Below are positions 1-64,000 of a DNA stretch of 64,000 nt, piece after piece. Both the position numbers and the translations under genes were made by a program. Below the pieces are notes generated by a model. The model searched no databases. It saw only the letters and a list, made by a program, of their open reading frames with translations, and was not told where the DNA came from. The stretch comes from Salipiger sp. CCB-MM3. Its GTDB lineage: Bacteria > Pseudomonadota > Alphaproteobacteria > Rhodobacterales > Rhodobacteraceae. The stretch's first letter is position 1. Every line of letters starts with the position of its first letter. The DNA is taken from assembly GCF_001687105.1 (NCBI RefSeq), contig NZ_CP014595.1, positions 1,426,001-1,490,000 on the forward strand. The letters are read 5' to 3'.

Positions 1-323
1 TCACGCATCGCCAACTGCGCACCGATGTTGCCGGAGGTGAAAATCTCGCCATCCGGGCGTAGCACCCGCGCGCCGCCCTCGATGCAGCGCGCCGCCAGAG
101 GAATGTCATTGGTGACAACGACATCGCCCTTGCCTGCACGCTCGGCGATCCATTTGTCGGCCTCATCCGGTCCGGCAGAGACGGTGACCACCTGCACCAG
201 CGGGTTGCGCGATGGACGCAACCCGCCATTGGCCACGAGCACCATCGGCAGGCGATGGCGGGTCGCCACGCGCTCGGCCTCTTCCTTCACAGGACAGGCA
301 TCGGCGTCGATATAGAGCGTCAC
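1..323 (-). CDS. YaiI/YqxD (DUF188) family protein, 3' end outside window
   Basis: The 107 visible residues begin with [20 protein letters not shown], which is the hallmark opening of the YaiI/YqxD family (DUF188, a PIN-like fold with acidic residues near the N-terminus). Further family-like segments follow: [10 protein letters not shown], a [12 protein letters not shown] stretch and [12 protein letters not shown]. The family is about 150 aa, so roughly the last third lies beyond the left edge. The start is a GTG whose last two bases overlap the TGA stop of the upstream S-formylglutathione hydrolase gene (GTGA overlap), indicating translational coupling. The biochemical role of the family is not settled; a nuclease-like or RNA-related function is only an inference from the fold. 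Confidence 0.85.
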
Positions 324-1150
324 CCCAGCAGCGCCTCGGCATGGAAGGCGACATGCTCTTCCATGAAGGACGAGACGAAGAAGTAGCTGTGGTCATAGCC
401 CTTCTGAATGCGGAAGCTGCCCTCCTGCCGCCTCAGAGCCATCGCCTCGGCCAGCGCCTCGGGCTTCAGCAGATGCAGGAACTGGTCATCGCCGCCCTGA
501 TCGATCAGCACCGGCCCGTCAAAGCCGGTCCCGCGCATCAACAGGGTCGAATCATGCTTGGCCCATGCACTCTCGTCCTCGCCGAGATAGGCGCCCAGCT
601 GCTTGCGGCCCCAGTCGCTCTGCGTCGGGTTGGCGATCGGCGCGAAGGCGGACACCGAGCGGAAGCGCCCAGGCAGGTTCATCGCCAGCGTCAGTGCGCC
701 ATGGCCGCCCATCGAGTGCCCGGTGATGCCCTGCCGCTCCATATCCAGCGCGAACTCGGAGCCGATCAGCGCGGGCAGTTCCTCGGCCACGTAGTCCCAC
801 ATGCGGAAATGCGGCGCCCAGGGGTCTTGGGTGGCGTTGACGTAAAAGCCCGCGCCCTGCCCCAGATCATAGGCCTCGTCATTGGCCACGCCCTCGCCGC
901 GCGGCGAGGTGTCGGGGAAGACGAGCGCGATGCCCGCCTCGGCGGCCCAGGCCTGCGCCCCGGCCTTGGTCATGGCGTTCTCATGGGTGCAGGTAAGGCC
1001 CGAAAGGTACCACAGCACCGGCACCTCCATGTCCTTGGCCAGTTCGGGCAGGAACAGCCCGAAGGTCATGTCGCAGCCGCAAGCCTCGGACGCATGGGTA
1101 TAGACGCCCTGCGTGCCGCCGAAGCAGCGGTTTTCAGATTTGGTTTCCAT
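320..1150 (-). CDS. fghA: S-formylglutathione hydrolase
   Basis: This is a 276-aa esterase D family alpha/beta hydrolase that splits S-formylglutathione into formate and glutathione, the second step of glutathione-dependent formaldehyde detoxification in the cytoplasm. The N-terminal half carries the family signature [12 protein letters not shown] (residues 50-60) and [10 protein letters not shown]. The nucleophile Ser146 lies in [10 protein letters not shown], the acid is expected at DQGGDDQFL (about 221) and the histidine in YDHSYFF (about 254). Length is normal for the family. The stop overlaps the GTG start of the downstream YaiI-like gene. The partner glutathione-dependent formaldehyde dehydrogenase is not in this window. 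Assignment is firm from whole-length motif agreement. Confidence 0.93.
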
Positions 1151-1237
1151 GGCGGTACTCCTGTTTGACGCAAGGGCTACCGTGCCGGGCGTCGCTGGCG
1201 CAAGGCCGACGAACGTGGCGCAGGCGGCACTGCGTGC

Positions 1238-2164
1238 TCAGGGATGCACCCAGGCGATCACCGCGCTGACGGTGAGGATGCTGGCGGCTGTGGAAATCAG
1301 GATCGCCGCCGAGACCCGCTGCGGCGCGATGCCGTAATGCTGGGCGAGGATAAAGACATTGCCCGCCACCGGTAGCGCCGAGGCCGAGACCATCACCGCC
1401 GCCTGATAGGGGGTGACCGGAAAGACGAAATAGGCCGCCAGCGCCACAAAGCCCGGATGCAGCACCAGCTTGCAAAAGCTGATCCAGCCCGCCACCGCCA
1501 GCCGCTCGGCGCTCTTGGTGGCCAGCGAGGCCCCGATGGCGAACAGGGCACCCGGCGTAGCGGCATTGCCCAGCGTGGTGAGGAAGGATTCCACCGGCGC
1601 GGGCATCGGCAGGCCGCTGGCCGAGACCGCCAGCCCCGCCACGATCGACACGATCATCGGGTTGTTGATTAGCCCGCGCGCCACCGTGCCCAGCAAGGCC
1701 GGCGACAGCCCGCCGCCGCGCGCCCCCGACACGAGGATCACCAGCAGCGAAGAGAACACGATCAGATCGACCGACAGCATCAGGATGATCGGGCCCACCG
1801 CCTCTTGGCCCAGCAGCACCGCCAGCATCGGCACGCCGAGAAAGCCGGTGTTGCCGATCGAGGCCGATTGCGCCTCGATCGCGGTGGTCTGCACGTCCTG
1901 CCGCCGCAGGAATCCCGCCACGGTCGCCACCGAATAGACCGCCGCCGTGCCCAGCAGATAGGCCGACGCGACATTGGGATCGAAGATCTCGGAGAACGAC
2001 AGCGTCGCGGAGAAGCGGAACAGCATCGCCGAGAGCGCGAAGTAAAAGACGAAGCGGGTGATCGCCGCCACCGACTCTTCGGAAAAGAACCGCACTTTCG
2101 CGGCCCCGTAGCCGAGGCCGATCAGCGCGAAGAACGGCAGAACCTTGAGAAGGACGGCAATCAT
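1238..2164 (-). CDS. AEC family (auxin efflux carrier-like) transporter
   Basis: This 308-aa polytopic inner-membrane protein starts MIAVLLKVLPFFALIGLGYG and shows about ten hydrophobic segments in two halves, as expected for the AEC family. Family features include the early GLGYGAAKVRFF segment, an SIGNTGFLGVPML motif in the middle and PVAGNVFILAQHYG near the C-terminus. Bacterial members export or import small organic acids such as malate or malonate; the substrate here cannot be read from sequence. The gene lies between a zinc-finger protein gene and fghA, all on the minus strand, separated from fghA by about 87 nt, so co-transcription is possible but not shown. Confidence 0.88.
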   Translation of the reverse strand: MIAVLLKVLPFFALIGLGYGAAKVRFFSEESVAAITRFVFYFALSAMLFRFSATLSFSEIFDPNVASAYLLGTAAVYSVATVAGFLRRQDVQTTAIEAQSASIGNTGFLGVPMLAVLLGQEAVGPIILMLSVDLIVFSSLLVILVSGARGGGLSPALLGTVARGLINNPMIVSIVAGLAVSASGLPMPAPVESFLTTLGNAATPGALFAIGASLATKSAERLAVAGWISFCKLVLHPGFVALAAYFVFPVTPYQAAVMVSASALPVAGNVFILAQHYGIAPQRVSAAILISTAASILTVSAVIAWVHP

Positions 2165-2193
2165 GAACGAGGGTCAGCGGGCGCGGCGGGCGC

Positions 2194-2373
2194 TCAGACC
2201 TTGCCCTCGAAGTCCTTATGCACGTAGCGCGCATCGCAATAGGGGCATTCCACAACGCCGGTCTCATGCGAGACCGAAAGCCAGACGCGCGGGTGGCCAA
2301 GCGCCCCCTCGCCGCCGTCACAGGCGATGCGGTAGCTGTCGACGAGCTTGGTCTCGGGCGCCTCGGTGGTCAT
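2194..2373 (-). CDS. Zinc-finger (zf-CHCC) domain protein
   Basis: This 59-residue protein contains C18, H27 and a CPYC pair (C43, C46), i.e. the Cys-His-Cys-Cys zinc-binding pattern of the small zf-CHCC family related to the C-terminus of mitochondrial complex I subunit NDUFS6. The segment VECPYCDARYVH near the end is typical. It starts at ATG 2373 and is divergent from the ABC ATPase gene, with a 71-nt shared upstream region. Homologues occur as free-standing short proteins in alphaproteobacteria; association with complex I is an inference from family resemblance. Confidence 0.85.
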   Translation of the reverse strand: MTTEAPETKLVDSYRIACDGGEGALGHPRVWLSVSHETGVVECPYCDARYVHKDFEGKV

Positions 2374-2444
2374 GCTCCGGTTCCCTTTTCACTGGCTTTG
2401 CACTACCTGCGTTATGAGACAAGTCACGCACAGGAGCAAGGCGC

Positions 2445-3371
2445 ATGAGCGACGACGCGATCCGCATCGAAGGGCTGACCAAGACCTACGCCGGGGGCAA
2501 ACAGGCGCTCAAGGGCGTCGATCTGAACGTGCCTCAGGGCTCGATCTTCGGCCTGCTCGGCCCCAATGGCGCCGGCAAATCGACGATGATCAACATCCTC
2601 GCGGGGCTGGTCACGAAAACCGCTGGCAAAGTCTCGATCTGGGGCTGGGATCAGGATCGCAACCCGCGCCAGTCGCGCGCCTCGATCGGGGTGATGCCGC
2701 AGGAATTGAACCTCGATCCCTTCTTCACCCCGCGCGCCGCGCTCGAGGTGCAGGCCGGGCTTTACGGCGTGCCCAAGGCCGATCGCACCACCGATGAGAT
2801 CCTCGAAATGGTCGGGCTGGAAGACAAGGCCGAGGCCTATGCCCGCACCCTCTCGGGCGGGATGCGGCGGCGGCTCTTGCTGGGCAAGGCGCTGGTGCAC
2901 CATCCGCATATCCTGGTGCTCGACGAGCCCACCGCCGGGGTCGACATCGAACTGCGGCAGATGCTCTGGCGCAACGTCCGCCGTCTCAACCGCGAGCGCG
3001 GCATGACCATCATCCTCACCACTCACTACCTCGAGGAAGCCGAGCAGATGTGCGACGAGATCGCCATCATCAACCACGGCGCATTGGTGGCCCGCGACAG
3101 CACCGCGAACCTGCTGGGCGGGATCGACGCCAAGACCATGGTGATCACCCCCGAGAGCATGCCCGAGACCCTGCCCGAGGCGCCCGGCATTACCGCCGAG
3201 ATCCGCGACGGCGGGCTGATCGCGCTCAGCTACCGCAGCCGCGAGACCTCCGCCGAAGACGTGCTGGGCCTCGTTCGGGCGCATGGCATCAGCCTGCGCG
3301 ACGTGCGGACCGAGCAGGCCGACCTCGAAGATGTCTTCCTCGAACTGACCCGCAGCCGCCCCGCTGCCTGA
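2445..3371 (+). CDS. ABC transporter ATP-binding protein (ABC-2 exporter type)
   Basis: A 308-aa nucleotide-binding subunit. Walker A is GPNGAGKS (about 39-46), the Q-loop lies in GVMPQELNLDP, the signature is LSGGMRRRL (about 136), Walker B is ILVLDEPTAGVD and the H-loop is in LTTHYLEEAEQM. These features and the C-terminal extension of about 80 residues match the CcmA/NodI/drug-resistance subfamily that partners with ABC-2 type permeases. No permease follows: the next gene is convergent, behind a hairpin. The ATPase therefore looks orphan here and either pairs with a distant permease or has another role. A purine-rich AGGAGC lies a few bases before the ATG. Confidence 0.9.
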   Translation: MSDDAIRIEGLTKTYAGGKQALKGVDLNVPQGSIFGLLGPNGAGKSTMINILAGLVTKTAGKVSIWGWDQDRNPRQSRASIGVMPQELNLDPFFTPRAALEVQAGLYGVPKADRTTDEILEMVGLEDKAEAYARTLSGGMRRRLLLGKALVHHPHILVLDEPTAGVDIELRQMLWRNVRRLNRERGMTIILTTHYLEEAEQMCDEIAIINHGALVARDSTANLLGGIDAKTMVITPESMPETLPEAPGITAEIRDGGLIALSYRSRETSAEDVLGLVRAHGISLRDVRTEQADLEDVFLELTRSRPAA

Positions 3372-3385
3372 GCGCTGTTCCTGAG

Positions 3386-3419
3386 ACGCCTCCGGCGGGA
3401 GTATTTGCGGAAAGATGAA
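3386..3419 (+). repeat. Dispersed intergenic element, copy 1
   Basis: The stretch contains CGCCTCCGGCGGGAGTATTT followed by GGAAAGATGAA. An inverted related copy lies at 3493-3530, and related elements recur elsewhere in the window at 3' ends of genes or between genes. The pattern is a GC-rich palindromic segment, then an AT-rich GTATTT or ATATTT, then an AAGAGGAAG or AAGATGAA tail. Confidence 0.6.
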
Positions 3420-3452
3420 AAGGCGGCACCGATCCAACGGCGCCGCCCTTTT
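3418..3452. terminator. Bidirectional hairpin between convergent genes
   Basis: AAAAGGCGGC and GCCGCCCTTTT form the arms, with an inner CCG/CGG pairing around a loop of about ATCCAA. One A/C mismatch and one bulge are present. It has a T-run on either strand and sits between the convergent ABC ATPase and HIT genes, so it can terminate both. Confidence 0.65.
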
Positions 3453-3492
3453 GCGGTCTGGGGTCTTCCCGGCCTGGCGTCTTCCCGGTCAG

Positions 3493-3530
3493 GCTTCTTC
3501 TCTTTGAAAATACGCCCGCCGGAGGCGGTC
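3493..3530 (-). repeat. Dispersed intergenic element, copy 2 (inverted)
   Basis: Read on the minus strand this gives GACCGCCTCCGGCGGGCGTA, then TTTTCAAAGAGAAGAAG. It is the inverted partner of the element at 3386-3419; the two copies flank the terminator hairpin. Confidence 0.6.
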
Positions 3531-3571
3531 CGGGAACAGCCGCCCGTGCCGACCTGCCAGAATAGAGCGCC

Positions 3572-3940
3572 TCAGCCCTTTTCCAGCATCCGTCCCAGCG
3601 GACGGCCCGCAAGGATATGCACGTGCAGATGCGGCACTTCCTGCACCCCGTCGACACCGGCGTTGGAGATCATCCGGAAGCCATCGGCGGCGACGCCCTC
3701 CATCTCGCAGACCTTGCCGATGGCGCGAGTGTAATCGACGATCTCGGCGTCCGAGGCGTTTTGCGCGAAATCGTCGTAGCAGACATAGGCGCCCTTCGGG
3801 ATCACCAGCACATGCGTCGGTGCCTGCGGGCGGATGTCGCGGAAGGCGAGGCTGTGCTCGGTCTCGAGTACGGTGCTGTTGGGGATCTCGCCGCGCAGGA
3901 TCTTGGCGAAGATGTTCTGGTCGTCGTAGCTGTAGGCCAT
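3572..3940 (-). CDS. HIT family protein (HINT-like)
   Basis: This 122-aa protein is a histidine-triad nucleotide-binding protein. The motif HLHVHILAG places the triad at H104, H106 and H108, and the N-terminus DDQNIFAKILRGEIP is the classic HINT opening (NIFCKIIRGEIP-like). HINT proteins hydrolyse phosphoramidates of nucleoside monophosphates such as AMP-lysine; the physiological substrate in bacteria is usually unknown. The length is normal. The gene is 20 nt downstream of the branching glycosyltransferase gene stop in the reverse order of transcription, and convergent with the ABC ATPase gene. Confidence 0.93.
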   Translation of the reverse strand: MAYSYDDQNIFAKILRGEIPNSTVLETEHSLAFRDIRPQAPTHVLVIPKGAYVCYDDFAQNASDAEIVDYTRAIGKVCEMEGVAADGFRMISNAGVDGVQEVPHLHVHILAGRPLGRMLEKG

Positions 3941-3960
3941 GGGTGTCCTCTATGGGTTGC

Positions 3961-5556
3961 TCAGTCGCAAAAGAGTTGTTCGTCGGAGGCGATCGCCCGG
4001 GCTGTCTCGGGGGCGACCGACAGGAATTGCACCAGCGCGCGCACCTGCGCCTCGAAAGGATCCCGCTCGCGCAGATGCAGGTGGCCCGGAAGATTGGCGT
4101 CGCGCAGCTGATCGCTTTCGTGTTCGATGTCGTTGCGGATGGTGGGGATCAGCCGCGCCATGGCCGCCTCGGAGGTGCGTTCCCCGGCCAGCCCGATGCG
4201 CGTGGCATGGCCCGCAAGGAAGGCGTCCGAGAACTGGCAATCAAGCTGCAGCAGCCGCGTCACCGCGCGGTCGCGGCAGAAATCCTCGATCAGATCGAGG
4301 CTGCCGGGGTCGATGCAGACCACCATCCTCTCTTCGCCGAAGTAATCGAAGAGCATGCGCATCAGCGCCCGGCGGTGGCGGTGGCGCTTGTCCATGGTCG
4401 ACTGCACGCCCCCCAGATCGGGCAGCGGGCAGCTTTCCTCGTTGAACAGGTAATCGACGCAGGGCAGCGTGGTCTTGTCGCGGATATGCCCGATCAGCCG
4501 TTTCGCCACATGCCACTTCTTGCTGACCACGATCAGCAATTCGCGCTCGCGCCCCAGCGAGCTTTCGGTTTCCCAGAAGCGCGGCGCGAACCGGCGGCCG
4601 ATGCGCCCCTTGTCGGTGAGGAAGCGATAGAGCGAGCGGCCTTCGTCCGAGACCCGGAACTGCGCCCCTTCGGTGGCGTAGAGCACCCCCAAGCGCCGCC
4701 GCAGATCCTGCGCGTCAGGGCTGATCTTGCGGGCAAAAAGGAAGTCCTGCGCCAGCAGCAGATCATAGTGATCGTTATAGAAGGTGACCGGCATCCCGTA
4801 GTCCGAGAACATCAGGAAGGTCAGCGTGCGGCTGTCGATCTCGCGCTCGGGCACGAGGTGGCGCACCAGCGTCTGAAAGAAGGTCTCGTCGGGGATCCAG
4901 GTGCTGCGAAAGAAGCGCATGACGTCAGGCCGCCCCGCGATGAAGCTCTGGATCGCCTCCACCGTGCGCCGCCGCAGACACCACCATTGCGAGCCGATCA
5001 TCACCTCTAGATCGGCGGGGATCCGGCGGGTCAGCCCCAGCCGCTTCTGCGCCTCGAACATCGCATAAAACCGGCGTTTCTGCGTGCGCTCGTTGAACAT
5101 GTGGCGATAGATCAGCCGCTCTTCCTTCCAGCCGGTCTTGATCCAGTCGGATTTGAAGAAGTCGAAGCTTTCGATGTAATCGGCCTCGCGCGCGTCCAGA
5201 AACTCATGCGCGTGCTGGGCCGATTTGATCGCCATGCAATCGCCCGAGAGCATGTAGAAATGCGTCGCCCGTGGGAAAGCCTCAGTCGCCGCCTCCAAAG
5301 CGTTCAGCGTGGCCTGCACCAGCGACCATTCCCCCCAGCCGCATTTCACCCGCCGCCGCGCGAAGGTCACGTTGGGATCCTCGGCCAGCGCGTCGCGGAT
5401 CTTCTGGTAGTCGGCCAGCGGCGCGCGCGCATCGAAATGGATCGCCATGCAGTCGCCAGCAGCGGTCAGGCTCTGCGCCTGCTTGATGATCGCATCCGGA
5501 TCCTTGTGGCACAGCAGTATGAAGGCAATCTTCGCCAAAGGATGAGGTCCGCCCAA
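3961..5556 (-). CDS. Core-2/I-branching-type glycosyltransferase with DUF5928 C-terminus
   Basis: A 531-aa protein. Residues about 7-260 resemble the Branch family (beta-1,6-N-acetylglucosaminyl or xylosyltransferase fold), with KIAFILLCHKDP at the start, HFDARAPLADYQ, WGEWSLVQATL, HFYMLSGDCMAIKS and GSQWWCLRRRTVEAI. The C-terminal half corresponds to DUF5928, seen in Rhodobacteraceae. The only plausible upstream starts are TTG codons at 5556 or seven codons later; an AGGCGAAAT stretch precedes TTG 5556, and an in-frame TGA lies just upstream. The gene is divergent from a sulfotransferase gene (118 nt apart). The pair suggests synthesis of a sulfated surface glycan; acceptor and donor sugar are unknown. 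Confidence 0.8.
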   Translation of the reverse strand: MGGPHPLAKIAFILLCHKDPDAIIKQAQSLTAAGDCMAIHFDARAPLADYQKIRDALAEDPNVTFARRRVKCGWGEWSLVQATLNALEAATEAFPRATHFYMLSGDCMAIKSAQHAHEFLDAREADYIESFDFFKSDWIKTGWKEERLIYRHMFNERTQKRRFYAMFEAQKRLGLTRRIPADLEVMIGSQWWCLRRRTVEAIQSFIAGRPDVMRFFRSTWIPDETFFQTLVRHLVPEREIDSRTLTFLMFSDYGMPVTFYNDHYDLLLAQDFLFARKISPDAQDLRRRLGVLYATEGAQFRVSDEGRSLYRFLTDKGRIGRRFAPRFWETESSLGRERELLIVVSKKWHVAKRLIGHIRDKTTLPCVDYLFNEESCPLPDLGGVQSTMDKRHRHRRALMRMLFDYFGEERMVVCIDPGSLDLIEDFCRDRAVTRLLQLDCQFSDAFLAGHATRIGLAGERTSEAAMARLIPTIRNDIEHESDQLRDANLPGHLHLRERDPFEAQVRALVQFLSVAPETARAIASDEQLFCD

Positions 5557-5674
5557 ATTTCGCCTGCTTCTTCACCTTTACCCCGGCGAAGACATTGAAC
5601 AGGCCGATGTCTTTTGCTTTTTTGCATGTCCATGGAGCCTGCGACAAGCCGGGCCGAGGCGGGGAGAGAGAACA

Positions 5675-6493
5675 ATGGGGTTTCCGGGCACCTGGATGAC
5701 AGAGAGCGAGAGCATGATCTACCGGGTCGTGCCGAAATGCGCCTGCTCGACCATCGGCCAGATCATGTATTACTCGGACCACGGCGCGTTCTTCGACGGC
5801 GACATCCATGACGCCGAGCGCGGGCTGCACAAATGGAACCGCGACGAAAGCCAGAACCCGATCAAGGCCAATGTGAAGACGCGCAACGCCCCCGCCTTCA
5901 CCTGCGTGCGCAATCCCTACACGCGCATCCTGTCGAGCTTCTTCGACAAGATCTGCGGCGTCCAGCGCAACGGCAACCGCTACCGCGGCAATATGGTGCC
6001 GATGCTGGTGCAGAAATACGGGATCGAGGTCGGCGGCGAGGACGGCAAGGAAGAGTTCGACCAGATCCGTTCGTTCCGCCGGTTCCTGCTGTTCGCCCGT
6101 GACAGCATCCGCTGGCGCCGCCCGATGGAGCCCGACATTCACTGGTCGTCGGTCTCGGGTCATGTGTCGACCTTCATCGTCAATGGCGGGCGCTACGATC
6201 AGATCTTCTGGACCGAGAAGTTCAACGAGGGCATGCAGAGCGTTCTGGACAAGGTGCAGACGCGGCACCCGGTCGACCTTTCAGCGATCCCCCGCTTCAA
6301 CGAATCCGAAGGCCATGGCCCGAAGCGCGCGCATCCGGTCGAGGATTATTTCGACGATCTGTCGATGCATCTCGTCTATGAGATCTACAAGCGCGACTTC
6401 GATCTCTTCCGCTATGATTTCGAGAACCCGGCGAACAAGCTGCCGATCGGCGAGATCGACCTCGACGAGGTGCATGCCAAGCTGGGCGACTGA
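5675..6493 (+). CDS. Sulfotransferase family protein
   Basis: A 272-aa protein of the sulfotransferase family 2 type. The 5'-phosphosulfate-binding region is in YRVVPKCACSTIGQIM (about 16-31), and the 3'-phosphate-binding region is represented by TCVRNPYTRILSSFFDK (about 75-91). Members transfer sulfate from PAPS to carbohydrate hydroxyls. A GGGGAGAGAGAAC stretch precedes the ATG. It is divergently paired with the DUF5928 glycosyltransferase, which argues that both act on the same glycan. No PAPS synthesis genes are in this window. The carbohydrate acceptor is inference only. Confidence 0.85.
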   Translation: MGFPGTWMTESESMIYRVVPKCACSTIGQIMYYSDHGAFFDGDIHDAERGLHKWNRDESQNPIKANVKTRNAPAFTCVRNPYTRILSSFFDKICGVQRNGNRYRGNMVPMLVQKYGIEVGGEDGKEEFDQIRSFRRFLLFARDSIRWRRPMEPDIHWSSVSGHVSTFIVNGGRYDQIFWTEKFNEGMQSVLDKVQTRHPVDLSAIPRFNESEGHGPKRAHPVEDYFDDLSMHLVYEIYKRDFDLFRYDFENPANKLPIGEIDLDEVHAKLGD

Positions 6494-6496
6494 GGC

Positions 6497-7126
6497 TCAG
6501 GCGCCCTTGGACGCAGGTGCGTCGGGCGCGATCCCCAGATAGCCAAAGACCGCCGGGCGCAGCCGCGCCTCGATGGCCGCAAGGTCGCAATCCTCGGCAA
6601 ACAGCGCCGCATGCACCATGCCGCGGCACAGCGCCGAAAGATCGCGCGCGGCGACCTCGGGCTGCGGCACCGCGAAATGCGTGAGCAGGGCCACCATCGC
6701 GGCGTCCACCCCGGCTCCCGCCGCGCAGACATCCGGGCCGAGCGGCAGCTGCATCTCTGCCTTTTCCAGCTCGCGCGACAGCACCGGCGCGCGGGCATGA
6801 TGGCGGATCGAGGCGTGCAGCACCGTCCGCGCCGCCTCGCGCAGGTCCAGATCATGCGCCGCCGCGACGGCCTGTCCCATATCCTCGAAGAACTGCGCCT
6901 TCTGCCGCCGCACCAGTTCCGCAAGGATCGTCTCCTTGTTGGGGAAATACTGGTAGAGTGTGCCGATGCTCACCCCCGCCCGCTCGGCCACCGCATTGGT
7001 GGTCAGCGCGCCGATCCCGCCCGCCTCGAGAATCTGAGCCGCCGCCGTCAGCATGGCCTCGACCGAGGCGCGCGACCGGGTCTGACGCGGTGATTTTCGG
7101 GGGGATAGCGCGGCGGCTTGGGTCAT
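6497..7126 (-). CDS. TetR/AcrR family transcriptional regulator
   Basis: A 209-aa regulator starting MTQAAALSPRKSPRQTRSRA. The N-terminal helix-turn-helix covers residues about 18-62 with ILEAGGIGALTTNAVAERAG and VSIGTLYQYFPNKETILAEL, a textbook TetR recognition region. The C-terminal part is a typical variable ligand-binding/dimer domain. The reading frame stays open upstream, but ATG 7126 is preferred because it begins the family-length protein. The gene is divergent from an SDR oxidoreductase gene; the 77-nt gap contains the palindrome GAATGC-TC-GCATTC, a probable operator controlling both. The effector is unknown. Confidence 0.9.
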   Translation of the reverse strand: MTQAAALSPRKSPRQTRSRASVEAMLTAAAQILEAGGIGALTTNAVAERAGVSIGTLYQYFPNKETILAELVRRQKAQFFEDMGQAVAAAHDLDLREAARTVLHASIRHHARAPVLSRELEKAEMQLPLGPDVCAAGAGVDAAMVALLTHFAVPQPEVAARDLSALCRGMVHAALFAEDCDLAAIEARLRPAVFGYLGIAPDAPASKGA

Positions 7127-7130
7127 GGCG

Positions 7131-7167
7131 GAATGCGAGTATGAAACCTGAGGGAATGCTCGCATTC
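7131..7167. promoter_or_regulatory. Probable TetR operator between divergent regulator and SDR gene
   Basis: GAATGCGAG (7131-7139) is repeated in inverted form as CTCGCATTC (7159-7167). Within the right half, GAATGC-TC-GCATTC (7154-7167) is itself a perfect palindrome. The arrangement suggests one full operator plus an additional half-site in the only gap between the two divergent genes, as is typical of autoregulated TetR systems. Confidence 0.65.
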
Positions 7168-7203
7168 TATCGCAGCCCAAAGCTCGCACAAAGGAAAACC
7201 GCC

Positions 7204-7959
7204 ATGTCCGCCTACTGGAAAGGCCGCAAAGTTCTGCTGACCGGCGCGACGCGCGGCATTGGCCGCGCCATGGCCGAAACGCTGGTCGCCGAAGGGGCGA
7301 CCGTGCTTGGCGTTGCCCGGAATACCGCCGCGCTGGAGGAGATGACACGCAGGCTCGGCCCGCGATTCGACGGGCTGGAGGCGGATCTCGGCGATCCCGA
7401 GATTCCGCGCGGCGTGGTGAACTGGGTGGCCGATGCGCATCCCGACTGCTCGGTGCTGATCAACAACGCGGCGGTGATGAGCCACCCGCTGCTCACCGAC
7501 AGCGGCAACCACGACGTCGGCATCGAAGAAGAGGTGCAGATCAACATGATCGCGCCGATGCAGATCGCCACCGCCCTGCTGCCCCGGCTTGCCGCGCAGA
7601 AAGGCGCGCGGATCGTCAATGTCACCTCGGGACTGGCGGTCGCGCCGAAAACCGATGCGCCGATCTATTGCGCCACCAAGGCCGGGATGCGCAGCTTCAC
7701 CCGCAGCCTGCGCTATCAGGCCGAAGATGCCGGGCTGCACATCGGCATTTGCGAGGCGCTGCTTCCGGCGGTGAACACCTCGCTGTCGCGCGGCAGGGCC
7801 GAGCGCAAGATGCCCGCGCCCGAGGCCGCCGCTGCGATCCTTGCCGGAGCCGAGGCGGGCAAGGCGGAGATCTGGATCGGCAAGACCAAGCTGCTGCGCC
7901 GGGTGATGCGCCTGTCGCCCGCGCTGGCCCATGGCCTCATGCGCCGCATCGAGGCCTGA
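7204..7959 (+). CDS. SDR family oxidoreductase (DltE-like)
   Basis: A 251-aa short-chain dehydrogenase starting MSAYWKGRKVLLTGATRGIG. The cofactor motif is TGATRGIG (13-20), the structural motif LINNAA lies near 85, the active-site Ser is in VNVTSGLAV and the catalytic pair is YCATK. The sequence resembles DltE/COG3967-type SDRs. ATG 7204 is chosen because an AAAGGAAAACC ribosome-binding site precedes it; the frame is open further upstream but would cross the operator. The gene is divergent from, and probably controlled by, the adjacent TetR regulator. The substrate is unknown. Confidence 0.87.
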   Translation: MSAYWKGRKVLLTGATRGIGRAMAETLVAEGATVLGVARNTAALEEMTRRLGPRFDGLEADLGDPEIPRGVVNWVADAHPDCSVLINNAAVMSHPLLTDSGNHDVGIEEEVQINMIAPMQIATALLPRLAAQKGARIVNVTSGLAVAPKTDAPIYCATKAGMRSFTRSLRYQAEDAGLHIGICEALLPAVNTSLSRGRAERKMPAPEAAAAILAGAEAGKAEIWIGKTKLLRRVMRLSPALAHGLMRRIEA

Positions 7960-7962
7960 GCG

Positions 7963-8565
7963 TCAGCCCTCAAGCTCCTGCGACGGAATCATCGGAAAGA
8001 ACTCTCCCGACGACCATAGCCCGAACCAGCGCGCGCCCTCATGCTCGTGATGGGCGCCAAGCTCGACCAGCCGGTAGAAACTCTTGCGGTCGATCAGCGC
8101 CTCGAGGTTGGCGCGCACGTGGATATAGGGCGACGGCTCGCCGCTTTGCGGATCACGCACCACGCGGATCGGGTGCTCTGGCCCGGCCACGGCGAAATCG
8201 CCCACATGGGTCTGAAAGGTCAGCACCTGATCGGTGCCCGCGCCTTCCGCTTCGAAGTCGATGGCGACGAAAGGCGCGTCATCGACGGTGATCCCGACCA
8301 TCTCGACCGGGGTCACGAGGAAGTATTTCTCGCCGTCTTTCCTCAAAATCGACGAAAAAAGCTTCACCAGTTCGAAGCGTCCGATTGGCGTTCCGAGGTA
8401 AAACCACGTGCCGTCACGGGCAATTCGCATGTCGAGATCGCCGCAGAACGGCGGATTCCACCGCTCCACGGGCGGCAGCCCACGCCCCGAAGCGGCGCGC
8501 GCTGCAGCAGCTATGCCCTCGGCAGAGGGAGTCACGTAATTTTGTGTGCGCATTACTTTTGCCAT
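7963..8565 (-). CDS. DUF1285 domain-containing protein
   Basis: A 200-aa cytoplasmic protein. The segments VERWNPPFCGDLDMRIARDG, TWFYLGTPIGRFELVKLFSS, KYFLVTPVEMVGI and PYIHVRANLEALIDRKSFYR are characteristic of the DUF1285 family, whose function is unknown. The start is ATG 8565, with an alternative in-frame ATG four codons later. It is convergent with the SDR gene (3 nt between stops) and divergent from the MoxR operon with only 57 nt between starts, so the MoxR operon promoter overlaps its 5' region. Association with the MoxR operon is common in relatives as far as I know, but that is not shown by this sequence. Confidence 0.85.
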   Translation of the reverse strand: MAKVMRTQNYVTPSAEGIAAAARAASGRGLPPVERWNPPFCGDLDMRIARDGTWFYLGTPIGRFELVKLFSSILRKDGEKYFLVTPVEMVGITVDDAPFVAIDFEAEGAGTDQVLTFQTHVGDFAVAGPEHPIRVVRDPQSGEPSPYIHVRANLEALIDRKSFYRLVELGAHHEHEGARWFGLWSSGEFFPMIPSQELEG

Positions 8566-8622
8566 TTTCCACCCCCGCGATACACTCGCTTCGTAAAGGA
8601 TTTACGCAAGGGAGTCTCCCCC

Positions 8623-9624
8623 ATGGCCGAAGACCTGGTTGCCGAGATCGAGGCGCTGGAAGAAAAGCTCGCCGAAGCCAAGACGGCGATCACCCGGCGC
8701 TTCATCGGACAGGAGAGGGTCGTGGACCTGACCCTTGCCGCATTGCTCTGCGGCGGTCACGCGCTGCTCATCGGCCTGCCCGGCCTCGGCAAGACGCGTC
8801 TGGTGGAAACGCTCTCGACGGTGATGGGCCTCAACGGCAACCGCGTGCAGTTCACCCCCGATCTGATGCCCGCCGACATCCTGGGCTCGGAGGTGCTGGA
8901 AACCGCCGCCGACGGCAGCCGCGCCTTCAAGTTCCTACAAGGGCCGATCTTCTGCCAGCTGCTGATGGCCGACGAGATCAACCGAGCCTCGCCGCGCACC
9001 CAGTCGGCGCTGCTGCAGGCCATGCAGGAGAAATCGGTGACCATCGGCGGCGAAACCCGCACGCTCGATCTGCCGTTCCACGTGCTCGCCACGCAAAACC
9101 CGATCGAGCAAGAGGGCACCTACCCGCTGCCCGAGGCGCAGCTTGACCGTTTCCTCGTGCAAATCGACGTGGCCTATCCCGACCGCAAGACCGAGAAAGA
9201 CATCCTGCTCGCCACCACCGGCACCGAAGAGGCACAGGCGCATCAGGTGTTCGATCCCGCCGCGCTGATGGCCGCGCAGCACCTTTTGCGGCGGATGCCC
9301 GTGGGCGATGCGGTGGTCGAGATGATCCTCGATCTGGTGCGCGCCTTCCGTCCCGGCGATCCCTCGGCCTCGGCCCGTGTGCGCGACACCGTGGCATGGG
9401 GCCCCGGCCCGCGCGCCGCGCAGGCGCTGATGCTCACCGTGCGCGCGCGCGCACTGCTGCAGGGGCGTCTCGCGCCCTCGCCCTCGGATGTGATCGACAT
9501 GGCCCGCCCGGTGCTGGTCCACCGCATGGCGTTGACCTTCTCGGCCCGCGCCCGCGGCGAGGATCTGGGCGCGATCATCGACGAGGTCTGCGCCACGCTC
9601 ACGCCCTCCGAGGCTGCGGCTTGA
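8623..9624 (+). CDS. MoxR family AAA+ ATPase
   Basis: A 333-aa ATPase. Walker A is GLPGLGKT (51-58), Walker B with adjacent sensor segment is LLMADEINRASPRTQSALLQ, sensor 1 is in VLATQNPIEQEGTYPLPEAQ and the C-terminal lid follows. MoxR proteins act as chaperone-like ATPases that work with VWA and DUF58 proteins, often at the membrane in cofactor insertion, envelope stress or complex assembly. Start ATG 8623 follows AAGGGAGTCTCCCCC. The stop overlaps the TTG start of the downstream DUF58 gene, so it leads a coupled operon of four genes to 15377. Confidence 0.92.
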   Translation: MAEDLVAEIEALEEKLAEAKTAITRRFIGQERVVDLTLAALLCGGHALLIGLPGLGKTRLVETLSTVMGLNGNRVQFTPDLMPADILGSEVLETAADGSRAFKFLQGPIFCQLLMADEINRASPRTQSALLQAMQEKSVTIGGETRTLDLPFHVLATQNPIEQEGTYPLPEAQLDRFLVQIDVAYPDRKTEKDILLATTGTEEAQAHQVFDPAALMAAQHLLRRMPVGDAVVEMILDLVRAFRPGDPSASARVRDTVAWGPGPRAAQALMLTVRARALLQGRLAPSPSDVIDMARPVLVHRMALTFSARARGEDLGAIIDEVCATLTPSEAAA

Positions 9625-10499
9625 TCACGCCCATTGCCCAGCTCCGGCAGAGCGCACAGGAAGAAGCCAGTCGCTTTCCCGCGCTGCTCGCAAGGGCCGA
9701 GCATCTGGCGGGCACCGTTCTGCTGGGCGAACATGGCCGCCGCCGCTCGGGGCTGGGGGATGACTTCTGGCAATACCGCCCGCTGCGCCCCGGCGACACC
9801 TATCGCAGCATCGACTGGCGGCGTTCGGGCCGTGGCGACGAGCAGTTCGTGCGCGAGCGCGAATGGCAAATCGCGCAGAGCGTGCAGCTCTGGGTCGATA
9901 CCGGCGCGTCGATGCGGTTTTCGTCGAACAAGGACCTGCCAAGCAAGGGCGACCGCGCCCGGCTGATCGCGCTGTCGGCGGCCATCCTGCTGATCCGCGG
10001 CGGCGAGCGTGTGGGGTTCACCGGCTGGTCGCTGCCGCCGCGCAACGGTGATGTGCAGATCCTCCGGCTCGCCGAGGCGATGAGCGAAGACGGCACCGAG
10101 GATTATTCCGAACCCGAGGCGCGCGGCATGATCCCCCACGCCCGTGCTATGTTCGTCTCGGATTTTCTAAGCGATCTGGCCCCCGTCGAGGCGGCGCTGA
10201 CCAAGGCCGCCGACCGCGGTGTGCGCGGTGTGCTGCTGCAGGTGCTCGACCCGTCGGAAGAAAGCTTTCCGTTCAAAGGGCGCACGATTTTCGAAAGCGT
10301 CGGCAAGACCTTGGCGCATGAGACTCTGAAGGCGGGCGACCTTCGCGAGCGCTATCTGGAACGGCTGGCCGAGCGTAAGGCGCGGCTTGCACATCTTGCC
10401 CGCTTAACGGGTTGGCAGTTTTTATGCCATCATACCAGTGACAGCGCGCAGAACGCCCTGCTGTGGGTGTACCGCGCGATGGACGGAGGGCACGGATGA
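9621..10499 (+). CDS. DUF58 domain-containing protein
   Basis: A 292-aa protein beginning at TTG 9621, whose last two bases overlap the TGA of the moxR gene (TTGA). The DUF58 signature is clear: GEHGRRRSGLGDDFWQYRPL, RPGDTYRSIDWRRSGR (the conserved IDW-R-RS core) and a following VWA-like fold with a degenerate metal site (VQLWVDTGASM). DUF58 proteins accompany MoxR ATPases and resemble BatB-type VWA proteins. The stop overlaps the ATG of the next gene by four bases (ATGA), so the three genes are translationally coupled. Confidence 0.9.
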   Translation: MITPIAQLRQSAQEEASRFPALLARAEHLAGTVLLGEHGRRRSGLGDDFWQYRPLRPGDTYRSIDWRRSGRGDEQFVREREWQIAQSVQLWVDTGASMRFSSNKDLPSKGDRARLIALSAAILLIRGGERVGFTGWSLPPRNGDVQILRLAEAMSEDGTEDYSEPEARGMIPHARAMFVSDFLSDLAPVEAALTKAADRGVRGVLLQVLDPSEESFPFKGRTIFESVGKTLAHETLKAGDLRERYLERLAERKARLAHLARLTGWQFLCHHTSDSAQNALLWVYRAMDGGHG

Positions 10500-13297
10500 C
10501 CGTTCTCGGCCCCCTGGGCTTCACGGCCCCTTGGTTGTTGCTTGGATTGCTGGCCCTGCCGGTGCTCTGGGTGATCCTGCGCGCGGTGCCGCCCGCACCG
10601 ATCCGCCGGCTGTTTCCCGGCGTCGTGCTGCTGCTGGGTCTCAAGGATGACGATCAGGTCACAGACCGCACGCCGTGGTGGCTTTTGCTGCTGCGGATGC
10701 TGGCGGTGGCCGCGGTGATCATCGGCCTCGCCGGGCCGATCCTGAACCCCGAAGACGACGCGCAGGCTGCGGGCACCGGGCCGCTGCTGGTGGTGATGGA
10801 TGCCAGCTGGTCCTCGGCCTCGGATTGGCGCGCCCGCGAGGCGGCGCTCGACGCGCTGCTCGCACGGGCCGAGCGCGAGACACGCCCCGTGGCCATCCTG
10901 CGCCTGACCGAACCCGAGGCGCCGCAGTTCCAAGAGGCCGCCGTGCTGCGCAGCCGTCTTGGCGGCCTGCAGCCCGAACCCTGGGAGCCGGGCGACGCCC
11001 AGACCTCCCGCGCCATGGCGCTGCTGCCCGAGGAGGATTTCGACAGTTACTGGATGTCCGACGGGCTGGCACGCGACAGCCGCGAGCCGCTGCTGAACGC
11101 GCTGATGGATCACGGGCAGGTCACCGTCTTCGAAAGCCCGCGCAACCTCACCGCCCTGCTGCCCCCCACCTTTGCCGACGGCAATGTGCAGATCACCGCG
11201 CGCCGCCTGCATGGCGGTGCGGAACGCGAGATCTCGATCGCCGGGCATGGGCTCGATCCGGCGGGCAACCCCGCCGTTCTGGTGCGCGCGCCGCTGACCT
11301 TCGAGGATGGCGCCACCGAAGGCACGCTCGACCTCTCGCTGCCCGCCGAATTGCGCGCCCGCATCACAAGGTTCGAGATCGACGGCGCCCGCAACGCCGG
11401 CGCGGTCAGCCTGCCCGATGACAGCCTGCGCCGCCGCGAAGTGGCGCTGATCGCTGGCAATGAAAACCGCGAGGGGCTGGAGCTGCTGTCGCCGCTCTAC
11501 TACCTGCACAAGGCGCTGGAGCAGGATGTCGATATCCTCGACGGCGCGCTGACCGACGTGCTGCCCGCCAATCCCGACGTGATCGCGCTTGCGGATGTGG
11601 CCACGCTCAGCCCCGCCGAAACCGACGGGGTCACCGAATGGCTGCAGAGCGGCGGCACGCTGCTGCGCTTCGCCGGGCCGCGCCTCGCCGCCTCCAACCT
11701 GTCGCGCGACCGCGAAGACCCGCTGATGCCCGTGCGCCTGCGCGCGGGCGGGCGCTCGGTCGGCGGCGCGATGAGCTGGGGCGAGCCCAAGACATTGGCT
11801 CCCTTCCCCGCTGGCAGCCCGTTCGAAGGGCTGCAGATCCCCGAGGATGTCAGCGTCACCAGTCAGGTCATGGCGCAGCCTGATCCGACGCTGGCCGACC
11901 GGGTGATCGCACAGCTCACCGATGGCACTCCGCTGGTCACCCGCAAGCGCGTCGGCGCCGGGCAAGTGGTGCTGTTCCATGTGACCGCCAATGCCGAATG
12001 GTCGACGCTGCCGCTCTCGGGTCTCTTCGTGCAGATGCTCGAGCGGCTGGCGATCTCGGCCATGCCCGCCACGCCCGAGCCCGCCGACCTTGCAGGCACC
12101 ATGTGGCAGCCCCTGCGCGTGCTCGACGGCTTCGGCGCGGTCACCGACGCGGGCACCCTGCCCGGCGTCGCGGGCGAGACGCTGCTCACCGATCCGCTCG
12201 GCCCCGAATTGCGCCCCGGCCTCTATCAGGGCGAAGAGCGCAGCCTTGCGCGCAATGTCGTCACCGCCGAGACCGTGCTGCAGCCCGCCACTTGGCCCGA
12301 CACGGTGCCGGTCGAAGGGCTGAGCCGCCCGCAGGAAACCCCGCTCGCGGGCTGGCTGCTGGCCCTCGCCATCGCGCTGCTTCTGGCCGATGTCATCGCC
12401 TCGCTGGCGCTGTCCGGACGGCTGCGCGGCGCCCGGCCCAGCAGCACCGCCGCCGCCGTGCTTCTGGCGCTGGCACTCGGTGCGAGCTCTGCGCCCGGAA
12501 CCGCGCAGGCCCAGCAAAGCCAGCGCAGCAGCGCCGAGGCGGACGCCTTCGCCGAAGCCGCCACCGGAGAGCTGACGCTGGCGCATGTGATCACCGGCGA
12601 TACACAGGTCGACGATCTGGCGCAGGCCGGGCTGCGCGGCCTGTCGGACACGCTGTTCTTCCGCACCTCGGTCGAGCCCTCCGATCCCATGGCGGTCAAT
12701 CTCGAGACAGACGAACTGGCCTTCTTCCCGCTGCTCTACTGGCCGATCGTGCCGTCGCAGCCCACGCCCTCGCCCGCCGCCTATGCCAAGCTCAACGAAT
12801 ATCTGCGCTCGGGCGGGATGATCCTCTTTGACACGCGCGACGCCGATGTGGCGGGCTTTGGCGCCGCCTCGCCCGAGGGCCGCAAGCTGCGTGAGATCGC
12901 CGCACCGCTCGACATTCCGCCGCTGGAGCCGGTGCCGCAGGACCATGTGCTCACCCGCACCTTCTATCTGCTGCAGGATTTCCCCGGCCGCTACACCAGC
13001 CGCGACGTCTGGGTCGAGGCCGCGCCGCCCGATGCCGAACTGATCGAAGGGATGCCCTTCCGCAACCTCAACGACAATGTCACCCCGGTGGTCATCGGCG
13101 GCAACGACTGGGCCGCCGCATGGGCGGTGGACCCGCGTGGCAACCCGCTGGTGCGCATCGGTTCGGGCTTTGCTGGCGAACGTCAGCGCGAGATTGCTTA
13201 CCGTTTCGGGGTGAACCTCGTGATGCATGTGCTGACCGGCAACTACAAATCCGATCAGGTGCACGTCCCGGCTCTGCTCGACAGGCTCGGCCAATGA
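10496..13297 (+). CDS. BatA N-terminal/DUF4159 domain membrane protein
   Basis: A 933-aa protein starting MTVLGPLGFTAPWLLLGLLA. Residues 1-80 form a BatA-like (aerotolerance regulator) N-terminal domain with two membrane segments. A VWA-like region follows, with a degenerate metal motif VVMDASWSS in place of DxSxS. A further membrane segment lies near 618-640, and a second hydrophobic signal-like stretch ending SAPGTAQAQQ near 652-673. The C-terminal 240 residues (from about 695) match DUF4159, with LRSGGMILFDTRD and FGVNLVMHVLTGNYKSDQVH. It overlaps the DUF58 gene by four bases. Likely an inner-membrane component of a MoxR-dependent assembly; the process served is unknown. Confidence 0.85.
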   Translation: MTVLGPLGFTAPWLLLGLLALPVLWVILRAVPPAPIRRLFPGVVLLLGLKDDDQVTDRTPWWLLLLRMLAVAAVIIGLAGPILNPEDDAQAAGTGPLLVVMDASWSSASDWRAREAALDALLARAERETRPVAILRLTEPEAPQFQEAAVLRSRLGGLQPEPWEPGDAQTSRAMALLPEEDFDSYWMSDGLARDSREPLLNALMDHGQVTVFESPRNLTALLPPTFADGNVQITARRLHGGAEREISIAGHGLDPAGNPAVLVRAPLTFEDGATEGTLDLSLPAELRARITRFEIDGARNAGAVSLPDDSLRRREVALIAGNENREGLELLSPLYYLHKALEQDVDILDGALTDVLPANPDVIALADVATLSPAETDGVTEWLQSGGTLLRFAGPRLAASNLSRDREDPLMPVRLRAGGRSVGGAMSWGEPKTLAPFPAGSPFEGLQIPEDVSVTSQVMAQPDPTLADRVIAQLTDGTPLVTRKRVGAGQVVLFHVTANAEWSTLPLSGLFVQMLERLAISAMPATPEPADLAGTMWQPLRVLDGFGAVTDAGTLPGVAGETLLTDPLGPELRPGLYQGEERSLARNVVTAETVLQPATWPDTVPVEGLSRPQETPLAGWLLALAIALLLADVIASLALSGRLRGARPSSTAAAVLLALALGASSAPGTAQAQQSQRSSAEADAFAEAATGELTLAHVITGDTQVDDLAQAGLRGLSDTLFFRTSVEPSDPMAVNLETDELAFFPLLYWPIVPSQPTPSPAAYAKLNEYLRSGGMILFDTRDADVAGFGAASPEGRKLREIAAPLDIPPLEPVPQDHVLTRTFYLLQDFPGRYTSRDVWVEAAPPDAELIEGMPFRNLNDNVTPVVIGGNDWAAAWAVDPRGNPLVRIGSGFAGERQREIAYRFGVNLVMHVLTGNYKSDQVHVPALLDRLGQ

Positions 13298-13334
13298 TGC
13301 GCGCGGCATTTGGGACAATGAACAGGCAGGCTTC

Positions 13335-15377
13335 ATGACCGGCGAAATCGTCTTCGACCCGCTTCTGCCCTGGCCGCTGATCGCCGGGCTTGGCGTTCTG
13401 GCGCTGGCCTCGGTGCTGCTGGCGCTCTGGCGCGGCATGCCCGGCTGGGCGCTGCGGCTCTGCGCCGGGCTGGTGCTGGTGGCGGCGCTCACCCAACCGT
13501 CGTTTCAGGAAGAGGACCGCGCGCCGCTTTCGGACATCGTGCTGATGCTCGAAGACCAGAGCGCCTCGCAGCGCCTCGGCGACCGGCTGGAGACCACCTC
13601 CGAGGCCGCCGATGCGATGGAAGCGCGGCTCGCCGCCCGGCCCAACACCGAAGTGCGGCGGATCACCGTGCCCGACGGCGATGGCGACAGCGGCACGCTG
13701 CTGATGACCGCCCTGTCGGAGGCGCTGGCCGAAGAACCACGCGGCCGCATCGCCGGTATCTTTCTGCTGTCGGACGGGCGGCTGCACGATCTGGAACGCG
13801 CGCCCTCGCTCCCCGCGCCTTTGCACCTGCTGCTCACCGGGCGCGAGACCGACTGGGACCGCCGGTTGATCGTCAAGAACGCCCCGGCCTTCGCCATCCT
13901 CGGCGAGCCGGTCACCCTGACGCTGCGGGTCGAGGATGATGGCGCCGCGCCACGGGAAAGCGAGACGGACCTGCAGATCTCGGTCGACGGCGCCGAGCCC
14001 GAAAGCTTCCGCGTGCCGCTCGGTCAGGACATCGAACTGCCGGTCACCCTGCCCCATGGCGGGCTCAACGTGATCCAGTTTACCGTGCCCGAGGGCGCGG
14101 GCGAGCTTACCGACCGCAACAACACAGCGCTGGTGCAGATCAACGGCGTGCGCGACCGCCTGCGCGTTCTTCTGGTCTCAGGAGAGCCGCACTCCGGTAG
14201 TCGCACATGGCGTAACCTGTTGAAATCAGACAGTTCCGTCGACCTCGTTCACTTCACCATCCTGCGCCCGCCTGAAAAGCAGGATGGCGTACCGGTGACC
14301 GAACTCTCGCTCATCGCCTTCCCGACGCGCGAGCTCTTCCTCGAGAAGATCGAGGATTTCGACCTGATCATCTTCGACCGCTACAAGCGCCGCGGCATCC
14401 TGCCCGCCATCTACCTCGACAACGTGCGCAACTACGTCGAGAACGGCGGCGCCGTGCTGGTTGCCGCCGGCCCCGATTTCGCCAGCGCCGACTCCATCTA
14501 TCGCTCGCCCCTGTCCGAGATTCTGCCCGCCGAGCCCACCGCCCGCGTCATCGACGAAGGCTACCGCCCGACGGTCACCGAGCTTGGCGAACGTCACCCG
14601 GTCACCGCCGGGCTCACCGGCGCGGACAGCTGGGGCCGCTGGATGCGGCAGGTCGAAGTGACGCCGAACGAGGGCGCCGAGGTGGTCATGTCCGGCGCCG
14701 AAGACCAGCCGCTGCTGGTGCTCGACCGGGTCGGCGAGGGGCGCGTGGCGCTCATCGCCTCGGATCAGGCGTGGCTCTGGTCGCGCGGCTTCGAGGGCGG
14801 CGGTCCGCAGCTCGACCTGCTGCGGCGTCTGGCGCATTGGATGATGAAAGAGCCCGAGCTCGAAGAAGAGGCGCTCTGGGCCGAGGCCACCGGCCAGTCC
14901 ATGCGCATCATCCGCCGCACGCTGGAAGAGGGCGTCGGCGCGGTCACCGTGACCCGCCCCGATGGCACCGAAGAGCAAGTGCCGCTCGAAGAGGTTTCGC
15001 CCGGACGGTTTGAGGCGATCTATCAAGGGCCGGAAATCGGGCTCTATCGCCTCAAGGAAGGCGAGCAGGAAGCGGTCATCGGCCTCGGACCGGCGGCACC
15101 GCGCGAGTTCGAGCAGACCATCGCCAGCGGTGAGGCGCTGCAGCCGGTGGTGGATTCGCTGCGCGGCGGCGAGGCCCGGATCGAGGAGGGCCTGCCCAGC
15201 ATCCGCACGATCAGCGCCGGACGCCCCGCCGCCGGTCGCGGCTGGATGGGCATCACCCCGCGCGAGGCGTTCGAGACCATGGATGTGACCCGCATTCCGC
15301 TGCTTCCCGCGTGGCTGACGCTGCTGCTGGCGGCGGGCTTCATCGTCGGCGCGTGGCTGCGCGAGGGCCGGCGCTGA
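13335..15377 (+). CDS. Large membrane-anchored protein with class I amidotransferase-like fold, MoxR operon
   Basis: A 680-aa protein with two N-terminal membrane segments (about 12-30 and 36-52), a long extracytoplasmic region and one C-terminal membrane segment (about 655-673). Residues about 250-460 resemble the glutamine-amidotransferase-like fold often found in these operons: RLRVLLVSGEPHSGSRTWRN, FDLIIFDRYKRRGILPAIYL, YVENGGAVLVAAGP and ALIASDQAWLWSRGFEGGG. No catalytic Cys is visible at the expected nucleophile position, so an enzyme role is doubtful. It follows the DUF4159 gene by 37 nt and closes the operon. The function is unknown; a structural or sensor role in the MoxR assembly is inference. 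Confidence 0.78.
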   Translation: MTGEIVFDPLLPWPLIAGLGVLALASVLLALWRGMPGWALRLCAGLVLVAALTQPSFQEEDRAPLSDIVLMLEDQSASQRLGDRLETTSEAADAMEARLAARPNTEVRRITVPDGDGDSGTLLMTALSEALAEEPRGRIAGIFLLSDGRLHDLERAPSLPAPLHLLLTGRETDWDRRLIVKNAPAFAILGEPVTLTLRVEDDGAAPRESETDLQISVDGAEPESFRVPLGQDIELPVTLPHGGLNVIQFTVPEGAGELTDRNNTALVQINGVRDRLRVLLVSGEPHSGSRTWRNLLKSDSSVDLVHFTILRPPEKQDGVPVTELSLIAFPTRELFLEKIEDFDLIIFDRYKRRGILPAIYLDNVRNYVENGGAVLVAAGPDFASADSIYRSPLSEILPAEPTARVIDEGYRPTVTELGERHPVTAGLTGADSWGRWMRQVEVTPNEGAEVVMSGAEDQPLLVLDRVGEGRVALIASDQAWLWSRGFEGGGPQLDLLRRLAHWMMKEPELEEEALWAEATGQSMRIIRRTLEEGVGAVTVTRPDGTEEQVPLEEVSPGRFEAIYQGPEIGLYRLKEGEQEAVIGLGPAAPREFEQTIASGEALQPVVDSLRGGEARIEEGLPSIRTISAGRPAAGRGWMGITPREAFETMDVTRIPLLPAWLTLLLAAGFIVGAWLREGRR

Positions 15378-15731
15378 TCAGCGCAAATCGAGCGGCAGGC
15401 GGGTTTCACTCCAACCATCGATCAGGCAGCGCGCGCGGATGTAGACGCGCGCTGTCCCCGCGGGGACAGCGACACCGGACAAGCTGCGGGTGAAGGGCTG
15501 CTCGGTCTCATGCGGATGCGCCAGAACGCGGGTGCCGAGCACGGTGCCCGCCTCATCCTCGATCCGCCAGCCGTCGGCGTAATGCTCCCAGCCGGTATCG
15601 GGATGGGCCAGCGTGACCGCAAAGCTCCAACCCTCCCCCGCGCGGCGGGCTTCGGCCTTCAGCACCTCGGGGTCAGCGGCGGCAAGCGGCGTCGCCGCAA
15701 GACTGAGCAGCAGGACACAGATCGGTTTCAT
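15378..15731 (-). CDS. Small secreted/periplasmic protein of unknown function
   Basis: A 117-aa protein with a clear Sec signal peptide (MKPICVLLLSLAATPLAAAD; cleavage expected after AAA). The mature part is about 98 residues, predicted beta-rich, with the phrases FAVTLAHPDTGWEHYADGWR and VYIRARCLIDGWSETRLPLD. I recognise the type as a conserved short protein of Rhodobacteraceae but cannot name a function. Its stop abuts the stop of the convergent MoxR-operon gene (no gap). Two palindromes lie immediately upstream of its start. Confidence 0.75.
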   Translation of the reverse strand: MKPICVLLLSLAATPLAAADPEVLKAEARRAGEGWSFAVTLAHPDTGWEHYADGWRIEDEAGTVLGTRVLAHPHETEQPFTRSLSGVAVPAGTARVYIRARCLIDGWSETRLPLDLR

Positions 15732-15748
15732 GCGCGGCAGTATGGCAC

Positions 15749-15791
15749 AAATCTCTTCGAAGAGATTTGCAAAAGCCTTCGAAGGCTTTTG
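15749..15791. terminator. Two adjacent perfect palindromes
   Basis: Arms AAATCTCTTC and GAAGAGATTT form a 20-bp perfect palindrome at 15749-15768. One base later, arms CAAAAGCCTTC and GAAGGCTTTTG form a 22-bp perfect palindrome at 15770-15791. They lie two bases beyond the stop of the DUF599 gene and 18 bases before the ATG of the small secreted protein, so they probably terminate the upstream minus-strand transcript. Their repeat-like regularity suggests a mobile or REP-like origin. Confidence 0.6.
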
Positions 15792-15792
15792 C

Positions 15793-16497
15793 CTACTCGT
15801 CTTCAGCCGCCAGCAGCACCTCGCGCGACTGCGAGGTGAACTCGCGCCGCAGGATCACACCAAGCGTGACCACCGCCGCCACCACCAGCGGCCAAGCCCC
15901 CAGCAGCCATGCCGAAGATCCGATGCCGAAATAGACCGAGCGCAGCCCGCGATTGTAGCTGCGCGCGGCAAAGATATTGATCTCGGCGGCCTTGGCGGCG
16001 CGGGCGTAGGCGGTGGCGCTGTTGTCGTTGGGCGTGGCGCCCATCATCACCGAGCAATAGCCGAAAAGCCGGTTCGACCAGACGAATTTCAGGAAGGCAT
16101 TGGCCGCGAACACAAGGATCAGCAGCAGCTTGGCTTCCCAGACGATCGCCGGGGCATCACCGCCCGCCGAGAGATCCTCGGCGACGCCGCGCACCTGCTC
16201 GGGATTGCCCAAAAGCGCGAAAATCCCGCCGATGGCGATCATTGAGGTGGAGGCAAAGAACGCGGTGCTCTGCCGCAGGCTGCCGACGATCTGCGAGTCG
16301 AAGATGCGCGGCTGGCGGGTGACGAAATGCTTCATCCACTGACGCCGGTAGCGCGCCATCAGCACGGTCACCGACGGGCGGCGTTTGGGCGGGTTCTCGA
16401 TGAACCACGAGCCGCCCAGCCAGCAGATCAGCAGCAGCGCCACACCGGCGAAATCAACCGGCGAAAACGAGGTGAGCGTGTCGAGCCAAGGACCCAT
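15793..16497 (-). CDS. DUF599 domain-containing membrane protein
   Basis: A 234-aa inner-membrane protein starting MGPWLDTLTSFSPVDFAGVA. Four hydrophobic segments are visible (about 14-32, 73-92, 118-135 and 185-215). Family segments include MARYRRQWMKHFVTRQPRIF, SIVG-like QIVGSLRQSTAFFASTSMIA, FLKFVWSNRLFGYCSVMMGA and RAAKAAEINIFAARSYNRGL. DUF599 has no assigned function. The gene begins two bases after the stop of the CopD/HemJ-like membrane protein gene, so the two are in one transcript. A long in-frame upstream extension exists but overlaps that gene and lacks family similarity. Confidence 0.85.
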   Translation of the reverse strand: MGPWLDTLTSFSPVDFAGVALLLICWLGGSWFIENPPKRRPSVTVLMARYRRQWMKHFVTRQPRIFDSQIVGSLRQSTAFFASTSMIAIGGIFALLGNPEQVRGVAEDLSAGGDAPAIVWEAKLLLILVFAANAFLKFVWSNRLFGYCSVMMGATPNDNSATAYARAAKAAEINIFAARSYNRGLRSVYFGIGSSAWLLGAWPLVVAAVVTLGVILRREFTSQSREVLLAAEDE

Positions 16498-16499
16498 GG

Positions 16500-16910
16500 T
16501 CAGAACGGCTTGGTCACGACCAGCCACAGGATGGCGATCGTGCCGACCACGCTGATCTCGTTGAAGATGCGCAGGAACATATCCGACTCGCGGAACTCGC
16601 CGCGCTTGGCGCGGCCGACCAGAACGCCGGTCCAGACGTAATGCGCCGCCAGCAGCACCACGAGGCCGATCTTGGCGTGCAGCCATGCCGGAAAGCCCCA
16701 GAGCACGCCAAGCCAGATCCCGGTGATCACCGCGATCACCGCCAGTCCCGCCGAGAAGCGGTAGAGCCGATAGGTCAGATCGCCGAGCGGGCCGAAGGCG
16801 CCGGTCGTGGCGTAATCGCGCTTCCAGTAAATCAGCGCGCGCGGCACGGCGAAGATGGAGGTCATCCACCCCATGACGCAGAGAATATGTATGATCTTCA
16901 GCCAGTCCAT
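16500..16910 (-). CDS. CopD/HemJ family membrane protein
   Basis: A 136-aa protein with four membrane segments. MDWLKIIHILCVMGWMTSIF and PRALIYWKRDY at the N-terminus, and HAKIGLVVLLAAHYVWTGVL in the middle, carry the conserved histidines of the CopD/UPF0093 fold, which includes the haem-dependent protoporphyrinogen oxidase HemJ. It is shorter and more divergent than typical HemJ, so I keep it at family level. ATG 16910 is preferred over an upstream in-frame ATG at 16979 because it starts the first family helix. It is co-transcribed with the DUF599 gene and divergent from glcD. Confidence 0.75.
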   Translation of the reverse strand: MDWLKIIHILCVMGWMTSIFAVPRALIYWKRDYATTGAFGPLGDLTYRLYRFSAGLAVIAVITGIWLGVLWGFPAWLHAKIGLVVLLAAHYVWTGVLVGRAKRGEFRESDMFLRIFNEISVVGTIAILWLVVTKPF

Positions 16911-16998
16911 GGGTTTACCTGCTACCATTCCCGCGCGCCGCGCAAGGGGCGCAACGCGGCTCTGCAAGGGCTGTGGCAAAATCTCTTGGCCTCGGGTG

Positions 16999-17025
16999 GA
17001 ATTGGTTATATGAGTTTACCAATTC
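16999..17025. promoter_or_regulatory. Inverted-repeat operator upstream of glcDEF
   Basis: GAATTGGT (16999-17006) and ACCAATTC (17018-17025) are perfect 8-bp inverted arms separated by 11 bases. The half-sites match the TTGGT/ACCAA logic of GntR-FadR type regulators such as PdhR, LldR and GlcC, although those usually have a shorter spacer. The site ends 16 nt before the glcD start and overlaps the ribosome-binding site region, so repression is the likely mode. No regulator gene adjoins it. Confidence 0.6.
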
Positions 17026-17041
17026 GAGGAGGAGGACCCCG

Positions 17042-18490
17042 ATGGAGATGCCAGCCCCCAATGCCAGCATCCTCGCCCGCAAGGCGCGGATCGTCGCGCG
17101 CCTGCTTGAGGTGCTGCCCGCCACTGCGGTGATCTCGGAAGAAGCCGAAACCCGCGCCTATGAGTGCGACGCGCTGACCGCCTACCGCTGCCCGCCGCTC
17201 TGCGCGGTGCTGCCGTCGAGCACCGAAGAGGTCTCGGCGGTGCTGAAGATCTGCCACGAAGAAGGCGTGCCGGTCGTGCCGCGCGGTGCGGGAACCTCGC
17301 TCGCCGGGGGCTCGCTGCCCACCGCGGATTCGGTGATCCTTGGCGTGGCGCGGATGAACCAGGTGCTCGAGACCGATTACGCCAACCGGGTGATCCGCGT
17401 GCAGACAGGCCGCACCAACCTTTCGGTCAGCGGTGCCGTTGCCGAAGAGGATTTCTTTTACGCGCCCGACCCCTCGTCGCAGCTGGCCTGCGCCATCGCG
17501 GGCAATATCGCGATGAACTCGGGCGGCGCGCATTGCCTGAAATACGGGGTCACCACCAACAACCTGCTGGGCGTCACCATGGTGCTGATGGACGGCACGG
17601 TGATCGAACTGGGCGGCGCGCATCTGGATGCGCCGGGGCTGGACCTCTTGGGCGTCATCTGCGGCTCGGAAGGGCAGCTTGGCGTGGTCACCGAGGCCAG
17701 CCTGCGCATCCTGCGCAAACCCGAGGGCGCGCGCCCGGTGCTGATGGGGTTCGCCTCGAACGAGGTTGCCGGGGCCTGCGTGTCGGACATCATCAAGGCG
17801 GGCGTGCTGCCGGTGGCCATCGAGTTCATGGACCGCCCCTGCATCGAGGCCTGCGAGGCTTTTGCCCACGCCGGGTATCCGATGTGCGAAGCGCTGCTGA
17901 TCGTCGAGGTCGAGGGCTCGGAGGCGGAGATCGCCGAACAGCTGGAGAAGATCATCGAGATCGCCGAGCGCCACAACCCGGTGGAGCTTCGCGAGGCCAA
18001 GGACGAGGACGAGGCGGGCCGCATCTGGCTGGGCCGCAAATCCGCCTTTGGCGCCATGGGGCAGATCAACGATTACATGTGCCTCGACGGCACGATCCCG
18101 GTCTCGGAACTGCCCTTTGTGCTGCGCCGCATCGGCGAGCTGTCGCAGCAGTTCGGCCTGAAGGTGGCCAATGTCTTTCACGCCGGCGACGGCAATATGC
18201 ACCCGCTGATCCTGTTCAACGCCAATGAGGAAGGTCAGCTGCAGCTCTGCGAGCGGCTCGGGGCGGAAATTCTGAAGCTTTGCGTCGAAGTCGGCGGTTG
18301 CCTGACCGGCGAGCATGGGGTGGGGATCGAGAAGCGCGACCTGATGCACACGCAATACGCGCCCGCCGATCTTGAGGCGCAGATGGCGGTGAAGGATGTC
18401 TTTGACGCGGGCTGGCTGCTGAACCCCGCCAAGGTCTTCCCGCTGGACGCCTCGGAAGCGCGGCGCAGCGCGGCTCTGGCCGCCGAGTGA
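17042..18490 (+). CDS. glcD: Glycolate oxidase subunit GlcD (FAD-linked)
   Basis: A 482-aa FAD-dependent subunit of glycolate oxidase, which converts glycolate to glyoxylate at the membrane. Start ATG 17042 follows GAGGAGGAGGAC. The FAD-binding type 4 domain is seen in VPVVPRGAGTSLAGGSLPTA (about 80-100) and FYAPDPSSQLACAIAGNIAM, followed by SGGAHCLKYGVTTNN. The FAD-oxidase C-terminal domain contains VANVFHAGDGNMHPLILF and GCLTGEHGVGIEKRDLM, both strongly conserved in GlcD. It is the first gene of glcDEF and has a GAATTGGT/ACCAATTC inverted repeat just upstream. Assignment is supported by the complete operon. Confidence 0.94.
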   Translation: MEMPAPNASILARKARIVARLLEVLPATAVISEEAETRAYECDALTAYRCPPLCAVLPSSTEEVSAVLKICHEEGVPVVPRGAGTSLAGGSLPTADSVILGVARMNQVLETDYANRVIRVQTGRTNLSVSGAVAEEDFFYAPDPSSQLACAIAGNIAMNSGGAHCLKYGVTTNNLLGVTMVLMDGTVIELGGAHLDAPGLDLLGVICGSEGQLGVVTEASLRILRKPEGARPVLMGFASNEVAGACVSDIIKAGVLPVAIEFMDRPCIEACEAFAHAGYPMCEALLIVEVEGSEAEIAEQLEKIIEIAERHNPVELREAKDEDEAGRIWLGRKSAFGAMGQINDYMCLDGTIPVSELPFVLRRIGELSQQFGLKVANVFHAGDGNMHPLILFNANEEGQLQLCERLGAEILKLCVEVGGCLTGEHGVGIEKRDLMHTQYAPADLEAQMAVKDVFDAGWLLNPAKVFPLDASEARRSAALAAE

Positions 18491-18511
18491 GCACGCCCAG
18501 AACGCACTAAA

Positions 18512-18563
18512 AAGCGGGGGCCAGCCCCCGCACGCAGGACCAAGCGGGGGCCAGCCCCCGCAC
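18512..18563 (+). repeat. Two tandem 22-bp units, period 30, between glcD and glcE
   Basis: The unit AAGCGGGGGCCAGCCCCCGC plus AC occurs at 18512-18533 and again, identical, at 18542-18563. Each contains the strong hairpin GCGGGGGCCAGCCCCCGC. They sit inside the glc operon and could attenuate expression or protect the upstream glcD mRNA. Confidence 0.75.
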
Positions 18564-18590
18564 CCCCGGGATACTTCTGCCAAGAGGAAG
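18564..18590 (+). repeat. Dispersed intergenic element providing the glcE ribosome-binding site
   Basis: CCCCGGGATACTTCTGCC followed by AAGAGGAAG is a copy of the dispersed element. Its terminal GAGGAAG lies 4 nt before the glcE ATG at 18595 and appears to act as the Shine-Dalgarno sequence. Confidence 0.6.
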
Positions 18591-18594
18591 ATGC

Positions 18595-19683
18595 ATGAGA
18601 CCTGAGACCGAGGCAGAGCTTGCCGAGGCCATTGCCGGTGCGAATGGCGCCCTGTCGATCCGTGGTGGCGGCACGCGCGCCATCGCCATGGCGGAGGGTG
18701 AAGCATTAGAGACCGGCGGGCTGAGCGGCATCACGCTTTACGAGCCCGGCGCGCTGACGCTGGTGGCCAAAGCGGGCACGACGCTTGGCGAGATCGAAGC
18801 CGCGCTGGACGCCGAAGGCCAGCGACTGCCCTTCGAGGTGCCGGACCTGCGCGCGCTGCTGGGGCGCACTGGGGAAACGACCATTGGCGGCATCACCGCT
18901 GCCAACGCCTCGGGGCCGCGGCGCATCGCCTCGGGCGCTTGCCGCGACTTCCTGCTTGGCGTGCGGTTTGTCGATGGCGCGGGCACGGTGGTGTCGAACG
19001 GCGGGCGGGTGATGAAGAACGTCACCGGCTATGATCTGGTGAAGCTGATGGCGGGCAGCCATGGCACTCTGGGCGTGCTGACGGAACTGAGCTTCAAGGT
19101 GCTGCCCCGGCCCGAAACCTCGGCCACGCTGGTGCTGCAGGGGCTTTCGGATGCGGCGGCCGTAGCGGCCATGTCAAAAGCGCTCGGCTCGCCCTTCGAC
19201 GTGACCGGCGCGGCGCATGATCCCGCCGCCGGGCAGACGTCGCTGCGCATCGAGGGGTTCGAGAAATCCGTCGCCTACCGGCTGGAGCAGCTGCGCGCGC
19301 TTTTTGCCGATACTCCGGACGATGTGGCCGAAGACGGTGCCGCGCATTGGGCCGGGATCCGCGATGTGGCGCCGCTGCAGGGCCGCGCCGGGGATGTCTG
19401 GCGCATCTCGTGCAAGCCCTCCGACGCGCCGGACCTGGCCGCGACGCTTGGCGCTGAGGCGCTGCTTTACGATTGGGGCGGCGGGCTGATCTGGGCGCTG
19501 ATGCCCGAGGGCACGGATGCGCGCGCGCGGCTGGGAGCTTTCGCGGGCCATGCCACGCGCCTTCGCGGCAGTGGGGCCGCCCCTGCCTTCCACCCCGAGC
19601 CGGCGCCGGTCGCCGCGCTGAGCGCCGGGCTGCGCGCCCGCTTTGATCCGCGCGGGGTGCTCAACCCCGGCCTGATGGCCTGA
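18595..19683 (+). CDS. glcE: Glycolate oxidase subunit GlcE
   Basis: A 362-aa FAD-binding subunit related to, but shorter than, GlcD. It begins MRPETEAELAEAIAGANGAL and contains LSIRGGGTRA, GETTIGGITAANASGPRRIA and KNVTGYDLVKLMAGSHGTLG, the typical FAD-binding type 4 features of GlcE. The C-terminus ends LRARFDPRGVLNPGLMA, a near-universal GlcE closing motif. It lies 105 nt downstream of glcD across tandem hairpins and a dispersed element whose GAGGAAG tail serves as the ribosome-binding site, and 14 nt before glcF. It acts with GlcD and GlcF in glycolate oxidation. Confidence 0.93.
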   Translation: MRPETEAELAEAIAGANGALSIRGGGTRAIAMAEGEALETGGLSGITLYEPGALTLVAKAGTTLGEIEAALDAEGQRLPFEVPDLRALLGRTGETTIGGITAANASGPRRIASGACRDFLLGVRFVDGAGTVVSNGGRVMKNVTGYDLVKLMAGSHGTLGVLTELSFKVLPRPETSATLVLQGLSDAAAVAAMSKALGSPFDVTGAAHDPAAGQTSLRIEGFEKSVAYRLEQLRALFADTPDDVAEDGAAHWAGIRDVAPLQGRAGDVWRISCKPSDAPDLAATLGAEALLYDWGGGLIWALMPEGTDARARLGAFAGHATRLRGSGAAPAFHPEPAPVAALSAGLRARFDPRGVLNPGLMA

Positions 19684-19697
19684 GCCGAGGAAGAGAC

Positions 19698-21002
19698 ATG
19701 CAGACGAATTTCACCCCCGAGCAGCTGCGCGATCCGGCCATCGAGCGCTCCAACGAGATCCTGCGCTCCTGCGTGCATTGCGGATTCTGCACCGCCACCT
19801 GCCCGACCTACGCGGTGCTGGGCGATGAGCTCGACAGCCCGCGCGGGCGCATCTACCTGATCAAGGACATGCTCGAGAACGAGCGGGTGCCGGACGAGAA
19901 GACCGTCAAGCACATCGACCGCTGCCTGTCGTGCATGTCGTGCATGACCACCTGCCCTTCGGGCGTGCATTACATGCATCTGGTGGACCATGCCCGCGCC
20001 TATATCGAGAAAAACTACACTCGCCCGTGGCACGACCGGGCGCTGCGCTGGGTGCTGGCGCGGATCATCCCCTATCCCACCCGCTTCCGCCTCGCGCTGG
20101 CGGCGGCCAAGCTGGGCCGACCCTTTGCCGCGTTGATCCCCGACGCGCGGCTGAAGGCGATGCTGGAGATGGCCCCCAAGCGCATCCCGCCGGTCAGCCG
20201 CAATGACGATCCGCAGAGCTTTGCCGCCACCGCGCCGCAGCGCAAACGCGTGGCGCTGATGACCGGCTGCGCGCAGAAGGCGCTGAACACCGACATCAAC
20301 GACGCCACCATCCGGCTGCTGCGGCGGCTTGGCTGCGAGGTGGTGGTGGCCAAGGGCGCGGGCTGTTGCGGCGCGCTCACCCATCACATGGGGCGCGAGG
20401 CCGAGGCGCATGGCTCTGCCGAGGCCAACATCCACGCGTGGAAGGCCGAGATCGACGGCGCGGGGCTGGATGCCATCGTCATCAACACCTCGGGCTGCGG
20501 CACCACGGTGAAGGACTATGGCCATATGTTCCGCAATGGCCCGCTGGCCGCGGCGGCGGCAGAGGTGTCGGGCAAGGCGATGGACATAAGCGAGCTGCTG
20601 CGCGATCTGGAGATCCCCGCCGAGATGTTGACGAGCGCGCCGAAAGACCTGCGCGTGGCCTATCACGCCGCCTGCTCGCTGCAGCATGGGCAGAAGGTCA
20701 AATCCGCCCCCAAGGACCTGCTCAAGCGGGCCGGTTTCGAGGTGGTGGAACCCGCGGACAGCCACCTGTGCTGCGGCAGCGCCGGGACCTACAACCTGCT
20801 GCAGCCGGAGATCTCGCAACAGCTGCGCGCCCGCAAGGTCGCCACGCTGGAGGCGAAAGCGCCGCAGGTGATCGCCGCGGGCAATATCGGCTGCATGATG
20901 CAGATCGGCTCGGGCACCGGCGTGCCGGTGGTGCATACGGTGGAGCTTTTGGACTGGGCCACCGGCGGGCCGAAACCAAGGGCGCTGGCCGAAGCGGACT
21001 GA
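19698..21002 (+). CDS. glcF: Glycolate oxidase iron-sulfur subunit GlcF
   Basis: A 434-aa subunit carrying two [4Fe-4S] clusters: CVHCGFCTATCP (about 26-37) and CLSCMSCMTTCP (about 76-87). Two CCG domains follow, with GCAQKALNTDIN and GAGCCGALTHHMGRE in the first and YHAACSLQHGQK and CCGSAGTYNLLQPE in the second. GlcF passes electrons from the flavin subunits towards the respiratory chain. AAGAGAC precedes the ATG. It is the last gene of glcDEF; the following protease genes start 93 nt later and are probably separate. Confidence 0.95.
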   Translation: MQTNFTPEQLRDPAIERSNEILRSCVHCGFCTATCPTYAVLGDELDSPRGRIYLIKDMLENERVPDEKTVKHIDRCLSCMSCMTTCPSGVHYMHLVDHARAYIEKNYTRPWHDRALRWVLARIIPYPTRFRLALAAAKLGRPFAALIPDARLKAMLEMAPKRIPPVSRNDDPQSFAATAPQRKRVALMTGCAQKALNTDINDATIRLLRRLGCEVVVAKGAGCCGALTHHMGREAEAHGSAEANIHAWKAEIDGAGLDAIVINTSGCGTTVKDYGHMFRNGPLAAAAAEVSGKAMDISELLRDLEIPAEMLTSAPKDLRVAYHAACSLQHGQKVKSAPKDLLKRAGFEVVEPADSHLCCGSAGTYNLLQPEISQQLRARKVATLEAKAPQVIAAGNIGCMMQIGSGTGVPVVHTVELLDWATGGPKPRALAEAD

Positions 21003-21095
21003 AGCCCGGACTGAGGACCGGCCGAAAGCGGCACTGCGCCCAAATTTCGCCTCAGACGTTCCCTAGCGTGATGGGGCGAACAGGGAGTCACCGGC

Positions 21096-21875
21096 GTGAA
21101 ATACCTTATTGCGCTGCTCTTGCTGCTGGCCATGCCGGCCTTTGCACAGAGCGGCGGACTCTTCTCCATGGAAAGCCGCGAGGATGGCCGGGGCTGGGAG
21201 GCCGTCGGTCGGCTCGAGATCGGCGGCAAAGCCTTTTGCACCGGCGCGCTGATCGCCCCTGACCTAGTGCTCACCGCGGCGCATTGCCTGTTCGACGCCA
21301 GCACCGGCGCCCGTGTGCCGGTCGAGCAGATCCAGTTCCTAGCGGGCTGGCGCAATGGCCGCGCCGCCGCCTATCGCCGGGTGCGCCGCGCGGTGGCGCT
21401 GGAGGATTATGATTTCATGGCCCCCGCCAGCCCCGAGCGCGTGCGGCACGACGTGGCGGTGATCGAATTGCAGCTGCCGATCCGCAACAGCGCCATCGCC
21501 CCTTTCGGCCTTGGCCCGCTGCCCGAGGCTGGTGACGAACTGGGCGTGGTGTCTTACGCGCATGACCGCTCGGAGGCGCCCTCGCTGCAGGACTATTGCG
21601 GCGTTCTCGACAAGCAGGACAGCATGCTGGTGCTCGATTGCTCGGTGGATTTCGGCAGTTCCGGATCGCCGGTGTTTTCCTTTGCCGAAGGCACGCCGCG
21701 CATCGTGTCAGTGATCTCGGCCAAGGCGCAGGCGGGCGGCGAGCCGGTGTCTCTGGCCACCGGTCTTGATACGCCTCTGGCGCGGCTGCGCGGGGCGCTT
21801 GACGAGGACGACGTGTTCAACCCGCTCAGCGCAGGCAGCCGCCGCGACACCGGCGCGAAGTTCATCAAACCATGA
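21096..21875 (+). CDS. Secreted trypsin-like serine protease (first of a pair)
   Basis: A 259-aa S1-type protease with a Sec signal peptide (MKYLIALLLLLAMPAFAQ). Start GTG 21096 follows CAGGGAGTCACCGGC. The catalytic triad is visible: His in LVLTAAHCLFD, Asp in VRHDVAVIEL and Ser in VDFGSSGSPVFSF. Length and the GWEAVGRLEIGGKAFCTGAL opening resemble short extracytoplasmic proteases of Rhodobacteraceae. The TGA overlaps the ATG of a second, homologous protease gene (ATGA), so the two are co-translated and probably arose by tandem duplication. Substrate unknown; activity is likely since the triad is intact. Confidence 0.87.
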   Translation: MKYLIALLLLLAMPAFAQSGGLFSMESREDGRGWEAVGRLEIGGKAFCTGALIAPDLVLTAAHCLFDASTGARVPVEQIQFLAGWRNGRAAAYRRVRRAVALEDYDFMAPASPERVRHDVAVIELQLPIRNSAIAPFGLGPLPEAGDELGVVSYAHDRSEAPSLQDYCGVLDKQDSMLVLDCSVDFGSSGSPVFSFAEGTPRIVSVISAKAQAGGEPVSLATGLDTPLARLRGALDEDDVFNPLSAGSRRDTGAKFIKP

Positions 21876-22702
21876 GGCTGCGTTTCCTGCTGACAGCCGC
21901 CCTGATCGGCCTGCCCGCGCTTGCGGGCGCGCAATCTGGCTCGGAAGGGGGCGGCGCCAATTTCGACGTGCTCGACCGGCGTGGCGAGTTGCTTGGCTGG
22001 GAGGCGGTGGGCCGGGTCGAGGGCAAGGACTCGATCTGCACCGGCGCGCTGATTGCGCGCGACATCGTGCTGACCGCCGCCCATTGCCTTTATGAGGAAA
22101 ACGGCGCGCCGCGCCCGCCCGAGAGCCTGACCTTTCGCGCCGGCTATCACCACGGCACGCAGATCGTCGCGCAGCGCGTGCGCCGCTGGGTGACGCCGGA
22201 GCGCTATGCAAGGCGCGCCAAGCCCAGCCATGAGATGGTGGCGCTGGATGTGGCGCTGCTGAAGCTCGAGGCGCCGGTGACCATCGCCGAGGCCGATCCC
22301 TTCCGCCTGCTCGATCACGCGCCCGACGGCAGCGAGGTGACGGTGCTTTCCTACGGGCAGGGTCGTGAGGAGGTGCTCTCGCGCGAGCCGTCCTGCGCCA
22401 TCACCGCGCATTACGCCGACGACGTGCTGGGGTTCGACTGCGATGTGACCTTCGGCAGTTCCGGCGCGCCGGTCTTTTACCGCGACAACGGGCGGCTGCG
22501 CATCCTGTCGGTGATTTCGGCGTCCGGGATTTCGGCCTCTGGCGGCGCGACCGCCTTCGGTCCCGGTATCTCGGCGCTGGTGCCCGCGCTGGCCGCGCGG
22601 CTGCGCAGGGAGGACGCGCGGCCCGTCGTCAGCAGCGGCGCGCGGCGCATCACCGTGGGCGGCGGGCGCGAGGGCACCGGGGCCCGCTTCGTGCGGCCCT
22701 AG
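21872..22702 (+). CDS. Secreted trypsin-like serine protease (second of a pair)
   Basis: A 276-aa paralogue of the preceding protease, sharing the order signal peptide (MRLRFLLTAALIGLPALAGA), LGWEAVGRVEGKDSICTGAL, IVLTAAHCLYE (His), VALDVALLKLE (Asp) and VTFGSSGAPVFYR (Ser). It ends GTGARFVRP, parallel to the GAKFIKP end of the first copy, which supports a tandem duplication. It overlaps the first gene by four bases. The next gene downstream, for a small heat-shock protein, has its own sigma-32-like promoter starting 30 nt after this stop. Confidence 0.87.
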   Translation: MRLRFLLTAALIGLPALAGAQSGSEGGGANFDVLDRRGELLGWEAVGRVEGKDSICTGALIARDIVLTAAHCLYEENGAPRPPESLTFRAGYHHGTQIVAQRVRRWVTPERYARRAKPSHEMVALDVALLKLEAPVTIAEADPFRLLDHAPDGSEVTVLSYGQGREEVLSREPSCAITAHYADDVLGFDCDVTFGSSGAPVFYRDNGRLRILSVISASGISASGGATAFGPGISALVPALAARLRREDARPVVSSGARRITVGGGREGTGARFVRP

Positions 22703-22731
22703 CGGCGTTTGGCAGACCGGCTAGCGAGGGT

Positions 22732-22760
22732 CTTGAAAGCGGCAAAATCCCTCCCCATCT
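22732..22760 (+). promoter_or_regulatory. Sigma-32 (RpoH) promoter of the small heat-shock gene
   Basis: CTTGAAA (22732-22738), a 14-bp spacer and CCCCATCT (22753-22760) match the enterobacterial RpoH consensus CTTGAAA-N(13-17)-CCCCATnT at every defined position. Transcription would start near 22767, leaving a leader of about 94 nt before the ATG at 22861. Confidence 0.85.
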
Positions 22761-22860
22761 GAAGGTTACCGGGGCGCCTGAGACAGGGCTCCGGCCAACC
22801 TAAGCGCCTGTTCCCCAAGGAAAGGCGCGACTTGATGGTATCGCTCAACGGAGGATTCCC

Positions 22861-23337
22861 ATGCGACATTTCGATCTTGCCCCGCTCTATCGTGCCACCG
22901 TCGGTTTCGACCAGATCGCCGACATGATGGACCGGGTTCTGGCCAGTGACGTGGCCCAGCCCAGCTACCCGCCCTACAACATTGAAAAGACCGCCGACGA
23001 TGCCTACCGCATCTCGATCGCCGTGGCCGGCTTTGCCGACGAGGATCTGTCGGTCGAGGTGAAGGATCACGCGCTGGTGGTCTCGGCCAAGAAGTCCGAC
23101 GAGGGCGAAGGCCGCAGCTATCTGCACCGTGGCATCGCCACCCGCGCCTTCGAGCGCCGCTTCACCCTTGCCGATCACGTGCGTGTCGAAGGCGCGACCC
23201 ACGAGAACGGCATGCTGCACATCGACCTGCGCCGCGAAATTCCCGAGGCGCTGAAACCGCGACGCATCGCCATCGCCCGCCCACAGCGGACCGAAGCGAT
23301 CGAAAAGGACGTGGTCGACAGCAAGTCGGTGAACTGA
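22861..23337 (+). CDS. Small heat-shock protein, Hsp20/IbpA family
   Basis: A 158-aa alpha-crystallin-type chaperone that holds unfolding proteins during heat stress. N-terminal residues MRHFDLAPLYRATVGFDQIA resemble IbpA. The alpha-crystallin domain runs about 38-130 with YNIEKTADDAYRISIAVAGF, ADEDLSVEVKDHALVVSAKK, RGIATRAFERRFTLADHV and ENGMLHIDLRREIPE. A GGAGGA ribosome-binding site sits 5 nt before the ATG. Expression is expected to be heat-induced through the upstream CTTGAAA/CCCCATCT promoter, and possibly tuned by the leader RNA. A strong terminator follows the gene. Confidence 0.93.
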   Translation: MRHFDLAPLYRATVGFDQIADMMDRVLASDVAQPSYPPYNIEKTADDAYRISIAVAGFADEDLSVEVKDHALVVSAKKSDEGEGRSYLHRGIATRAFERRFTLADHVRVEGATHENGMLHIDLRREIPEALKPRRIAIARPQRTEAIEKDVVDSKSVN

Positions 23338-23358
23338 GCACCGCATTCTGACGTATTG

Positions 23359-23388
23359 AGGCCCCGGTGGACCCACCGGGGCCTTTTT
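23359..23388. terminator. Rho-independent terminator after the hsp20 gene
   Basis: AGGCCCCGGTGG and CCACCGGGGCCT are complementary arms at 23359-23370 and 23373-23384, followed by TTTTT. In practice the loop is about four bases. It ends the hsp20 transcript; the nuclease gene converges from the other side. Confidence 0.9.
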
Positions 23389-23421
23389 CGTGTTCTGGCG
23401 AGCGGGCACTCTGGCCGCGGC

Positions 23422-24426
23422 CTAAATCTCCAGCCAGATCGGGCGGTGATCGCTGGCCCGCTGCACCCGCGCCGAACCGGATCCGTCGATCTCATCCTCA
23501 AACGCGTCATGCGCGATCCCCGCGTCCACGACCTCTGCGGCCAGTGCTGGCGAGACGGCGAAATGATCCAGCAGCAACGGCCGGTCCCGCACGTTGTCGA
23601 CAAAATCGTCAAACCGCGCGGTGAACTGCAGCGCCGGAGAGACATGTCTCAGGATCGGGTGCTGAAAGATCAGTTCCGGGTAGAAGGTGCTTCCAAGCAC
23701 GATGTCCGCGATATTGTGAGACAGATATTGCCGCTCGAAAAAATCGGGGCCCGGGCCGTCGTTCCAATCGCCGGTGACGATCACCCGCTCGTCGCCATTC
23801 GCCTTGATGAGCTCATCGAGATAGGTTCTCAGGCGAAAGCCTTCCGCCGCGATCCGCCGCCGTGCCTTCATCGCCGCGGCAATGAACTCCTGCCGCCGCG
23901 CCGGATCGTTGAACAGCACCTGCCCGTTGTGCACATATTTCGATTTCGTATGCAGCACCACGATCCGGAAGGGCACGCCCTCCGCCGGTTTCACATCCAC
24001 CACCATTGGCACGCGGGTGAAATCATAGGGCTGCAGCAGCAGGTCGCCATCCACATCCGCCCGCCACACGTCTTCCAGCGCCAACGTGAGCGGATCGGTG
24101 GCATGGTCGATGATCTCGGCAGCACCGCCCAGCTTGCGCAGCACATAGAGCTTCTGCGCCCCGCCCGCCTTGCCGATCAGCGCCTCGTAGAGCGGCACAC
24201 CACCCTCAGACAGATGATCGTCGAGAAAGAGCTGCATCTCCTGCGCGGCGCTCGGCCCTTCCTGCACGCAGAGGATATCGGGGCTGGTGCGCCGGATCAC
24301 CCGCGCGACCTTCTCGGCCACACGCTGCGCCTCCTCGGCGCTCAGCGACCCGCTCCCCCATCTGGGCTCGTGATTCCCCGAGAACCAGTTGTTCATCCAT
24401 TCGATGTTCCAGTTCATCACCTTCAT
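23422..24426 (-). CDS. Endonuclease/exonuclease/phosphatase family protein
   Basis: A 334-aa member of the EEP superfamily (DNase I/APE1-like). It begins MKVMNWNIEWMNNWF with the conserved N-W-N metal-proximal region. The catalytic Glu is in PDILCVQEGPSA, the central motif is in FRIVVLHTKSKY, GDWNDGPG carries the Asp-Asn pair and the final His is in RASDHRPIWLEI. These elements in order indicate an active metal-dependent phosphodiesterase or phosphatase; the substrate is unknown. An in-frame ATG 13 codons upstream exists, but GGGAGCGGACGTG immediately before ATG 24426 favours the shorter form. It is convergent with the hsp20 gene. Confidence 0.83.
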   Translation of the reverse strand: MKVMNWNIEWMNNWFSGNHEPRWGSGSLSAEEAQRVAEKVARVIRRTSPDILCVQEGPSAAQEMQLFLDDHLSEGGVPLYEALIGKAGGAQKLYVLRKLGGAAEIIDHATDPLTLALEDVWRADVDGDLLLQPYDFTRVPMVVDVKPAEGVPFRIVVLHTKSKYVHNGQVLFNDPARRQEFIAAAMKARRRIAAEGFRLRTYLDELIKANGDERVIVTGDWNDGPGPDFFERQYLSHNIADIVLGSTFYPELIFQHPILRHVSPALQFTARFDDFVDNVRDRPLLLDHFAVSPALAAEVVDAGIAHDAFEDEIDGSGSARVQRASDHRPIWLEI

Positions 24427-24505
24427 CACGTCCGCTCCCAGATATGACGGCAAGATCGCTGCCATAGAACGATGGCTTTATGGCAGCGCTGTGAACCCGG
24501 ATGCG

Positions 24506-25537
24506 TCACGCCACCTGATCCTGCAGACGCGCGGGCGTCTCCGCCAGCATAGCGCCGCTTGCGGATCCGGGCGACTCTTCACCCACCTGCAGGATCACCG
24601 CGCCCGCCCGGTGCCGGGTCTCGACCATTTGGTGCGCCTGCACGATCTGCGCGAGGGGAAAGCGCGCGCCGATCACCGGCGTCAGCTGCCCCGCGCGCCA
24701 CATGTCCAGCAGGGCCTCGAGAGCGGCGCGGCTGTCTCCGCTGACATGAAGCCGGAGCCGCGGGCCGCCCGCGAGCTTGGCGCGCAGCAAATGCCACAGC
24801 TCACGCAGGCCGAAGTTCAGCGGCAGGAACAGCCCCTGCGGCGCAAGCAGGCGGCGGCTGCGCGGCCAGTCCAGCGCGCCCACCGTGTCAAAGATCAAAT
24901 CGAACCGCCCGCCAGGGCGGTCGCGGGTGTAATCCAGCACCTCCGCCGCGCCGAGCCCCATGAGCAGCTCTCTGCGCCCCGGCCCCGCCACGGCGGTGAC
25001 CTCGGCCCCCAGCGCGGCGGCGATCTGCACCGCATAGGCTCCGACCCCGCCCGAGGCCCCGAGGATGAGCACGCGCTGGCCGGGCTGCACCCGCGCCACC
25101 TCGCGCAGGAACTCCAATGCGGTCAGCGCGCCGAACGGCAGCGCCGCAGCAGCGTCATAGCCCATGCCCTCGGGGATCGGCACCAGCGCGCCGCTGGCCT
25201 TGGCAAGCGCGTAGTCGGCGTGCCCGCCGTGGCCCAGCACCGCCAGCACGCGCTGCCCCACGGCAAAGCCCTGCACCCCCGCGCCCAGCGCGACGATCTC
25301 GCCCGCCACATCCGAGCCGGGCACCAGATGGCGCGGCTTCCAAAGGCCCGCCACCAGCCGCCCGATCAGCGCCAGCCCGCCGGGAAACGCCGCCGCGCGC
25401 AGCCGCCAGTCGGCGGTGGTGACAGAGGCGGCATGGACGCGGATCAGAACCTCCCCCGGCCCCGGCACGGGGCGCGGCAGATCTTCGACACGCAGGGTTT
25501 CGACGGGGCCATAACGGCGGGCGGTGACGGCTTTCAT
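24506..25537 (-). CDS. Zinc-free MDR family NAD(P)-dependent dehydrogenase
   Basis: A 343-aa medium-chain dehydrogenase/reductase starting MKAVTARRYGPVETLRVEDL. The catalytic GroES-like half contains PVPGPGEVLIRVHAASVTTA and LVPGSDVAGEIVALGAG. The nucleotide-binding half has VLILGASGGVGAYAVQIAAA, the glycine-rich AxxGGVG motif of quinone-oxidoreductase-like members. The cysteine ligands of zinc alcohol dehydrogenases are absent, so quinone oxidoreductase or enone reductase chemistry is more likely. It is divergent from a LysR regulator gene (109 nt to the preferred start), which probably controls it. Substrate unknown. Confidence 0.87.
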   Translation of the reverse strand: MKAVTARRYGPVETLRVEDLPRPVPGPGEVLIRVHAASVTTADWRLRAAAFPGGLALIGRLVAGLWKPRHLVPGSDVAGEIVALGAGVQGFAVGQRVLAVLGHGGHADYALAKASGALVPIPEGMGYDAAAALPFGALTALEFLREVARVQPGQRVLILGASGGVGAYAVQIAAALGAEVTAVAGPGRRELLMGLGAAEVLDYTRDRPGGRFDLIFDTVGALDWPRSRRLLAPQGLFLPLNFGLRELWHLLRAKLAGGPRLRLHVSGDSRAALEALLDMWRAGQLTPVIGARFPLAQIVQAHQMVETRHRAGAVILQVGEESPGSASGAMLAETPARLQDQVA

Positions 25538-25611
25538 GACGGGCTTTCCTTGAAGCGAGATGCGATGAGACGAGATGCCCGCAAGTTACCCGCTGCGGTG
25601 ACGCATGAATA

Positions 25612-25641
25612 TTGACCCATATCGCAGACACCCCATACAAA
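25612..25641 (+). promoter_or_regulatory. Candidate promoter of the LysR gene
   Basis: TTGACC (25612-25617) and TACAAA (25636-25641) are separated by 18 bases and would start transcription at or next to the ATG at 25647, implying a leaderless or nearly leaderless mRNA. No Shine-Dalgarno sequence precedes that ATG. Confidence 0.35.
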
Positions 25642-25646
25642 TACGC

Positions 25647-26546
25647 ATGGATTGGCAGGGATTGCGTTTCGACTGGAACCGGCTGCGGGGCTTTCTGGCC
25701 ACCGCCGAGGAAGGCTCGCTCTCCGCGGCGGCCCGCGCGCTGGGGATGAGCCAGCCGACGCTGGGGCGGCAGGTGGCGGCGCTGGAGGCAGATCTTGGCC
25801 TCACGCTCTTCGAACGGCATGGCACCGGGCTGCAGCTGACCGAGGCGGGCCTGCAACTGGCCGAACACGCGCGGGCCATGGGCGAAGCGGCAGAGCACCT
25901 GTCGCGCGTCGCCTCGGGCCAACAGCAGCAGATCGCGGGCCATGTGACGATCACCGCCTCCGAAATTTACGCCGGCTGGCTGCTGCCGCAGGTGCTGCCG
26001 CAGATCCGCGCCGCCGCGCCGGGGCTGACCATCGAAGTGCTCGCCTCCAACGCCATCCGCGACCTCAAGCGGCGTGAGGCGGATATCGCCCTGCGCAACG
26101 CCCGCCCCGAACAGCCCGACCTCATCGCCCGCAAGATCGCCGAGGATCGCGGCAGCTTCTACGCCACAAAGGCCTATCTCGCTAAGCTGCCGCCGCTCAA
26201 GGCGCTGCCCGATCTCGCGGCAGCCGAATTCATCGCCTTCGAGGATCCCGGCCCGCATATGAGCTTTCTGAAGGGCCTCGGCATCCCGGTCACCGAGGCG
26301 AATTTCCCCCTGATCAGTTCCAGCCACCTCGTGCACTGGGAGATGACCCGCGCCGGTCTCGGCATCGGTGTCGGCCCGCTTGGCCTCGGCGACGCCGACC
26401 CGCGCCTGAGCCGCGCCCTGCCGGATCTCGAGATCCCATTCCCGGTCTGGCTGGTCGCGCACCGCGAGGTGCACAGCTCCCGCCGCATCCGCCTCGTCTT
26501 CGACCTGCTGGCCGAGCTGATCCCGCCGCTGCTGCGCAGCCCCTGA
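25647..26546 (+). CDS. LysR family transcriptional regulator
   Basis: A 299-aa regulator. The winged helix-turn-helix covers residues about 8-66 with RLRGFLATAEEGSLSAAARA and LGMSQPTLGRQVAALEADLG, and the effector-binding domain starts around 95 with GHVTITASEIYAGWLLPQVL. Two starts are possible: ATG 25605 adds 14 residues and ATG 25647 gives a normal LysR length. The latter is preferred, though neither has a good ribosome-binding site. It is divergent from the MDR dehydrogenase gene, the usual arrangement for a LysR regulator and its target. Confidence 0.87.
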   Translation: MDWQGLRFDWNRLRGFLATAEEGSLSAAARALGMSQPTLGRQVAALEADLGLTLFERHGTGLQLTEAGLQLAEHARAMGEAAEHLSRVASGQQQQIAGHVTITASEIYAGWLLPQVLPQIRAAAPGLTIEVLASNAIRDLKRREADIALRNARPEQPDLIARKIAEDRGSFYATKAYLAKLPPLKALPDLAAAEFIAFEDPGPHMSFLKGLGIPVTEANFPLISSSHLVHWEMTRAGLGIGVGPLGLGDADPRLSRALPDLEIPFPVWLVAHREVHSSRRIRLVFDLLAELIPPLLRSP

Positions 26547-26547
26547 C

Positions 26548-26577
26548 GCTTCTTCTCTTTAAAAATACGCACGGCCC
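26548..26577 (-). repeat. Dispersed intergenic element, degenerate copy
   Basis: On the minus strand this reads GGGCCGTGCGTATTTTTAAA followed by GAGAAGAAGC. It matches the GTATTTT-AAAGAGAAGAAG half of the element at 3493-3530 but lacks the full palindromic head. It begins just after the LysR stop codon. Confidence 0.5.
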
Positions 26578-26602
26578 GATCTCCCCACGTCGCGCCGCGC
26601 AT

Positions 26603-26636
26603 AACAAAGGCGCCGCACGGTCTCCCGCACGGCGCC
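26603..26636 (-). terminator. Terminator of the phytase-like gene
   Basis: Read on the minus strand, a 12-bp stem (arms at 26625-26636 and 26609-26620, with two G-U wobbles in RNA) and a GAGA loop are followed by TTTGTT. It lies 25 nt beyond the stop of the phytase-like gene. Confidence 0.7.
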
Positions 26637-26660
26637 CTTCAAGCTCAACAAGACGCCGAA

Positions 26661-28820
26661 TCAGTCGAGCTTGAAGCTCCAGAAGAAGGTCTCGCCCGAG
26701 CTGTCGTCGACACCGTCATTGTCGGTCGAAACATAGGCGGTGCCGTCCTCCGCGATGGCGAGGCCTTCGACCTTGTCGACCACATAGCCGCCCCAGCCCT
26801 TGAGGTCGGGGATCAGGTCGCGCACCTCTTCCTTGCTGACCACCGGCAGGTCGCCACCGAGCGGGGCCGCCACCATCTCTGCCAGCGGGATGCGATAGAC
26901 CTTCTTGGTCACCGCAGCGGCACCGATCTGGTTGTCACGCTCCACCACATAGACGAAATCGCCATGCGCGGTGATCTCCGACAGTCCGACCCAGCCCTTT
27001 TCGGGCGCGGCCTTGGCATAGAGCACGGCGCCCCATTCCTTGGTCTCGGGATTGTAGGAGACAAGCTTCACGTGGTTTTCCGGATCGCCCGTCCACTCGC
27101 GCTGCACGGCCATCCACAGCGTGCCATCCACCATGGTGATGCCCTCGAAGCCAAAGCGCTTCTCCTGCGCCAGCAGCTCTGCCGGAAGGCCGACTTCCTC
27201 TTCGATCTCCCCCTCGGCGCTCACGTGGTAGAGCGCATGCGGGATCAGCTTCGCGGTATTGCCCTCAGAGGCGAGCCAGAAGCCCCCCTCGCCGTCGAGC
27301 GTGATCCCCTCGAGGTCGAGCTTCTGCGCCGGACGGCCCGCGCGGGTCACGTCGAGTGCCTTGGTGATGCGTGCCGGTTTCGACGAAGGGTCGATGGTGA
27401 AGATGCGCGGCTGAAAGCCGTAGAAGCTGTCGTTGACCGCGTAGACCATGCCGTCATCGCCCGCGACCATGCCCGAGATCGCGCCCCAGCCGATCAGTTC
27501 ATCCGCGCCTTCAGAGGTCAGCGTCGGGTACATCGCCGCGCCCTCGGCATACTCGTAGATCATCACATGGGCGCGCACGCCGCCGTCTTCGATCAGGTCT
27601 TCTTCGTTGGCGGTGACCAGCAGGTTGCGCTGCGGGATGGCCACGGCACCTTCGGGGGCGATGCCCGAGGGCAGCATCTGCTTCAGCACCGGGGCGGCAG
27701 GGTCGGTCATGTCATAGACCCCGGCGACCGAGCCGCGCTCGGAGAGCAGGATCATATAGGGCGTGCCGTCAAAGGTCGCGACCTCCATACCCTCGGGCTC
27801 GGCACCCTTGGCGTCCGAGCGCTTGTCCGGGTAGTGGCCGACCTGAACCACCGCGTGTTCGAAGGCGTTGCCGCTGTCGTAAACCTCGGTGCCGTCTTTG
27901 TTGAAGACGGTGAAGCTGCGCGAGCCGCCGTCCATGTCGCCCTCATTGGCGATGGCGAAGTGCTCGTCATCCAGCCATTGCACCGAGTCGGGCTCGCGCA
28001 GGCGGCCTTCCTGGCTCTCGGTGAAGATCAGCGCGCCGCGCTCGTCGGTGGCGTCGATCTCGGTCAGATCCGTGCTGCCCGCCGAGAAGTGGCTGAGCAC
28101 CTCCCCCGATTTGTTCAGCACCACGATGTGGTTGTTCTCTTGCAGGGTGACCACGATCTCACCGGCGCCGTTCACGTCGACGAACTCGGGCTCGGGGTCT
28201 TCCGGCACGATCTCGGCAAGGCCGGTGACATCCGCCTTCACAAGGCTGTCGCATTGCGCCGCGCCATCCACCACGTCGAGGATCGCCACATAGCCCGCAG
28301 GCATCTGCGGCACCCGGCCATCGCCGGCGTCTTCGTCACGCTCGTTCTCGATCGCCACGGTGACAAAGCTGCCGTCCTTGGACAGCGCCACGCTGTCGGG
28401 CTGGCCGCCAAGGTCACACGCGCCGACGATCTCGCCGCTCTGCATGTTCACCATCTCGAGCTTGCCCGAAGGCGCCGTGTAGCTCTCGGAGGTGTTCACA
28501 CCCACAAAAGCGGTGTCGCCCGCGACGGCCACCGAGGTCGGCTCGCCGCCCATCTCGATGTTGCCCAGCGGCTTCGGCGCGCGCGGGTCGGTAATGTCGA
28601 TACGGCCGATCACGCCCAGCGGGCTGTCGGTGTAGACCAGCGTGTTGCCGTCTTCCGAGGCATAGATGATCTCGGCCGAGGTCACGCGCGCACGGTCCTC
28701 GCCCTCGGCCATGTTCTCGGGCGTGGCAAAGCTTGCAATGCGGTTGAAATTTATCTCGGCCTGCGCGGCACCGGCGAAAAGCGCCAGCGCCGAGGTGAGG
28801 CACAGCGTGCGGATGGTCAT
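26661..28820 (-). CDS. Secreted phytase-like/beta-propeller protein
   Basis: A 719-aa exported protein with a signal peptide MTIRTLCLTSALALFAGAAQ (cleavage near AQA). The first half looks like a beta-propeller with repeated blades such as GGEPTSVAVAGDTAFVGV and GGQPDSVALSKDGSFVTV. The second half fits the esterase-like activity of phytase family (PF13449 type), with KLDLEGITLDGEGGFWLASE, FGFEGITMVDGTLWMAVQ, GLSEITAHGDFVYVVERDNQ and KVEGLAIAEDGTAYVSTDND. Members are thought to act on phosphate esters, but activity is rarely proven. Three 11-bp-spaced TCAT-like repeats upstream suggest PhoB control. It stands alone, with its own terminator. Confidence 0.82.
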   Translation of the reverse strand: MTIRTLCLTSALALFAGAAQAEINFNRIASFATPENMAEGEDRARVTSAEIIYASEDGNTLVYTDSPLGVIGRIDITDPRAPKPLGNIEMGGEPTSVAVAGDTAFVGVNTSESYTAPSGKLEMVNMQSGEIVGACDLGGQPDSVALSKDGSFVTVAIENERDEDAGDGRVPQMPAGYVAILDVVDGAAQCDSLVKADVTGLAEIVPEDPEPEFVDVNGAGEIVVTLQENNHIVVLNKSGEVLSHFSAGSTDLTEIDATDERGALIFTESQEGRLREPDSVQWLDDEHFAIANEGDMDGGSRSFTVFNKDGTEVYDSGNAFEHAVVQVGHYPDKRSDAKGAEPEGMEVATFDGTPYMILLSERGSVAGVYDMTDPAAPVLKQMLPSGIAPEGAVAIPQRNLLVTANEEDLIEDGGVRAHVMIYEYAEGAAMYPTLTSEGADELIGWGAISGMVAGDDGMVYAVNDSFYGFQPRIFTIDPSSKPARITKALDVTRAGRPAQKLDLEGITLDGEGGFWLASEGNTAKLIPHALYHVSAEGEIEEEVGLPAELLAQEKRFGFEGITMVDGTLWMAVQREWTGDPENHVKLVSYNPETKEWGAVLYAKAAPEKGWVGLSEITAHGDFVYVVERDNQIGAAAVTKKVYRIPLAEMVAAPLGGDLPVVSKEEVRDLIPDLKGWGGYVVDKVEGLAIAEDGTAYVSTDNDGVDDSSGETFFWSFKLD

Positions 28821-28876
28821 GTGACGTCCCCCTGTTATCGGTCCGCACCGCCATGGGGCCGCAATGTAACGCGCGC

Positions 28877-28904
28877 GTGATGTCCGTATGACGCCTTGAT
28901 GACG
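28877..28904 (-). promoter_or_regulatory. Candidate Pho box array upstream of the phytase-like gene
   Basis: On the minus strand CGTCAT occurs twice 11 bp apart (complement at 28899-28904 and 28888-28893), and a third related unit CATCAC follows after another 11 bp (28877-28882). Pho boxes are direct repeats of CTGTCAT with an 11-bp period; here the GTCAT core is kept in two of the three units. The array ends 57 nt before the gene start, a suitable position for activation by PhoB. Confidence 0.5.
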
Positions 28905-29069
28905 CTACGGCAAATACCTGCCTACCCAGCCTCTCGGAAGGCCCTCAAAATGCCGAAGAATCAGGCTACGCCTTGGGGAATTAACAACAATTAATGGGTG
29001 CGGCGCGGCGCCCCGTTCCATGGCTCGAGTCTTGGCCCTAAACTTTTGAAGTCACGAAGGAGATTTGAT

Positions 29070-29618
29070 GTGTCGATTGCATTTCCCATCCCGCCTTTGG
29101 CCTGCTTTTCCAGCCTCCGGCAAACGGCTGCCGCATTTTCGGCATTTATCGCGCTTTCGGGGATCGCCGTCCCCGCTTCGGCGTCGGAAACCCTGCTCAC
29201 GGTGATCACCGCAGAGGGCGTGGAAACCGCGCTCGACCGCGAGGCGCTGGAAGCGCTCCCGCAGCATGAGTTCAGCACCGAAACCCAATGGACGTGGGAA
29301 GAGCAGAGCTTCAGCGGCCCGCTGCTGATCGACGTTCTGAAAGAAGCGGGTCTGCCCGATCCGGCGAACGGCGGGATGATCGAGTTTGTCGCCGACGACG
29401 GCTATCACGCGAAGATCGACCTGACCGAGAACGCCCAATATCTGACCGACGCCTATCCGATCGTCACCACGCGGGTGAACGGCGAGCCCTTCCCGCTCGA
29501 AAACAACGGCCCGCTTTGGGTGATGTTCCCCTACGATGAACACCCCGAGTTGGACATCGAGCCGGTGCACAATATGACGGTCTGGCAGCTTCTGCAGATC
29601 GTCCAACTGGCAGAATAA
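29070..29618 (+). CDS. Periplasmic molybdopterin-binding-domain-like protein without Moco cysteine
   Basis: A 182-aa exported protein starting at GTG 29070, preceded by AAGGAG with a 7-nt spacer. A signal peptide covers about the first 39 residues (ending VPASASE). The mature part resembles the sulfite-oxidase-type oxidoreductase fold in miniature: FSGPLLIDVLKEAGLPDP, VADDGYHAKIDLTE, YPIVTTRVNGEPFPLENNGP and LWVMFPYDEHPELD. There is no cysteine in the mature chain, so the molybdenum ligand of true SUOX enzymes is absent; it is probably a binding or sensory protein. I know similar small proteins beside signalling genes in Rhodobacteraceae, but no such partner is here. Confidence 0.7.
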   Translation: MSIAFPIPPLACFSSLRQTAAAFSAFIALSGIAVPASASETLLTVITAEGVETALDREALEALPQHEFSTETQWTWEEQSFSGPLLIDVLKEAGLPDPANGGMIEFVADDGYHAKIDLTENAQYLTDAYPIVTTRVNGEPFPLENNGPLWVMFPYDEHPELDIEPVHNMTVWQLLQIVQLAE

Positions 29619-29660
29619 AGCGGGCAGAGTGAGGGCGCGGCACGCGCGCCCTTGCTTGCG

Positions 29661-30458
29661 TCAGTCTCCGGTCACGGCCCGGCAGAGCGGGCTGCTGACC
29701 TCGGCCAGCCCGTCGATCACGTTGAAATGATGCAGGCCCGGGTCGATCACCACGTCGCAGTCGCCCCCGCTCCACGCTTCGCCCAACCAGCGCGCCTGAT
29801 CGAGAAACACCGGACGCTCGTCACCGCCCACCCAGACCGTCACCGGCACCTGCGGCGCGGGCTGGTGGATGGGGCTCTCGGCCTCGGCCTCCGCCGCATC
29901 CAGCTTCAGCCCGGCGTTCATGTCGGTCTGCATCAGCGGCGCGAGGTCCGAGAGCGGCGAGATCGGCACCACGCCAGCGATCCGCTCGGCCACCGGGGCA
30001 GGCAACAGGCCCGGCGCCAACATCCGCGCGACCAGATGGCCCCCGGCGGAATGCCCGGTAAGACGCAGCGGTCCGGCCACTTCGCCCGCCGCCACGGTGA
30101 CCGCAGTGGCGATCTGCCGGGTGATCTCGCTGATCCGCACCTCGGGGCAGAGGTCATAAGACGGCATCGCCACCGCCCAGCCCTGCGCCAGCGGTCCGGC
30201 GGCCAGATGCGACCAGACCGAGCGGTCGAACTTCAACCAGTAGCCGCCATGCACAAAAACCACGAGCCCGCGCGGCGTGCCCTCGGGCAGGAACAGATCG
30301 AGCGCCTGCCGTTCGCCTTCGCCATAGGAGAGGCTGCGCAGCCGCCCCGCAGCCTGCATCTCGGCCCGAAAGACCTCCGCCGCCGCCGACCAGCGTGGCG
30401 GGTAATCCGCCGCCCCCTCGATATGAGCTGCATTGGCATATGCGTCGCTAAGGTCCAT
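29661..30458 (-). CDS. Alpha/beta hydrolase (kynurenine formamidase/esterase-like)
   Basis: A 265-aa hydrolase. The oxyanion-hole motif is VVFVHGGYWLKFDRSVWSHL (HGG-W), the nucleophile Ser is in RLTGHSAGGHLVARML and the final His is probably in DPGLHHFNVIDGL. HGGYW plus GHSAGGH is characteristic of kynurenine formamidase-type arylformamidases and related esterases. Start ATG 30458 follows GGAGAAAGACG. It is divergent from gabD (100 nt apart). No other tryptophan-degradation genes are nearby, so the specific substrate stays open. An open frame continues far upstream opposite gabD but is not coding. Confidence 0.82.
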   Translation of the reverse strand: MDLSDAYANAAHIEGAADYPPRWSAAAEVFRAEMQAAGRLRSLSYGEGERQALDLFLPEGTPRGLVVFVHGGYWLKFDRSVWSHLAAGPLAQGWAVAMPSYDLCPEVRISEITRQIATAVTVAAGEVAGPLRLTGHSAGGHLVARMLAPGLLPAPVAERIAGVVPISPLSDLAPLMQTDMNAGLKLDAAEAEAESPIHQPAPQVPVTVWVGGDERPVFLDQARWLGEAWSGGDCDVVIDPGLHHFNVIDGLAEVSSPLCRAVTGD

Positions 30459-30557
30459 CGTCTTTCTCCGTTCTCGTACTAGACTCGGGAATAACAGATG
30501 CACCGACCTCCGCAGCAGAAAACGCGGCGGAGCGCGACACGAACCAAGGAGGCTCCC

Positions 30558-32033
30558 ATGCTCGACCAGACCACCAACCTTCCCGGGCTGCTGAAGGATC
30601 CCACGCTGCTCGAGACCCGCGCCTTCGTGAATGGCGAATGGATCACCGGCGCCGACGGCGAGTTTGACGTGACCAACCCCGCGCGCGGCGACGTGATCGC
30701 CAAGGTCGCCGACCTCAGCCGCGCCCAGATCGCCGGCACCATCGACGGCGCCTACATCGCGCAGAAAAGCTGGGCGCAATGGACCGGCAAGGAGCGCGCG
30801 CAGGTGCTGCGCAAATGGTTCGACCTGATCATGGAGAATCAGGACGATCTTGGCACCATCATGACCGCCGAACAGGGCAAGCCGCTGGCCGAGGCCAAGG
30901 GCGAGATCGCCTATGGCGCATCGTTCATCGAGTTCTTTGGCGAAGAGGCCAAGCGGGTCTACGGCGAGACGATCCCCGGCCACGCCCGCGACAAGCGCAT
31001 CATGGTGCTCAAGCAGCCCATTGGCGTTGCCGCCTCGATCACCCCGTGGAACTTTCCCACCGCGATGATCACCCGCAAGGCCGGTCCGGCGCTGGCGGCG
31101 GGCTGTTCCTTCGTCGCGCGCCCAGCCTCGGAAACCCCGCTGTCGGCGCTGGCACTGGCGGTGCTGGCCAAGCGCGCAGGCATCCCGGCGGGCGTGTTCA
31201 ACGTGGTGCCGACCTCCTCTGCCTCGGAAGCGGGCAAGGAGTTCTGCGAAAACCCCAAGGTGCGCAAGCTGACCTTCACCGGCTCCACCGAAGTGGGCCG
31301 CATCCTGCTGCGGCAGGGTGCTGATCAAGTGATGAAATGCTCGATGGAACTGGGCGGCAACGCGCCCTTCATCGTCTTTGACGACGCCGATCTCGACGAA
31401 GCGGTGCAGGGCGCCATCGCCTGCAAGTTCCGCAACAACGGCCAGACCTGCGTCTGCGCCAACCGCATTTACGTGCAGGCCGGGGTCTATGATGCCTTCG
31501 CCGAGAAGCTCGCCGCCGAGGTGGCCAAGCTCAAGGTCGGCGACGGGCTGGAAGAGGGCACCGATCTTGGCCCGCTGATCACCTCCAAGGCGATCGACAA
31601 GGTGCAGGAGCATATCGCCGACGCCAAGGAAAAGGGCGCCAAGGTTATCCTCGGCAGCGAGGCGCATGAGCTGCAGGGGCAGTTCTTCGGCCCGACCATC
31701 GTCACCGGCGCCACGCGCGAGATGAAATTCGCCACCGAAGAGACCTTCGGCCCGCTCGCGCCGCTGTTCAAATTCGAAAATGAGGACGAGGTGATCGAGA
31801 TGGCCAACGACACGATCTTTGGCCTTGCGTCCTACTTCTACGCCAACGACCTGAGCCGCGTGTACAAGGTCGCCGAGGCGCTGGAATATGGCATCGTCGG
31901 CGTCAACACCGGCCTCATCTCAACCGAGCTTGCCCCCTTCGGCGGCGTCAAACAGTCCGGCCTCGGCCGCGAGGGCAGCCACCACGGCATCGAGGATTAC
32001 CTCGAGATGAAATACGTCTGCCTGAGCGTCTAA
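30558..32033 (+). CDS. gabD: NAD(P)-dependent succinate-semialdehyde dehydrogenase
   Basis: A 491-aa aldehyde dehydrogenase that oxidises succinate semialdehyde to succinate in 4-aminobutyrate catabolism. The catalytic Cys298 is in NNGQTCVCANRIYVQAG, including the neighbouring second cysteine (Cys300) that forms the redox switch in GabD; the catalytic Glu is in MELGGNAPFIVFDDADLDEA. The phrases ITPWNFPTAMITRKAGPALA, FTGSTEVGRILL and APFGGVKQSGLGREGSHHGI are GabD-like. Start ATG 30558 follows GGAGGCTCCC; the frame is open 20 codons upstream. It is divergent from an alpha/beta hydrolase gene. No gabT is visible nearby. Confidence 0.93.
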   Translation: MLDQTTNLPGLLKDPTLLETRAFVNGEWITGADGEFDVTNPARGDVIAKVADLSRAQIAGTIDGAYIAQKSWAQWTGKERAQVLRKWFDLIMENQDDLGTIMTAEQGKPLAEAKGEIAYGASFIEFFGEEAKRVYGETIPGHARDKRIMVLKQPIGVAASITPWNFPTAMITRKAGPALAAGCSFVARPASETPLSALALAVLAKRAGIPAGVFNVVPTSSASEAGKEFCENPKVRKLTFTGSTEVGRILLRQGADQVMKCSMELGGNAPFIVFDDADLDEAVQGAIACKFRNNGQTCVCANRIYVQAGVYDAFAEKLAAEVAKLKVGDGLEEGTDLGPLITSKAIDKVQEHIADAKEKGAKVILGSEAHELQGQFFGPTIVTGATREMKFATEETFGPLAPLFKFENEDEVIEMANDTIFGLASYFYANDLSRVYKVAEALEYGIVGVNTGLISTELAPFGGVKQSGLGREGSHHGIEDYLEMKYVCLSV

Positions 32034-32340
32034 GCCCTGCGGGGAAGCTGCCTGCTTCCTCTTGGCGAAAATATCCCGGGGAGTGTGAGGGGCAGCGCCC
32101 CTCACCAGCCTCGAGTGGACGCCGCGGAACGCTCCACGTGAAACAGCGCTCTTGCCAAAACCGCCTGCCCGCCGCATCTTCGGCAGCGGGCAGGCGATGG
32201 CGTCGCCGGTGCCGCTTGGCACGCCCTGTCACCGGGTGAGTTCCCATCATCCAAAGACACAACCGTCCTGAACGCCGGGACCTTGCTTTGTCTCTGCGGC
32301 AGGGTCGGGTTCCGCCCCTCCGCATCCAAAGGAGGGCCAT
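32034..32340. other. Intergenic region between gabD and creatinase genes
   Basis: This 307-nt stretch holds an inverted copy of the dispersed element (32055-32105) and an 11-bp inverted repeat with arms CGCCTGCCCGC and GCGGGCAGGCG (32162-32172 and 32186-32196, no T-run). It ends with the creatinase leader and its ribosome-binding site (AAAGGAGGGCC). No convincing small gene was seen. Confidence 0.6.
32055..32105 (-). repeat. Dispersed intergenic element with hairpin head, inverted copy
   Basis: CTTCCTCTTGGCG then AAAATATCCCGGGG (32055-32081) is the reverse complement of the element at 33608-33634. The adjoining perfect hairpin GTGAGGGGC-AGC-GCCCCTCAC (32085-32105) forms its GC-rich head. It lies 22 nt after the gabD stop and could act as a terminator or REP-like element. 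Confidence 0.7.
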
Positions 32341-33561
32341 ATGGACCACCAAGTGAACACCCGCCCCGCCAGCTACCGATTCCACAACGGCGAGAAGGCT
32401 CCGCTGCCCTTCGCGCCCGAGGAATATGACGCCCGGCTCAACGGGCTGCGCGCTGAGATGGCGGCGCAGGGAATCGACGCCTGCGTGCTCAGCTCGATGC
32501 ACAATATCGCCTATTACTCGGGGTTTCTCTATTGCAGCTTCGGGCGGCCCTACGCGCTGGTGGTCACCGCCACCGAGAGCGTCACGATCAGCGCCGGCAT
32601 CGACGCTGGCCAGCCGTGGCGGCGCTGCCATGGCGATAACATCACTTATACGGACTGGGCGCGGAACAACCTGTGGCGCGCGGTGCGGCAGGTCACCGGC
32701 AGCGGCAAGGTGATCGGCTATGAGGGCGATCATTTGACGCTGGCGCAGAAGGCGCTGCTCGATGAGTTCCTCACGCCGGCGCAGAGCCGCGATATCGCCC
32801 CCGCCACCATGCGCCAGCGGATGATGAAATCCCCCGCCGAGATCGCGCTCATCCGCCATGGCGCGCAGGTCGCCGACATCGGCGGCTATGCCATCCGCGA
32901 GGCAGTGCGGGAGGGCGCGCGCGAGATCGATATCGCCATGGCCGGGCGCGACGCGATGGAACTGGAGATCGCGAAGCGCCTCCCGGATGCCGAGTATCGC
33001 GACACATGGGTGTGGTTCCAGTCGGGGCTGAACACCGACGGCGCGCATAACCCGGTGACCGCGCGGGCGCTGCAGCGGGGCGATATCCTCTCGCTCAACT
33101 GCTTTCCCATGATCTCGGGCTATTACACCGCGCTCGAGCGCACGCTGTTTGTCGGCGAGGTCGACCCCGCGTCCCTTGCCATCTGGGAGGCCAATGTCGC
33201 CACCCACGAGCTGGGCCTGTCGCTGCTGAAGCCGGGGGTGAGCTGCGCCGAGGTGACACATGCGCTCAACGGCTTCCTGTCAGAGCGCGATCTGCTGCAA
33301 TACCGCACCTTCGGCTATGGCCACAGCTTTGGCGTGCTGTCGCATTACTATGGCCGCGAGGCCGGGCTGGAACTGCGCGAGGATATCGACACCGTGCTGG
33401 CGCCCGGCATGGTGGTCTCGATGGAGCCGATGCTGACGATCCCCGAAGGCCAGCCCGGCGCGGGCGGCTACCGCGAGCACGACATTCTGGTGATCACCGA
33501 GAATGGCGCTGAGAACATCACCGGCTATCCCTACGGCCCGGCGTTCAACGTGGTCGGCTAG
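32341..33561 (+). CDS. Creatinase (creatine amidinohydrolase)
   Basis: A 406-aa enzyme that hydrolyses creatine to sarcosine and urea. It follows the Pseudomonas creatinase sequence along its full length: YCSFGRPYALVVT, DGGQPWRR-like DAGQPWRR, WVWFQSGLNTDGAHNPVT, GDILSLNCFPMISGYYTALE, LQYRTFGYGHSFGVLSHYYG, AGLELREDIDTVLAPGMVVS and GAGGYREHDILVITENGAEN. The catalytic histidine is His236 in GAHNPV (His232 in the Pseudomonas enzyme). The pita-bread fold is shared with aminopeptidase P, but the metal ligands of the peptidase are not needed here. Start ATG 32341 follows AAAGGAGGGCC. No sarcosine oxidase, creatininase or transporter gene is adjacent. Confidence 0.92.
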   Translation: MDHQVNTRPASYRFHNGEKAPLPFAPEEYDARLNGLRAEMAAQGIDACVLSSMHNIAYYSGFLYCSFGRPYALVVTATESVTISAGIDAGQPWRRCHGDNITYTDWARNNLWRAVRQVTGSGKVIGYEGDHLTLAQKALLDEFLTPAQSRDIAPATMRQRMMKSPAEIALIRHGAQVADIGGYAIREAVREGAREIDIAMAGRDAMELEIAKRLPDAEYRDTWVWFQSGLNTDGAHNPVTARALQRGDILSLNCFPMISGYYTALERTLFVGEVDPASLAIWEANVATHELGLSLLKPGVSCAEVTHALNGFLSERDLLQYRTFGYGHSFGVLSHYYGREAGLELREDIDTVLAPGMVVSMEPMLTIPEGQPGAGGYREHDILVITENGAENITGYPYGPAFNVVG

Positions 33562-33573
33562 GCTCTGGTCCGG

Positions 33574-33637
33574 GGGGGCGCTGCCCCCTCGGCGCTTGCG
33601 CGCCTCACCCCCGGGATATTTTCGCCAAGAGGAAGTA
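33574..33637 (+). repeat. Dispersed intergenic element with hairpin head
   Basis: The hairpin GGGGGC-GCT-GCCCCC (33574-33588) is followed, after a spacer, by CCCCCGGGATATTTTC and GCCAAGAGGAAGTAG (33608-33637). It lies 12 nt beyond the creatinase stop. The tail is the reverse complement of the copy at 32055-32081, so the creatinase gene is flanked by an inverted pair. Confidence 0.7.
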
Positions 33638-33766
33638 GGACGCGCGGGCCGTGCAGCGGCGGAGCTTGGGTTGTTTTGCCGCCAGACGGTTGATTTTCCT
33701 GCGCCGACAGGTCACCTGAGGAGGAGGCGCACCGCGCCTGCGCGCCGCATCATCAGGAGAGCCCAA

Positions 33767-34393
33767 GTGACCTATGTGAAATGGACCTTCATCGTGCTCT
33801 TCTGGCTGCTCGTCGGCGCCTTCCTGCATTACACGCTGCCGCAGCACGACATCGCCCGCATCACCGACACCTACGAGAAGCGCGAGACACCGGGTTCGGT
33901 GAACCGCTGGTTCTGGAGTCAGGCGGGCAGCAAGAGCGCCGCCGCAACCGGCGGGCGCGACGTGTTCTTCATCCAGACCCGTCTGGCGAACGACAAGGTG
34001 ATGGTCTACCGCAACGAGGACACCAGCTGGGGCTGGCCGCCCTATTTCAAGTTCGACACCTCGAACCTGCAGGCCGAGGCCAATGACCTGCGCTCGGGCG
34101 CGGCAGATCCGCAATGGGTGGCGATCAAACATTACGGCTGGCGCAACGAGTTCCTGTCGATCTACCCCAACGCCGTCTCGATCCGGCCGGTCGATGGGCC
34201 CGACGTGCGCATCATTCCTTGGACCAACATCATTGTGCTGACGCTGCTGGCGGCCTTCGCATGGGCGGTCTGGGTGCGCTGGCGGCGGTTCCGCCGCGCC
34301 CGGATCGACCCGGCGCTCGAAGAGATGGGCGACAATCTCGACGAGGCCGGCGGGCGCATCCGCGGATTCTTTGGCGGCAAGAAGAAGGGCTGA
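33767..34393 (+). CDS. DUF1523 family membrane protein
   Basis: A 208-aa protein starting at GTG 33767 after CAGGAGAGCCCAA. An N-terminal membrane anchor (YVKWTFIVLFWLLVGAFLHY) is followed by an extracytoplasmic domain with DIARITDTYEKRET, GRDVFFIQTR, KVMVYRNEDTSWGWPPYFKF and a second membrane segment near 150-168 (IIVLTLLAAFAWAVWV). A basic cytoplasmic tail ends FFGGKKKG. These are characteristic of DUF1523, found mainly in Rhodobacteraceae, with unknown function. The frame remains open upstream into the repeat element, which is not coding. Confidence 0.85.
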   Translation: MTYVKWTFIVLFWLLVGAFLHYTLPQHDIARITDTYEKRETPGSVNRWFWSQAGSKSAAATGGRDVFFIQTRLANDKVMVYRNEDTSWGWPPYFKFDTSNLQAEANDLRSGAADPQWVAIKHYGWRNEFLSIYPNAVSIRPVDGPDVRIIPWTNIIVLTLLAAFAWAVWVRWRRFRRARIDPALEEMGDNLDEAGGRIRGFFGGKKKG

Positions 34394-34490
34394 GACCCGC
34401 CTTGCACAAGGCTCGCACCAAGGGGCTTTCGGCTCTAAGGTGTCTTAGATTGCGCCGAAACAAAGCCTAAACAGGAACGGAGGCACCGCC

Positions 34491-34916
34491 ATGGGGTTCA
34501 CCCAAGCCGTAAAGACCTGCCTGAGCAAATATGTGACTTTCTCGGGCCGCGCCGCGCGCTCGGAGTTCTGGTGGTTCGCGCTCTTCGTCTATGGCGGCGG
34601 GCTGCTGCTGGGGCTGCTGGATCTGGCGCTCTTCGGGCAGACCACCACCGTCACCACCGAAACCAGCGCCGCCGTATCGTCGCAGACGCAATTCGCGCCT
34701 TTCTCGTCGGTCTTCGGGCTGCTGGTGGTGCTGCCCTACATCTCGGTCACCGTCCGGCGGCTGCATGACACCGACCGCAGCGGTTGGTGGTACTGGCTGG
34801 CGCTGATCCCGCTGATCGGGATCATCGTCCTGATCGTCTGGCTCGCATCGAAGGGCACGCCGGGGCGCAATCGCTTCGGTGAAGACCCCTTCGGAGCCGT
34901 CGCACCGCCAAACTGA
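34491..34916 (+). CDS. DUF805 domain-containing membrane protein
   Basis: A 141-aa protein starting MGFTQAVKTCLSKYVTFSGR. The hallmark ARSEFWWFALFVYGG follows, and ISVTVRRLHDTDRSGWWYWL plus GRNRFGEDPF near the C-terminus complete the DUF805 pattern. About three to four membrane segments are predicted. The function of DUF805 is unknown. ACGGAGGCACCGCC precedes the ATG. It lies 97 nt after the DUF1523 gene and is convergent with the SnoaL-like gene. Confidence 0.9.
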   Translation: MGFTQAVKTCLSKYVTFSGRAARSEFWWFALFVYGGGLLLGLLDLALFGQTTTVTTETSAAVSSQTQFAPFSSVFGLLVVLPYISVTVRRLHDTDRSGWWYWLALIPLIGIIVLIVWLASKGTPGRNRFGEDPFGAVAPPN

Positions 34917-34958
34917 TCAAACCAGCCTGATCAAACCTGTCTAAGTGTCTAAGGACGC

Positions 34959-35915
34959 TCAGGCGGTGCCGGTGGCGCGCAGGATCTGCGCCCAGACGCC
35001 GGGCACATCGTAGATCGTCCATTCGCGGCGCAGGCCATCGGGGCCGAACTCCACCTGCGTCATACCAAGGATATGCACCGGCGCGCCGGTGGGGGCGCCG
35101 AAAGCGCCATGCCCGTCATGAGTGCCGCTGAGCGACCAGCGCAGGCAGGCCCGCGGCGGCGACAGCGGGTCTTCTGCGCCGAGCGCGTGGTCTACCTCGA
35201 ACCGCGCCGAGGGGAAGGCCGCGCGCAGCCCCAGCCAGAAGGTCTCGGCCTCGCGCGGGCCGCAGCCGGTCTCCGCGCCGGGAAGAAAGAGCTCGGCGGC
35301 CGGATCATACTCCTGCGCCATCACCGCCAGTTCGCCATTCATCACCCGCTCCAGCAGATCGGTCAGCGCCGCGCCCCACGGGCTGTCGTTGCCGCGCGCG
35401 GTATAGCGCGGCGGGTAGGTCTCGCGCGGCGCGGCGGCCAGCCGCCAGCGGGCGCCTTCGAGCATATCGACGCCGATCTGCCGCAGGATCGCCGCCTCGT
35501 CGCGCAGCACCCATTGCTCGTGCAGCTGCCCTGCCACGCAGTGCCGCTCGGTCATCTGGGTGAACTGCACGCGCGCGCGCGACGGAGGGCCGTAGAGCCC
35601 CGCCCCGTCGTGCCGTGCGGTGACGTGACACCGCTCGGCGGCGACAAAGGCGTTCTGCGCCGTCGCCTGCCAGAGCCGCTCTTCGGGGAGCAGGCGCGCA
35701 CCGCTCAGCGCCGCCGCCCGCGCCGCCAGATCCGCGCCCAGCACCTCGGGTTCCACAAGCGCGCCGAGCGCTTCGTGCGAGATCACCTCGGGCGCCAGAT
35801 ACTCCGCGAGACGGTCGAGCCGCCGGGCCTCGTCGAGATCGCCGGTGAGCGCGGAGAGATAGGCGGCCACATCCGGCCAGCGCGTATCGAACCCGGCGAG
35901 AAACGGCACACTCAA
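34959..35915 (-). CDS. Tandem SnoaL-like (ester cyclase/NTF2 fold) protein in the soe operon
   Basis: A 318-aa cytoplasmic protein that appears to contain two NTF2/SnoaL-like domains: residues about 20-165 (QMTERHCVAGQLHEQWVLRD, AAILRQIGVDM) and about 180-315 (LLERVMNGELAVMAQEYDPA, RAAFPSARFEVDHALGAED, VHILGMTQVEFGPDGLRREW, TIYDVPGVWAQIL). SnoaL-like folds include polyketide cyclases and dehalogenase-like hydrolases, but many members are uncharacterised. Its ATG overlaps the stop of the soeC-like gene by four bases, so it is translated as the last gene of that operon, in a place where chaperone genes are often found. The role is unknown. Confidence 0.72.
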   Translation of the reverse strand: MSVPFLAGFDTRWPDVAAYLSALTGDLDEARRLDRLAEYLAPEVISHEALGALVEPEVLGADLAARAAALSGARLLPEERLWQATAQNAFVAAERCHVTARHDGAGLYGPPSRARVQFTQMTERHCVAGQLHEQWVLRDEAAILRQIGVDMLEGARWRLAAAPRETYPPRYTARGNDSPWGAALTDLLERVMNGELAVMAQEYDPAAELFLPGAETGCGPREAETFWLGLRAAFPSARFEVDHALGAEDPLSPPRACLRWSLSGTHDGHGAFGAPTGAPVHILGMTQVEFGPDGLRREWTIYDVPGVWAQILRATGTA

Positions 35916-36805
35916 CGACTCCCGTAGTAGAGGCCAACCACATGTTCGGCCTCAGCAAAAAACAACCACCGCGAGACAAGCACGCCCGCCACATGCGAGA
36001 CAAGGGAAATGAGGGCCAGCAGATGCAGCGCCGCGCCGGGCAGGGAAAGCAGCAACAGTGCGAGCAGACCGGCCAAGGGCAGCAGTACCGCCAGCAGCAG
36101 CGCGATGATCCGCAGCTTCAGCGCATGGCGGCGGGCGACCACAAAGACCATCTCGCGGGTGAGGTAATTGCCGCCCGTATGCGGCGCAAAGAGCGCGCGG
36201 GGCGTGCCCTGCGGCTCTAGGCCGGTGGCGCTGGCAAGGGTGCTGGCGCTGCGCGCAAAGCGGCTGTCGCCGTCGACCCACACCCAGACCTGCAGTGCGC
36301 CGGTGAGGGTCAGCAGCACCAACGCCGCGAGCAGCTGCCCCGCCAGCAAGGCGCCGCCCGCCAGCGCATAGCTAAGAAACAGCGCCGGGGTGGAGCGGTG
36401 GTGCCAGCGCGGCACGGTTTTGAGTTGCGCATAGATCATCGCGGTCGCGGTGACGGTGGCCAAAGCCGCCAGCGCGGCAAGCCAGCCGAGCGGCAGGACC
36501 GGGGTGCCGATGAGCAGCGTCAGACCATAGCCGCCGCCCAAGAGCAGCGTGATCACCGCCGCCCAAGCCTCGCGCGAGAGCCAGCTGCTGCGCCATTGGC
36601 TGAACGCCTTGAGCGCGCGCTCACGGTGCCCCAGATGAAAGGCCGAGGCGGCGAGCCCGGCAAGCGCCAGCGCATAGGCCAGCGCGAGGAAGGCGAAGGC
36701 GGTCCAGCCGCTGGGTGGCGAGAGGTCGATGCCGAGCCAGAACAGCAGGCCAAAGCCGAGACCCGAGAGAGTGGTGAAGACCAGAAGCGAGGGCGCCGGA
36801 TGCAT
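35912..36805 (-). CDS. soeC: DmsC-family membrane anchor, probable sulfite dehydrogenase subunit SoeC
   Basis: A 297-aa inner-membrane protein with eight hydrophobic segments, starting MHPAPSLLVFTTLSGLGFGL. The opening PSLLVFTTLSGLGFGLLFWL, AFHLGHRERALKAFSQWRSS and WLSREAWAAVITLLLGGGY are typical of DmsC-type quinone-interacting anchors. It follows the iron-sulfur subunit gene by 2 nt and would anchor the complex and exchange electrons with the quinone pool. The frame is open upstream through the ferredoxin gene, but ATG 36805 gives the proper first helix. Naming as SoeC depends on the catalytic subunit lacking a Tat signal. Confidence 0.78.
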   Translation of the reverse strand: MHPAPSLLVFTTLSGLGFGLLFWLGIDLSPPSGWTAFAFLALAYALALAGLAASAFHLGHRERALKAFSQWRSSWLSREAWAAVITLLLGGGYGLTLLIGTPVLPLGWLAALAALATVTATAMIYAQLKTVPRWHHRSTPALFLSYALAGGALLAGQLLAALVLLTLTGALQVWVWVDGDSRFARSASTLASATGLEPQGTPRALFAPHTGGNYLTREMVFVVARRHALKLRIIALLLAVLLPLAGLLALLLLSLPGAALHLLALISLVSHVAGVLVSRWLFFAEAEHVVGLYYGSR

Positions 36806-36807
36806 GG

Positions 36808-37557
36808 TCAGAGCCTCGCAAGCGTGCGGTCGATCCAGCCCAACAGGCCGCGCGGCTCTTCGGCCACCGGCGCGAGGAAGGGCGCCAGCACGTCCACCTC
36901 GCCCTGCCACGCATCGCGCGGGCGCGGCGGCAGGTAGCGGTTGACCGGCTTGGTGCCCTGTTCGGGCATCAACTCGATCCCGCCACGTTCCTCGACCAGC
37001 AGGCTGACCTCGCTTTCGGGGTCGGCAAGATCGCCGAAATGCCGCGCCCCGGCCGGGCAGGTGCGCACGCAGGCGGGCTCGCGGTCCTCTTCGGGCAGGG
37101 TCTCGTTGTAGATGCGGTCGACGCAGAGCGTGCATTTCTTCATCACCCCCGCCGCCGGGTCCATCTCGCGCGCGCCATAGGGACAGGCCCAAGCGCAAAG
37201 CCCGCAGCCGATGCAGTCGCTCTCGTTGACCAGCACGATGCCATCCTCGACCCGCTTGTAGCTGGCCCCGGTGGGACAGACGGTGACGCAGGGCGCATCG
37301 GCGCAATGCAGGCAGGACTTGGGGAAATGCACCAGCTGTGTGGGACCGGCCTCGGGCGTCACCTCATAGCTGTGCACGCGGTTGAGGAAGGTGCCCGAAG
37401 GATCGGCACCATAGGGGTCCTGATCCGACAGCGGGCTGGGCTGGCTCTGGGTGTTCCAGCCCTTGCAGGCCACCACGCAGGCGTGACAGCCGACGCAGGT
37501 ATCAAGGTCGATCACGAGGCCGAGTTGTCTGTGCGTGTGGTCGGGGTGGTCTGTCAT
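36808..37557 (-). CDS. soeB: 4Fe-4S ferredoxin-type subunit, probable SoeB
   Basis: A 249-aa electron-transfer subunit with four cysteine clusters: CVGCHACVVACKGWN (about 21-35), CLHCADAPCVTVCPTG, CIGCGLCAWACPYGAR and a last group CTLC with CVRTCPAGA. This 16-cysteine arrangement is that of DmsB/PsrB/SoeB proteins, which carry four [4Fe-4S] clusters between the molybdenum subunit and the membrane anchor. There is no export signal, consistent with a cytoplasm-facing enzyme. It lies 82 nt downstream of the catalytic subunit gene (a dispersed element lies between) and 2 nt upstream of the anchor gene. Confidence 0.83.
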   Translation of the reverse strand: MTDHPDHTHRQLGLVIDLDTCVGCHACVVACKGWNTQSQPSPLSDQDPYGADPSGTFLNRVHSYEVTPEAGPTQLVHFPKSCLHCADAPCVTVCPTGASYKRVEDGIVLVNESDCIGCGLCAWACPYGAREMDPAAGVMKKCTLCVDRIYNETLPEEDREPACVRTCPAGARHFGDLADPESEVSLLVEERGGIELMPEQGTKPVNRYLPPRPRDAWQGEVDVLAPFLAPVAEEPRGLLGWIDRTLARL

Positions 37558-37591
37558 GATCCGGCGTTTCGTCTGAGTGGCGGGCGAGGGA

Positions 37592-37638
37592 CCGGGGCGC
37601 TGCCCCGGACCCCGGGATATTTGGGTCTAGACGAAGCG
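37592..37638 (+). repeat. Dispersed intergenic element inside the soe operon
   Basis: The hairpin CCGGGGC-GCT-GCCCCGG (37592-37608) is followed by ACCCCGGGATATTTGGG and a degenerate CTAGACGAAGCG tail. It occupies nearly all of the 82-nt gap between the soeA-like and soeB-like genes, so the operon message must pass through it. Confidence 0.6.
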
Positions 37639-37639
37639 C

Positions 37640-40426
37640 CTAGGCGGGCCGCCAGAGCGGCGGAAATGCGGGCTGCGCTTCGGGCGGCGGCGGCGTCTTT
37701 TCCAGCCGGACGCGCAGGTCGAACCATGCCGCCTGACCGGTGACCGGGTCGGAATTCGACCAGCGGCGACCATCACCGCGCTCGGGCAGAAGCTCGGGAA
37801 TCAGGTGATTGAGCAAAAAGCCCTTGGTGGCCTCGGGTGCCGCCGCATCGAGACCCCATGCGCCCTTGCGCTTGCCGATGGCGTTCCACGTCCAGACCAC
37901 CCCCTCGCTTTGCGCCTCCATGCGGGCGGCGGGCACGGTGATCTCACCATGGGCGGAGATGACGCGCAGCCAGTCGCCTTCGGAAAGACCCAGCTCGCGC
38001 CACCAGACACCGGGGACATAGAGCGGGTTCACCCCGTGTATCTGCCGCAGCCACGGGTTCTGGCTGCCCCAGCTGTGATACATCGCCATGGGCCGCTGGG
38101 TGATCGCATGCAGCGGATACTCGGCCGGATCCTCAAAGCCCTCCGACAGCGGCGCGCTCCACGTCGGCAGAGGCTCCATGGCGGCGGCAATGCGCGGGCG
38201 CAGCGCCTCGGGAGGCTGCCGCGTGCCCTGCCCTTCGGCGGCGCGCTGGAAGCGGCGCAGCGGCTCGGACCAGAGCTGCACCAGATAGGGCGCGGGCGTT
38301 TCCAGCAGGCCGGTCGCTACCGCCCAATCCTGATAGGCGCGGTTCCACGGTTTGTAATAGGCGGCCTCGGGCGGCACCGGGATGCCGTGCACGCCGCCCT
38401 GCGCGATATAACTGTCCAGCTGCGCCGCATTGGGCGTGCCGCGCCCGTCCTGCAACCCGTGCGGCCCCATGCGGAACCCCGCGAGCGGGCCGATGCCGGG
38501 CTTACGCTCGTGGTTGGTGATGTAATCGGCGTAATCACCATAGACCGGCGCGCCATCCTGCCACATGCCCGGCAGGCCGAGCCGGGCGCCGAGATCCAGC
38601 AGCACCGACTGGAAGGGACGCACATCGCGATCCGGCGCTACTACCGGCCAGCGGATCGCGTCGGCGGCCATATCCGGCTCCGACACCGGGCGGTCGAGCA
38701 GCGAGATACAGTCGTGCCGTTCAAGATAGGTGGTGTCGGGCAGGATCAGATCGGCATAGGCGACCATCTCGGAGCGATAGGCGTCCGAGTAGATGATGCG
38801 CGGGATGAGATAGTCGCCCTCTTCGTCCTGCGCGGTCAGCATCTCCATCGTGCCGGCGGTGTTCATCGCCGAGTTCCACGCCATGTTGGACATGTAGAGA
38901 AACAGTGTGTCGATCCGGTAGGGATCGCCCGCCACCGCATTGGCGATGACCATATGCATCATGCCGTGCACCGAAAGCGGCGCCTCCCAGCTGAACGCCT
39001 TGTCGATGCGCAGCGGGGCGCCCGTCTCGTCTACCGCCAGATCCTCGGGGCCGAGCGGATAGCCCAGCGGCGGGCCGTCCAGCGGCTGGCCGGGGCGGGC
39101 CTGCGCATGCGGTCTGGGATGGGCCTCGGGCGGTTTCGGATAGGGCGGCTTGAAGCGGAAACTGCCCGGCGTCTCCACCGCGCCAAGAAGGCTTTGCAGC
39201 AGATGCAGCGCGCGGCAGGTCTGGAACCCGTTGGAATGCGCCGAGACGCCGCGCATCGCGTGCATCGCCACCGGGCGTCCCGGCATCGTGCGATGCGCCC
39301 GACCGCGAAAATCTGTCCACGGCTGGTCAAGCTCCACCGGGGCCTCGAAGGCGGCGCGTGCGAGTTCGGCGGCCAGCCAGCGGATGCGCTCGGCGGGCAG
39401 ACCGCAGCGCTCGGCCACAGCCTCGGGCGCGTATTCCGGCACCATGTAGCGCGCCGCGATCATCTGCATCACCGAACGGTGGGTGATCCCGGCGCGGCGC
39501 AGATGGCCGGTCAGCTTGGGCTCCACCCCTTCGGCATCCCAAGGCGCGGGGCGACCGGTCTGGGCGTCGATCACCTGCATCCGCCCCTCGGCGTCGCGCA
39601 GAAAGAGGCCGTAGTTTTCGGACTTCGGATCGCAGTCCACCAGCACCGGCGCGTTGGTGAAATGCGCGAGGAACTGCAGGTCGATCCGCCCGGCCCGCAG
39701 CAGCTCGTGCGCCAGCGACAGGATCAGCAGCCCGTCGGTGCCGGGGGTGATGCCGACCCACTCGTCGGCGATGGCGCTATAGCCCGAGCGTACCGGGTTG
39801 ATGGACACCACCTTGGCGCCGCGCGCCTTGAGCTGCGACAGGCCCATCTTGATCGGGTTGCTGTCGTGATCCTCGGCCACACCAAACAGCAGCAGCAGCT
39901 TGGCGTGCTCCCAATCGGGGCTGCCGAACTCCCAGAAGCTGCCGCCCAGCGTATAGATCCCCGCCGCCGCCATATTGACCGAACAAAAGCCGCCGTGCGC
40001 CGCGTAATTGGGCGTGCCGAACTGCTGTGCCCACCAGCCGGTGAGGCTTTGCGACTGGTCGCGCCCGGTGAAGAAGGCGAGCTTTTCGGGCGCCGTCTCG
40101 CGCAGCGGTTTCAGCCAGTCCACGGCGGTCTGCAGCGCCTCTTCCCAGCTGATCTCCTCGAATTCGCCCGATCCGCGCGGACCCACCCGGCGCATCGGCG
40201 CGCGCAGCCGCGCCGGAGAGGTGACCTGCTTGAGCCCCGCCGCGCCCTTGGCGCAGAGCACCCCGCGATTGAGGTGATGATCGCGGTTGCCCTCGATATA
40301 GACCGGCGCGCCGTCCTTGAGATGCACGTCGATCCCGCAGCGGCAGGCGCACATGTAGCAGGTGGTTTTGCGAATCTCGTCCGAGATCCGCGGAGAAGTG
40401 TCGAGCTGCCGTTCGGTCTGCGCCAT
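37640..40426 (-). CDS. soeA: Molybdopterin oxidoreductase, probable sulfite dehydrogenase catalytic subunit SoeA
   Basis: A 928-aa enzyme of the DMSO reductase superfamily. The N-terminal [4Fe-4S] site is C23, C26, C30 and C58 (CYMCACRCG, then GVLCAKG). Cofactor-binding segments include FFTGRDQSQSLTGWWAQQFG, HGGFCSVNMAAAGIYTLGGS (Cys148 is a candidate molybdenum ligand) and LPDTTYLERHDCISLLDRP. The C-terminal domain has PLHAITQRPMAMYHSWGSQN. No twin-arginine signal is present, so the enzyme is cytoplasmic, as known for SoeABC, which oxidises sulfite to sulfate and feeds quinones. The downstream ferredoxin and DmsC-type subunits complete the complex. Thiosulfate, polysulfide or another substrate cannot be fully excluded. 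Confidence 0.78.
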   Translation of the reverse strand: MAQTERQLDTSPRISDEIRKTTCYMCACRCGIDVHLKDGAPVYIEGNRDHHLNRGVLCAKGAAGLKQVTSPARLRAPMRRVGPRGSGEFEEISWEEALQTAVDWLKPLRETAPEKLAFFTGRDQSQSLTGWWAQQFGTPNYAAHGGFCSVNMAAAGIYTLGGSFWEFGSPDWEHAKLLLLFGVAEDHDSNPIKMGLSQLKARGAKVVSINPVRSGYSAIADEWVGITPGTDGLLILSLAHELLRAGRIDLQFLAHFTNAPVLVDCDPKSENYGLFLRDAEGRMQVIDAQTGRPAPWDAEGVEPKLTGHLRRAGITHRSVMQMIAARYMVPEYAPEAVAERCGLPAERIRWLAAELARAAFEAPVELDQPWTDFRGRAHRTMPGRPVAMHAMRGVSAHSNGFQTCRALHLLQSLLGAVETPGSFRFKPPYPKPPEAHPRPHAQARPGQPLDGPPLGYPLGPEDLAVDETGAPLRIDKAFSWEAPLSVHGMMHMVIANAVAGDPYRIDTLFLYMSNMAWNSAMNTAGTMEMLTAQDEEGDYLIPRIIYSDAYRSEMVAYADLILPDTTYLERHDCISLLDRPVSEPDMAADAIRWPVVAPDRDVRPFQSVLLDLGARLGLPGMWQDGAPVYGDYADYITNHERKPGIGPLAGFRMGPHGLQDGRGTPNAAQLDSYIAQGGVHGIPVPPEAAYYKPWNRAYQDWAVATGLLETPAPYLVQLWSEPLRRFQRAAEGQGTRQPPEALRPRIAAAMEPLPTWSAPLSEGFEDPAEYPLHAITQRPMAMYHSWGSQNPWLRQIHGVNPLYVPGVWWRELGLSEGDWLRVISAHGEITVPAARMEAQSEGVVWTWNAIGKRKGAWGLDAAAPEATKGFLLNHLIPELLPERGDGRRWSNSDPVTGQAAWFDLRVRLEKTPPPPEAQPAFPPLWRPA

Positions 40427-40545
40427 GCGGGTCCAAGCTGCGGGTAAAATGCGTTGCCTGACACGACGCTAGGGCACAGGCCCCCATCCTGACCAGAACT
40501 TTCCCGATCACCGATCCGCGACCGGCGAAGCGGCGCCCGAAGCGG

Positions 40546-41766
40546 TCAGCCGACGGCGAGCGCAGCCTCGGCACCCTCGGAGGGCGCGGTCTGAGACGCC
40601 TGCTGTCTGCGGGCCACCTGTTCGTGCAAAAGCTCGGCGACGCGCGCGCCCCATGCGTCCCAGTTCAGCCGCTGCTCGTATTCGGTGCGGGTGCTGCGCG
40701 TCAGATCCGCGTAGCGTCCGGGCGCATCGAGGCAGCCGAGGATCCGCGCGGCGAACTCTTCGGCGCCACTGCCCGGCGGCAGCGCAAAGCCGTTGATCCC
40801 ATCGCGCACCGGCACGCCGCCGATGCGCAGGCACAGCGAGGGCACGCCATGCGCCGACGCCTCACAGAAGGCGAACCCGTAGCTTTCGAAGCTCGGCATC
40901 ACCACGAAATGGGCGCGGGCGTAGAGCTGCTGGAACAGCTCCGCCTGCGCGGGCACGGATTTGTCGAGCTGCGGGTGCACCTCCACATGCGGCGGGGCGC
41001 TGCCTTCGGGCGGCACGCAGCCGATCACCGTCAGCCGCGCGTCGATGCCGCGTGCGCGCAGCAGCGCGGTGACCTCGAGCGCCAGCGGCCCGCCCTTGGC
41101 CCACCAGTTGCGCCCGACCAGCAGCAGATGCACCGGCTTCGAGCGCGAGATCGCCCGCGGCGCCGGAGCCGGAGGCGGCGCGATATTGGCGCCCCAAGGC
41201 ACCAGCTGCGCCTTGTCGTCAGGCAGGCCATAGCGCGCCTGCGCCGCGTCCATCAGCCATTGCGACGGCCAGAGCAGCAGGTCGGCGCGGCGAAAGACCT
41301 CGGCCTCGGCGCGCTCGACCCAAGCGTCGAACAGCCGCCCGCCGGGGATCAATCCGGGGTGGGCCTGCCCGATCTCCGAGCAGCGGTAGACGCTATGCGT
41401 GGCATCGGAGGTGTAGGCGACCGTCATCGGATAGGGCAGCCGCAGGTCTTTCAGGGCCTGAAACGCATAGGCCCCGAAGAGCACATCGAAACGCTCGCGC
41501 CGCAACGCCGCCTCGATATTCCGCGCCACCACCGAGGACAGCGCCATCTGTGCCCGCCACCGCAGCCGCAAGCTGAGAGCGTCGGGCAGGCGCAGGATCG
41601 CGCGGCGCAGCGGTTCGGCGGCGCCCCAGCCGGTGGGCAGGATGGTCACCTCTCCGGCGTGGTCACGCAGCGCATCGTGAATCCGCGCGTTGCCGCCGGA
41701 ATAGAGGTTCCGGTCGAGCGGCGAGAAATCACTCAGATAGGCGATCTTGAGAGCGCGTTGGGCCAT
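40546..41766 (-). CDS. Glycosyltransferase family 4 protein
   Basis: A 406-aa GT-B fold transferase starting MAQRALKIAYLSDFSPLDRN. The C-terminal nucleotide-sugar half has VHLLLVGRNWWAKGGPLALE and ARAHFVVMPSFESYGFAFCE (the E-x7-E region of GT4), followed by ASAHGVPSLCLRIGGVPV. The N-terminal half contains DVLFGAYAFQALKDLRLPYP and LLLWPSQWLMDAA. Donor and acceptor are unknown. It stands at the left border of the glycan locus, transcribed away from the polymerase gene across a 308-nt shared upstream region. An in-frame ATG 17 codons upstream exists but looks like leader sequence. Confidence 0.87.
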   Translation of the reverse strand: MAQRALKIAYLSDFSPLDRNLYSGGNARIHDALRDHAGEVTILPTGWGAAEPLRRAILRLPDALSLRLRWRAQMALSSVVARNIEAALRRERFDVLFGAYAFQALKDLRLPYPMTVAYTSDATHSVYRCSEIGQAHPGLIPGGRLFDAWVERAEAEVFRRADLLLWPSQWLMDAAQARYGLPDDKAQLVPWGANIAPPPAPAPRAISRSKPVHLLLVGRNWWAKGGPLALEVTALLRARGIDARLTVIGCVPPEGSAPPHVEVHPQLDKSVPAQAELFQQLYARAHFVVMPSFESYGFAFCEASAHGVPSLCLRIGGVPVRDGINGFALPPGSGAEEFAARILGCLDAPGRYADLTRSTRTEYEQRLNWDAWGARVAELLHEQVARRQQASQTAPSEGAEAALAVG

Positions 41767-42074
41767 GGGTCTCGTTCTACACGTCAGCCGGATATCCCCC
41801 AAATCCTGCGCGAACAATCGGGCGTTACCGCGGCGCTATGGGAACAATCCGGTGACTTTTGCCGAGATTGAATAAACCCCGGCGCCGCAAAACATCTCCC
41901 CCCGGCCCAAGCTCCGCCACGATTGTGCCAATTCTGCCAGCTAGAGCAGGGCAAGGCCCCGGTGGCAGGCGACAGCGCCACGCGGGACTGATATGTTGAG
42001 CGGATGGTCTTGCGGCATGGGGGTGCCGCCCGTCCCTGTCCAGAGTAAGCGTTTCACGAGCATCGCGACCCGGT
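41767..42074. promoter_or_regulatory. Divergent upstream region of the glycan locus
   Basis: This 308-nt gap separates the GT4 gene (minus) from the Wzy-like gene (plus). It contains GAACAATC at 41812-41819 and 41842-41849, exactly 30 bp apart, plus an inverted GATTGTGCC at 41921. No small gene or strong terminator is visible; it presumably carries both promoters. Confidence 0.5.
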
Positions 42075-43469
42075 ATGCCCAACCCTCTTGCCTTTCTGAT
42101 GCTGGCGCTCTGGCCGATCGTGACGATTGTGCTGTTCCGCCGCATGGCGCCCGACCGGGCGCTGATCCTGGCATTGCTGGTGGGCTATCTGTTCCTGCCC
42201 GAGCCGCCCGCAGTCTTCGACCTGCCGATGTTCCCGCCGTTGACCAAGCACAATATCCCGGCGCTCGCCGCCTTTGCCTTTTGCCTCTGGCGTTATGGCA
42301 TGCCGGGCGGGCTGCTGCCGCAGTCGATGATGGGGAAGGTGCTGCTGATCACCTATGTGGTCTCGCCGGTGATGACCGTGGTGACCAACACCGAGCCGGT
42401 GTTCTTTGGCCAGATCGGCCTGCCCGGGCTGGGCATCAAGGACGCGGTGGCGCTGGTGCTGCAACAGTTCCTGATCGTCCTGCCCTTCCTGCTGGCGCGG
42501 CAGTTCCTCGTGCAGGGCGGCTCGCAGCGGCGGCTGCTGGTGGCGCTGATCTGGGGCGGGGTGGTCTATACGCTGCCGATGCTGATCGAGCTGCGCATGT
42601 CGCCGCAGCTGAACAACTGGGTCTACGGCTATTACCAGCACCTCTTTGCCCAATCGGTGCGCTCTGACGGCTACCGGCCTGTGGTGTTCCTCTACCATGG
42701 GCTCTGGGTCGCTTTCTTCATGATGACCGCCACCGTCTCGGCCTGGGCGCTGTGGCGAACCGAGCGCAACGGCAAGATGCTAATGATCGCGCTGTGGCTG
42801 ACGCTGATCCTCGTGCTGGCGAAATCGCTGGGGGCGCTGATCTTTGCCATCGTGCTGATCCCCTCGGTGCTGTTCCTGAGCCGCTTGGGGCAAATCCGCG
42901 TCGCCATCCTGATCGGCATGGTCGCGATCACCTATCCGGTGATGAAGGGCACGCATCTAATCCCCGAAGAGCGCCTGCTCACCCAGATCGCCAAGATCGA
43001 TCAGGAACGCGCCTATTCGCTCGACTTCCGCTTCGACAATGAAAACACGCTGCTCGAGCGCGCCTACGAGAAACCCGTCTTCGGCTGGGGCAGTTGGGGG
43101 CGCAACCACATCCTCGATCCGGTCAGCGGCAATATCCTGACGGTGACCGACGGGCGCTGGATCATCGTCATCGGCGTCTATGGATGGGTCGGTTTCCTTG
43201 CCGAGTTCGGGCTGATCCTGCTGCCGCTGATCCTGCTCTGGCGCGAAAGCACCGCCGCGAACGAGGATATCATTACCCCCTTCATCGCGCCTTTGTCGCT
43301 GCTGCTGGCGATCAACCTCTCGGACATGGTGCCCAATGCCACGCTCACGCCGCTCACATGGCTCGTCGCAGGCTCGCTCACCGGCTATGCCGAGGCGCTG
43401 CGCGCCGGGCGGCTGAACCGCGCTTCGGTCGAGCAGTCGCGAGCGCTGAAATGGCAGTCCATTCTCTGA
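42075..43469 (+). CDS. O-antigen ligase/Wzy-type polymerase-like membrane protein
   Basis: A 464-aa inner-membrane protein with about eleven hydrophobic segments, beginning NPLAFLMLALWPIVTIVLFR. A large loop in the second half (about residues 295-360, from THLIPEERLLTQIAKIDQER to GWGSWGRNHILDP) and the short motif RAYEKPVFGWGSWGRN resemble the ligase/polymerase (Wzy_C) family, where a periplasmic loop holds catalytic Arg or His residues. It probably polymerises or ligates lipid-linked glycan on the periplasmic face. The start at ATG 42075 has a weak ribosome-binding site. The next glycosyltransferase gene starts 4 nt after its stop. Confidence 0.78.
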   Translation: MPNPLAFLMLALWPIVTIVLFRRMAPDRALILALLVGYLFLPEPPAVFDLPMFPPLTKHNIPALAAFAFCLWRYGMPGGLLPQSMMGKVLLITYVVSPVMTVVTNTEPVFFGQIGLPGLGIKDAVALVLQQFLIVLPFLLARQFLVQGGSQRRLLVALIWGGVVYTLPMLIELRMSPQLNNWVYGYYQHLFAQSVRSDGYRPVVFLYHGLWVAFFMMTATVSAWALWRTERNGKMLMIALWLTLILVLAKSLGALIFAIVLIPSVLFLSRLGQIRVAILIGMVAITYPVMKGTHLIPEERLLTQIAKIDQERAYSLDFRFDNENTLLERAYEKPVFGWGSWGRNHILDPVSGNILTVTDGRWIIVIGVYGWVGFLAEFGLILLPLILLWRESTAANEDIITPFIAPLSLLLAINLSDMVPNATLTPLTWLVAGSLTGYAEALRAGRLNRASVEQSRALKWQSIL

Positions 43470-43473
43470 CCTG

Positions 43474-44787
43474 ATGCCCAAGCTCGCTGTGATGTCCTCC
43501 TCCCGTAAACCCCGCGTTCTGGCCATCGCCGAGGCCGCCAACCCCGAGTGGGTCAGCGTGCCGTTGGTCGGCTGGTCGCTGGCCGCTGCGCTGCGCGAGG
43601 TGGCCGAGGTGCATCTGGTCACGCAGGTGCGCAACCGCGAGGCACTGCTGCGCGCCGGGCTGACCGAGGGCCGCGAGTTCACCGCGATCGATTCCGAAGC
43701 CTTCGCCCGCCCGATGTGGAAGCTCGCCGAGGCTTTGCGTATGGGCGAGGGCAAAGGCTGGACCATGGTGCAGGCGATCAGCGCGCTGAGCTACCCGTGG
43801 TTCGAGCGGCTGGTCTGGCAGCGCTTCGGCGCCGAGATCACCGCGGGCGAGTGGGACATCGTGCACCGCATCACCCCGCTCAGCCCCACCACCGCCTCGC
43901 CGCTGGCCGGACGCTGCGCCGGGGCCGGCGTGCCCTTCGTGCTTGGGCCTCTGAACGGCGGCGTGCCATGGCCCAAGGGTTTCGACGCCGAGCGGCGGCG
44001 CGAGCACGAATGGCTGAGCTACCTGCGCGGCGCCTACAAGCTGATGCCCGGACGCGGCGCCACGCTGCGCCACGCCAGCGCGATCCTCGCCGGCTCGCGG
44101 CACACCGCCTCGGAAGTGCCCGCGCGCCATGCAGGCAAGCTGGTCTACCTGCCCGAAAACGCCATCGACCCCGCGCGGTTCAACAAGCGCGCCACCCCCG
44201 CGCCGGGCCCGCTGCGCGCGGCATTCGTCGGGCGGCTGGTGCCCTACAAGGGACCGGACATGCTGCTCGAGGCCGCCGCGCCGCTGCTGCGCGACGGGCG
44301 CATGGTGCTCGAGATGATCGGCGACGGGCCGATGCGCGCCACGCTCGAAGCGCGGGCGGCGGATCTGGGCATCGCCGATGCGGTCACCTTCCACGGCTGG
44401 CTCGATCACCGCGCGGTGCAGGATGTGCTCTGCCGCTGCCACCTGCTGCCCTTCCCCTCGATCCGCGAGTTCGGCGGCGGTGTTGTGCTGGAAGCGATGG
44501 CACTGGGGGTGGTGCCGATGGTGGTGGATTACGCCGGCCCGGGCGAGCTGGTCACGCCCGGCACCGGCTTCACGCTGCCCTGCGAGGATCGCGCCGGGAT
44601 CGTCGCCGCATTTGCCGCCGCGCTCGAGCGGCTGGCGCGCGACCCCTCGGGACTGCCAACCATGGCCGATGCGGCGCGCGCGCGCGTCGAGCAGAGTTTC
44701 ACATGGAGCCGGAAGGCGCAGCAGATCGCGCAGGTTTATGAGTGGGCTCTGCAGGGGCGCCCGGGTGCGCCGCCGGACCTCCTGTGA
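43474..44787 (+). CDS. Glycosyltransferase family 4 protein
   Basis: A 437-aa GT-B transferase. The donor-binding half shows LRAAFVGRLVPYKGPDMLLE, VLEMIGDGPMRATLEARAAD, VTFHGWLDHRAVQDVLCRCH and PFPSIREFGGGVVLEAMALG (E-x7-E) followed by VVDYAGPGELV. The N-terminal half has WDIVHRITPLSPTTASPL and FVLGPLNGGVPWPKGF, as seen in EPS glycosyltransferases. It follows the polymerase gene by 4 nt. An alternative ATG at 43492 would remove six residues. Its 3' end overlaps the convergent acyltransferase gene by 89 nt. Confidence 0.88.
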   Translation: MPKLAVMSSSRKPRVLAIAEAANPEWVSVPLVGWSLAAALREVAEVHLVTQVRNREALLRAGLTEGREFTAIDSEAFARPMWKLAEALRMGEGKGWTMVQAISALSYPWFERLVWQRFGAEITAGEWDIVHRITPLSPTTASPLAGRCAGAGVPFVLGPLNGGVPWPKGFDAERRREHEWLSYLRGAYKLMPGRGATLRHASAILAGSRHTASEVPARHAGKLVYLPENAIDPARFNKRATPAPGPLRAAFVGRLVPYKGPDMLLEAAAPLLRDGRMVLEMIGDGPMRATLEARAADLGIADAVTFHGWLDHRAVQDVLCRCHLLPFPSIREFGGGVVLEAMALGVVPMVVDYAGPGELVTPGTGFTLPCEDRAGIVAAFAAALERLARDPSGLPTMADAARARVEQSFTWSRKAQQIAQVYEWALQGRPGAPPDLL

Positions 44788-45286
44788 CCGCCTCGGGCTG
44801 CCACGAGATGATCCGCGCCGGAACCCCGGCCACCACCGCCCCGGCGGGCACATCGCGCGTAACCACCGCATTGGCGCCGATCACCGCGTGATCGCCCACG
44901 GTCAGCGGTCCGATCAGCTTGGCCCCGGCGCCCACGTCCACATGCCCGCCCAACGTCACCGCCCCGGCCAGCGTGACCTGATGAAAGAGCAGGCAGTTGA
45001 CCCCGATCACCGCGTCCGAATGCACCACGATGCCCTGCGGATGCGGCATCCGCAGCCCGCCGCCGATCTCGGTGCCCAGATGAATCTCGCATTGCGTGAT
45101 GACCGACCAGACCCGGTGCACCAGCACCCAGTATTTCGACGCCAGCTTGCCAAACACCCCGCCCCGCGCCCGCGCGGCGCTGTAACGGCGGAGGGCGCGC
45201 AGCAGCTTCTGCCCCGGATCCCAGACCCCGCGCAAATCCTCGCGCGTCCAGTCCGGCACCTGCGCCGAAATCCTCTCACCTGCCAT
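44699..45286 (-). CDS. Hexapeptide-repeat (serine acetyltransferase-type) acyltransferase
   Basis: A 195-aa left-handed beta-helix acyltransferase. Hexapeptide turns run through IHLGTEIGGGLRMPHPQGIV, VHSDAVIGVNCLLFHQVTLA and IGANAVVTRDVPAGAVVAGV followed by PARII. The PHPQGIVVH segment carries the catalytic histidines typical of serine-acetyltransferase-like enzymes; in polysaccharide loci such enzymes O-acetylate sugars. ATG 45286 is preferred over a GTG nine codons upstream. The C-terminal tail of about 25 residues is proline- and alanine-rich and overlaps the 3' end of the convergent GT4 gene by 89 nt. It is probably a glycan modifier rather than a cysteine-biosynthesis enzyme. Confidence 0.83.
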   Translation of the reverse strand: MAGERISAQVPDWTREDLRGVWDPGQKLLRALRRYSAARARGGVFGKLASKYWVLVHRVWSVITQCEIHLGTEIGGGLRMPHPQGIVVHSDAVIGVNCLLFHQVTLAGAVTLGGHVDVGAGAKLIGPLTVGDHAVIGANAVVTRDVPAGAVVAGVPARIISWQPEAVTGGPAAHPGAPAEPTHKPARSAAPSGSM

Positions 45287-45476
45287 GACGGCCCCACCCC
45301 ACTCAAACGCCACAGGTCTGCCCGACCAGCCGACATTCTTGCCCTCGGCTCGCAGTTTCGCAACACTTATGAGGCTAGGATACCCTTAGCCGCCTTTTCC
45401 TTTGCAGCCCGGACAGCGCCGCCGCTATAGTCGGCGCTGTGTTCATGCGGGGCTCATGCGGGGGCGTGAGGCGAGT

Positions 45477-47582
45477 ATGTCATTGTCGAGACCCGGTTTT
45501 CTCATGTCAGAACCCGCCCCACTTTCCAATGCTGCACCGCCCGGACCGGGCGCGCCACAGCCGCTGCACACTCCGATGCCCTACCGCCCCGACATTGACG
45601 GGCTGCGCGCCGTCGCGGTGCTGGCGGTGGTGCTTTATCACTTCGGCCTGCCATGGCTCGGCGGCGGCTTCACCGGCGTCGACGTGTTCTTCGTGATCTC
45701 GGGATTTCTGATCGGCGGCATCCTCTGGCGCGAGCATGAGGCCGAGGGGCGCATCCGCCTCGGCGCCTTCTACCTGCGCCGCTTCCGCCGCCTTGCCCCG
45801 GCCTTCTTTGCCATGGCGCTGATCACCGCCGCGCTTGGCGCCGCGCTGCTGCTGCCCTTCGAGTTCCGCGAGTTCGGCAAGTCGCTGATCGCCGCCACGG
45901 TCTATCTGTCGAATGTGCTCTTCTACAAACAGGCGGGCTATTTCGACACGGGCGCCGAGATGAAGCCACTGCTGCACACGTGGTCTCTGGCGGTCGAAGA
46001 GCAGTTCTATCTTTTCCTGCCGCTGCTGATCGCGCTGCTGTCGCGGCACCGCCAAGTGCTGCTGATGGCGCTGGTGGCGGTCTGGGGCGCCTCTCTGGTC
46101 TCGTCGGTCCTTGCCACGCCCAGCCATCCGGGCGCGGCCTTCTACCTCTTCCCGTTCCGCGCGTGGGAGCTTTTGTCGGGCGTGCTTCTGGCGATCTGGG
46201 GGCTGGAGACCGGGCGCGTCTGGCGCGGCCGCGCGGCGCTCAGCTGGGCCGGGCTGGCGCTCATCGCGGTAAGCGTGACGCTGATCCCGGCCGGGCCGAT
46301 GTTTCCCGGATTGCTCGCCCTGCCGCCGGTGCTGGGCACGGTGCTGTTGATCGCCAATGGCACCGGCGCAAACCCGGTCAACCGCGCGCTGTCGCATCCG
46401 GTGGCGCTGTTCTTCGGACGCATCTCCTACTCGCTCTACCTCTGGCACTGGCCGGTGGTGACGCTGTCGCTCTACCTGCGCGGCAGCTACAGCGGCCCGC
46501 TCGAGGCCGCCGCATGGATCGCGCTGTCGGTGGTGCTGGCGTGGCTCTCCTGGCGCTTCATCGAAATGCCCGTCCGCCGTGCCCGCCTCGCCCCGCCGCT
46601 GGTCTTCGGCGGCACGGCGCTGGCCTCGGCGGCGGCGCTGGCGGTGGGCGGCTGGCTCTATCTCGGCGACGGTCTGGCAGAGCGGTTCGGCCCATCGGTG
46701 CGCCCGCATATCGCCGCCTCGGCGGATTTCCTGCAGGACTGGAGCCGCTGCACCACCCCTGAAAGCGGCCCGCTCATGGGGATCGAGACCTGCCCGATCG
46801 GCCCGGAAGGCGCGCCGCAGGTGCTGGTCTGGGGCGACAGCCATGCGCGCGCCTTCAAAGAGGGGCTCGATCTGGCCGCGCATGAGGCCAATGTGTCCGG
46901 ACTGATCATCTGGCGCGCGGGCTGTCCGCCGCTCTTTGGTCTGCGCAAGAGCGAGAGCGCCGCCACCCCGGCGCAGGATCACGCCTGCACGCAGGCCAAT
47001 CTGCAGATCCGTCAGGCGCTTCCCAGCCTCGACAGCCTGCAGCGCGTGGCGCTGATCGGACGCTGGACCTATTACGCCCATGGCAGCGGCATCGGCCTCG
47101 ACGCGGGCAATAGGATCACCGTCACCCCCACCGATGCGCCGACCCCCGCCGGGGTGCCGCAGGCCAGCATCCTCGCCGAGGCGGAACGCACCACCGTCGC
47201 CGAGCTGCGCGGCCTCGTGCCCGACGTTGTGGTGCTGCGCCAACCGCCCGAGATCCCGGGCTACGACAGCCGCCTCGCCGCGCGTGAGGCCGCCCACGCG
47301 GGCTGGCCGCTGGCCAAGACCCCTGTCACCGCGCCGGACGTGCCGCGCAGCGCTCTGGCGCAGCGCAGCGCCGAGGCAGAAGCGCCGTGGCGCGCCATGG
47401 CCGAGGCCGGACAGATCCGCTGGATCGACACATGGCCCCGCTTCTGCGACGCCGAGGCCTGCCACGCGCTGCACGATGGGCAGGGCTGGTATTTCGACAA
47501 CAACCACATCACCAACGCCGCCGCGCTGGCGCTGCGCGATCTCTTCGGCCCGATCTTCGGCACCAAGGTGGCCGGGCTGTGA
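45477..47582 (+). CDS. OafA/YrhL-type acyltransferase with C-terminal SGNH domain
   Basis: A 701-aa membrane O-acyltransferase. The acyltransferase-3 domain spans about residues 30-380 with YRPDIDGLRAVAVLAVVLYH, FTGVDVFFVISGFLIGGILW and FYLRRFRRLAPAFF, then LLHTWSLAVEEQFYLFLPLL (the H-W-SLAVEEQFY motif). About ten membrane segments follow. The C-terminal periplasmic domain is SGNH-like, with VLVWGDSHARAFKEGL (GDS block) and NNHITNAAALAL (final D/N-H block). Such fusions add acetyl groups to surface polysaccharides. Start ATG 45477 is chosen for the GAGGCGAGT before it; ATG 45504 is an alternative. The stop overlaps the next gene (GTGA). Confidence 0.87.
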   Translation: MSLSRPGFLMSEPAPLSNAAPPGPGAPQPLHTPMPYRPDIDGLRAVAVLAVVLYHFGLPWLGGGFTGVDVFFVISGFLIGGILWREHEAEGRIRLGAFYLRRFRRLAPAFFAMALITAALGAALLLPFEFREFGKSLIAATVYLSNVLFYKQAGYFDTGAEMKPLLHTWSLAVEEQFYLFLPLLIALLSRHRQVLLMALVAVWGASLVSSVLATPSHPGAAFYLFPFRAWELLSGVLLAIWGLETGRVWRGRAALSWAGLALIAVSVTLIPAGPMFPGLLALPPVLGTVLLIANGTGANPVNRALSHPVALFFGRISYSLYLWHWPVVTLSLYLRGSYSGPLEAAAWIALSVVLAWLSWRFIEMPVRRARLAPPLVFGGTALASAAALAVGGWLYLGDGLAERFGPSVRPHIAASADFLQDWSRCTTPESGPLMGIETCPIGPEGAPQVLVWGDSHARAFKEGLDLAAHEANVSGLIIWRAGCPPLFGLRKSESAATPAQDHACTQANLQIRQALPSLDSLQRVALIGRWTYYAHGSGIGLDAGNRITVTPTDAPTPAGVPQASILAEAERTTVAELRGLVPDVVVLRQPPEIPGYDSRLAAREAAHAGWPLAKTPVTAPDVPRSALAQRSAEAEAPWRAMAEAGQIRWIDTWPRFCDAEACHALHDGQGWYFDNNHITNAAALALRDLFGPIFGTKVAGL

Positions 47583-49147
47583 GCCATCCGCTGACCGAAA
47601 CGCTCTGGGATGCCGTGGTCATCGGCACCGGCATCGGCGGCGGCACGCTGGGGCGGGCCTTGGCCGAGGCGGGACAGAAGGTGCTGTTCCTCGAACGCGG
47701 CCCCGCCGGGCAGCGCAGCGCCCGCAACGGCCTGTCCGAGGTGTTCATCCCCGAGGCGCGGCTGGCGCGCGGGCTCTGGCCCGAGCCGCTGCACGCCACG
47801 GTGGACGGGGTGGAAAGCTCCTTCTACGCGCCGCTCGGGGCCGGGCCGGGGGGCAGTTCGGTGTTCTACGCGGCCACGCTGGAACGGCCCGAGCGGCACG
47901 ATCTCGACGATCTGCCCGGCCTGCCGCATCCGGCGGGCGGCTGGCCGGTGGGCTTTGACGCTATGCGCCCATGGTACGACCGCGCCGCCGGGCTCTACCA
48001 TATCCACGGCACTCCCGATCCGCTCTCGCCCGAGCCGCCTTTGCCGCTGGAAGTGCCGCCGCCGCTCACCAGCACCGAAGAGGCGCTGATGGAGGCGCTG
48101 CAGCGCGCCGGGCTGCATCCCTACCACGCCCATACCGCCATCGCGCGCACGCCCGATTGCCTCAACTGCCTCGGCACCAAATGTCCGCGCCACTGCAAGA
48201 TGGACGGGCGCTCCGCCGGGGTCGAACCGGCGCTGAAGACCGGCAATGCCATGCTGCTGGACCGGGCCGAGGTGACGCGGCTGCTGGGATCGGGCGACAC
48301 GGTCGAGGGTGTGGAACTACGCCGCGACGGCGAGACCCATGTGGTCCGCGCCCGCAGCTACGTGCTGGCCGCCGGGGCGCTCAACTCGCCGCGCCTGCTG
48401 CTGGCCTCGGCCTCCGAGGCATGGCCCGAGGGGGCAGCCAACGGCTCGGGCCTCGTCGGGCGTAACCTGATGTTCCACCTCAACGAGATGTTCGCGCTCT
48501 GGCCGCCGCGCGGCACGCCCGACGCGGGGGCGACCAAGGCCATTTCGCTGCGCGATCTCTACCACGCGGGCGGCACCCGCATGGGCACGGTGCAGGCCAT
48601 GGGCATCCGCGCCTCTTATGGCGAGATTGTCTTTTACCTCAACCGGATGCTGGCCCGCTCAAAGCTGCGCCACCTGCCCGGTGCGTCGCAACTGACCCGC
48701 CTGCCCGCCGCCATTGCCGCGCAGCTCTTTGGTCACGCGCAGATCTTTGTCGGCCTGCTCGAAGACCTGCCCTATCCCGAGAACCGCGTGACCTATGATC
48801 CGGCGCAGCCGCAGCGCCTGTCGATCGACTACACGCTGCATCCCGAACTGCTGCAGCGCCGCCGCGCATTTCGCCGCGCCATCAGCCGCGCCCTGAAAGG
48901 CCAACGGCGCGCGTTTCTTGGCGTCGCGCCAGAGCTGAACTTCGGCCATCCCTCCGGCACGCTGCGGTTCGGCACCGACCCGGCCCGCTCGGTGCTGGAT
49001 GCCGAGTGCCGCGCCCATGGGCTGCGCAACCTGCGCGTGGCCGATGCGTCTTTCATGCCCAGTTCGATGGGGGTGAACCCCTCGCTGACCATCGCCGCCA
49101 ACGCCCTGCGGGTGGCCGACTCGCTGCTCAAGGAGCCCCGCCGATGA
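47579..49147 (+). CDS. GMC family FAD-dependent oxidoreductase
   Basis: A 522-aa oxidoreductase starting at GTG 47579, overlapping the acyltransferase stop (GTGA). The FAD-binding motif is AVVIGTGIGGGTLGRALAEA (about 12-31), with a GAGPGGSSVFYAATLERPE segment. A cysteine group CLNCLGTKCPRHCK (about 195-208) is unusual for GMC enzymes and could bind a metal or cluster. The C-terminal active-site block is MGVNPSLTIAANALRVAD, with HPSGTLRFG preceding it. GMC enzymes oxidise alcohol groups, including sugar hydroxyls. The SDR gene downstream overlaps by four bases, suggesting a paired oxidation/reduction of one glycan intermediate. Confidence 0.85.
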   Translation: MSHPLTETLWDAVVIGTGIGGGTLGRALAEAGQKVLFLERGPAGQRSARNGLSEVFIPEARLARGLWPEPLHATVDGVESSFYAPLGAGPGGSSVFYAATLERPERHDLDDLPGLPHPAGGWPVGFDAMRPWYDRAAGLYHIHGTPDPLSPEPPLPLEVPPPLTSTEEALMEALQRAGLHPYHAHTAIARTPDCLNCLGTKCPRHCKMDGRSAGVEPALKTGNAMLLDRAEVTRLLGSGDTVEGVELRRDGETHVVRARSYVLAAGALNSPRLLLASASEAWPEGAANGSGLVGRNLMFHLNEMFALWPPRGTPDAGATKAISLRDLYHAGGTRMGTVQAMGIRASYGEIVFYLNRMLARSKLRHLPGASQLTRLPAAIAAQLFGHAQIFVGLLEDLPYPENRVTYDPAQPQRLSIDYTLHPELLQRRRAFRRAISRALKGQRRAFLGVAPELNFGHPSGTLRFGTDPARSVLDAECRAHGLRNLRVADASFMPSSMGVNPSLTIAANALRVADSLLKEPRR

Positions 49148-49917
49148 CCCAGCTTCGCCCCTCCGAAGGCATCGCCGTGATCACCGGGGCCGGATCCGGC
49201 CTTGGCCGCGCCATGGCGATTGAGCTGACCCGCCGCGGCTTCACCGTCGCGGGGCTTGGCCGCCGCCGCGCCGCGCTGGAGGAAACCCGCGCCCGTGCCG
49301 AGCCGGGGCGGTTCCACCTCTTCGCCTGCGATGTCTCGAACCCGGCAGAGGTCGATCAGGCCTTCGCCCGCATCCGCGCCGAGCTTGGGCCCGTGGTCTT
49401 GCTGATCAACAACGCCGCCAGCTACCCGCGCCGCGATGTCCTAGACGAAAGCGCGACGAGCTTCATGCAGACCGTCGGCACCAATCTTGGCGGAACCATC
49501 GCCTGCAGCCGCGCCGCGCTGCAGGACATGGTGGAGAGCGGACGCGGACGCATCCTCAACGTCGCCACCTTCGCCGATCTCGCGCCGCTGCCCGCGGCCT
49601 CGGCCTATTCCGTCTCCAAAGGTGCGGCGCGCATCTTCACCCGCGCGCTGATTGCCGATCTGTCGGACCGTTTCCCGCAGATCGTCATCGGCGACTGGAT
49701 GCCCGGCATGCTGAACACGGCCATGGGCATTCCGGACGGGATCGCGCCCGAGCAGGCGGCGCGCTGGGGCGTGGCCTTGGCGCTCGACGCCGATCCGGCA
49801 CTGACCGGCGCCGTGTTCGAGATGGACCGCGAGGTGCTGCCGCCGCGCGGCCTGAAGGGCAAGCTGAAGGATGCGCTGCGTCTGCGCCGGCACCGCCCGC
49901 GCCGGATCACGCCCTAG
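49144..49917 (+). CDS. SDR family oxidoreductase
   Basis: A 257-aa short-chain dehydrogenase. The cofactor motif is TGAGSGLG (about 15-22), followed by LLINNAASYPRRD, the serine region LNVATFADLAPLPAAS and the catalytic YSVSK. The active-site position usually holding Ser has Ala-Thr (VATFADL), so catalysis may use Thr or be altered. It overlaps the GMC oxidoreductase gene by four bases and is presumably its functional partner. Its TAG stop overlaps the convergent WecG/TagA-type glycosyltransferase gene stop within a shared CTAG. Confidence 0.85.
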   Translation: MTQLRPSEGIAVITGAGSGLGRAMAIELTRRGFTVAGLGRRRAALEETRARAEPGRFHLFACDVSNPAEVDQAFARIRAELGPVVLLINNAASYPRRDVLDESATSFMQTVGTNLGGTIACSRAALQDMVESGRGRILNVATFADLAPLPAASAYSVSKGAARIFTRALIADLSDRFPQIVIGDWMPGMLNTAMGIPDGIAPEQAARWGVALALDADPALTGAVFEMDREVLPPRGLKGKLKDALRLRRHRPRRITP

Positions 49918-50690
49918 GCCTGTTTCGAGAACAGCCGCAGCAGCAGCGCCCGCACAGTCTGCCCCGGCACGATCGCAAGGCAGCGCAGGTAGCGCAGGCC
50001 CAGCCGCCGCGGGTTGCTTGCCGCGCGCCACAGCCATTCCAGCGCCATCTGCCGGGTCCATTCCGGGGCCCGCGCCTGCGTTCCGGCAAAGAAATCCAGC
50101 CCTGCGCCGATCCCGGCAAAGCCGACACCGGGTGCAAGCCGCCGTCCCGCCGCGCCAAAGATTTCCTGCTTGGGCGCGCCCAGCGCGACAAAGCACAGGC
50201 CCGCACCGGCAGCGGTGATCTCATCGAACACCGCCTCGGCCTCGGGCCCTTCGGGATCAAATCCCATGGGCGGCGAAATCGTCGCGACGACGCTCAGGTC
50301 CCGCACCTCGCGTTCGAGGAAGCTTTTCGCGCGCGACAGCGCCGCAGGCGTGCTGCCGACAAGCGCCACACCGACGCCCAGCCGCGCGGCGATCCGCGCC
50401 AGCGGCAGGATCGCGTCCGAGCCCGGGATCAGCTCGACCGGACGCCCCGCAAGCCGCGACATCCAGACGATGGGATTGCCGTCGGCCACAACAAAATCCT
50501 GCGCCGCATAGGCGGCACGGAACGGGGCGGATGTGCGCAGTTTCACAAGATGGTCGAGGTTGATCGTCGCCAGCGCAAAGCCCTGACGCTGGGCGAGCCT
50601 TTCGGTCACCCGCGCCTGCAGCGCGGCCCAGGTCGGCACGTTGACCGCCACCCGGTATCCGGCAATCTTGAATTCCATGCGCGGATCCAT
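49914..50690 (-). CDS. WecG/TagA/CpsF family glycosyltransferase
   Basis: A 258-aa transferase of the GT26 family. FALATINLDHLVKL, DFVVADGNPIVWMSRLAGRP and LIPGSDAILPLARIAARL lead into the conserved GVALVGSTPAALSRAKSFLE. LCFVALGAPKQEIF and GFAGIGAGLDFFAGTQARAP follow, then EWLWRAASNPRRLGLRYLRC. These are characteristic of enzymes that transfer N-acetylmannosamine-type sugars or glucose to lipid-linked intermediates. An alternative ATG four codons in is possible. It is divergent from the Gfo/Idh/MocA gene over a 325-nt gap and convergent with the SDR gene, sharing a CTAG at the stops. Confidence 0.9.
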   Translation of the reverse strand: MDPRMEFKIAGYRVAVNVPTWAALQARVTERLAQRQGFALATINLDHLVKLRTSAPFRAAYAAQDFVVADGNPIVWMSRLAGRPVELIPGSDAILPLARIAARLGVGVALVGSTPAALSRAKSFLEREVRDLSVVATISPPMGFDPEGPEAEAVFDEITAAGAGLCFVALGAPKQEIFGAAGRRLAPGVGFAGIGAGLDFFAGTQARAPEWTRQMALEWLWRAASNPRRLGLRYLRCLAIVPGQTVRALLLRLFSKQA

Positions 50691-51015
50691 CGGCGCGTCT
50701 TATCCCCTGTGGCCCGGGCTTGGCTCTCGCCTCTGGTCTCGGCGCGAACCCTGCCGCAAGCCGCATGGGTATCCTAGTTGCCGGTGCCAATTTGCCCGCG
50801 ACCGTGGCCGCCGTGCCGCACCCGCAAAGCAAATCCGCCGATTTCCCGGCAAAGCGGCAAACTCTCCTGCAACGCGCCGAATTTCGGTCAAATTTCTCTG
50901 GTGAATGAGCGTGACGTCGTTTTCATGATCCGTAACCAGGTTGCCGAATGATGCTGTTTCCCGTCCCCCGCCCCGCGCAATGCGCCGGTGCGCCCCGCCG
51001 CTTGGCAGGGTGCCG
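50691..51015. promoter_or_regulatory. Divergent upstream region inside the glycan locus
   Basis: This 325-nt gap separates the WecG-type gene (minus) from the Gfo/Idh/MocA gene (plus). It has an A/T-richer core around 50860-50905 compared with its surroundings, where promoters are likely. I see no strong inverted repeat and no convincing small gene. A frame open from 50941 into the Gfo/Idh/MocA gene looks like untranslated leader. Confidence 0.45.
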
Positions 51016-52143
51016 ATGACGGGACAGGTCGCCCTTCTCGGCTGCGGCTTCGTGGCGGATCTCTACCTGCGCTCGCTGCAGGCGATGGCGGGCCTCACTG
51101 TGCACTCGGTGCATGACCGCGACGCCGCCCGCCTGAGCCGTTTCTGCGCCCATTGGCAGCTGCGCGCCGAGCCGGACCTGCAGGCCTTCATAAACGCCCT
51201 GCCCGCCGACTGCATCGTGCTCAACCTGACCAACCCGGCAGAGCATTACGCGCTGAACCGGCGGCTGCTGGAGGCCGGGCACCACGTCTATTGCGAAAAG
51301 CCCCTCGCCATGGAAATCGAACAGGCGCGCGCCTTGCACGCTTTGGCCGCAGAGCGGGGCGTGATGCTGGCCTCGGCGCCCTGTTCGGTGCTGGGCGAGG
51401 CGGCGCAGACGCTAGGCCACGCGCTGCGCGAAGGCACCGCAGGCACGCCGCGCGCCATCTACGCCGAGCTTGACGACGGTTTCATCCCGCAGGCGCCCTA
51501 TCAGGGTTGGACCAGCGAGAGCGGCGCGCCATGGCCCTATGAGGACGAATTCCGTGTCGGCTGCACACTGGAACATGCGGGCTATTATCTGACGTGGCTG
51601 ATCGGATGGTTCGGCACGGTGCGCAAGGTTGTCGCGGCCTCTGCCGAAGTGCTGCCCGACAAGGCAGGCCTCGGCCCGACCGCGCCCGACCTTTCCGTCG
51701 CCACGCTGTTCTTCGAGAACGGCCCGGTGACCCGGCTCACCTGCTCGATCGTCGCCAGCCATGGCCACGGCATCCGCATCTTCGGCGACCGCGGCGTGCT
51801 CAGCTGCGAGGCCTCGTGGGACAATGCCGCCAAGGTGAAATTCGCCAAGCGCGGCACCCTGCGTCGGCGGCTGGTGGAAAGCCCCTTCCCGCGCCGCATC
51901 CGGCTGAAACAGCCCACCCACCCCAAGGTGAAACGCTGGGGCGCGGCGGCGATGAATTTCATGCTTGGCCCCGCCGAGATGCTGGACGCGCTGCGCGAGA
52001 ACCGCCCGTGCCGCCTGTCGGCGGAGTTCGCGCTGCATCTGACCGAGGTCACGCTGGCGATCCAGAACGCCGGCGAAGACGCAGGCGCGCAGGCGATGAC
52101 CACGCGCTGCGCACCGCTGGAGCCGATGCCATGGGCGCGCTGA
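51016..52143 (+). CDS. Gfo/Idh/MocA family oxidoreductase
   Basis: A 375-aa NAD(P)-dependent sugar oxidoreductase. The Rossmann motif is VALLGCGFVADLYLRSLQAM, with the family hallmark GHHVYCEKPLAMEIEQA (EKP lysine) about residue 97. The C-terminal substrate domain includes FRVGCTLEHAGYYLTWLIGW, with the catalytic histidine in EHAGYY. Start ATG 51016 begins exactly at the Rossmann strand. The 3' end overlaps the downstream epimerase gene by 13 nt. The same two activities recur as a single fused protein at 55302-57425, so the pair probably acts in sequence on one sugar. Confidence 0.88.
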   Translation: MTGQVALLGCGFVADLYLRSLQAMAGLTVHSVHDRDAARLSRFCAHWQLRAEPDLQAFINALPADCIVLNLTNPAEHYALNRRLLEAGHHVYCEKPLAMEIEQARALHALAAERGVMLASAPCSVLGEAAQTLGHALREGTAGTPRAIYAELDDGFIPQAPYQGWTSESGAPWPYEDEFRVGCTLEHAGYYLTWLIGWFGTVRKVVAASAEVLPDKAGLGPTAPDLSVATLFFENGPVTRLTCSIVASHGHGIRIFGDRGVLSCEASWDNAAKVKFAKRGTLRRRLVESPFPRRIRLKQPTHPKVKRWGAAAMNFMLGPAEMLDALRENRPCRLSAEFALHLTEVTLAIQNAGEDAGAQAMTTRCAPLEPMPWAR

Positions 52144-53129
52144 GCAGCCAGACGGCGGGCGCGGGCACGGCGCGCATCCTGCTCACCGGCGCCACCGGCT
52201 TCGTCGGGCGCGCGGTGCTGGCCGAGGCGCGCGTACAGGGGGTCGAGCTGGTCGCGGTGCTGCGCGCGGCCCCGCCCGAGGGCTGGGCGCAGATGAAAGG
52301 CGTCACGCTCTGCCGCGCCGATCTGTCGGATCCCGCCTGCGTATCCGAGCTGCGCAAGGCCGCCGAGGGCTGCAGCGCGGTGATCCATGCCGCCGCACAT
52401 CTGGGCGGCGATGCCGAGGCGGTCGAGGCAGCCACCATCGACGGCACGCGGCATCTGCTACAGGCGCTCGACGGGCTGCCGCTGCACCTCGTGCTGGTCA
52501 GTTCCATCGCCGTCTACGACACCGCGCGGCTCTCCCCCGGCGACGCGGTGACCGAGAAGCTGCCGCTCGAGGCCGTGCAGACCGCGCGCGATCCCTATGT
52601 CGCGGGCAAGCTGGCGCAGGAGGATCTCTGCCGCGCCTCCGGGCTGCCGCTGTGGATCCTGCGCCCCGGCGCGATCTTTGGCGAGGGGCGTACGTGGAAC
52701 GCCCATCTCGGGCCGGCGCTGGGGCCGCTGCTGATCCGCGTCGGCACCAAAGGCGAGCTGCCCTTGGCCCATGTCGGCCATGTGGCCAAGCGCCTGCTGC
52801 AGGCGGCGCGCCGCGCTCCCGGCGCCACGCAGGTGCTCAATATCGTCGATCCCGACCGCCCCGACCGTACCCGCTTTCTGCGCGCCCATGCGGGGTCGGG
52901 CTGGCCCAAGCTGGTGCTGCCGCTGCCGTGGCCGCTGTGGCTGGCGGCGGCGCGGATCCTGTCGCCGCTCAGGGCGCATCTGCCGGGGCTGCTGCGCGTC
53001 GCTCCGCTGAAGGCGCGGATGATGCCCCTGCGCTACCCGGACCGCGCGCTTCTATCGGCGCTTGGCCCGCTCTCGCTGCCCCGGTTTGAGACGCTGATGG
53101 CCCGCGCGTTGCAGGAGGGCCGCGAATGA
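52131..53129 (+). CDS. NAD-dependent epimerase/dehydratase family protein
   Basis: A 332-aa extended-SDR enzyme. The cofactor motif is ILLTGATGFVGRAVLAEARV (about 16-35). VIHAAAHLGGDAEAVEAATI and LVLVSSIAVYDTARLSPGD provide the conserved core. The YxxxK motif is DPYVAGKLAQE, followed by LWILRPGAIFGEGRTWNAHL. It begins within the last 13 nt of the Gfo/Idh/MocA gene and its stop overlaps the next glycosyltransferase start (ATGA). It probably acts on a nucleotide sugar or lipid-linked sugar; the exact reaction is unknown. Confidence 0.86.
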   Translation: MGALSSQTAGAGTARILLTGATGFVGRAVLAEARVQGVELVAVLRAAPPEGWAQMKGVTLCRADLSDPACVSELRKAAEGCSAVIHAAAHLGGDAEAVEAATIDGTRHLLQALDGLPLHLVLVSSIAVYDTARLSPGDAVTEKLPLEAVQTARDPYVAGKLAQEDLCRASGLPLWILRPGAIFGEGRTWNAHLGPALGPLLIRVGTKGELPLAHVGHVAKRLLQAARRAPGATQVLNIVDPDRPDRTRFLRAHAGSGWPKLVLPLPWPLWLAAARILSPLRAHLPGLLRVAPLKARMMPLRYPDRALLSALGPLSLPRFETLMARALQEGRE

Positions 53130-54334
53130 GCCGCCCCAAGCTGGCCTATCTCACCGGCGAATACCCCCGCGCGTCGGATACCTTCATCCAGCGCGAGGTG
53201 GCGGCGCTGCGCGCGATGGGGCACGAGGTGCTGACCTGCTCGATCCGCACCACCGGGGCCGAGCATCTGGTGGGCCCAGAGCAGCGCGCCGAACATGCCC
53301 AGACCTTCAAGGTGCTGGAGGCCTGCCGCGCGCCGCTGCGGCTGCTGCGCGCCCATGCCCGCTGCCTGCGCAGCCCTTCGCGCTACCTGCGCGCGTTGGC
53401 GCTGGCGTGGCGGACGGCCCCCAAGGGGCTGAAGGGCCGCGTCTACAACCTCATCTATTTCGCCGAAGCGGGGGTGCTCGCCGACCATCTGGCAGCGGCG
53501 GGCGTGCAGCATCTGCACAACCATATCGCCAAGGCCTCCTGCACCGTCGCGATGCTGGCCTCCGAGCTTTCGGGCATTCCCTACAGCTTCACCATCCATG
53601 GCCCCGACATCTTCTTTGAGCCGCACCACTGGCGCATCGACGAAAAGACCCGCCGCGCCCAGTTTGTCGCCTGCATCAGCGCCTATTGCCGCGCGCAACT
53701 GATGTGTTTCGCCGATGCCGCCGACTGGCCCAAACTGCGGATCGTGCATTGCGGCATCGACCCCGAACGCTATGCCCCCGCCGCGCAGAGCGGGCAGAGC
53801 CTGCTTTTCGTCGGGCGGCTCGCCGGGGTGAAGGGCGTGCCGGTGCTGCTGCGCGCGCTGGCGGATCTCGCCCCGCGCCATCCCGACCTGCGCCTGCGGC
53901 TGATCGGCGACGGGCCGGAGCGGGGCGCGCTCGAACGCAAGGCCGCCGAACTGGGCCTTACACAGCGCGTGGAGTTCCTTGGCTACCGCTCGCAGGCCGA
54001 GGTCGCCGAGGCGCTGAGCGCCGCCGACATCTTCGTGCTGCCAAGCTTCGCCGAAGGCGTGCCGGTGGTGCTGATGGAGGCGATGGCGGCGCAGCTTCCC
54101 GTGGTCACCACCCGCATCGCCGGGGTGCCGGAACTGGTGGAGCATGGCGCAAGCGGCCTGCTGGTGCCGCCCGGAGAGGCGGGCGCATTGGCCGCCGCGC
54201 TCGACAGCCTGCTGAGCGATCCCGACGCGCGCCGCCGCATGGGCGCCGCGGGCCGCGCCAAGGTGATCGCCGAGTTCGACATCAAAACCGAGGCCGCCAA
54301 GCTTTCGGCCCTCTTCAGCGAGGGCTCGGCATGA
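53126..54334 (+). CDS. Glycosyltransferase family 4 protein
   Basis: A 402-aa GT-B transferase. It opens KLAYLTGEYPRASDTFIQRE and has HLHNHIAKASCTVAMLASEL, then SFTIHGPDIFFEPHHWRIDE in the acceptor half. The donor half has LLFVGRLAGVKGVPVLLRAL, LIGDGPERGALERKAAELGL and FVLPSFAEGVPVVLMEAMAA (E-x7-E). This pattern is common in EPS clusters, including colanic-acid-type transferases. It overlaps both neighbours by four bases (ATGA at each junction), so the block from the Gfo/Idh/MocA gene to the GT2 gene is translationally coupled. Confidence 0.9.
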   Translation: MSRPKLAYLTGEYPRASDTFIQREVAALRAMGHEVLTCSIRTTGAEHLVGPEQRAEHAQTFKVLEACRAPLRLLRAHARCLRSPSRYLRALALAWRTAPKGLKGRVYNLIYFAEAGVLADHLAAAGVQHLHNHIAKASCTVAMLASELSGIPYSFTIHGPDIFFEPHHWRIDEKTRRAQFVACISAYCRAQLMCFADAADWPKLRIVHCGIDPERYAPAAQSGQSLLFVGRLAGVKGVPVLLRALADLAPRHPDLRLRLIGDGPERGALERKAAELGLTQRVEFLGYRSQAEVAEALSAADIFVLPSFAEGVPVVLMEAMAAQLPVVTTRIAGVPELVEHGASGLLVPPGEAGALAAALDSLLSDPDARRRMGAAGRAKVIAEFDIKTEAAKLSALFSEGSA

Positions 54335-55290
54335 GCGAGGTGGACGTGGTTCTCATCGGCCGCAATGAGGGCGTGCGGCTGGTCGCGGCGCTCGGCTCGG
54401 TGCAGGGACAGGCGCGGCAGTTGGTCTATGTGGACAGCGGCTCGACCGACGGCAGCGTCGAGGCCGCACGCAAGGCCGGGGCGCGCGTTGTCCAGCTCGA
54501 CCTTTCCACGCCCTTCACCGCCGCCCGCGCCCGCAACGCGGGATATGCCGCGCTGGACGATCCGCAGCTGGTGCAATTCATCGACGGCGATTGCGCGCTC
54601 GTGCCCGGCTACCTGCAGGCTGCTCGCGCCCATCTGCGGGCCAACCCGCAGATCGGTATGGTCACCGGCTGGCGCTCAGAGATCCACCGCGACGCCAGCC
54701 TCTACAACCAGCTCTGCGACGTGGAGTGGCGCCGCCCGGCGGGCGAGATCCTCGCCTGTGGCGGCGACATGATGGTGCGCGCCGAGGCTTTTGCCGAGGT
54801 CGGCGGCTTCGATCCCACGGTGATCGCCGCCGAGGATGACGAGTTCTGTACCCGCCTGCGCAAGGCCGGGTGGACGCTCGAACGCATCCCCCACGAGATG
54901 ACCCGCCATGACGCCGCGATGACCCGCTTCTCGCAATGGTGGCGCCGCGCTGTGCGCACCGGCCACGGGTTTGCGCAGGTCGGCCATCTGCACCCCGAGT
55001 ATTTCACCACAGAGCGCAAGCGCGCGCTGGTCTATGCGCTTGGCCTGCCGCTGCTGCTCCTGCTTGGCCTGCTGATCGTCGGGCCGCTGGCGCTGCTGGT
55101 GCTCGCCGCCTATCCGCTCAACTGGGCCCGCACCGCGCGCGGCCTGCGCCGCGAGGGGCTGCCCGTCCCCGAGGCACGCCGCCACGCGCTGCTGCTCACC
55201 CTTTCGAAGTTTCCCAATCTCGTCGGCATGGCCACCTACCATTGGCGGCGCCTGCGGCAGGCACCGATGCGCCTGATCGAGTATAAGTAA
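54331..55290 (+). CDS. Glycosyltransferase family 2 protein
   Basis: A 319-aa GT-A transferase. SEVDVVLIGRNEGVRLVAAL and VYVDSGSTDGSVEAARKAGA form the nucleotide-binding start, and VQFIDGDCALVPGYLQAARA contains the DxD-type IDGDC. GGFDPTVIAAEDDEFCTRLR holds the catalytic ED region. A C-terminal pair of membrane segments (about 230-265; LVYALGLPLLLLLGLLIVGP) anchors it. It overlaps the GT4 gene by four bases, and the fused oxidoreductase/epimerase gene follows after 11 nt. Sugar specificity unknown. Confidence 0.9.
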   Translation: MSEVDVVLIGRNEGVRLVAALGSVQGQARQLVYVDSGSTDGSVEAARKAGARVVQLDLSTPFTAARARNAGYAALDDPQLVQFIDGDCALVPGYLQAARAHLRANPQIGMVTGWRSEIHRDASLYNQLCDVEWRRPAGEILACGGDMMVRAEAFAEVGGFDPTVIAAEDDEFCTRLRKAGWTLERIPHEMTRHDAAMTRFSQWWRRAVRTGHGFAQVGHLHPEYFTTERKRALVYALGLPLLLLLGLLIVGPLALLVLAAYPLNWARTARGLRREGLPVPEARRHALLLTLSKFPNLVGMATYHWRRLRQAPMRLIEYK

Positions 55291-55301
55291 GGACCCCCGC
55301 C

Positions 55302-57425
55302 ATGCCCCAACCTTGGTCAAAGCCGCAACCCATTCGCGTCGGCCTCATCGGCGCAGGCTATATCGCAAGCTGGCACGCCGATGCGCTGGCCGCGACCGAG
55401 GACGCGGTGGTCGCCGCCGTCTGCGACCTCTCGCAGCCCGCCGCCGAAGGGCTGGCGCTGCCGCATGGCGCGCAGGTCTTCGGCACAGTCGAGGCGCTGA
55501 TCGAAAGCGGTGCCTGCGACGCGGTGCATATCCTCACCCCGCCGCATCTGCATGCCGCCTTGGCGCAGCAATGCCTGAAGGCCGGGCTGCATGTGCTGGT
55601 GGAAAAGCCGGTGGCGGTGAGCCTTGACGAAACCCGCGCCATCGCCGCCGCTGCCGAGGCGGCGGGCAAACGCTTTCACCCCGGGCACAACTTCCTTGGC
55701 CTGCCCTCTTATGTGCGGATGAAAGAGGCGCTGCGGGCGGGCGATTATGGCCGCGTCTCGCAGGCCGAGATCAGCTGGGCGCTGCCGCTGGCGCCGCTGC
55801 GCTCGGGGCCTTTCAACCTGTGGCTGCTGCGCGAGCCCAAGAACTTGCTGCTGGAACTGGGGCCGCATCCCTTCGCCTTCGCCGTCGATCTCTTCGGCCC
55901 GCTCGAGGTGCTCTACGCCGAGGCGACGAAACCCGTCCCGCTGCCCGGCGATGATCCGCGCCCGCAGGGTTTCCGCATCCTCGCGCGCGCAGGCGGTGTC
56001 GAGATCACCTTCAGCCTGTCGATGGTCGAAACGGTCGATGACCGCTCGGTCACCCTGCGCGGCTCCTCGGGGCGGGCGCGGCTCGACTATGCGGCCGACA
56101 CGCTTGTGGTGGACCGCGAGAACGCCTCGGACCTCATCGTGAACCCGCTGCGCAGACAGGTGGACCTCGGCTGGCAGCATCTGCGCGAAGGCCTGCGCAA
56201 CGCCGCCGTGCAAACCGCCTCGCTGAACCAGAAAGGCCCCTATGCGCAAAGCTTCCGGGGCATGTGCGCGGCGGTCTATGGCGCGCTGGCGCGGGGCAAG
56301 CCGCAGGACGCCCGCTTTTCCGCCGAGAGCGCGGTGCAGGTGATGCAGGCCATCGACGCCGCCATCGCCAAGCTGCCGCCCGAGGCGCTGGAGGTGAAGG
56401 CCCCCGCCGTGCAGAGCCGCAAGCCGCAGCCCACCGCCATGGTGATCGGCGGCACCGGCTTTATCGGGCGCGCGCTGACCCGCAAGCTGGTGGCAGAGGG
56501 CCACGACGTGCGGGTGCTGTCGCGCGGTCGCCATGGCCCCTTCCCCGATCTGCCCGATCAGGTCGAGACGGTGGGCGTCTCGCTGCATGATCTCGATGCG
56601 CTGACCGAGGCGATGCAGGGCATCGACGTGGTCTACAACCTTGCCCGCTCGCTGGAAAAGACATGGGCCGAGGCGCTGGTGAACGACGTGGGTGTCGCCA
56701 CCCGCATCGCCATGGCCTGCGAGAAAGCCGGGGTGAAGCGCCTCGTCTACACCGGCACGATCGCCAGCTACGATATGTCCGATCCGGGCGTGCAGATCAC
56801 CGAAGAGACCCGCTTTCCCAAGGATATGTCGGACCGCAACCTCTACGCCCGCTCCAAGGCCGAATGCGAACGGCAGTTGATGAAGCTGCACCGCGAGCGC
56901 GGCCTGCCCGTCACCATCGCCCGCCCCGGCATCGTGGTCGGCCATGGCGGGCCGCTGCAGCACTGGGGCATCGGGCGCTGGCATGGCGCGGGCGCGGTGC
57001 GCATCTGGGGGCCGGGCAAGAACATCCTGCCCTTCGTGCTGATCGACGATGTCGCCGAGGGGCTGATGCGGATGGGCGAACATCCCGGCGCGGTGGGCGA
57101 GAGCTTCAACCTCGTGGGCGAGCCGATGCTGAGCGCCCGCGACTATTTCGACGCGATCCACGAAACGCTGGGCGCGCGCATCCGCGTCAGTTCAGGCAAC
57201 CTCAACGTCTTCTACGCCAGCGACGCGGTGAAATACGGGCTGAAGAAATACGCGCTGCGCAAGCGCGGGCTGGTGCGCCCCTCGCGCGCCGACTGGCAAA
57301 GCCGGGCGCATTTCTCGCCGTTCGTCAACGACAAGCCCAAGCGCGTGCTCGGCTGGCAGCCCGAGGCGGATCGCGCCGTCTTACTTGAAAAGGCGATCAC
57401 GCAGGCCAATCTCTTTGGCTTCTAG
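55302..57425 (+). CDS. Fused Gfo/Idh/MocA oxidoreductase-NAD epimerase/dehydratase
   Basis: A 707-aa bifunctional protein. Residues about 8-365 are a Gfo/Idh/MocA oxidoreductase: RVGLIGAGYIASWHADALAA, HVLVEKPVAVSLDETRAIAA and LLELGPHPFAFAVDLFGPL. Residues about 378-707 are an extended SDR: AMVIGGTGFIGRALTRKLVA, VVYNLARSLEKTWAEALVND and LVYTGTIASYDMSDPG, then NLYARSKAECERQLMKL as the Y-x3-K region. A TIARPGIVVGHGGPLQHW segment follows. The same two families occur as separate, adjacent genes at 51016-53129. It probably performs consecutive redox/epimerase steps on a sugar of this glycan; no specific reaction can be assigned. Confidence 0.88.
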   Translation: MPQPWSKPQPIRVGLIGAGYIASWHADALAATEDAVVAAVCDLSQPAAEGLALPHGAQVFGTVEALIESGACDAVHILTPPHLHAALAQQCLKAGLHVLVEKPVAVSLDETRAIAAAAEAAGKRFHPGHNFLGLPSYVRMKEALRAGDYGRVSQAEISWALPLAPLRSGPFNLWLLREPKNLLLELGPHPFAFAVDLFGPLEVLYAEATKPVPLPGDDPRPQGFRILARAGGVEITFSLSMVETVDDRSVTLRGSSGRARLDYAADTLVVDRENASDLIVNPLRRQVDLGWQHLREGLRNAAVQTASLNQKGPYAQSFRGMCAAVYGALARGKPQDARFSAESAVQVMQAIDAAIAKLPPEALEVKAPAVQSRKPQPTAMVIGGTGFIGRALTRKLVAEGHDVRVLSRGRHGPFPDLPDQVETVGVSLHDLDALTEAMQGIDVVYNLARSLEKTWAEALVNDVGVATRIAMACEKAGVKRLVYTGTIASYDMSDPGVQITEETRFPKDMSDRNLYARSKAECERQLMKLHRERGLPVTIARPGIVVGHGGPLQHWGIGRWHGAGAVRIWGPGKNILPFVLIDDVAEGLMRMGEHPGAVGESFNLVGEPMLSARDYFDAIHETLGARIRVSSGNLNVFYASDAVKYGLKKYALRKRGLVRPSRADWQSRAHFSPFVNDKPKRVLGWQPEADRAVLLEKAITQANLFGF

Positions 57426-57670
57426 GCACGCCGAGTCGGCCTCATGGGGCTGCCACGGATCGTGAACAATCCCCGCAATTTCACCTCATTCTTGACCGAA
57501 TCGAATGGTGTTCTGGGGACGAAGGTAAATATCGAGTGCGCGCGCCGGGGCCCAGCGGCCCCAGCGAGACAAGGCAGGACAAAGAGCGGTATAGTTCCAC
57601 GGCAGGTGCGAGACGCGCCGCCGGAACGGATCCGGCAGCGCCCCTGCCCGTGCGGTGCGGAGAGACGAGT

Positions 57671-58792
57671 ATGGTAGAACGCCGGAGATTCCGCCGTCGG
57701 AAGCGGAGCGAAGAGACGCCGGAGGATCCCCCGATCCTTCCGCTCGAGCGCCGTGAAGAGCGTCTCGCCCGCCGCCGTGCCGACCGCGACGCCGAAGAGG
57801 CCCGTGCCGCCGCGCAGGTCCGGGTACGCCGTCAGGCCGAAGAGGCCGAACGCGAGCAGGCCGAGAGAGAACGGGCCGCGCAAGAGCAGGCCGAACGCGA
57901 GCAGGCCGAGATGGAGGCTGCGCGGCGCGAGCTTGCCAGCCTTCGGCCCACCGCTCCTGCTGCCTCTGCCGAACAGCTTGCCCCCGCTCAGACCGTTCCG
58001 CCCGCTGCGGAGGCACCGGCCCGCCCGCCGCGCCGCGCCGTCACCCGGCGTCCGGCACCGCAGGCCACGCTGCTGTGGGATCAGCTTCCGGTCTTCGAGA
58101 TCGACAGCGATCATCTCGAACGCAACCGCATCATCACCGCCAACCGCGAAGATCCGGCCCATGCCGCCTTTGACGTGCTGCGCACGCGGCTGACGCAGGC
58201 GCTCGCCGAAAACGGCTGGACCCGCGTCGGCATCACCTCGCCCAGCAAGGGATGCGGCAAGACTTTCACCGCCGCCAACCTCGCGATCAGCCTGTCGCGG
58301 CAGGAGGGTCTGCGCGCCATGCTGATGGACCTCGACCTGCGCAACCCGTCGCTGCACAAGGCAATGGGCGTCCGCGCGCCGGGCTGCATGGGTGCGCTGC
58401 TGCGCGGCGCGATCTCGCCCGAGGCGCATCTGATGCGCATGGGAGAGAACCACATCCACGCCGGGCACGACATCGCCTTCGGCTTCAACGAGGTGATCGA
58501 GCCCTATGCCGCCGAACTGCTGAACGCTCCGGCCACCGCCGAAGTGCTGACTTCGATCGAGGCGCGGCTGCAGCCGGATGTGATGCTCTTCGACCTGCCG
58601 CCCGCGCTTTACTACGACGACGTGCTGGCCTTCCGCCCGCAGATCGACGGCGTGCTGCTGGTGGTCGGCGGCGGCATCACCACCGAGCGCGAGATTCGCG
58701 AGGTCGAGCGCAGGCTCGGCACCTCGACGCCGCTGCTGGGGATGGTGCTGAACAAGGCCGAGGGCACGGAGCTCAAGAAATACCAGTATTGA
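57671..58792 (+). CDS. CpsD/CapB-type tyrosine kinase (BY-kinase) with N-terminal coiled coil
   Basis: A 373-aa protein. Residues 28-92 form a highly charged Arg/Glu/Ala/Gln helix (for example AEREQAERERAAQEQAEREQ) predicted to be a coiled coil, then a Pro/Ala-rich linker. The kinase domain starts about 150 with Walker A SPSKGCGKTF (190-199), Walker A' LMDLDLRNPSLHK and the third motif in VMLFDLPPALYYDD. These are features of bacterial tyrosine kinases that control polysaccharide chain length with Wzz-type partners. The C-terminus ELKKYQY has only two tyrosines, fewer than usual. Start ATG 57671 follows GGAGAGACGAGT. A shared terminator separates it from the convergent Wzz/GumC gene. Confidence 0.85.
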   Translation: MVERRRFRRRKRSEETPEDPPILPLERREERLARRRADRDAEEARAAAQVRVRRQAEEAEREQAERERAAQEQAEREQAEMEAARRELASLRPTAPAASAEQLAPAQTVPPAAEAPARPPRRAVTRRPAPQATLLWDQLPVFEIDSDHLERNRIITANREDPAHAAFDVLRTRLTQALAENGWTRVGITSPSKGCGKTFTAANLAISLSRQEGLRAMLMDLDLRNPSLHKAMGVRAPGCMGALLRGAISPEAHLMRMGENHIHAGHDIAFGFNEVIEPYAAELLNAPATAEVLTSIEARLQPDVMLFDLPPALYYDDVLAFRPQIDGVLLVVGGGITTEREIREVERRLGTSTPLLGMVLNKAEGTELKKYQY

Positions 58793-58823
58793 GCGTGCCG
58801 CACTGCCAGCACTGACCCAACGA

Positions 58824-58857
58824 AAAAGAGCCGGGCGATCCCTCGCCCGGCTCTTTT
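58824..58857. terminator. Bidirectional rho-independent terminator
   Basis: A 15-bp perfect stem (arms AAAAGAGCCGGGCGA and TCGCCCGGCTCTTTT, 58824-58838 and 58843-58857) has a TCCC loop and ends in T-runs on both strands. It lies between the convergent BY-kinase and Wzz/GumC genes and should stop transcription from both sides. Confidence 0.92.
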
Positions 58858-58885
58858 CACATCCGAAAACTCAATCGTGGGCGGA

Positions 58886-60196
58886 TCAGGCCCCGACGCG
58901 CGGCAGGAACCGCTCGATCAGCGGCAGCCGGTCGCCCAGCACGCGCAGGATGCCAAAGATCAGCGCCGCCAAGGCCAGCAGCAGCGCCACGATCCCCAGC
59001 CCCTTGCGGCGGCGGTCGCGGCGGGTCTTCACCGGCGGGATCGCCACCACAGGCTGCACGCCCAGCACCCGCTCCATCTGGCTGGCGGTGCGCAGCGCGG
59101 GGTTCATCATCTCGGCGACAAAGCCGGTGATCAGCCCGGCAAAGAGGCTGGCAATGGCACCCACGGCCACCAGCTTGCGGCGGCTCTGCGAGGCCGCGAC
59201 CTCGGGCACCAGCGCCGTTTCCAGCACTTCGAAACGGTCCGACTGCTGACGATCCTCGAGCATCTGGCCCATCTCGGCATCCGCCTTGCGGCGGGTGATG
59301 ACGCTGTATTGGTCCTGCAGTTGGGTGCGCTCGCGCTCCAGCCCGTTGAGCGTACGCTCGACCTCGGGGGCGCGGCGGATGGTGTCCTCAAGCGAGGCGA
59401 TGCGCGCGGTGATCAGCTGCTTCTGCTCTTGCAGCAGGGCCAGCTGACGGGTCAGCACATCTTCGCGCTGCCGCGAGGAATTGGCGTCGAGCGCAACGAT
59501 GTCCCGGTCGAGATCGAGCTTGTTGTCCTCAAGCGTCGCCAGTTGGTCCCGCATCGCGGCAAGGCCCGACGGCAGCGCCTCGGAGTTCTTCTGCTTGAAG
59601 TCGGCAATACGGGCGTCCATCGCCTCGATCTGCGTCTCGACCCGCGCTTCTTCAGCCTCGAAGAAGGCCAGCGCGTCGCGGGCACGCGTCTCACTGCGGT
59701 TGCGCGACTGGTCGATCACCGACTGCATCAGCTCATTGGCCAGATCGGCGGCCTTCTGCGGATCATCGAGACGCACAGTGATCATCAGCCCCGACGGCAT
59801 GCGCGGCTGGCCATAGGCCGGGTTGCCCGACTGGATCTCTTCGATCGTGGCGGCCTTGCGCATGTTAAACACGCGCTCGTTCACCGTCATATTGGGGATG
59901 TTGCTGAACAGGTTATGCTTTTCCATGATCCGCACGAGGTTGTCGCGCGACATGATCCGCTGCTCGATCAGCTGCACCCGGCGCGAGGCATCCTCGGACA
60001 CGGTGGCGGGGTTGGTCGTGGTGGGCGCGACCTGCGCGTCTTCGATCTGAACTACTGCCGTCGCCTCATAAAGCTTGGGCTGATTCAGCGCGAAGAACAC
60101 GGAAATCCCGGTGCCCAGAACGAACACCAGAAAGATCAGGCCGAAGCGGCGGCGCAGTGCGGACAACACTTCGTCAAACGATTGGAACTGGTTCAT
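58886..60196 (-). CDS. Wzz/GumC-type polysaccharide chain-length determinant
   Basis: A 436-aa inner-membrane protein. The N-terminus FDEVLSALRRRFGLIFLVFV provides the first membrane segment (about 15-38) and the Wzz domain (YEATAVVQIEDAQVAPTTTN). A long periplasmic coiled coil covers about 165-315, a second membrane segment lies at about 330-352 (KLVAVGAIASLFAGLITGFV) and a third near the C-terminus (GLGIVALLLALAALIFGILR). The third segment after a short ERVLGVQPVVAIPPV loop is typical of GumC-like proteins that partner with a separate BY-kinase. The kinase gene is convergent next door. Three 11-bp-spaced repeats lie 116-150 nt upstream of the start. Confidence 0.88.
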   Translation of the reverse strand: MNQFQSFDEVLSALRRRFGLIFLVFVLGTGISVFFALNQPKLYEATAVVQIEDAQVAPTTTNPATVSEDASRRVQLIEQRIMSRDNLVRIMEKHNLFSNIPNMTVNERVFNMRKAATIEEIQSGNPAYGQPRMPSGLMITVRLDDPQKAADLANELMQSVIDQSRNRSETRARDALAFFEAEEARVETQIEAMDARIADFKQKNSEALPSGLAAMRDQLATLEDNKLDLDRDIVALDANSSRQREDVLTRQLALLQEQKQLITARIASLEDTIRRAPEVERTLNGLERERTQLQDQYSVITRRKADAEMGQMLEDRQQSDRFEVLETALVPEVAASQSRRKLVAVGAIASLFAGLITGFVAEMMNPALRTASQMERVLGVQPVVAIPPVKTRRDRRRKGLGIVALLLALAALIFGILRVLGDRLPLIERFLPRVGA

Positions 60197-60311
60197 AAAC
60201 TACACTCCCGCAAAGCGCCCCCGCTGTGCTCGAAAAGCGGTGCCCCGCGCTGGCAGAAACAAACAAGGGCCAGCGGCAAAGACGCCTCTTTCACGTCACA
60301 AATTACCGAAG

Positions 60312-60347
60312 ATGCCCCGTTTATGCCACGTTTATTCGGGGCGTTTT
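60312..60347 (-). promoter_or_regulatory. 11-bp tandem repeats upstream of the Wzz/GumC gene
   Basis: ATGCCCCGTTT (60312-60322) is directly followed by ATGCCACGTTT (60323-60333) and a degenerate third unit ATTCGGGGCGTTTT (60334-60347). Direct repeats with one-helical-turn period are the binding pattern of OmpR/PhoB-type response regulators. They lie upstream of the chain-length gene on the minus strand. Confidence 0.5.
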
Positions 60348-60417
60348 GGGAAACACTTCGTGTCCAGAACCGGGATCACGAACACATTTAGGTCATAAAG
60401 CGAGGGATTTCCGCGCA

Positions 60418-61074
60418 TCAGCGGTGCGAAACGGCGCATACGGACAGAATGAGGCCCAATTCGGCGATCTGAAGCATTGGAAATAGGGTGCCGCGCCCTA
60501 GCCCCATTTCCGCCACCATTCGCATCCGAGGATCAGGAAGCAGCGATTCCATCGCCTCAAATCCGAACAGGCTGCGGGTCAGCGGGTATTGCGCCTTATA
60601 GGCGGCTTCCTTAGCGCTGAAGATCCGCACCCCAGCGCGTTCGAAAGGCAGCGGGCTGAGGCGGGAAAGCTCCGGCACGCTGGCGATCGCCGGAATGAGC
60701 CGCGGCTCCATCGGCGCATCAAGTTCGAGGTCGATGCCAAGCGCGCGCCAGTCTTGCGCCCGCGCCGCCATCGCAAGGCAGATGCCCCCGGCATGGGTGA
60801 TGCTGGCCACCACCCCGCCCGGCCAGACCGGCGCGCGGTCCTCGGCCTTGGGGATCGCCAGATCCGGCAGGCCAAGCTGGCGCAGGGCCGCCCGCGCCGC
60901 GAGCCTTCCCCCGGCGAACTCCGCCCGTCTGGCGGGCACCGCGCGGGACATCGCCTCGCGCTCGACGGGGTAAAGCTCCGACAGATCTTCGGTCGGCTCC
61001 GAGACCGCCCAGACCACCCCCTCGGGCAGCGCCACGCGGGTCAGAAGGTCGCGAAGATCGGCGGCCCCGGCCAT
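60418..61074 (-). CDS. 4'-phosphopantetheinyl transferase (EntD type)
   Basis: A 218-aa enzyme that attaches the phosphopantetheine arm of CoA to carrier domains. The magnesium-binding motif is LGIDLE (about 112-117), the second motif is FSAKEAAYKAQYPLTR, and VVASITHAGGICLAMA and RRAEFAGGRLAARAALRQLG support the EntD/Sfp-like EntD subgroup. The start codon lies one base after the stop of the NRPS gene, so the transferase is co-translated with it and most probably activates its carrier domain. The 221 nt beyond its stop, up to the Wzz/GumC gene, hold that gene's promoter region. Confidence 0.92.
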   Translation of the reverse strand: MAGAADLRDLLTRVALPEGVVWAVSEPTEDLSELYPVEREAMSRAVPARRAEFAGGRLAARAALRQLGLPDLAIPKAEDRAPVWPGGVVASITHAGGICLAMAARAQDWRALGIDLELDAPMEPRLIPAIASVPELSRLSPLPFERAGVRIFSAKEAAYKAQYPLTRSLFGFEAMESLLPDPRMRMVAEMGLGRGTLFPMLQIAELGLILSVCAVSHR

Positions 61075-61075
61075 C

Positions 61076-64000
61076 TCAGGCGCTGCGCCGCGCGCGCATC
61101 TCGCGCCGCCGGGCCATCGCGTCGGACCGCGCGCGGGCGCGTTCGTTCATCGGCTGTGCCGGAGCCGCATCGCTGGCCGTCTCGGCGACGGGCTCGGGCG
61201 CAACCGCTTTCGCCGCCGCAGGCGCCGGGGCTGCGACCCTCGGGCGCGGCGCTTTGCCCGAGCCGGAACCGGTGCCCGAGCCGGAGCCAAGACCGGCGAC
61301 ACGCCCGGCCAGATCCTCCAGCACCGGGAAGCGGAAGATATCGGTGATCGACAGCCCCCGCGCGCCCAGATCGTCGCGGATCGCGCGATGCGCCTGAACC
61401 GCCAGCAGCGAATGGCCGCCCAGCTCGAAGAAATTGTCGCGCCCCGAAATCCCCTGCACGCCCAGCACCGCCTGCCAGATCTCGGCAATCGCGGCCTGCA
61501 CCTTGCCGGTATCGGCGGCACTGGCTTGATCGGGCGCGGCACTGGCTGCCGCAGGCTGCGCGGGCGCGGGCGCGGCCGGACGCGGCGCGGCCACAGGCTT
61601 GCGCGCCACCGGCGCGGGCAGCGCCTTGCGGTCGACCTTCTTGTTCGGGGTCAGCGGGAAGCTCTCCAGCGCGACGAAATGCGCCGGCACCATGAAGGCA
61701 GGCAACCCCTTGCCCATCTCGGCCCGCAGCGCCGCGTCGTTCACCGGCGCGGGCGCGGTGTAATAGCCCACCAGCCGCAGATCGCCGGGCGTATCTTCGC
61801 GCGCGACCACCACGGCCTGCGCGATGCCCGGCTGCGCCTCCATGACCGCCTCGATCTCGCCAAGCTCGATCCGGTAGCCGCGCAGCTTCACCTGGTTGTC
61901 GACGCGCCCGATAAAGTCGATCCGCCCGTCCATGCGCCGCCGCACCAGATCGCCGGTGCGGTACATGCGGCCTGCGTGGAACGGGTTGGACACGAAGCGC
62001 TCGGCGGTGAGTTCCTCGCGGTCCCAATAGCCGCGCGTCACACCCTCGCCGCCGATCCACAACTCGCCGGGCACACCCACGCCCACCGGCTGCTGCGCCT
62101 CATCCAGCACGTAAAGCTGCTGGTTCGCCAGCGGCAGGCCGATGTTCACCACACCCTCGGCGGCGCGCGCATCCTCGGTCGAGGACCAGATCGTCGTCTC
62201 GGTGGGCCCGTACATATTGGTCACCGAAGCGTCGGTGATCCGCCCGAACTCCTCGACCAGCGCGCCGGGCAGCGGCTCGCCGCCAAGGAACAGATGATCC
62301 ACCTTCGACAGCGCAAAGCGCGCCTCGTCGTTCATCGCGATCATCCGCGCCATCGAGGGCGTGCACTGCATATGGGTGACCCCATGGCGCAGAATCTGCG
62401 CGGCGATCGAGAAATCATCCTCGGCCAGTTCCGGCGCCACATTCGCCCGCTTCACCACCTCGGCCAGCGGCTTCAGCCCCTCCAGCACCCTATCCACGGG
62501 GATGCCATAGTCGATCAGGCAGGCGATCTCGCCCACGCCGATGCGTTTGAGCTGCTCGGTCCGTTCCAGCGCGTCCTCGACCGTGCCGAAGAGCCCGCTT
62601 TCGTTGAAATACCGCTCGAAGGCGAAATCCAGAATGGCCTCAAGGTCGTCCGGCTCCAGAATGTCGAGGTCCAGATCGAAGGCGTTGTTCACCCCTTTCG
62701 GGCGTTTGAACGCCGGGAAGGCCCATGCGTATTGCTTGATCAGCGCCGCCGCCGACCGCAGGTATTCGCGCATCGGGCCGCGGGCGATCTCGCGCGCCTC
62801 GTCACGGGTGTCTGCAACAAAGCTGTGCAGCATCAGCGTGACGGTGAAATCCTTCGGATCGCGCCCGGCCTCGCGCAGCGCCGCATGGTAGAGACGGATC
62901 ATCTCGGCCACATCGTCGATGCTCTGGCCCAGCAGGTGGGTCAGCACGTTGCAGCCATGGGTGCCCGCATCCTTCCACGTCTGCGGGTTGCCGGCGACGG
63001 TCAGCCAGAGCGGCAGGTCTTTCGACACCGGGCGCGGCTGGGTCACTACGTCGAACATCGAGCCATCCTTGCGCGGGAACGGCACGGGCTTGCCGGACCA
63101 CAGATCCCGAATTTGGGAAATATTCTCGATCACGGCGCGTTTGTTGTCCGGCGGCGTGTTTTCGGGCCGCAGCACGAAGTCATCGGGCTGCCAGCCCGAG
63201 GCCAGCGCCAGCCCTGCCCGGCCGTTGGTCAGATTGTCGATCACCGCCCATTCCTCGGTGATCCGCGCCGGGTGGTGCAGCGGCGAGACGACCGACCCTG
63301 AACGCACGGCCAAATTCTCGGTCACTGCCGCCACCGCAGCGCCGGTCACCGAGGGGTTGGGATAGGGCCCGCCGAAGGCGTGGAAATGCCGCTCGGGCGT
63401 CCAGACCGCGCAGAACCCGTGCTTGTCGCCGAACTTCGCGCCCTCCAGCAGCAGCCGGTATTTGTCACGACCGACGCCATCGTCATTGCCCCAATAGTAG
63501 AGCGAGAACTCCATGCGCTGGTCCGACAGCGGCATCGGCCCGTTCGAGATCAGCCCGCGATCCTCGTCCGAGGTCAGCACCACCTTGAAGCCGCGCGCCA
63601 GCGTGTAGAACAGCTCCAGCACCGAGATGTCGAAGCTGAGGCTGGTCACGGCGAGCCATGTCCCCGCGGGGACATGCGGTACCACCGCGTCCATGCCGGT
63701 GAAGAAGTTCACCACGTTGCGCTGTTCGACCATCACCCCCTTGGGCGTGCCGGTCGAGCCGCTGGTGTAGATCAGATAAGCGATATCCTCGGGCGCGCTG
63801 GTCGTCTCGGGGCGCGCGGCGGGGGCCTGCGCCAGCCGCGGATCGGCGTCGAGCAGCAGCAGATCCGCGCCATGTTCGGGCAGCGTTTCCGCCAGCGCCG
63901 ATTGCGTGACGATCACCGGGGCGCGGCTGTCCGAGATATAGTGCTGCAGCCGGTCCGCCGGATAGGCGGGATCGAGCGGCAGATAGGCCCCGCCCGCCTT
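61076..64000 (-). CDS. Nonribosomal peptide synthetase with luciferase-like monooxygenase inserted in the adenylation domain (5' end outside window)
   Basis: The last 974 residues are visible. In order they show adenylation motif A2 (KAGGAYLPLDPAYPADRL at the edge), A3 (YLIYTSGSTGTPKGV) and A4 (TSLSFDISVLELFY). Then comes an insert of about 358 residues (62440-63514) of the MupA/Atu3671-type FMN-dependent luciferase-like monooxygenase: FSLYYWGNDDG, GFCAVWTPERHFHAFGG, GSVVSPLHHPARITEEWAVI and LWLTVAGNPQTWKDAG. Adenylation then resumes: A5 (NMYGPTETTIWSS), A6 (GELWIGGEGVTRGYW), A7 (YRTGDL), A8 (VDNQVKLRGYRIELGEIE) and A10 (KKVDRKALP). A carrier domain follows (DNFFELGGHSLLAVQ, near 61420), then a Gly-Ser/Ala-Pro tail ending in a basic helix. 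No thioesterase is present. It is coupled to the phosphopantetheinyl transferase gene. Confidence 0.9.
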   Translation of the reverse strand, partial: KAGGAYLPLDPAYPADRLQHYISDSRAPVIVTQSALAETLPEHGADLLLLDADPRLAQAPAARPETTSAPEDIAYLIYTSGSTGTPKGVMVEQRNVVNFFTGMDAVVPHVPAGTWLAVTSLSFDISVLELFYTLARGFKVVLTSDEDRGLISNGPMPLSDQRMEFSLYYWGNDDGVGRDKYRLLLEGAKFGDKHGFCAVWTPERHFHAFGGPYPNPSVTGAAVAAVTENLAVRSGSVVSPLHHPARITEEWAVIDNLTNGRAGLALASGWQPDDFVLRPENTPPDNKRAVIENISQIRDLWSGKPVPFPRKDGSMFDVVTQPRPVSKDLPLWLTVAGNPQTWKDAGTHGCNVLTHLLGQSIDDVAEMIRLYHAALREAGRDPKDFTVTLMLHSFVADTRDEAREIARGPMREYLRSAAALIKQYAWAFPAFKRPKGVNNAFDLDLDILEPDDLEAILDFAFERYFNESGLFGTVEDALERTEQLKRIGVGEIACLIDYGIPVDRVLEGLKPLAEVVKRANVAPELAEDDFSIAAQILRHGVTHMQCTPSMARMIAMNDEARFALSKVDHLFLGGEPLPGALVEEFGRITDASVTNMYGPTETTIWSSTEDARAAEGVVNIGLPLANQQLYVLDEAQQPVGVGVPGELWIGGEGVTRGYWDREELTAERFVSNPFHAGRMYRTGDLVRRRMDGRIDFIGRVDNQVKLRGYRIELGEIEAVMEAQPGIAQAVVVAREDTPGDLRLVGYYTAPAPVNDAALRAEMGKGLPAFMVPAHFVALESFPLTPNKKVDRKALPAPVARKPVAAPRPAAPAPAQPAAASAAPDQASAADTGKVQAAIAEIWQAVLGVQGISGRDNFFELGGHSLLAVQAHRAIRDDLGARGLSITDIFRFPVLEDLAGRVAGLGSGSGTGSGSGKAPRPRVAAPAPAAAKAVAPEPVAETASDAAPAQPMNERARARSDAMARRREMRARRSA

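Follow-up and report, generated by a model that had tools for sequence, protein, structure and literature searches.

A formyltransferase-headed NRPS module with a luciferase-like monooxygenase inside its adenylation domain, and its PKS partner, in an exopolysaccharide locus of Salipiger sp. CCB-MM3

A flavin monooxygenase of the luciferase-like (LLM) type separates motif A4 from motif A5 in an adenylation (A) domain that is complete apart from this insert, in an NRPS encoded at the edge of the window, the stretch of 64,000 nucleotides analysed here. We propose, with a probability of about two in three, that this NRPS is a chain-initiating module working with one PKS module: it would load and N-formylate glycine, oxidise the alpha-carbon and hand the unit to the PKS. 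The domain order, the intact catalytic motifs, the glycine/monooxygenase (MOX) pocket code, the gene partnership and the locus are seen in the sequence itself.

The interrupted adenylation domain

Within the window, the NRPS gene is a single open frame on the minus strand, from 64000 down to 61076 (61076..64000, residues 603-1576; ORF reading and Pfam/NCBIfam domains). It is the 3' part of a larger gene that starts at window-equivalent position 65806, beyond the window edge. The complete protein (L009:3077-7807:-) has 1576 residues and is composed of a formyltransferase (FT), a condensation C-lobe, A1, LLM, A2, a carrier domain (PCP) and a basic tail. The original prediction of a split A domain, an LLM and a carrier in one frame holds after correction on two points: the minus strand encodes the gene, and the window edge cuts it. 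The Pfam and NCBIfam domain matches are far beyond chance. In Pfam, AMP-binding matches residues 537-750 and a second stretch from about 1120; AMP-binding_C covers 1317-1390 and PP-binding covers 1439-1502. A search of the whole gene, as proposed with the original prediction, recovered AMP-binding, TIGR04020 (454 bits) and PP-binding.

The first part of the A domain in the window, from residue 603, is at 63509..64000 and the second part, carrying A5-A10, AMP-binding_C and Lys1390, is at 61601..62455 (both minus strand; Pfam and motif alignment). A3 is located at 678-691 and A4, FDISVLEL, at 725-732. Sequence conservation was assessed in 81 aligned sequences, namely the window's gene and the best 80 of 557 related loci. 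In this set (best 80 of 557 plus the window's), the key residues of A3 and A4 are identical in 81/81 sequences, and Lys1390, which we take to be the catalytic lysine, is present in 81/81 together with the key A motif residues. A3, A5, A7 and A8 are intact.

The inserted LLM (residues 767-1117; 62456..63508, minus strand) lies past the A4 strand (FDISVLEL...FKVVL), ahead of the stretch toward the A5 side. It matches TIGR04020 over 351 residues, near the 358 or so first estimated. The score is 454.1 bits over model positions 1-340 of 341, for a curated cut-off of 244.45 bits, and 458.8 bits at the genome level. Bac_luciferase (Pfam) is matched at 777-1091 (E 2.4e-44). AlphaFold2, run with 36 sequences, modelled the A-LLM-A part of the orthologue from Alloyangia pacifica with a mean pLDDT of 82.9 and a pTM of 0.69. 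A Foldseek search aligned the modelled insert with 6ket (TMt 0.88, 44% identity), a flavin monooxygenase (OX) domain from a hybrid PKS/NRPS for which the PDB sequence search gives the name PuwE. Solved A domains align across the insert, for example 4d56 (TMt 0.80) and 1amu (TMt 0.68-0.71). From its family name the insert is expected to be FMN-dependent, and a flavin oxygenase function is predicted from the fold match to 6ket. With the LLM confirmed and Lys1390, A3, A5, A7 and A8 intact, neither of the outcomes set against the original prediction, an insert of another kind or a degenerate A domain, was therefore found.

Pocket residues D726, I727, L730, Q1147, F1173, G1175, M1198, I1206, W1207 and K1390 form the code DILQFGMIWK. 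Across the 81 sequences (best 80 of 557 and the window's), the fifth letter varies (M in 42, F in 26, Y in 9 and L in 4) in DILQ[M/F/Y/L]GMIWK, and position 322 is M in 80/81. PMC12283262 reports DILQLGMIWK as the code of its four MOX-bearing A domains, each of which activates glycine. The window's pocket matches this code at 9/10 letters, with F for L at position 299, and the Aminobacter orthologue has exactly DILQLGMIWK. Judged from its pocket code, the A domain appears specific for glycine. With the pocket DILQFGMIWK, alpha-hydroxylation of glycine, or an ensuing oxidative C-N cleavage, is therefore much the likeliest option. Oxidation of a carrier-bound substrate, as first proposed, is most likely right. 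The N-oxidation and the hydroxy-acyl substrate that were also considered are rejected because the pocket has the glycine/MOX code.

The PCP (residues 1439-1502; 61301..61492, minus strand; Pfam) bears the phosphopantetheine Ser1466. This serine is kept in 80/81 aligned sequences (best 80 of 557 plus the window's), the remaining one having an X. The protein ends with a basic tail (61079..61144, minus strand; tail comparison), alike in the 27 sequences inspected (every third of the 81, that is, of the best 80 of 557 and the window's). Weaker forms are seen in some out-of-family relatives. This tail is possibly a docking element. Rfam and tRNA scans over the window gave no match. A DNA match on contig C2 was rejected as a second copy, its translations resembling by eye an EntF/EntE-type siderophore locus.

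Formyltransferase, PKS partner and exopolysaccharide locus

The N-terminal FT and the half condensation domain are encoded outside the window. The structure model of the FT (pLDDT 94.2) matches ArnA and Fmt. Residues N94, H96 and D132, presumably catalytic, are present in 81/81 sequences, and no HHxxxD motif is found between FT and A in 81/81 (in both cases the best 80 of 557 plus the window's). The FT-to-A region corresponds to condensation columns 199-458 of 463 only (hhalign probability 96.3, E 1.7e-9). This alignment leaves the condensation domain without its donor lobe, in whose place the FT appears, with a C-lobe remnant kept. The module therefore looks like an initiation module. It resembles a chain-release module but is not one, having no HHxxxD and only a C-lobe instead of the complete condensation domain with which a growing chain would acylate the glycine. 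In other loci, Pfam confirmed the FT of L139 and L123 and the condensation domain of L119 and L124. In the out-of-family relative L127, a pattern search did not find the Asn-x-His pattern of the FT, which may therefore be altered.

The partner is a one-module PKS, KS-AT-KR-DH-ACP-TE. Among the best 80 of 557 related loci, the PKS is beside the NRPS in 79/80, and a GT2 gene accompanies the NRPS gene in 80/80. Most junctions between the PKS, GT2 and NRPS genes are of a few bases or less. In the window's family the order is PKS-GT2-NRPS, with GT2 between the two, and is not colinear. Beyond the 80, a PKS is next door in 9/9 further FT-type loci examined (L118, L120, L121, L123, L127, L134, L135, L138 and L139). 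In L118, L120 and L127 the NRPS is directly upstream of the PKS on the same strand, as in colinear loading then extension; the L120 PKS protein carries, after its PKS part, a condensation domain and an A domain. Among the loci examined, those of Rhodobacterales and Hydrogenophaga have a glycosyltransferase travelling with the NRPS-PKS pair, and in the Shinella locus a GT2a-like gene is located elsewhere. The out-of-family FT-type stretches L118, L120, L121, L123 and L127 yielded no GT2a-like gene, and GT2 was therefore rejected as essential to the pair.

PKS motifs were counted in 74 long sequences. The KS cysteine (TACS) is present in 74/74, or 73/74 with a stricter pattern, and the KS histidine patterns in 74 and 73. 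The AT, KR NADPH, KR Tyr/Asn, ACP and TE motifs are each found in 74/74. The KR serine pattern, a narrow one, fits 51/74. The canonical DH spacing HxxxGxxxxP is seen in 0/74, with one extra residue in 73/74, and is present in the distant L118 and L127. In the second DH motif, Gln or His is usual; the window's DH has Gly at this position. The altered DH motif of this clade makes dehydration uncertain.

A 4'-phosphopantetheinyl transferase gene lies directly downstream of the NRPS (60418..61074, minus strand; 4PPT_N E 1.7e-24, ACPS E 2.3e-8). It is followed by genes for a Wzz-type chain-length determinant of the exopolysaccharide locus (58886..60196, minus strand; Pfam) and for a ParA/CpsD-like P-loop ATPase (57536..58792, plus strand; CbiA E 3.2e-7). 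Homologues of the three are found in 65/80, 64/80 and 52/80 related loci, respectively (best 80 of 557). The remainder of the locus (40546..57425, no single strand assigned; annotation of neighbours) encodes GT4 glycosyltransferases, an AT3-SGNH acyltransferase, a GMC oxidoreductase, an SDR, WecG/TagA, Gfo/Idh/MocA dehydrogenases, epimerases and a GT2. Exopolysaccharide markers (Wzz, Wzx, ParA/CpsD and WecG) are located at most 10 kb away in 73/80 related loci (best 80 of 557), as compared with 0/17 control stretches from family genomes. Like loci occur in named Paracoccus, Aminobacter and Shinella. The gene neighbourhood, with a GT2 encoded between the pair and an exopolysaccharide locus around it, suggests a link between the NRPS-PKS product and the exopolysaccharide.

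Proposed pathway and alternative explanations

In the proposed pathway, the A domain would adenylate glycine and load it on the PCP. The FT would formylate the glycyl amine with formyl-tetrahydrofolate as donor, and the LLM in the A4-A5 loop would hydroxylate the alpha-carbon of the carrier-bound glycine using reduced flavin and O2. The resulting (N-formyl-alpha-hydroxy)glycyl unit would be passed to the PKS for probably one extension. The PKS would reduce, and perhaps dehydrate, the chain, and the TE would release a small amino-polyketide acid to be joined to, or exported with, the exopolysaccharide. Glycine formylation, alpha-hydroxylation, the step order, the PKS transfer and the polysaccharide link are all what we infer.

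An alpha-hydroxylated N-acyl glycine is prone to cleavage, which counts against this proposal, as do the non-colinear gene order in the window's family, the altered DH spacing and the lack of a GT2a-like gene from five out-of-family stretches. As in myxothiazol biosynthesis, the hydroxylated N-formylglycyl-PCP, a carbinolamide, could collapse to formamide and glyoxylyl-PCP. The PKS would then extend a two-carbon aldehyde acid into a fumaric-semialdehyde-like unit, and the formyl group would only make a leaving group. The myxothiazol/melithiazol class of insert, with the glycine code, does cleave glycyl units according to the relevant parts of PMC10204066, PMC9396620 and PMC12283262. However, alpha-hydroxyglycine is kept in solanimycin B, as described in the corresponding part of PMC10204066. 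In addition, cleavage in myxothiazol sets free the completed amide chain, for which release makes sense, whereas here formamide alone would be lost and the formyl donor wasted. We consider such a cleavage unlikely. A different substrate for the FT is also improbable, if a little less so. The PDB profile search with the FT ranks ArnA first and several sugar formyltransferases above LgrA, and in Foldseek, too, ArnA and Fmt head the list. The FT could therefore act on an amino sugar of the polysaccharide, the fusion and operon merely coupling sugar decoration with an aminoacyl-polyketide from A-LLM-PCP and the PKS. The position of the genes within an exopolysaccharide locus and the annotation of FT and A-LLM-PCP as separate genes in Paracoccus marcusii are consistent with this idea. 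On the other hand, the FT sits exactly at the lost condensation donor lobe, with the remnant retained, a position that favours the adjoining PCP as its target, and the FT-A-PCP arrangement is known from LgrA, an initiation module.

A catalytically silent or structural LLM, in a module that supplies formylglycine to the PKS, is very improbable. The annotated neighbours include no recognisable flavin reductase gene; in contrast, a Streptomyces C-A(LLM)-PCP gene has one after it. Yet such enzymes can draw on free flavin reductases encoded at other places in the genome. The LLM also has many invariant columns among 36 aligned sequences, and it exceeds the curated cut-off in 105/295 sampled genomes of the window's family.

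Comparison with known systems and significance

The closest known modules are MtaG and MelG of myxothiazol and melithiazol; they were compared through published descriptions rather than sequences. They work on a completed chain, which they set free as an amide, whereas the window's module apparently starts a PKS chain, with an N-terminal FT and no complete condensation domain. The insert type, the a4-a5 junction and the glycine substrate are alike: in the part of PMC10204066 on these clusters, a flavin monooxygenase between a4 and a5 hydroxylates the glycyl alpha-carbon. The chemistry and junction of the insert, first thought poorly described, are thus published there, and the claimed novelty of a flavin insert at the A4-A5 junction of a glycine-activating A domain is mostly not upheld. 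For the myxothiazol type we followed this junction over the A8-A9 site that the relevant part of PMC12283262 gives for inserts in general, MOX included. SolF of solanimycin also has a glycine-predicted A domain with a flavin monooxygenase, but its insert is between a8 and a9 and its module has a condensation domain; in solanimycin B alpha-hydroxyglycine is retained and the chain is lengthened further (same part of PMC10204066).

The OX domain of PuwE (6ket) belongs to the same luciferase-like family, with 44% identity over the domain, but its hybrid PKS/NRPS has the LLM outside any A domain. The TIGR04020 family also includes MupA and Atu3671. LgrA, the linear gramicidin synthase, similarly has a formyltransferase fused ahead of A-PCP as an initiation module, with no known LLM insert and with another amino acid than glycine. 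The window's FT differs by its Formyl_trans_C match, its Fmt/ArnA match over about 300 columns and its connection through a condensation C-lobe. RkpA, of the Sinorhizobium capsular polysaccharide, resembles a type I PKS and is likewise encoded in a polysaccharide locus, but is not known to have an NRPS or LLM partner. The puwainaphycin monooxygenase is proposed to contribute to a 3-amino-2-hydroxy acyl chain (relevant section of PMC4219810), and FbnE of fabrubactin is a flavin-dependent monooxygenase proposed to make alpha-hydroxycarboxylate (relevant section of PMC12971057). A fabrubactin-type siderophore system was rejected, since the LLM gene of the Agrobacterium tumefaciens plasmid is free-standing between PKS and NRPS genes and no metallophore genes were recognised among the annotated genes of the locus.

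The setting is the unusual part: an apparent initiation module headed by an FT, with a PKS partner, inside exopolysaccharide loci. In the open-access literature searched we found no description of an FT-A(LLM)-PCP/PKS pair and no product assigned to such an assembly line. A more specific reading, which we regard as doubtful, is that the widely shared NRPS-PKS pair makes a tiny polysaccharide modifier fixed to marine Rhodobacterales exopolysaccharide. Formylated, alpha-oxidised glycine and one PKS round would give a four-carbon reactive unit, for which 4-formamido-4-hydroxy-crotonate, its formamido-butenolide or a post-cleavage fumaric-semialdehyde-like acid are candidates. The co-encoded glycosyltransferase or the locus machinery would attach this unit to the exopolysaccharide. 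If so, the assembly line would serve the cell surface and would not make a free antibiotic or siderophore.

The system is small, with one amino acid and probably one ketide, and its full reconstitution is therefore realistic. It also provides a simple setting in which to distinguish retention from cleavage of an alpha-hydroxyglycyl unit by an A4-A5 LLM. This common and conserved assembly line of bacteria, many of them marine, could explain a surface trait.

Domain order and integrity of the split adenylation domain

The NRPS frame seen in the window (C1:1426001-1490000 of the genome) lies on the minus strand. Adding the stretch to its right (L009) gave the full gene sought there, which encodes 1576 residues (window-equivalent 65806 to 61076, minus strand), starts beyond the window and carries a formyltransferase (FT) at its N-terminus. 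Pfam and NCBIfam profiles identified Formyl_trans_N (residues 76-160), Formyl_trans_C (199-277), the first part of an adenylation (A) domain (537-750), a luciferase-like monooxygenase (LLM; TIGR04020 of NCBIfam, 767-1117), the second part of the A domain from about residue 1120, AMP-binding_C (1317-1390) and PP-binding (1439-1502). This order, with the LLM scoring 454 bits against a cut-off of 244, bears out the original prediction of an A domain split between A4 and A5 by an LLM and followed by a carrier. A conserved short basic tail (window 61079-61144, minus strand) ends the protein behind a low-complexity linker. It has a weaker form in some out-of-family relatives and may be a docking element for the PKS.

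The A domain is not degenerate: key residues of A3, A4, A5, A7, A8 and A10 are conserved in all 81 aligned sequences. The substrate pocket has D, I, L and Q at its first four positions, a variable fifth residue (M 42, F 26, Y 9, L 4), and G, M (80/81), I, W and K at the last five. DILQLGMIWK is the code of all four glycine domains bearing a monooxygenase (MOX) insert in an excerpt of PMC12283262. Among relatives with a condensation-A(LLM)-PCP module, the code is DILQLGMIWK in L119, DILQLGMVWK in L124 and DMVQLGMVWK in a Streptomyces module.

AlphaFold2 was run on the orthologue from Alloyangia pacifica, each model being built from 36 sequences. In the A-LLM-A model (pLDDT 82.9, pTM 0.69, loops weak), Foldseek aligned whole solved A domains across the insert, and the insert matched 6ket (TMt 0.88, 44% identity). 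The model is consistent with an intact A-domain core and a luciferase-like insert. Because the query contains two bodies, the A domain and the LLM, the TM-scores calculated over its length are only low to modest (0.34-0.49 among the matches listed).

The model of the FT with the half condensation domain behind it reached a pLDDT of 94.2; ArnA and Fmt are the structures that its FT resembles (TMt about 0.8 for single-domain entries). Between FT and A, the HHxxxD motif is absent from all 81 sequences. Compared with six condensation regions that we selected, this stretch matches only the C-terminal part of the domain (columns 199-458 of 463; probability 96.3, E 1.7e-9), and a PDB profile search returned only ends of condensation domains adjoining A domains (best E 1.3e-6). 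The missing motif and the match limited to the C-terminal part indicate, at the level of sequence, that the condensation donor lobe is replaced by the FT.

A conserved gene triad in an exopolysaccharide setting

Two genes upstream of the NRPS gene share its direction and have junctions that overlap or almost touch: they encode a GT2 glycosyltransferase and a 2160-residue PKS (KS-AT-KR-DH-ACP-TE). A Wzx-type flippase and another GT2 lie beyond the PKS. Downstream of the NRPS are a phosphopantetheinyl transferase (60418-61074) and a Wzz protein. Region 40546-57425 encodes GT4 enzymes, an AT3-SGNH acyltransferase, a GMC oxidoreductase, an SDR, WecG/TagA, Gfo/Idh/MocA dehydrogenases and epimerases. 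We read the whole as an exopolysaccharide locus. It is adjoined by a 1011-residue protein with an RTX calcium-binding repeat match (L018:4165-7200), and in 48 of 80 loci relatives of this protein are encoded close to the triad. Elsewhere in the genome (C2:458000-476000, L019), a separate cluster with iron-transport genes has an EntF/EntE-type siderophore look.

Scanning GTDB species genomes yielded 557 confirmed relatives; the best 80 were kept, so that the following counts favour close relatives. Most are from Rhodobacterales and five are from Hydrogenophaga (L071, L076, L081, L089, L094). NRPS and GT2 are present in 80/80 loci and the PKS in 79/80, the sole locus without it (L032) being on a contig of only 8.7 kb. 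Junctions between triad genes are mostly within a few bases; the larger values can be put down, at least in part, to mechanically chosen starts or, for L071, to a second NRPS picked by length. This second NRPS (Hydrogenophaga sp. IBVHS1; about 1975 residues, 38% to the query) lies in the same 26-kb stretch as the triad. The phosphopantetheinyl transferase is found in 65, Wzz in 64 and Wzx in 57 of the 80 loci. At least one of Wzz, Wzx, ParA/CpsD and WecG accompanies the triad in 73/80; two of the seven marker-free loci (L067, L089) are on contigs of about 10 kb. None of these markers was found in 17 controls, which were 20-kb stretches from a set position in other genomes belonging to the window's family.

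Distribution in genomes and plasmids

Of 295 genomes sampled across the window's family, 105 have an LLM above the cut-off; in at least two, it is a separate gene rather than an NRPS insert (L131, L132). The phylum sample of 398 genomes gave 19 with a match at E 1e-60, of which ten belong to the family. The class sample of 385 genomes gave 11 at E 1e-90, including five from the family. All nine out-of-family phylum loci were analysed: four encode FT-A(LLM)-PCP (L118, L120, L121, L123), two condensation-A(LLM)-PCP (L119, L124) and three an LLM in another setting (L122, L125, L126). Four of the five new out-of-family class loci were analysed, leaving out G947, of the same genus as G864. L127 is of the FT type, and the LLM lies within PKS proteins in L128 and L130 and within a large NRPS in L129.

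A PKS adjoins the NRPS in all five FT-type loci of these two samples. In L118, L120 and L127 the PKS gene directly follows the NRPS gene on the same strand; the two are divergent in L121 and L123. The L120 PKS protein (L120:2-7459) is extended by a condensation domain and an A domain and shows no TE within the stretch examined; here a longer assembly line seems to be supplied by the starter pair. A pattern search found no FT Asn-x-His in the L127 module (L127:6502-11010), whose FT may be altered. The condensation-type protein of L119 (L119:6042-11621) has, besides the LLM at A4/A5, a methyltransferase (1344-1463) inside the AMP-binding_C region, and its A domain appears to be interrupted twice.

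In a tree of 47 A-LLM-A regions, a single branch (support 95/81) divides three condensation-type modules from eight out-of-family FT types, with a program warning that the long condensation-type branches may join falsely. The four betaproteobacterial Hydrogenophaga sequences included (L071, L076, L081, L094) form one clade nested among Rhodobacterales, a pattern suggestive of transfer from one class to another.

The LLM also matched 81 plasmid records, seven of which were analysed in detail. In those from Aminobacter niigataensis, Shinella zoogloeoides, Rhizobium grahamii and Paracoccus liaowanqingii, the FT-type gene adjoins a PKS and polysaccharide-type genes surround both. A P. marcusii plasmid (L133:11764-16355) has FT and A-LLM-PCP annotated as two overlapping genes in different frames, either a true gene split or a frameshift; in another P. 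marcusii record (hit H20) the LLM is broken into three pieces. On a Streptomyces plasmid (L137:9775-15569), the gene directly after a condensation-type A(LLM)-PCP gene encodes a flavin reductase, which could be what supplies the reduced flavin. In an Agrobacterium record the LLM is free-standing.

Proposed chemistry and relation to known systems

Drawing on the sequence for the enzymes and their order, and on family knowledge and published cases for all chemistry, we propose that the module probably starts a chain on glycine, formylates it and hydroxylates its alpha-carbon while it is bound to the carrier, after which the unit would pass to the PKS, be extended once and be released by the TE. 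The DH motif of the PKS is longer by one residue in 73 of 74 relatives and has canonical spacing in L118 and L127.

Two steps could proceed otherwise. The FT could act on an amino sugar instead. The hydroxyglycyl unit could cleave as in myxothiazol: for myxothiazol and melithiazol, excerpts of PMC10204066 describe a flavin insert at the a4-a5 junction that acts, with cleavage, on the alpha-carbon of the glycyl residue, and an excerpt of PMC9396620 describes myxothiazol release likewise. For solanimycin, PMC10204066 places the insert at a8-a9, and alpha-hydroxyglycine is retained in solanimycin B. Insert sites given in part of PMC11355689 are a8-a9 and sometimes a2-a3.

The module shares with the myxothiazol and melithiazol systems the A4-A5 junction, the insert class and the glycine substrate, here predicted from the pocket code. 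In view of these reports (PMC10204066 and PMC12283262, in excerpt), all three count as known, and the novelty that the original prediction attached to the insert is largely lost. An open-access literature search found no published description of the initiation-type architecture with its PKS partner and exopolysaccharide setting. In Phaeobacter inhibens T5, PKS Inhi_1972 and NRPS Inhi_1974, two locus numbers apart in an excerpt of PMC4062626, may belong to the same triad. What appears to be new here is the initiation-type architecture and its PKS and exopolysaccharide setting, a setting that is widespread, interesting and testable.
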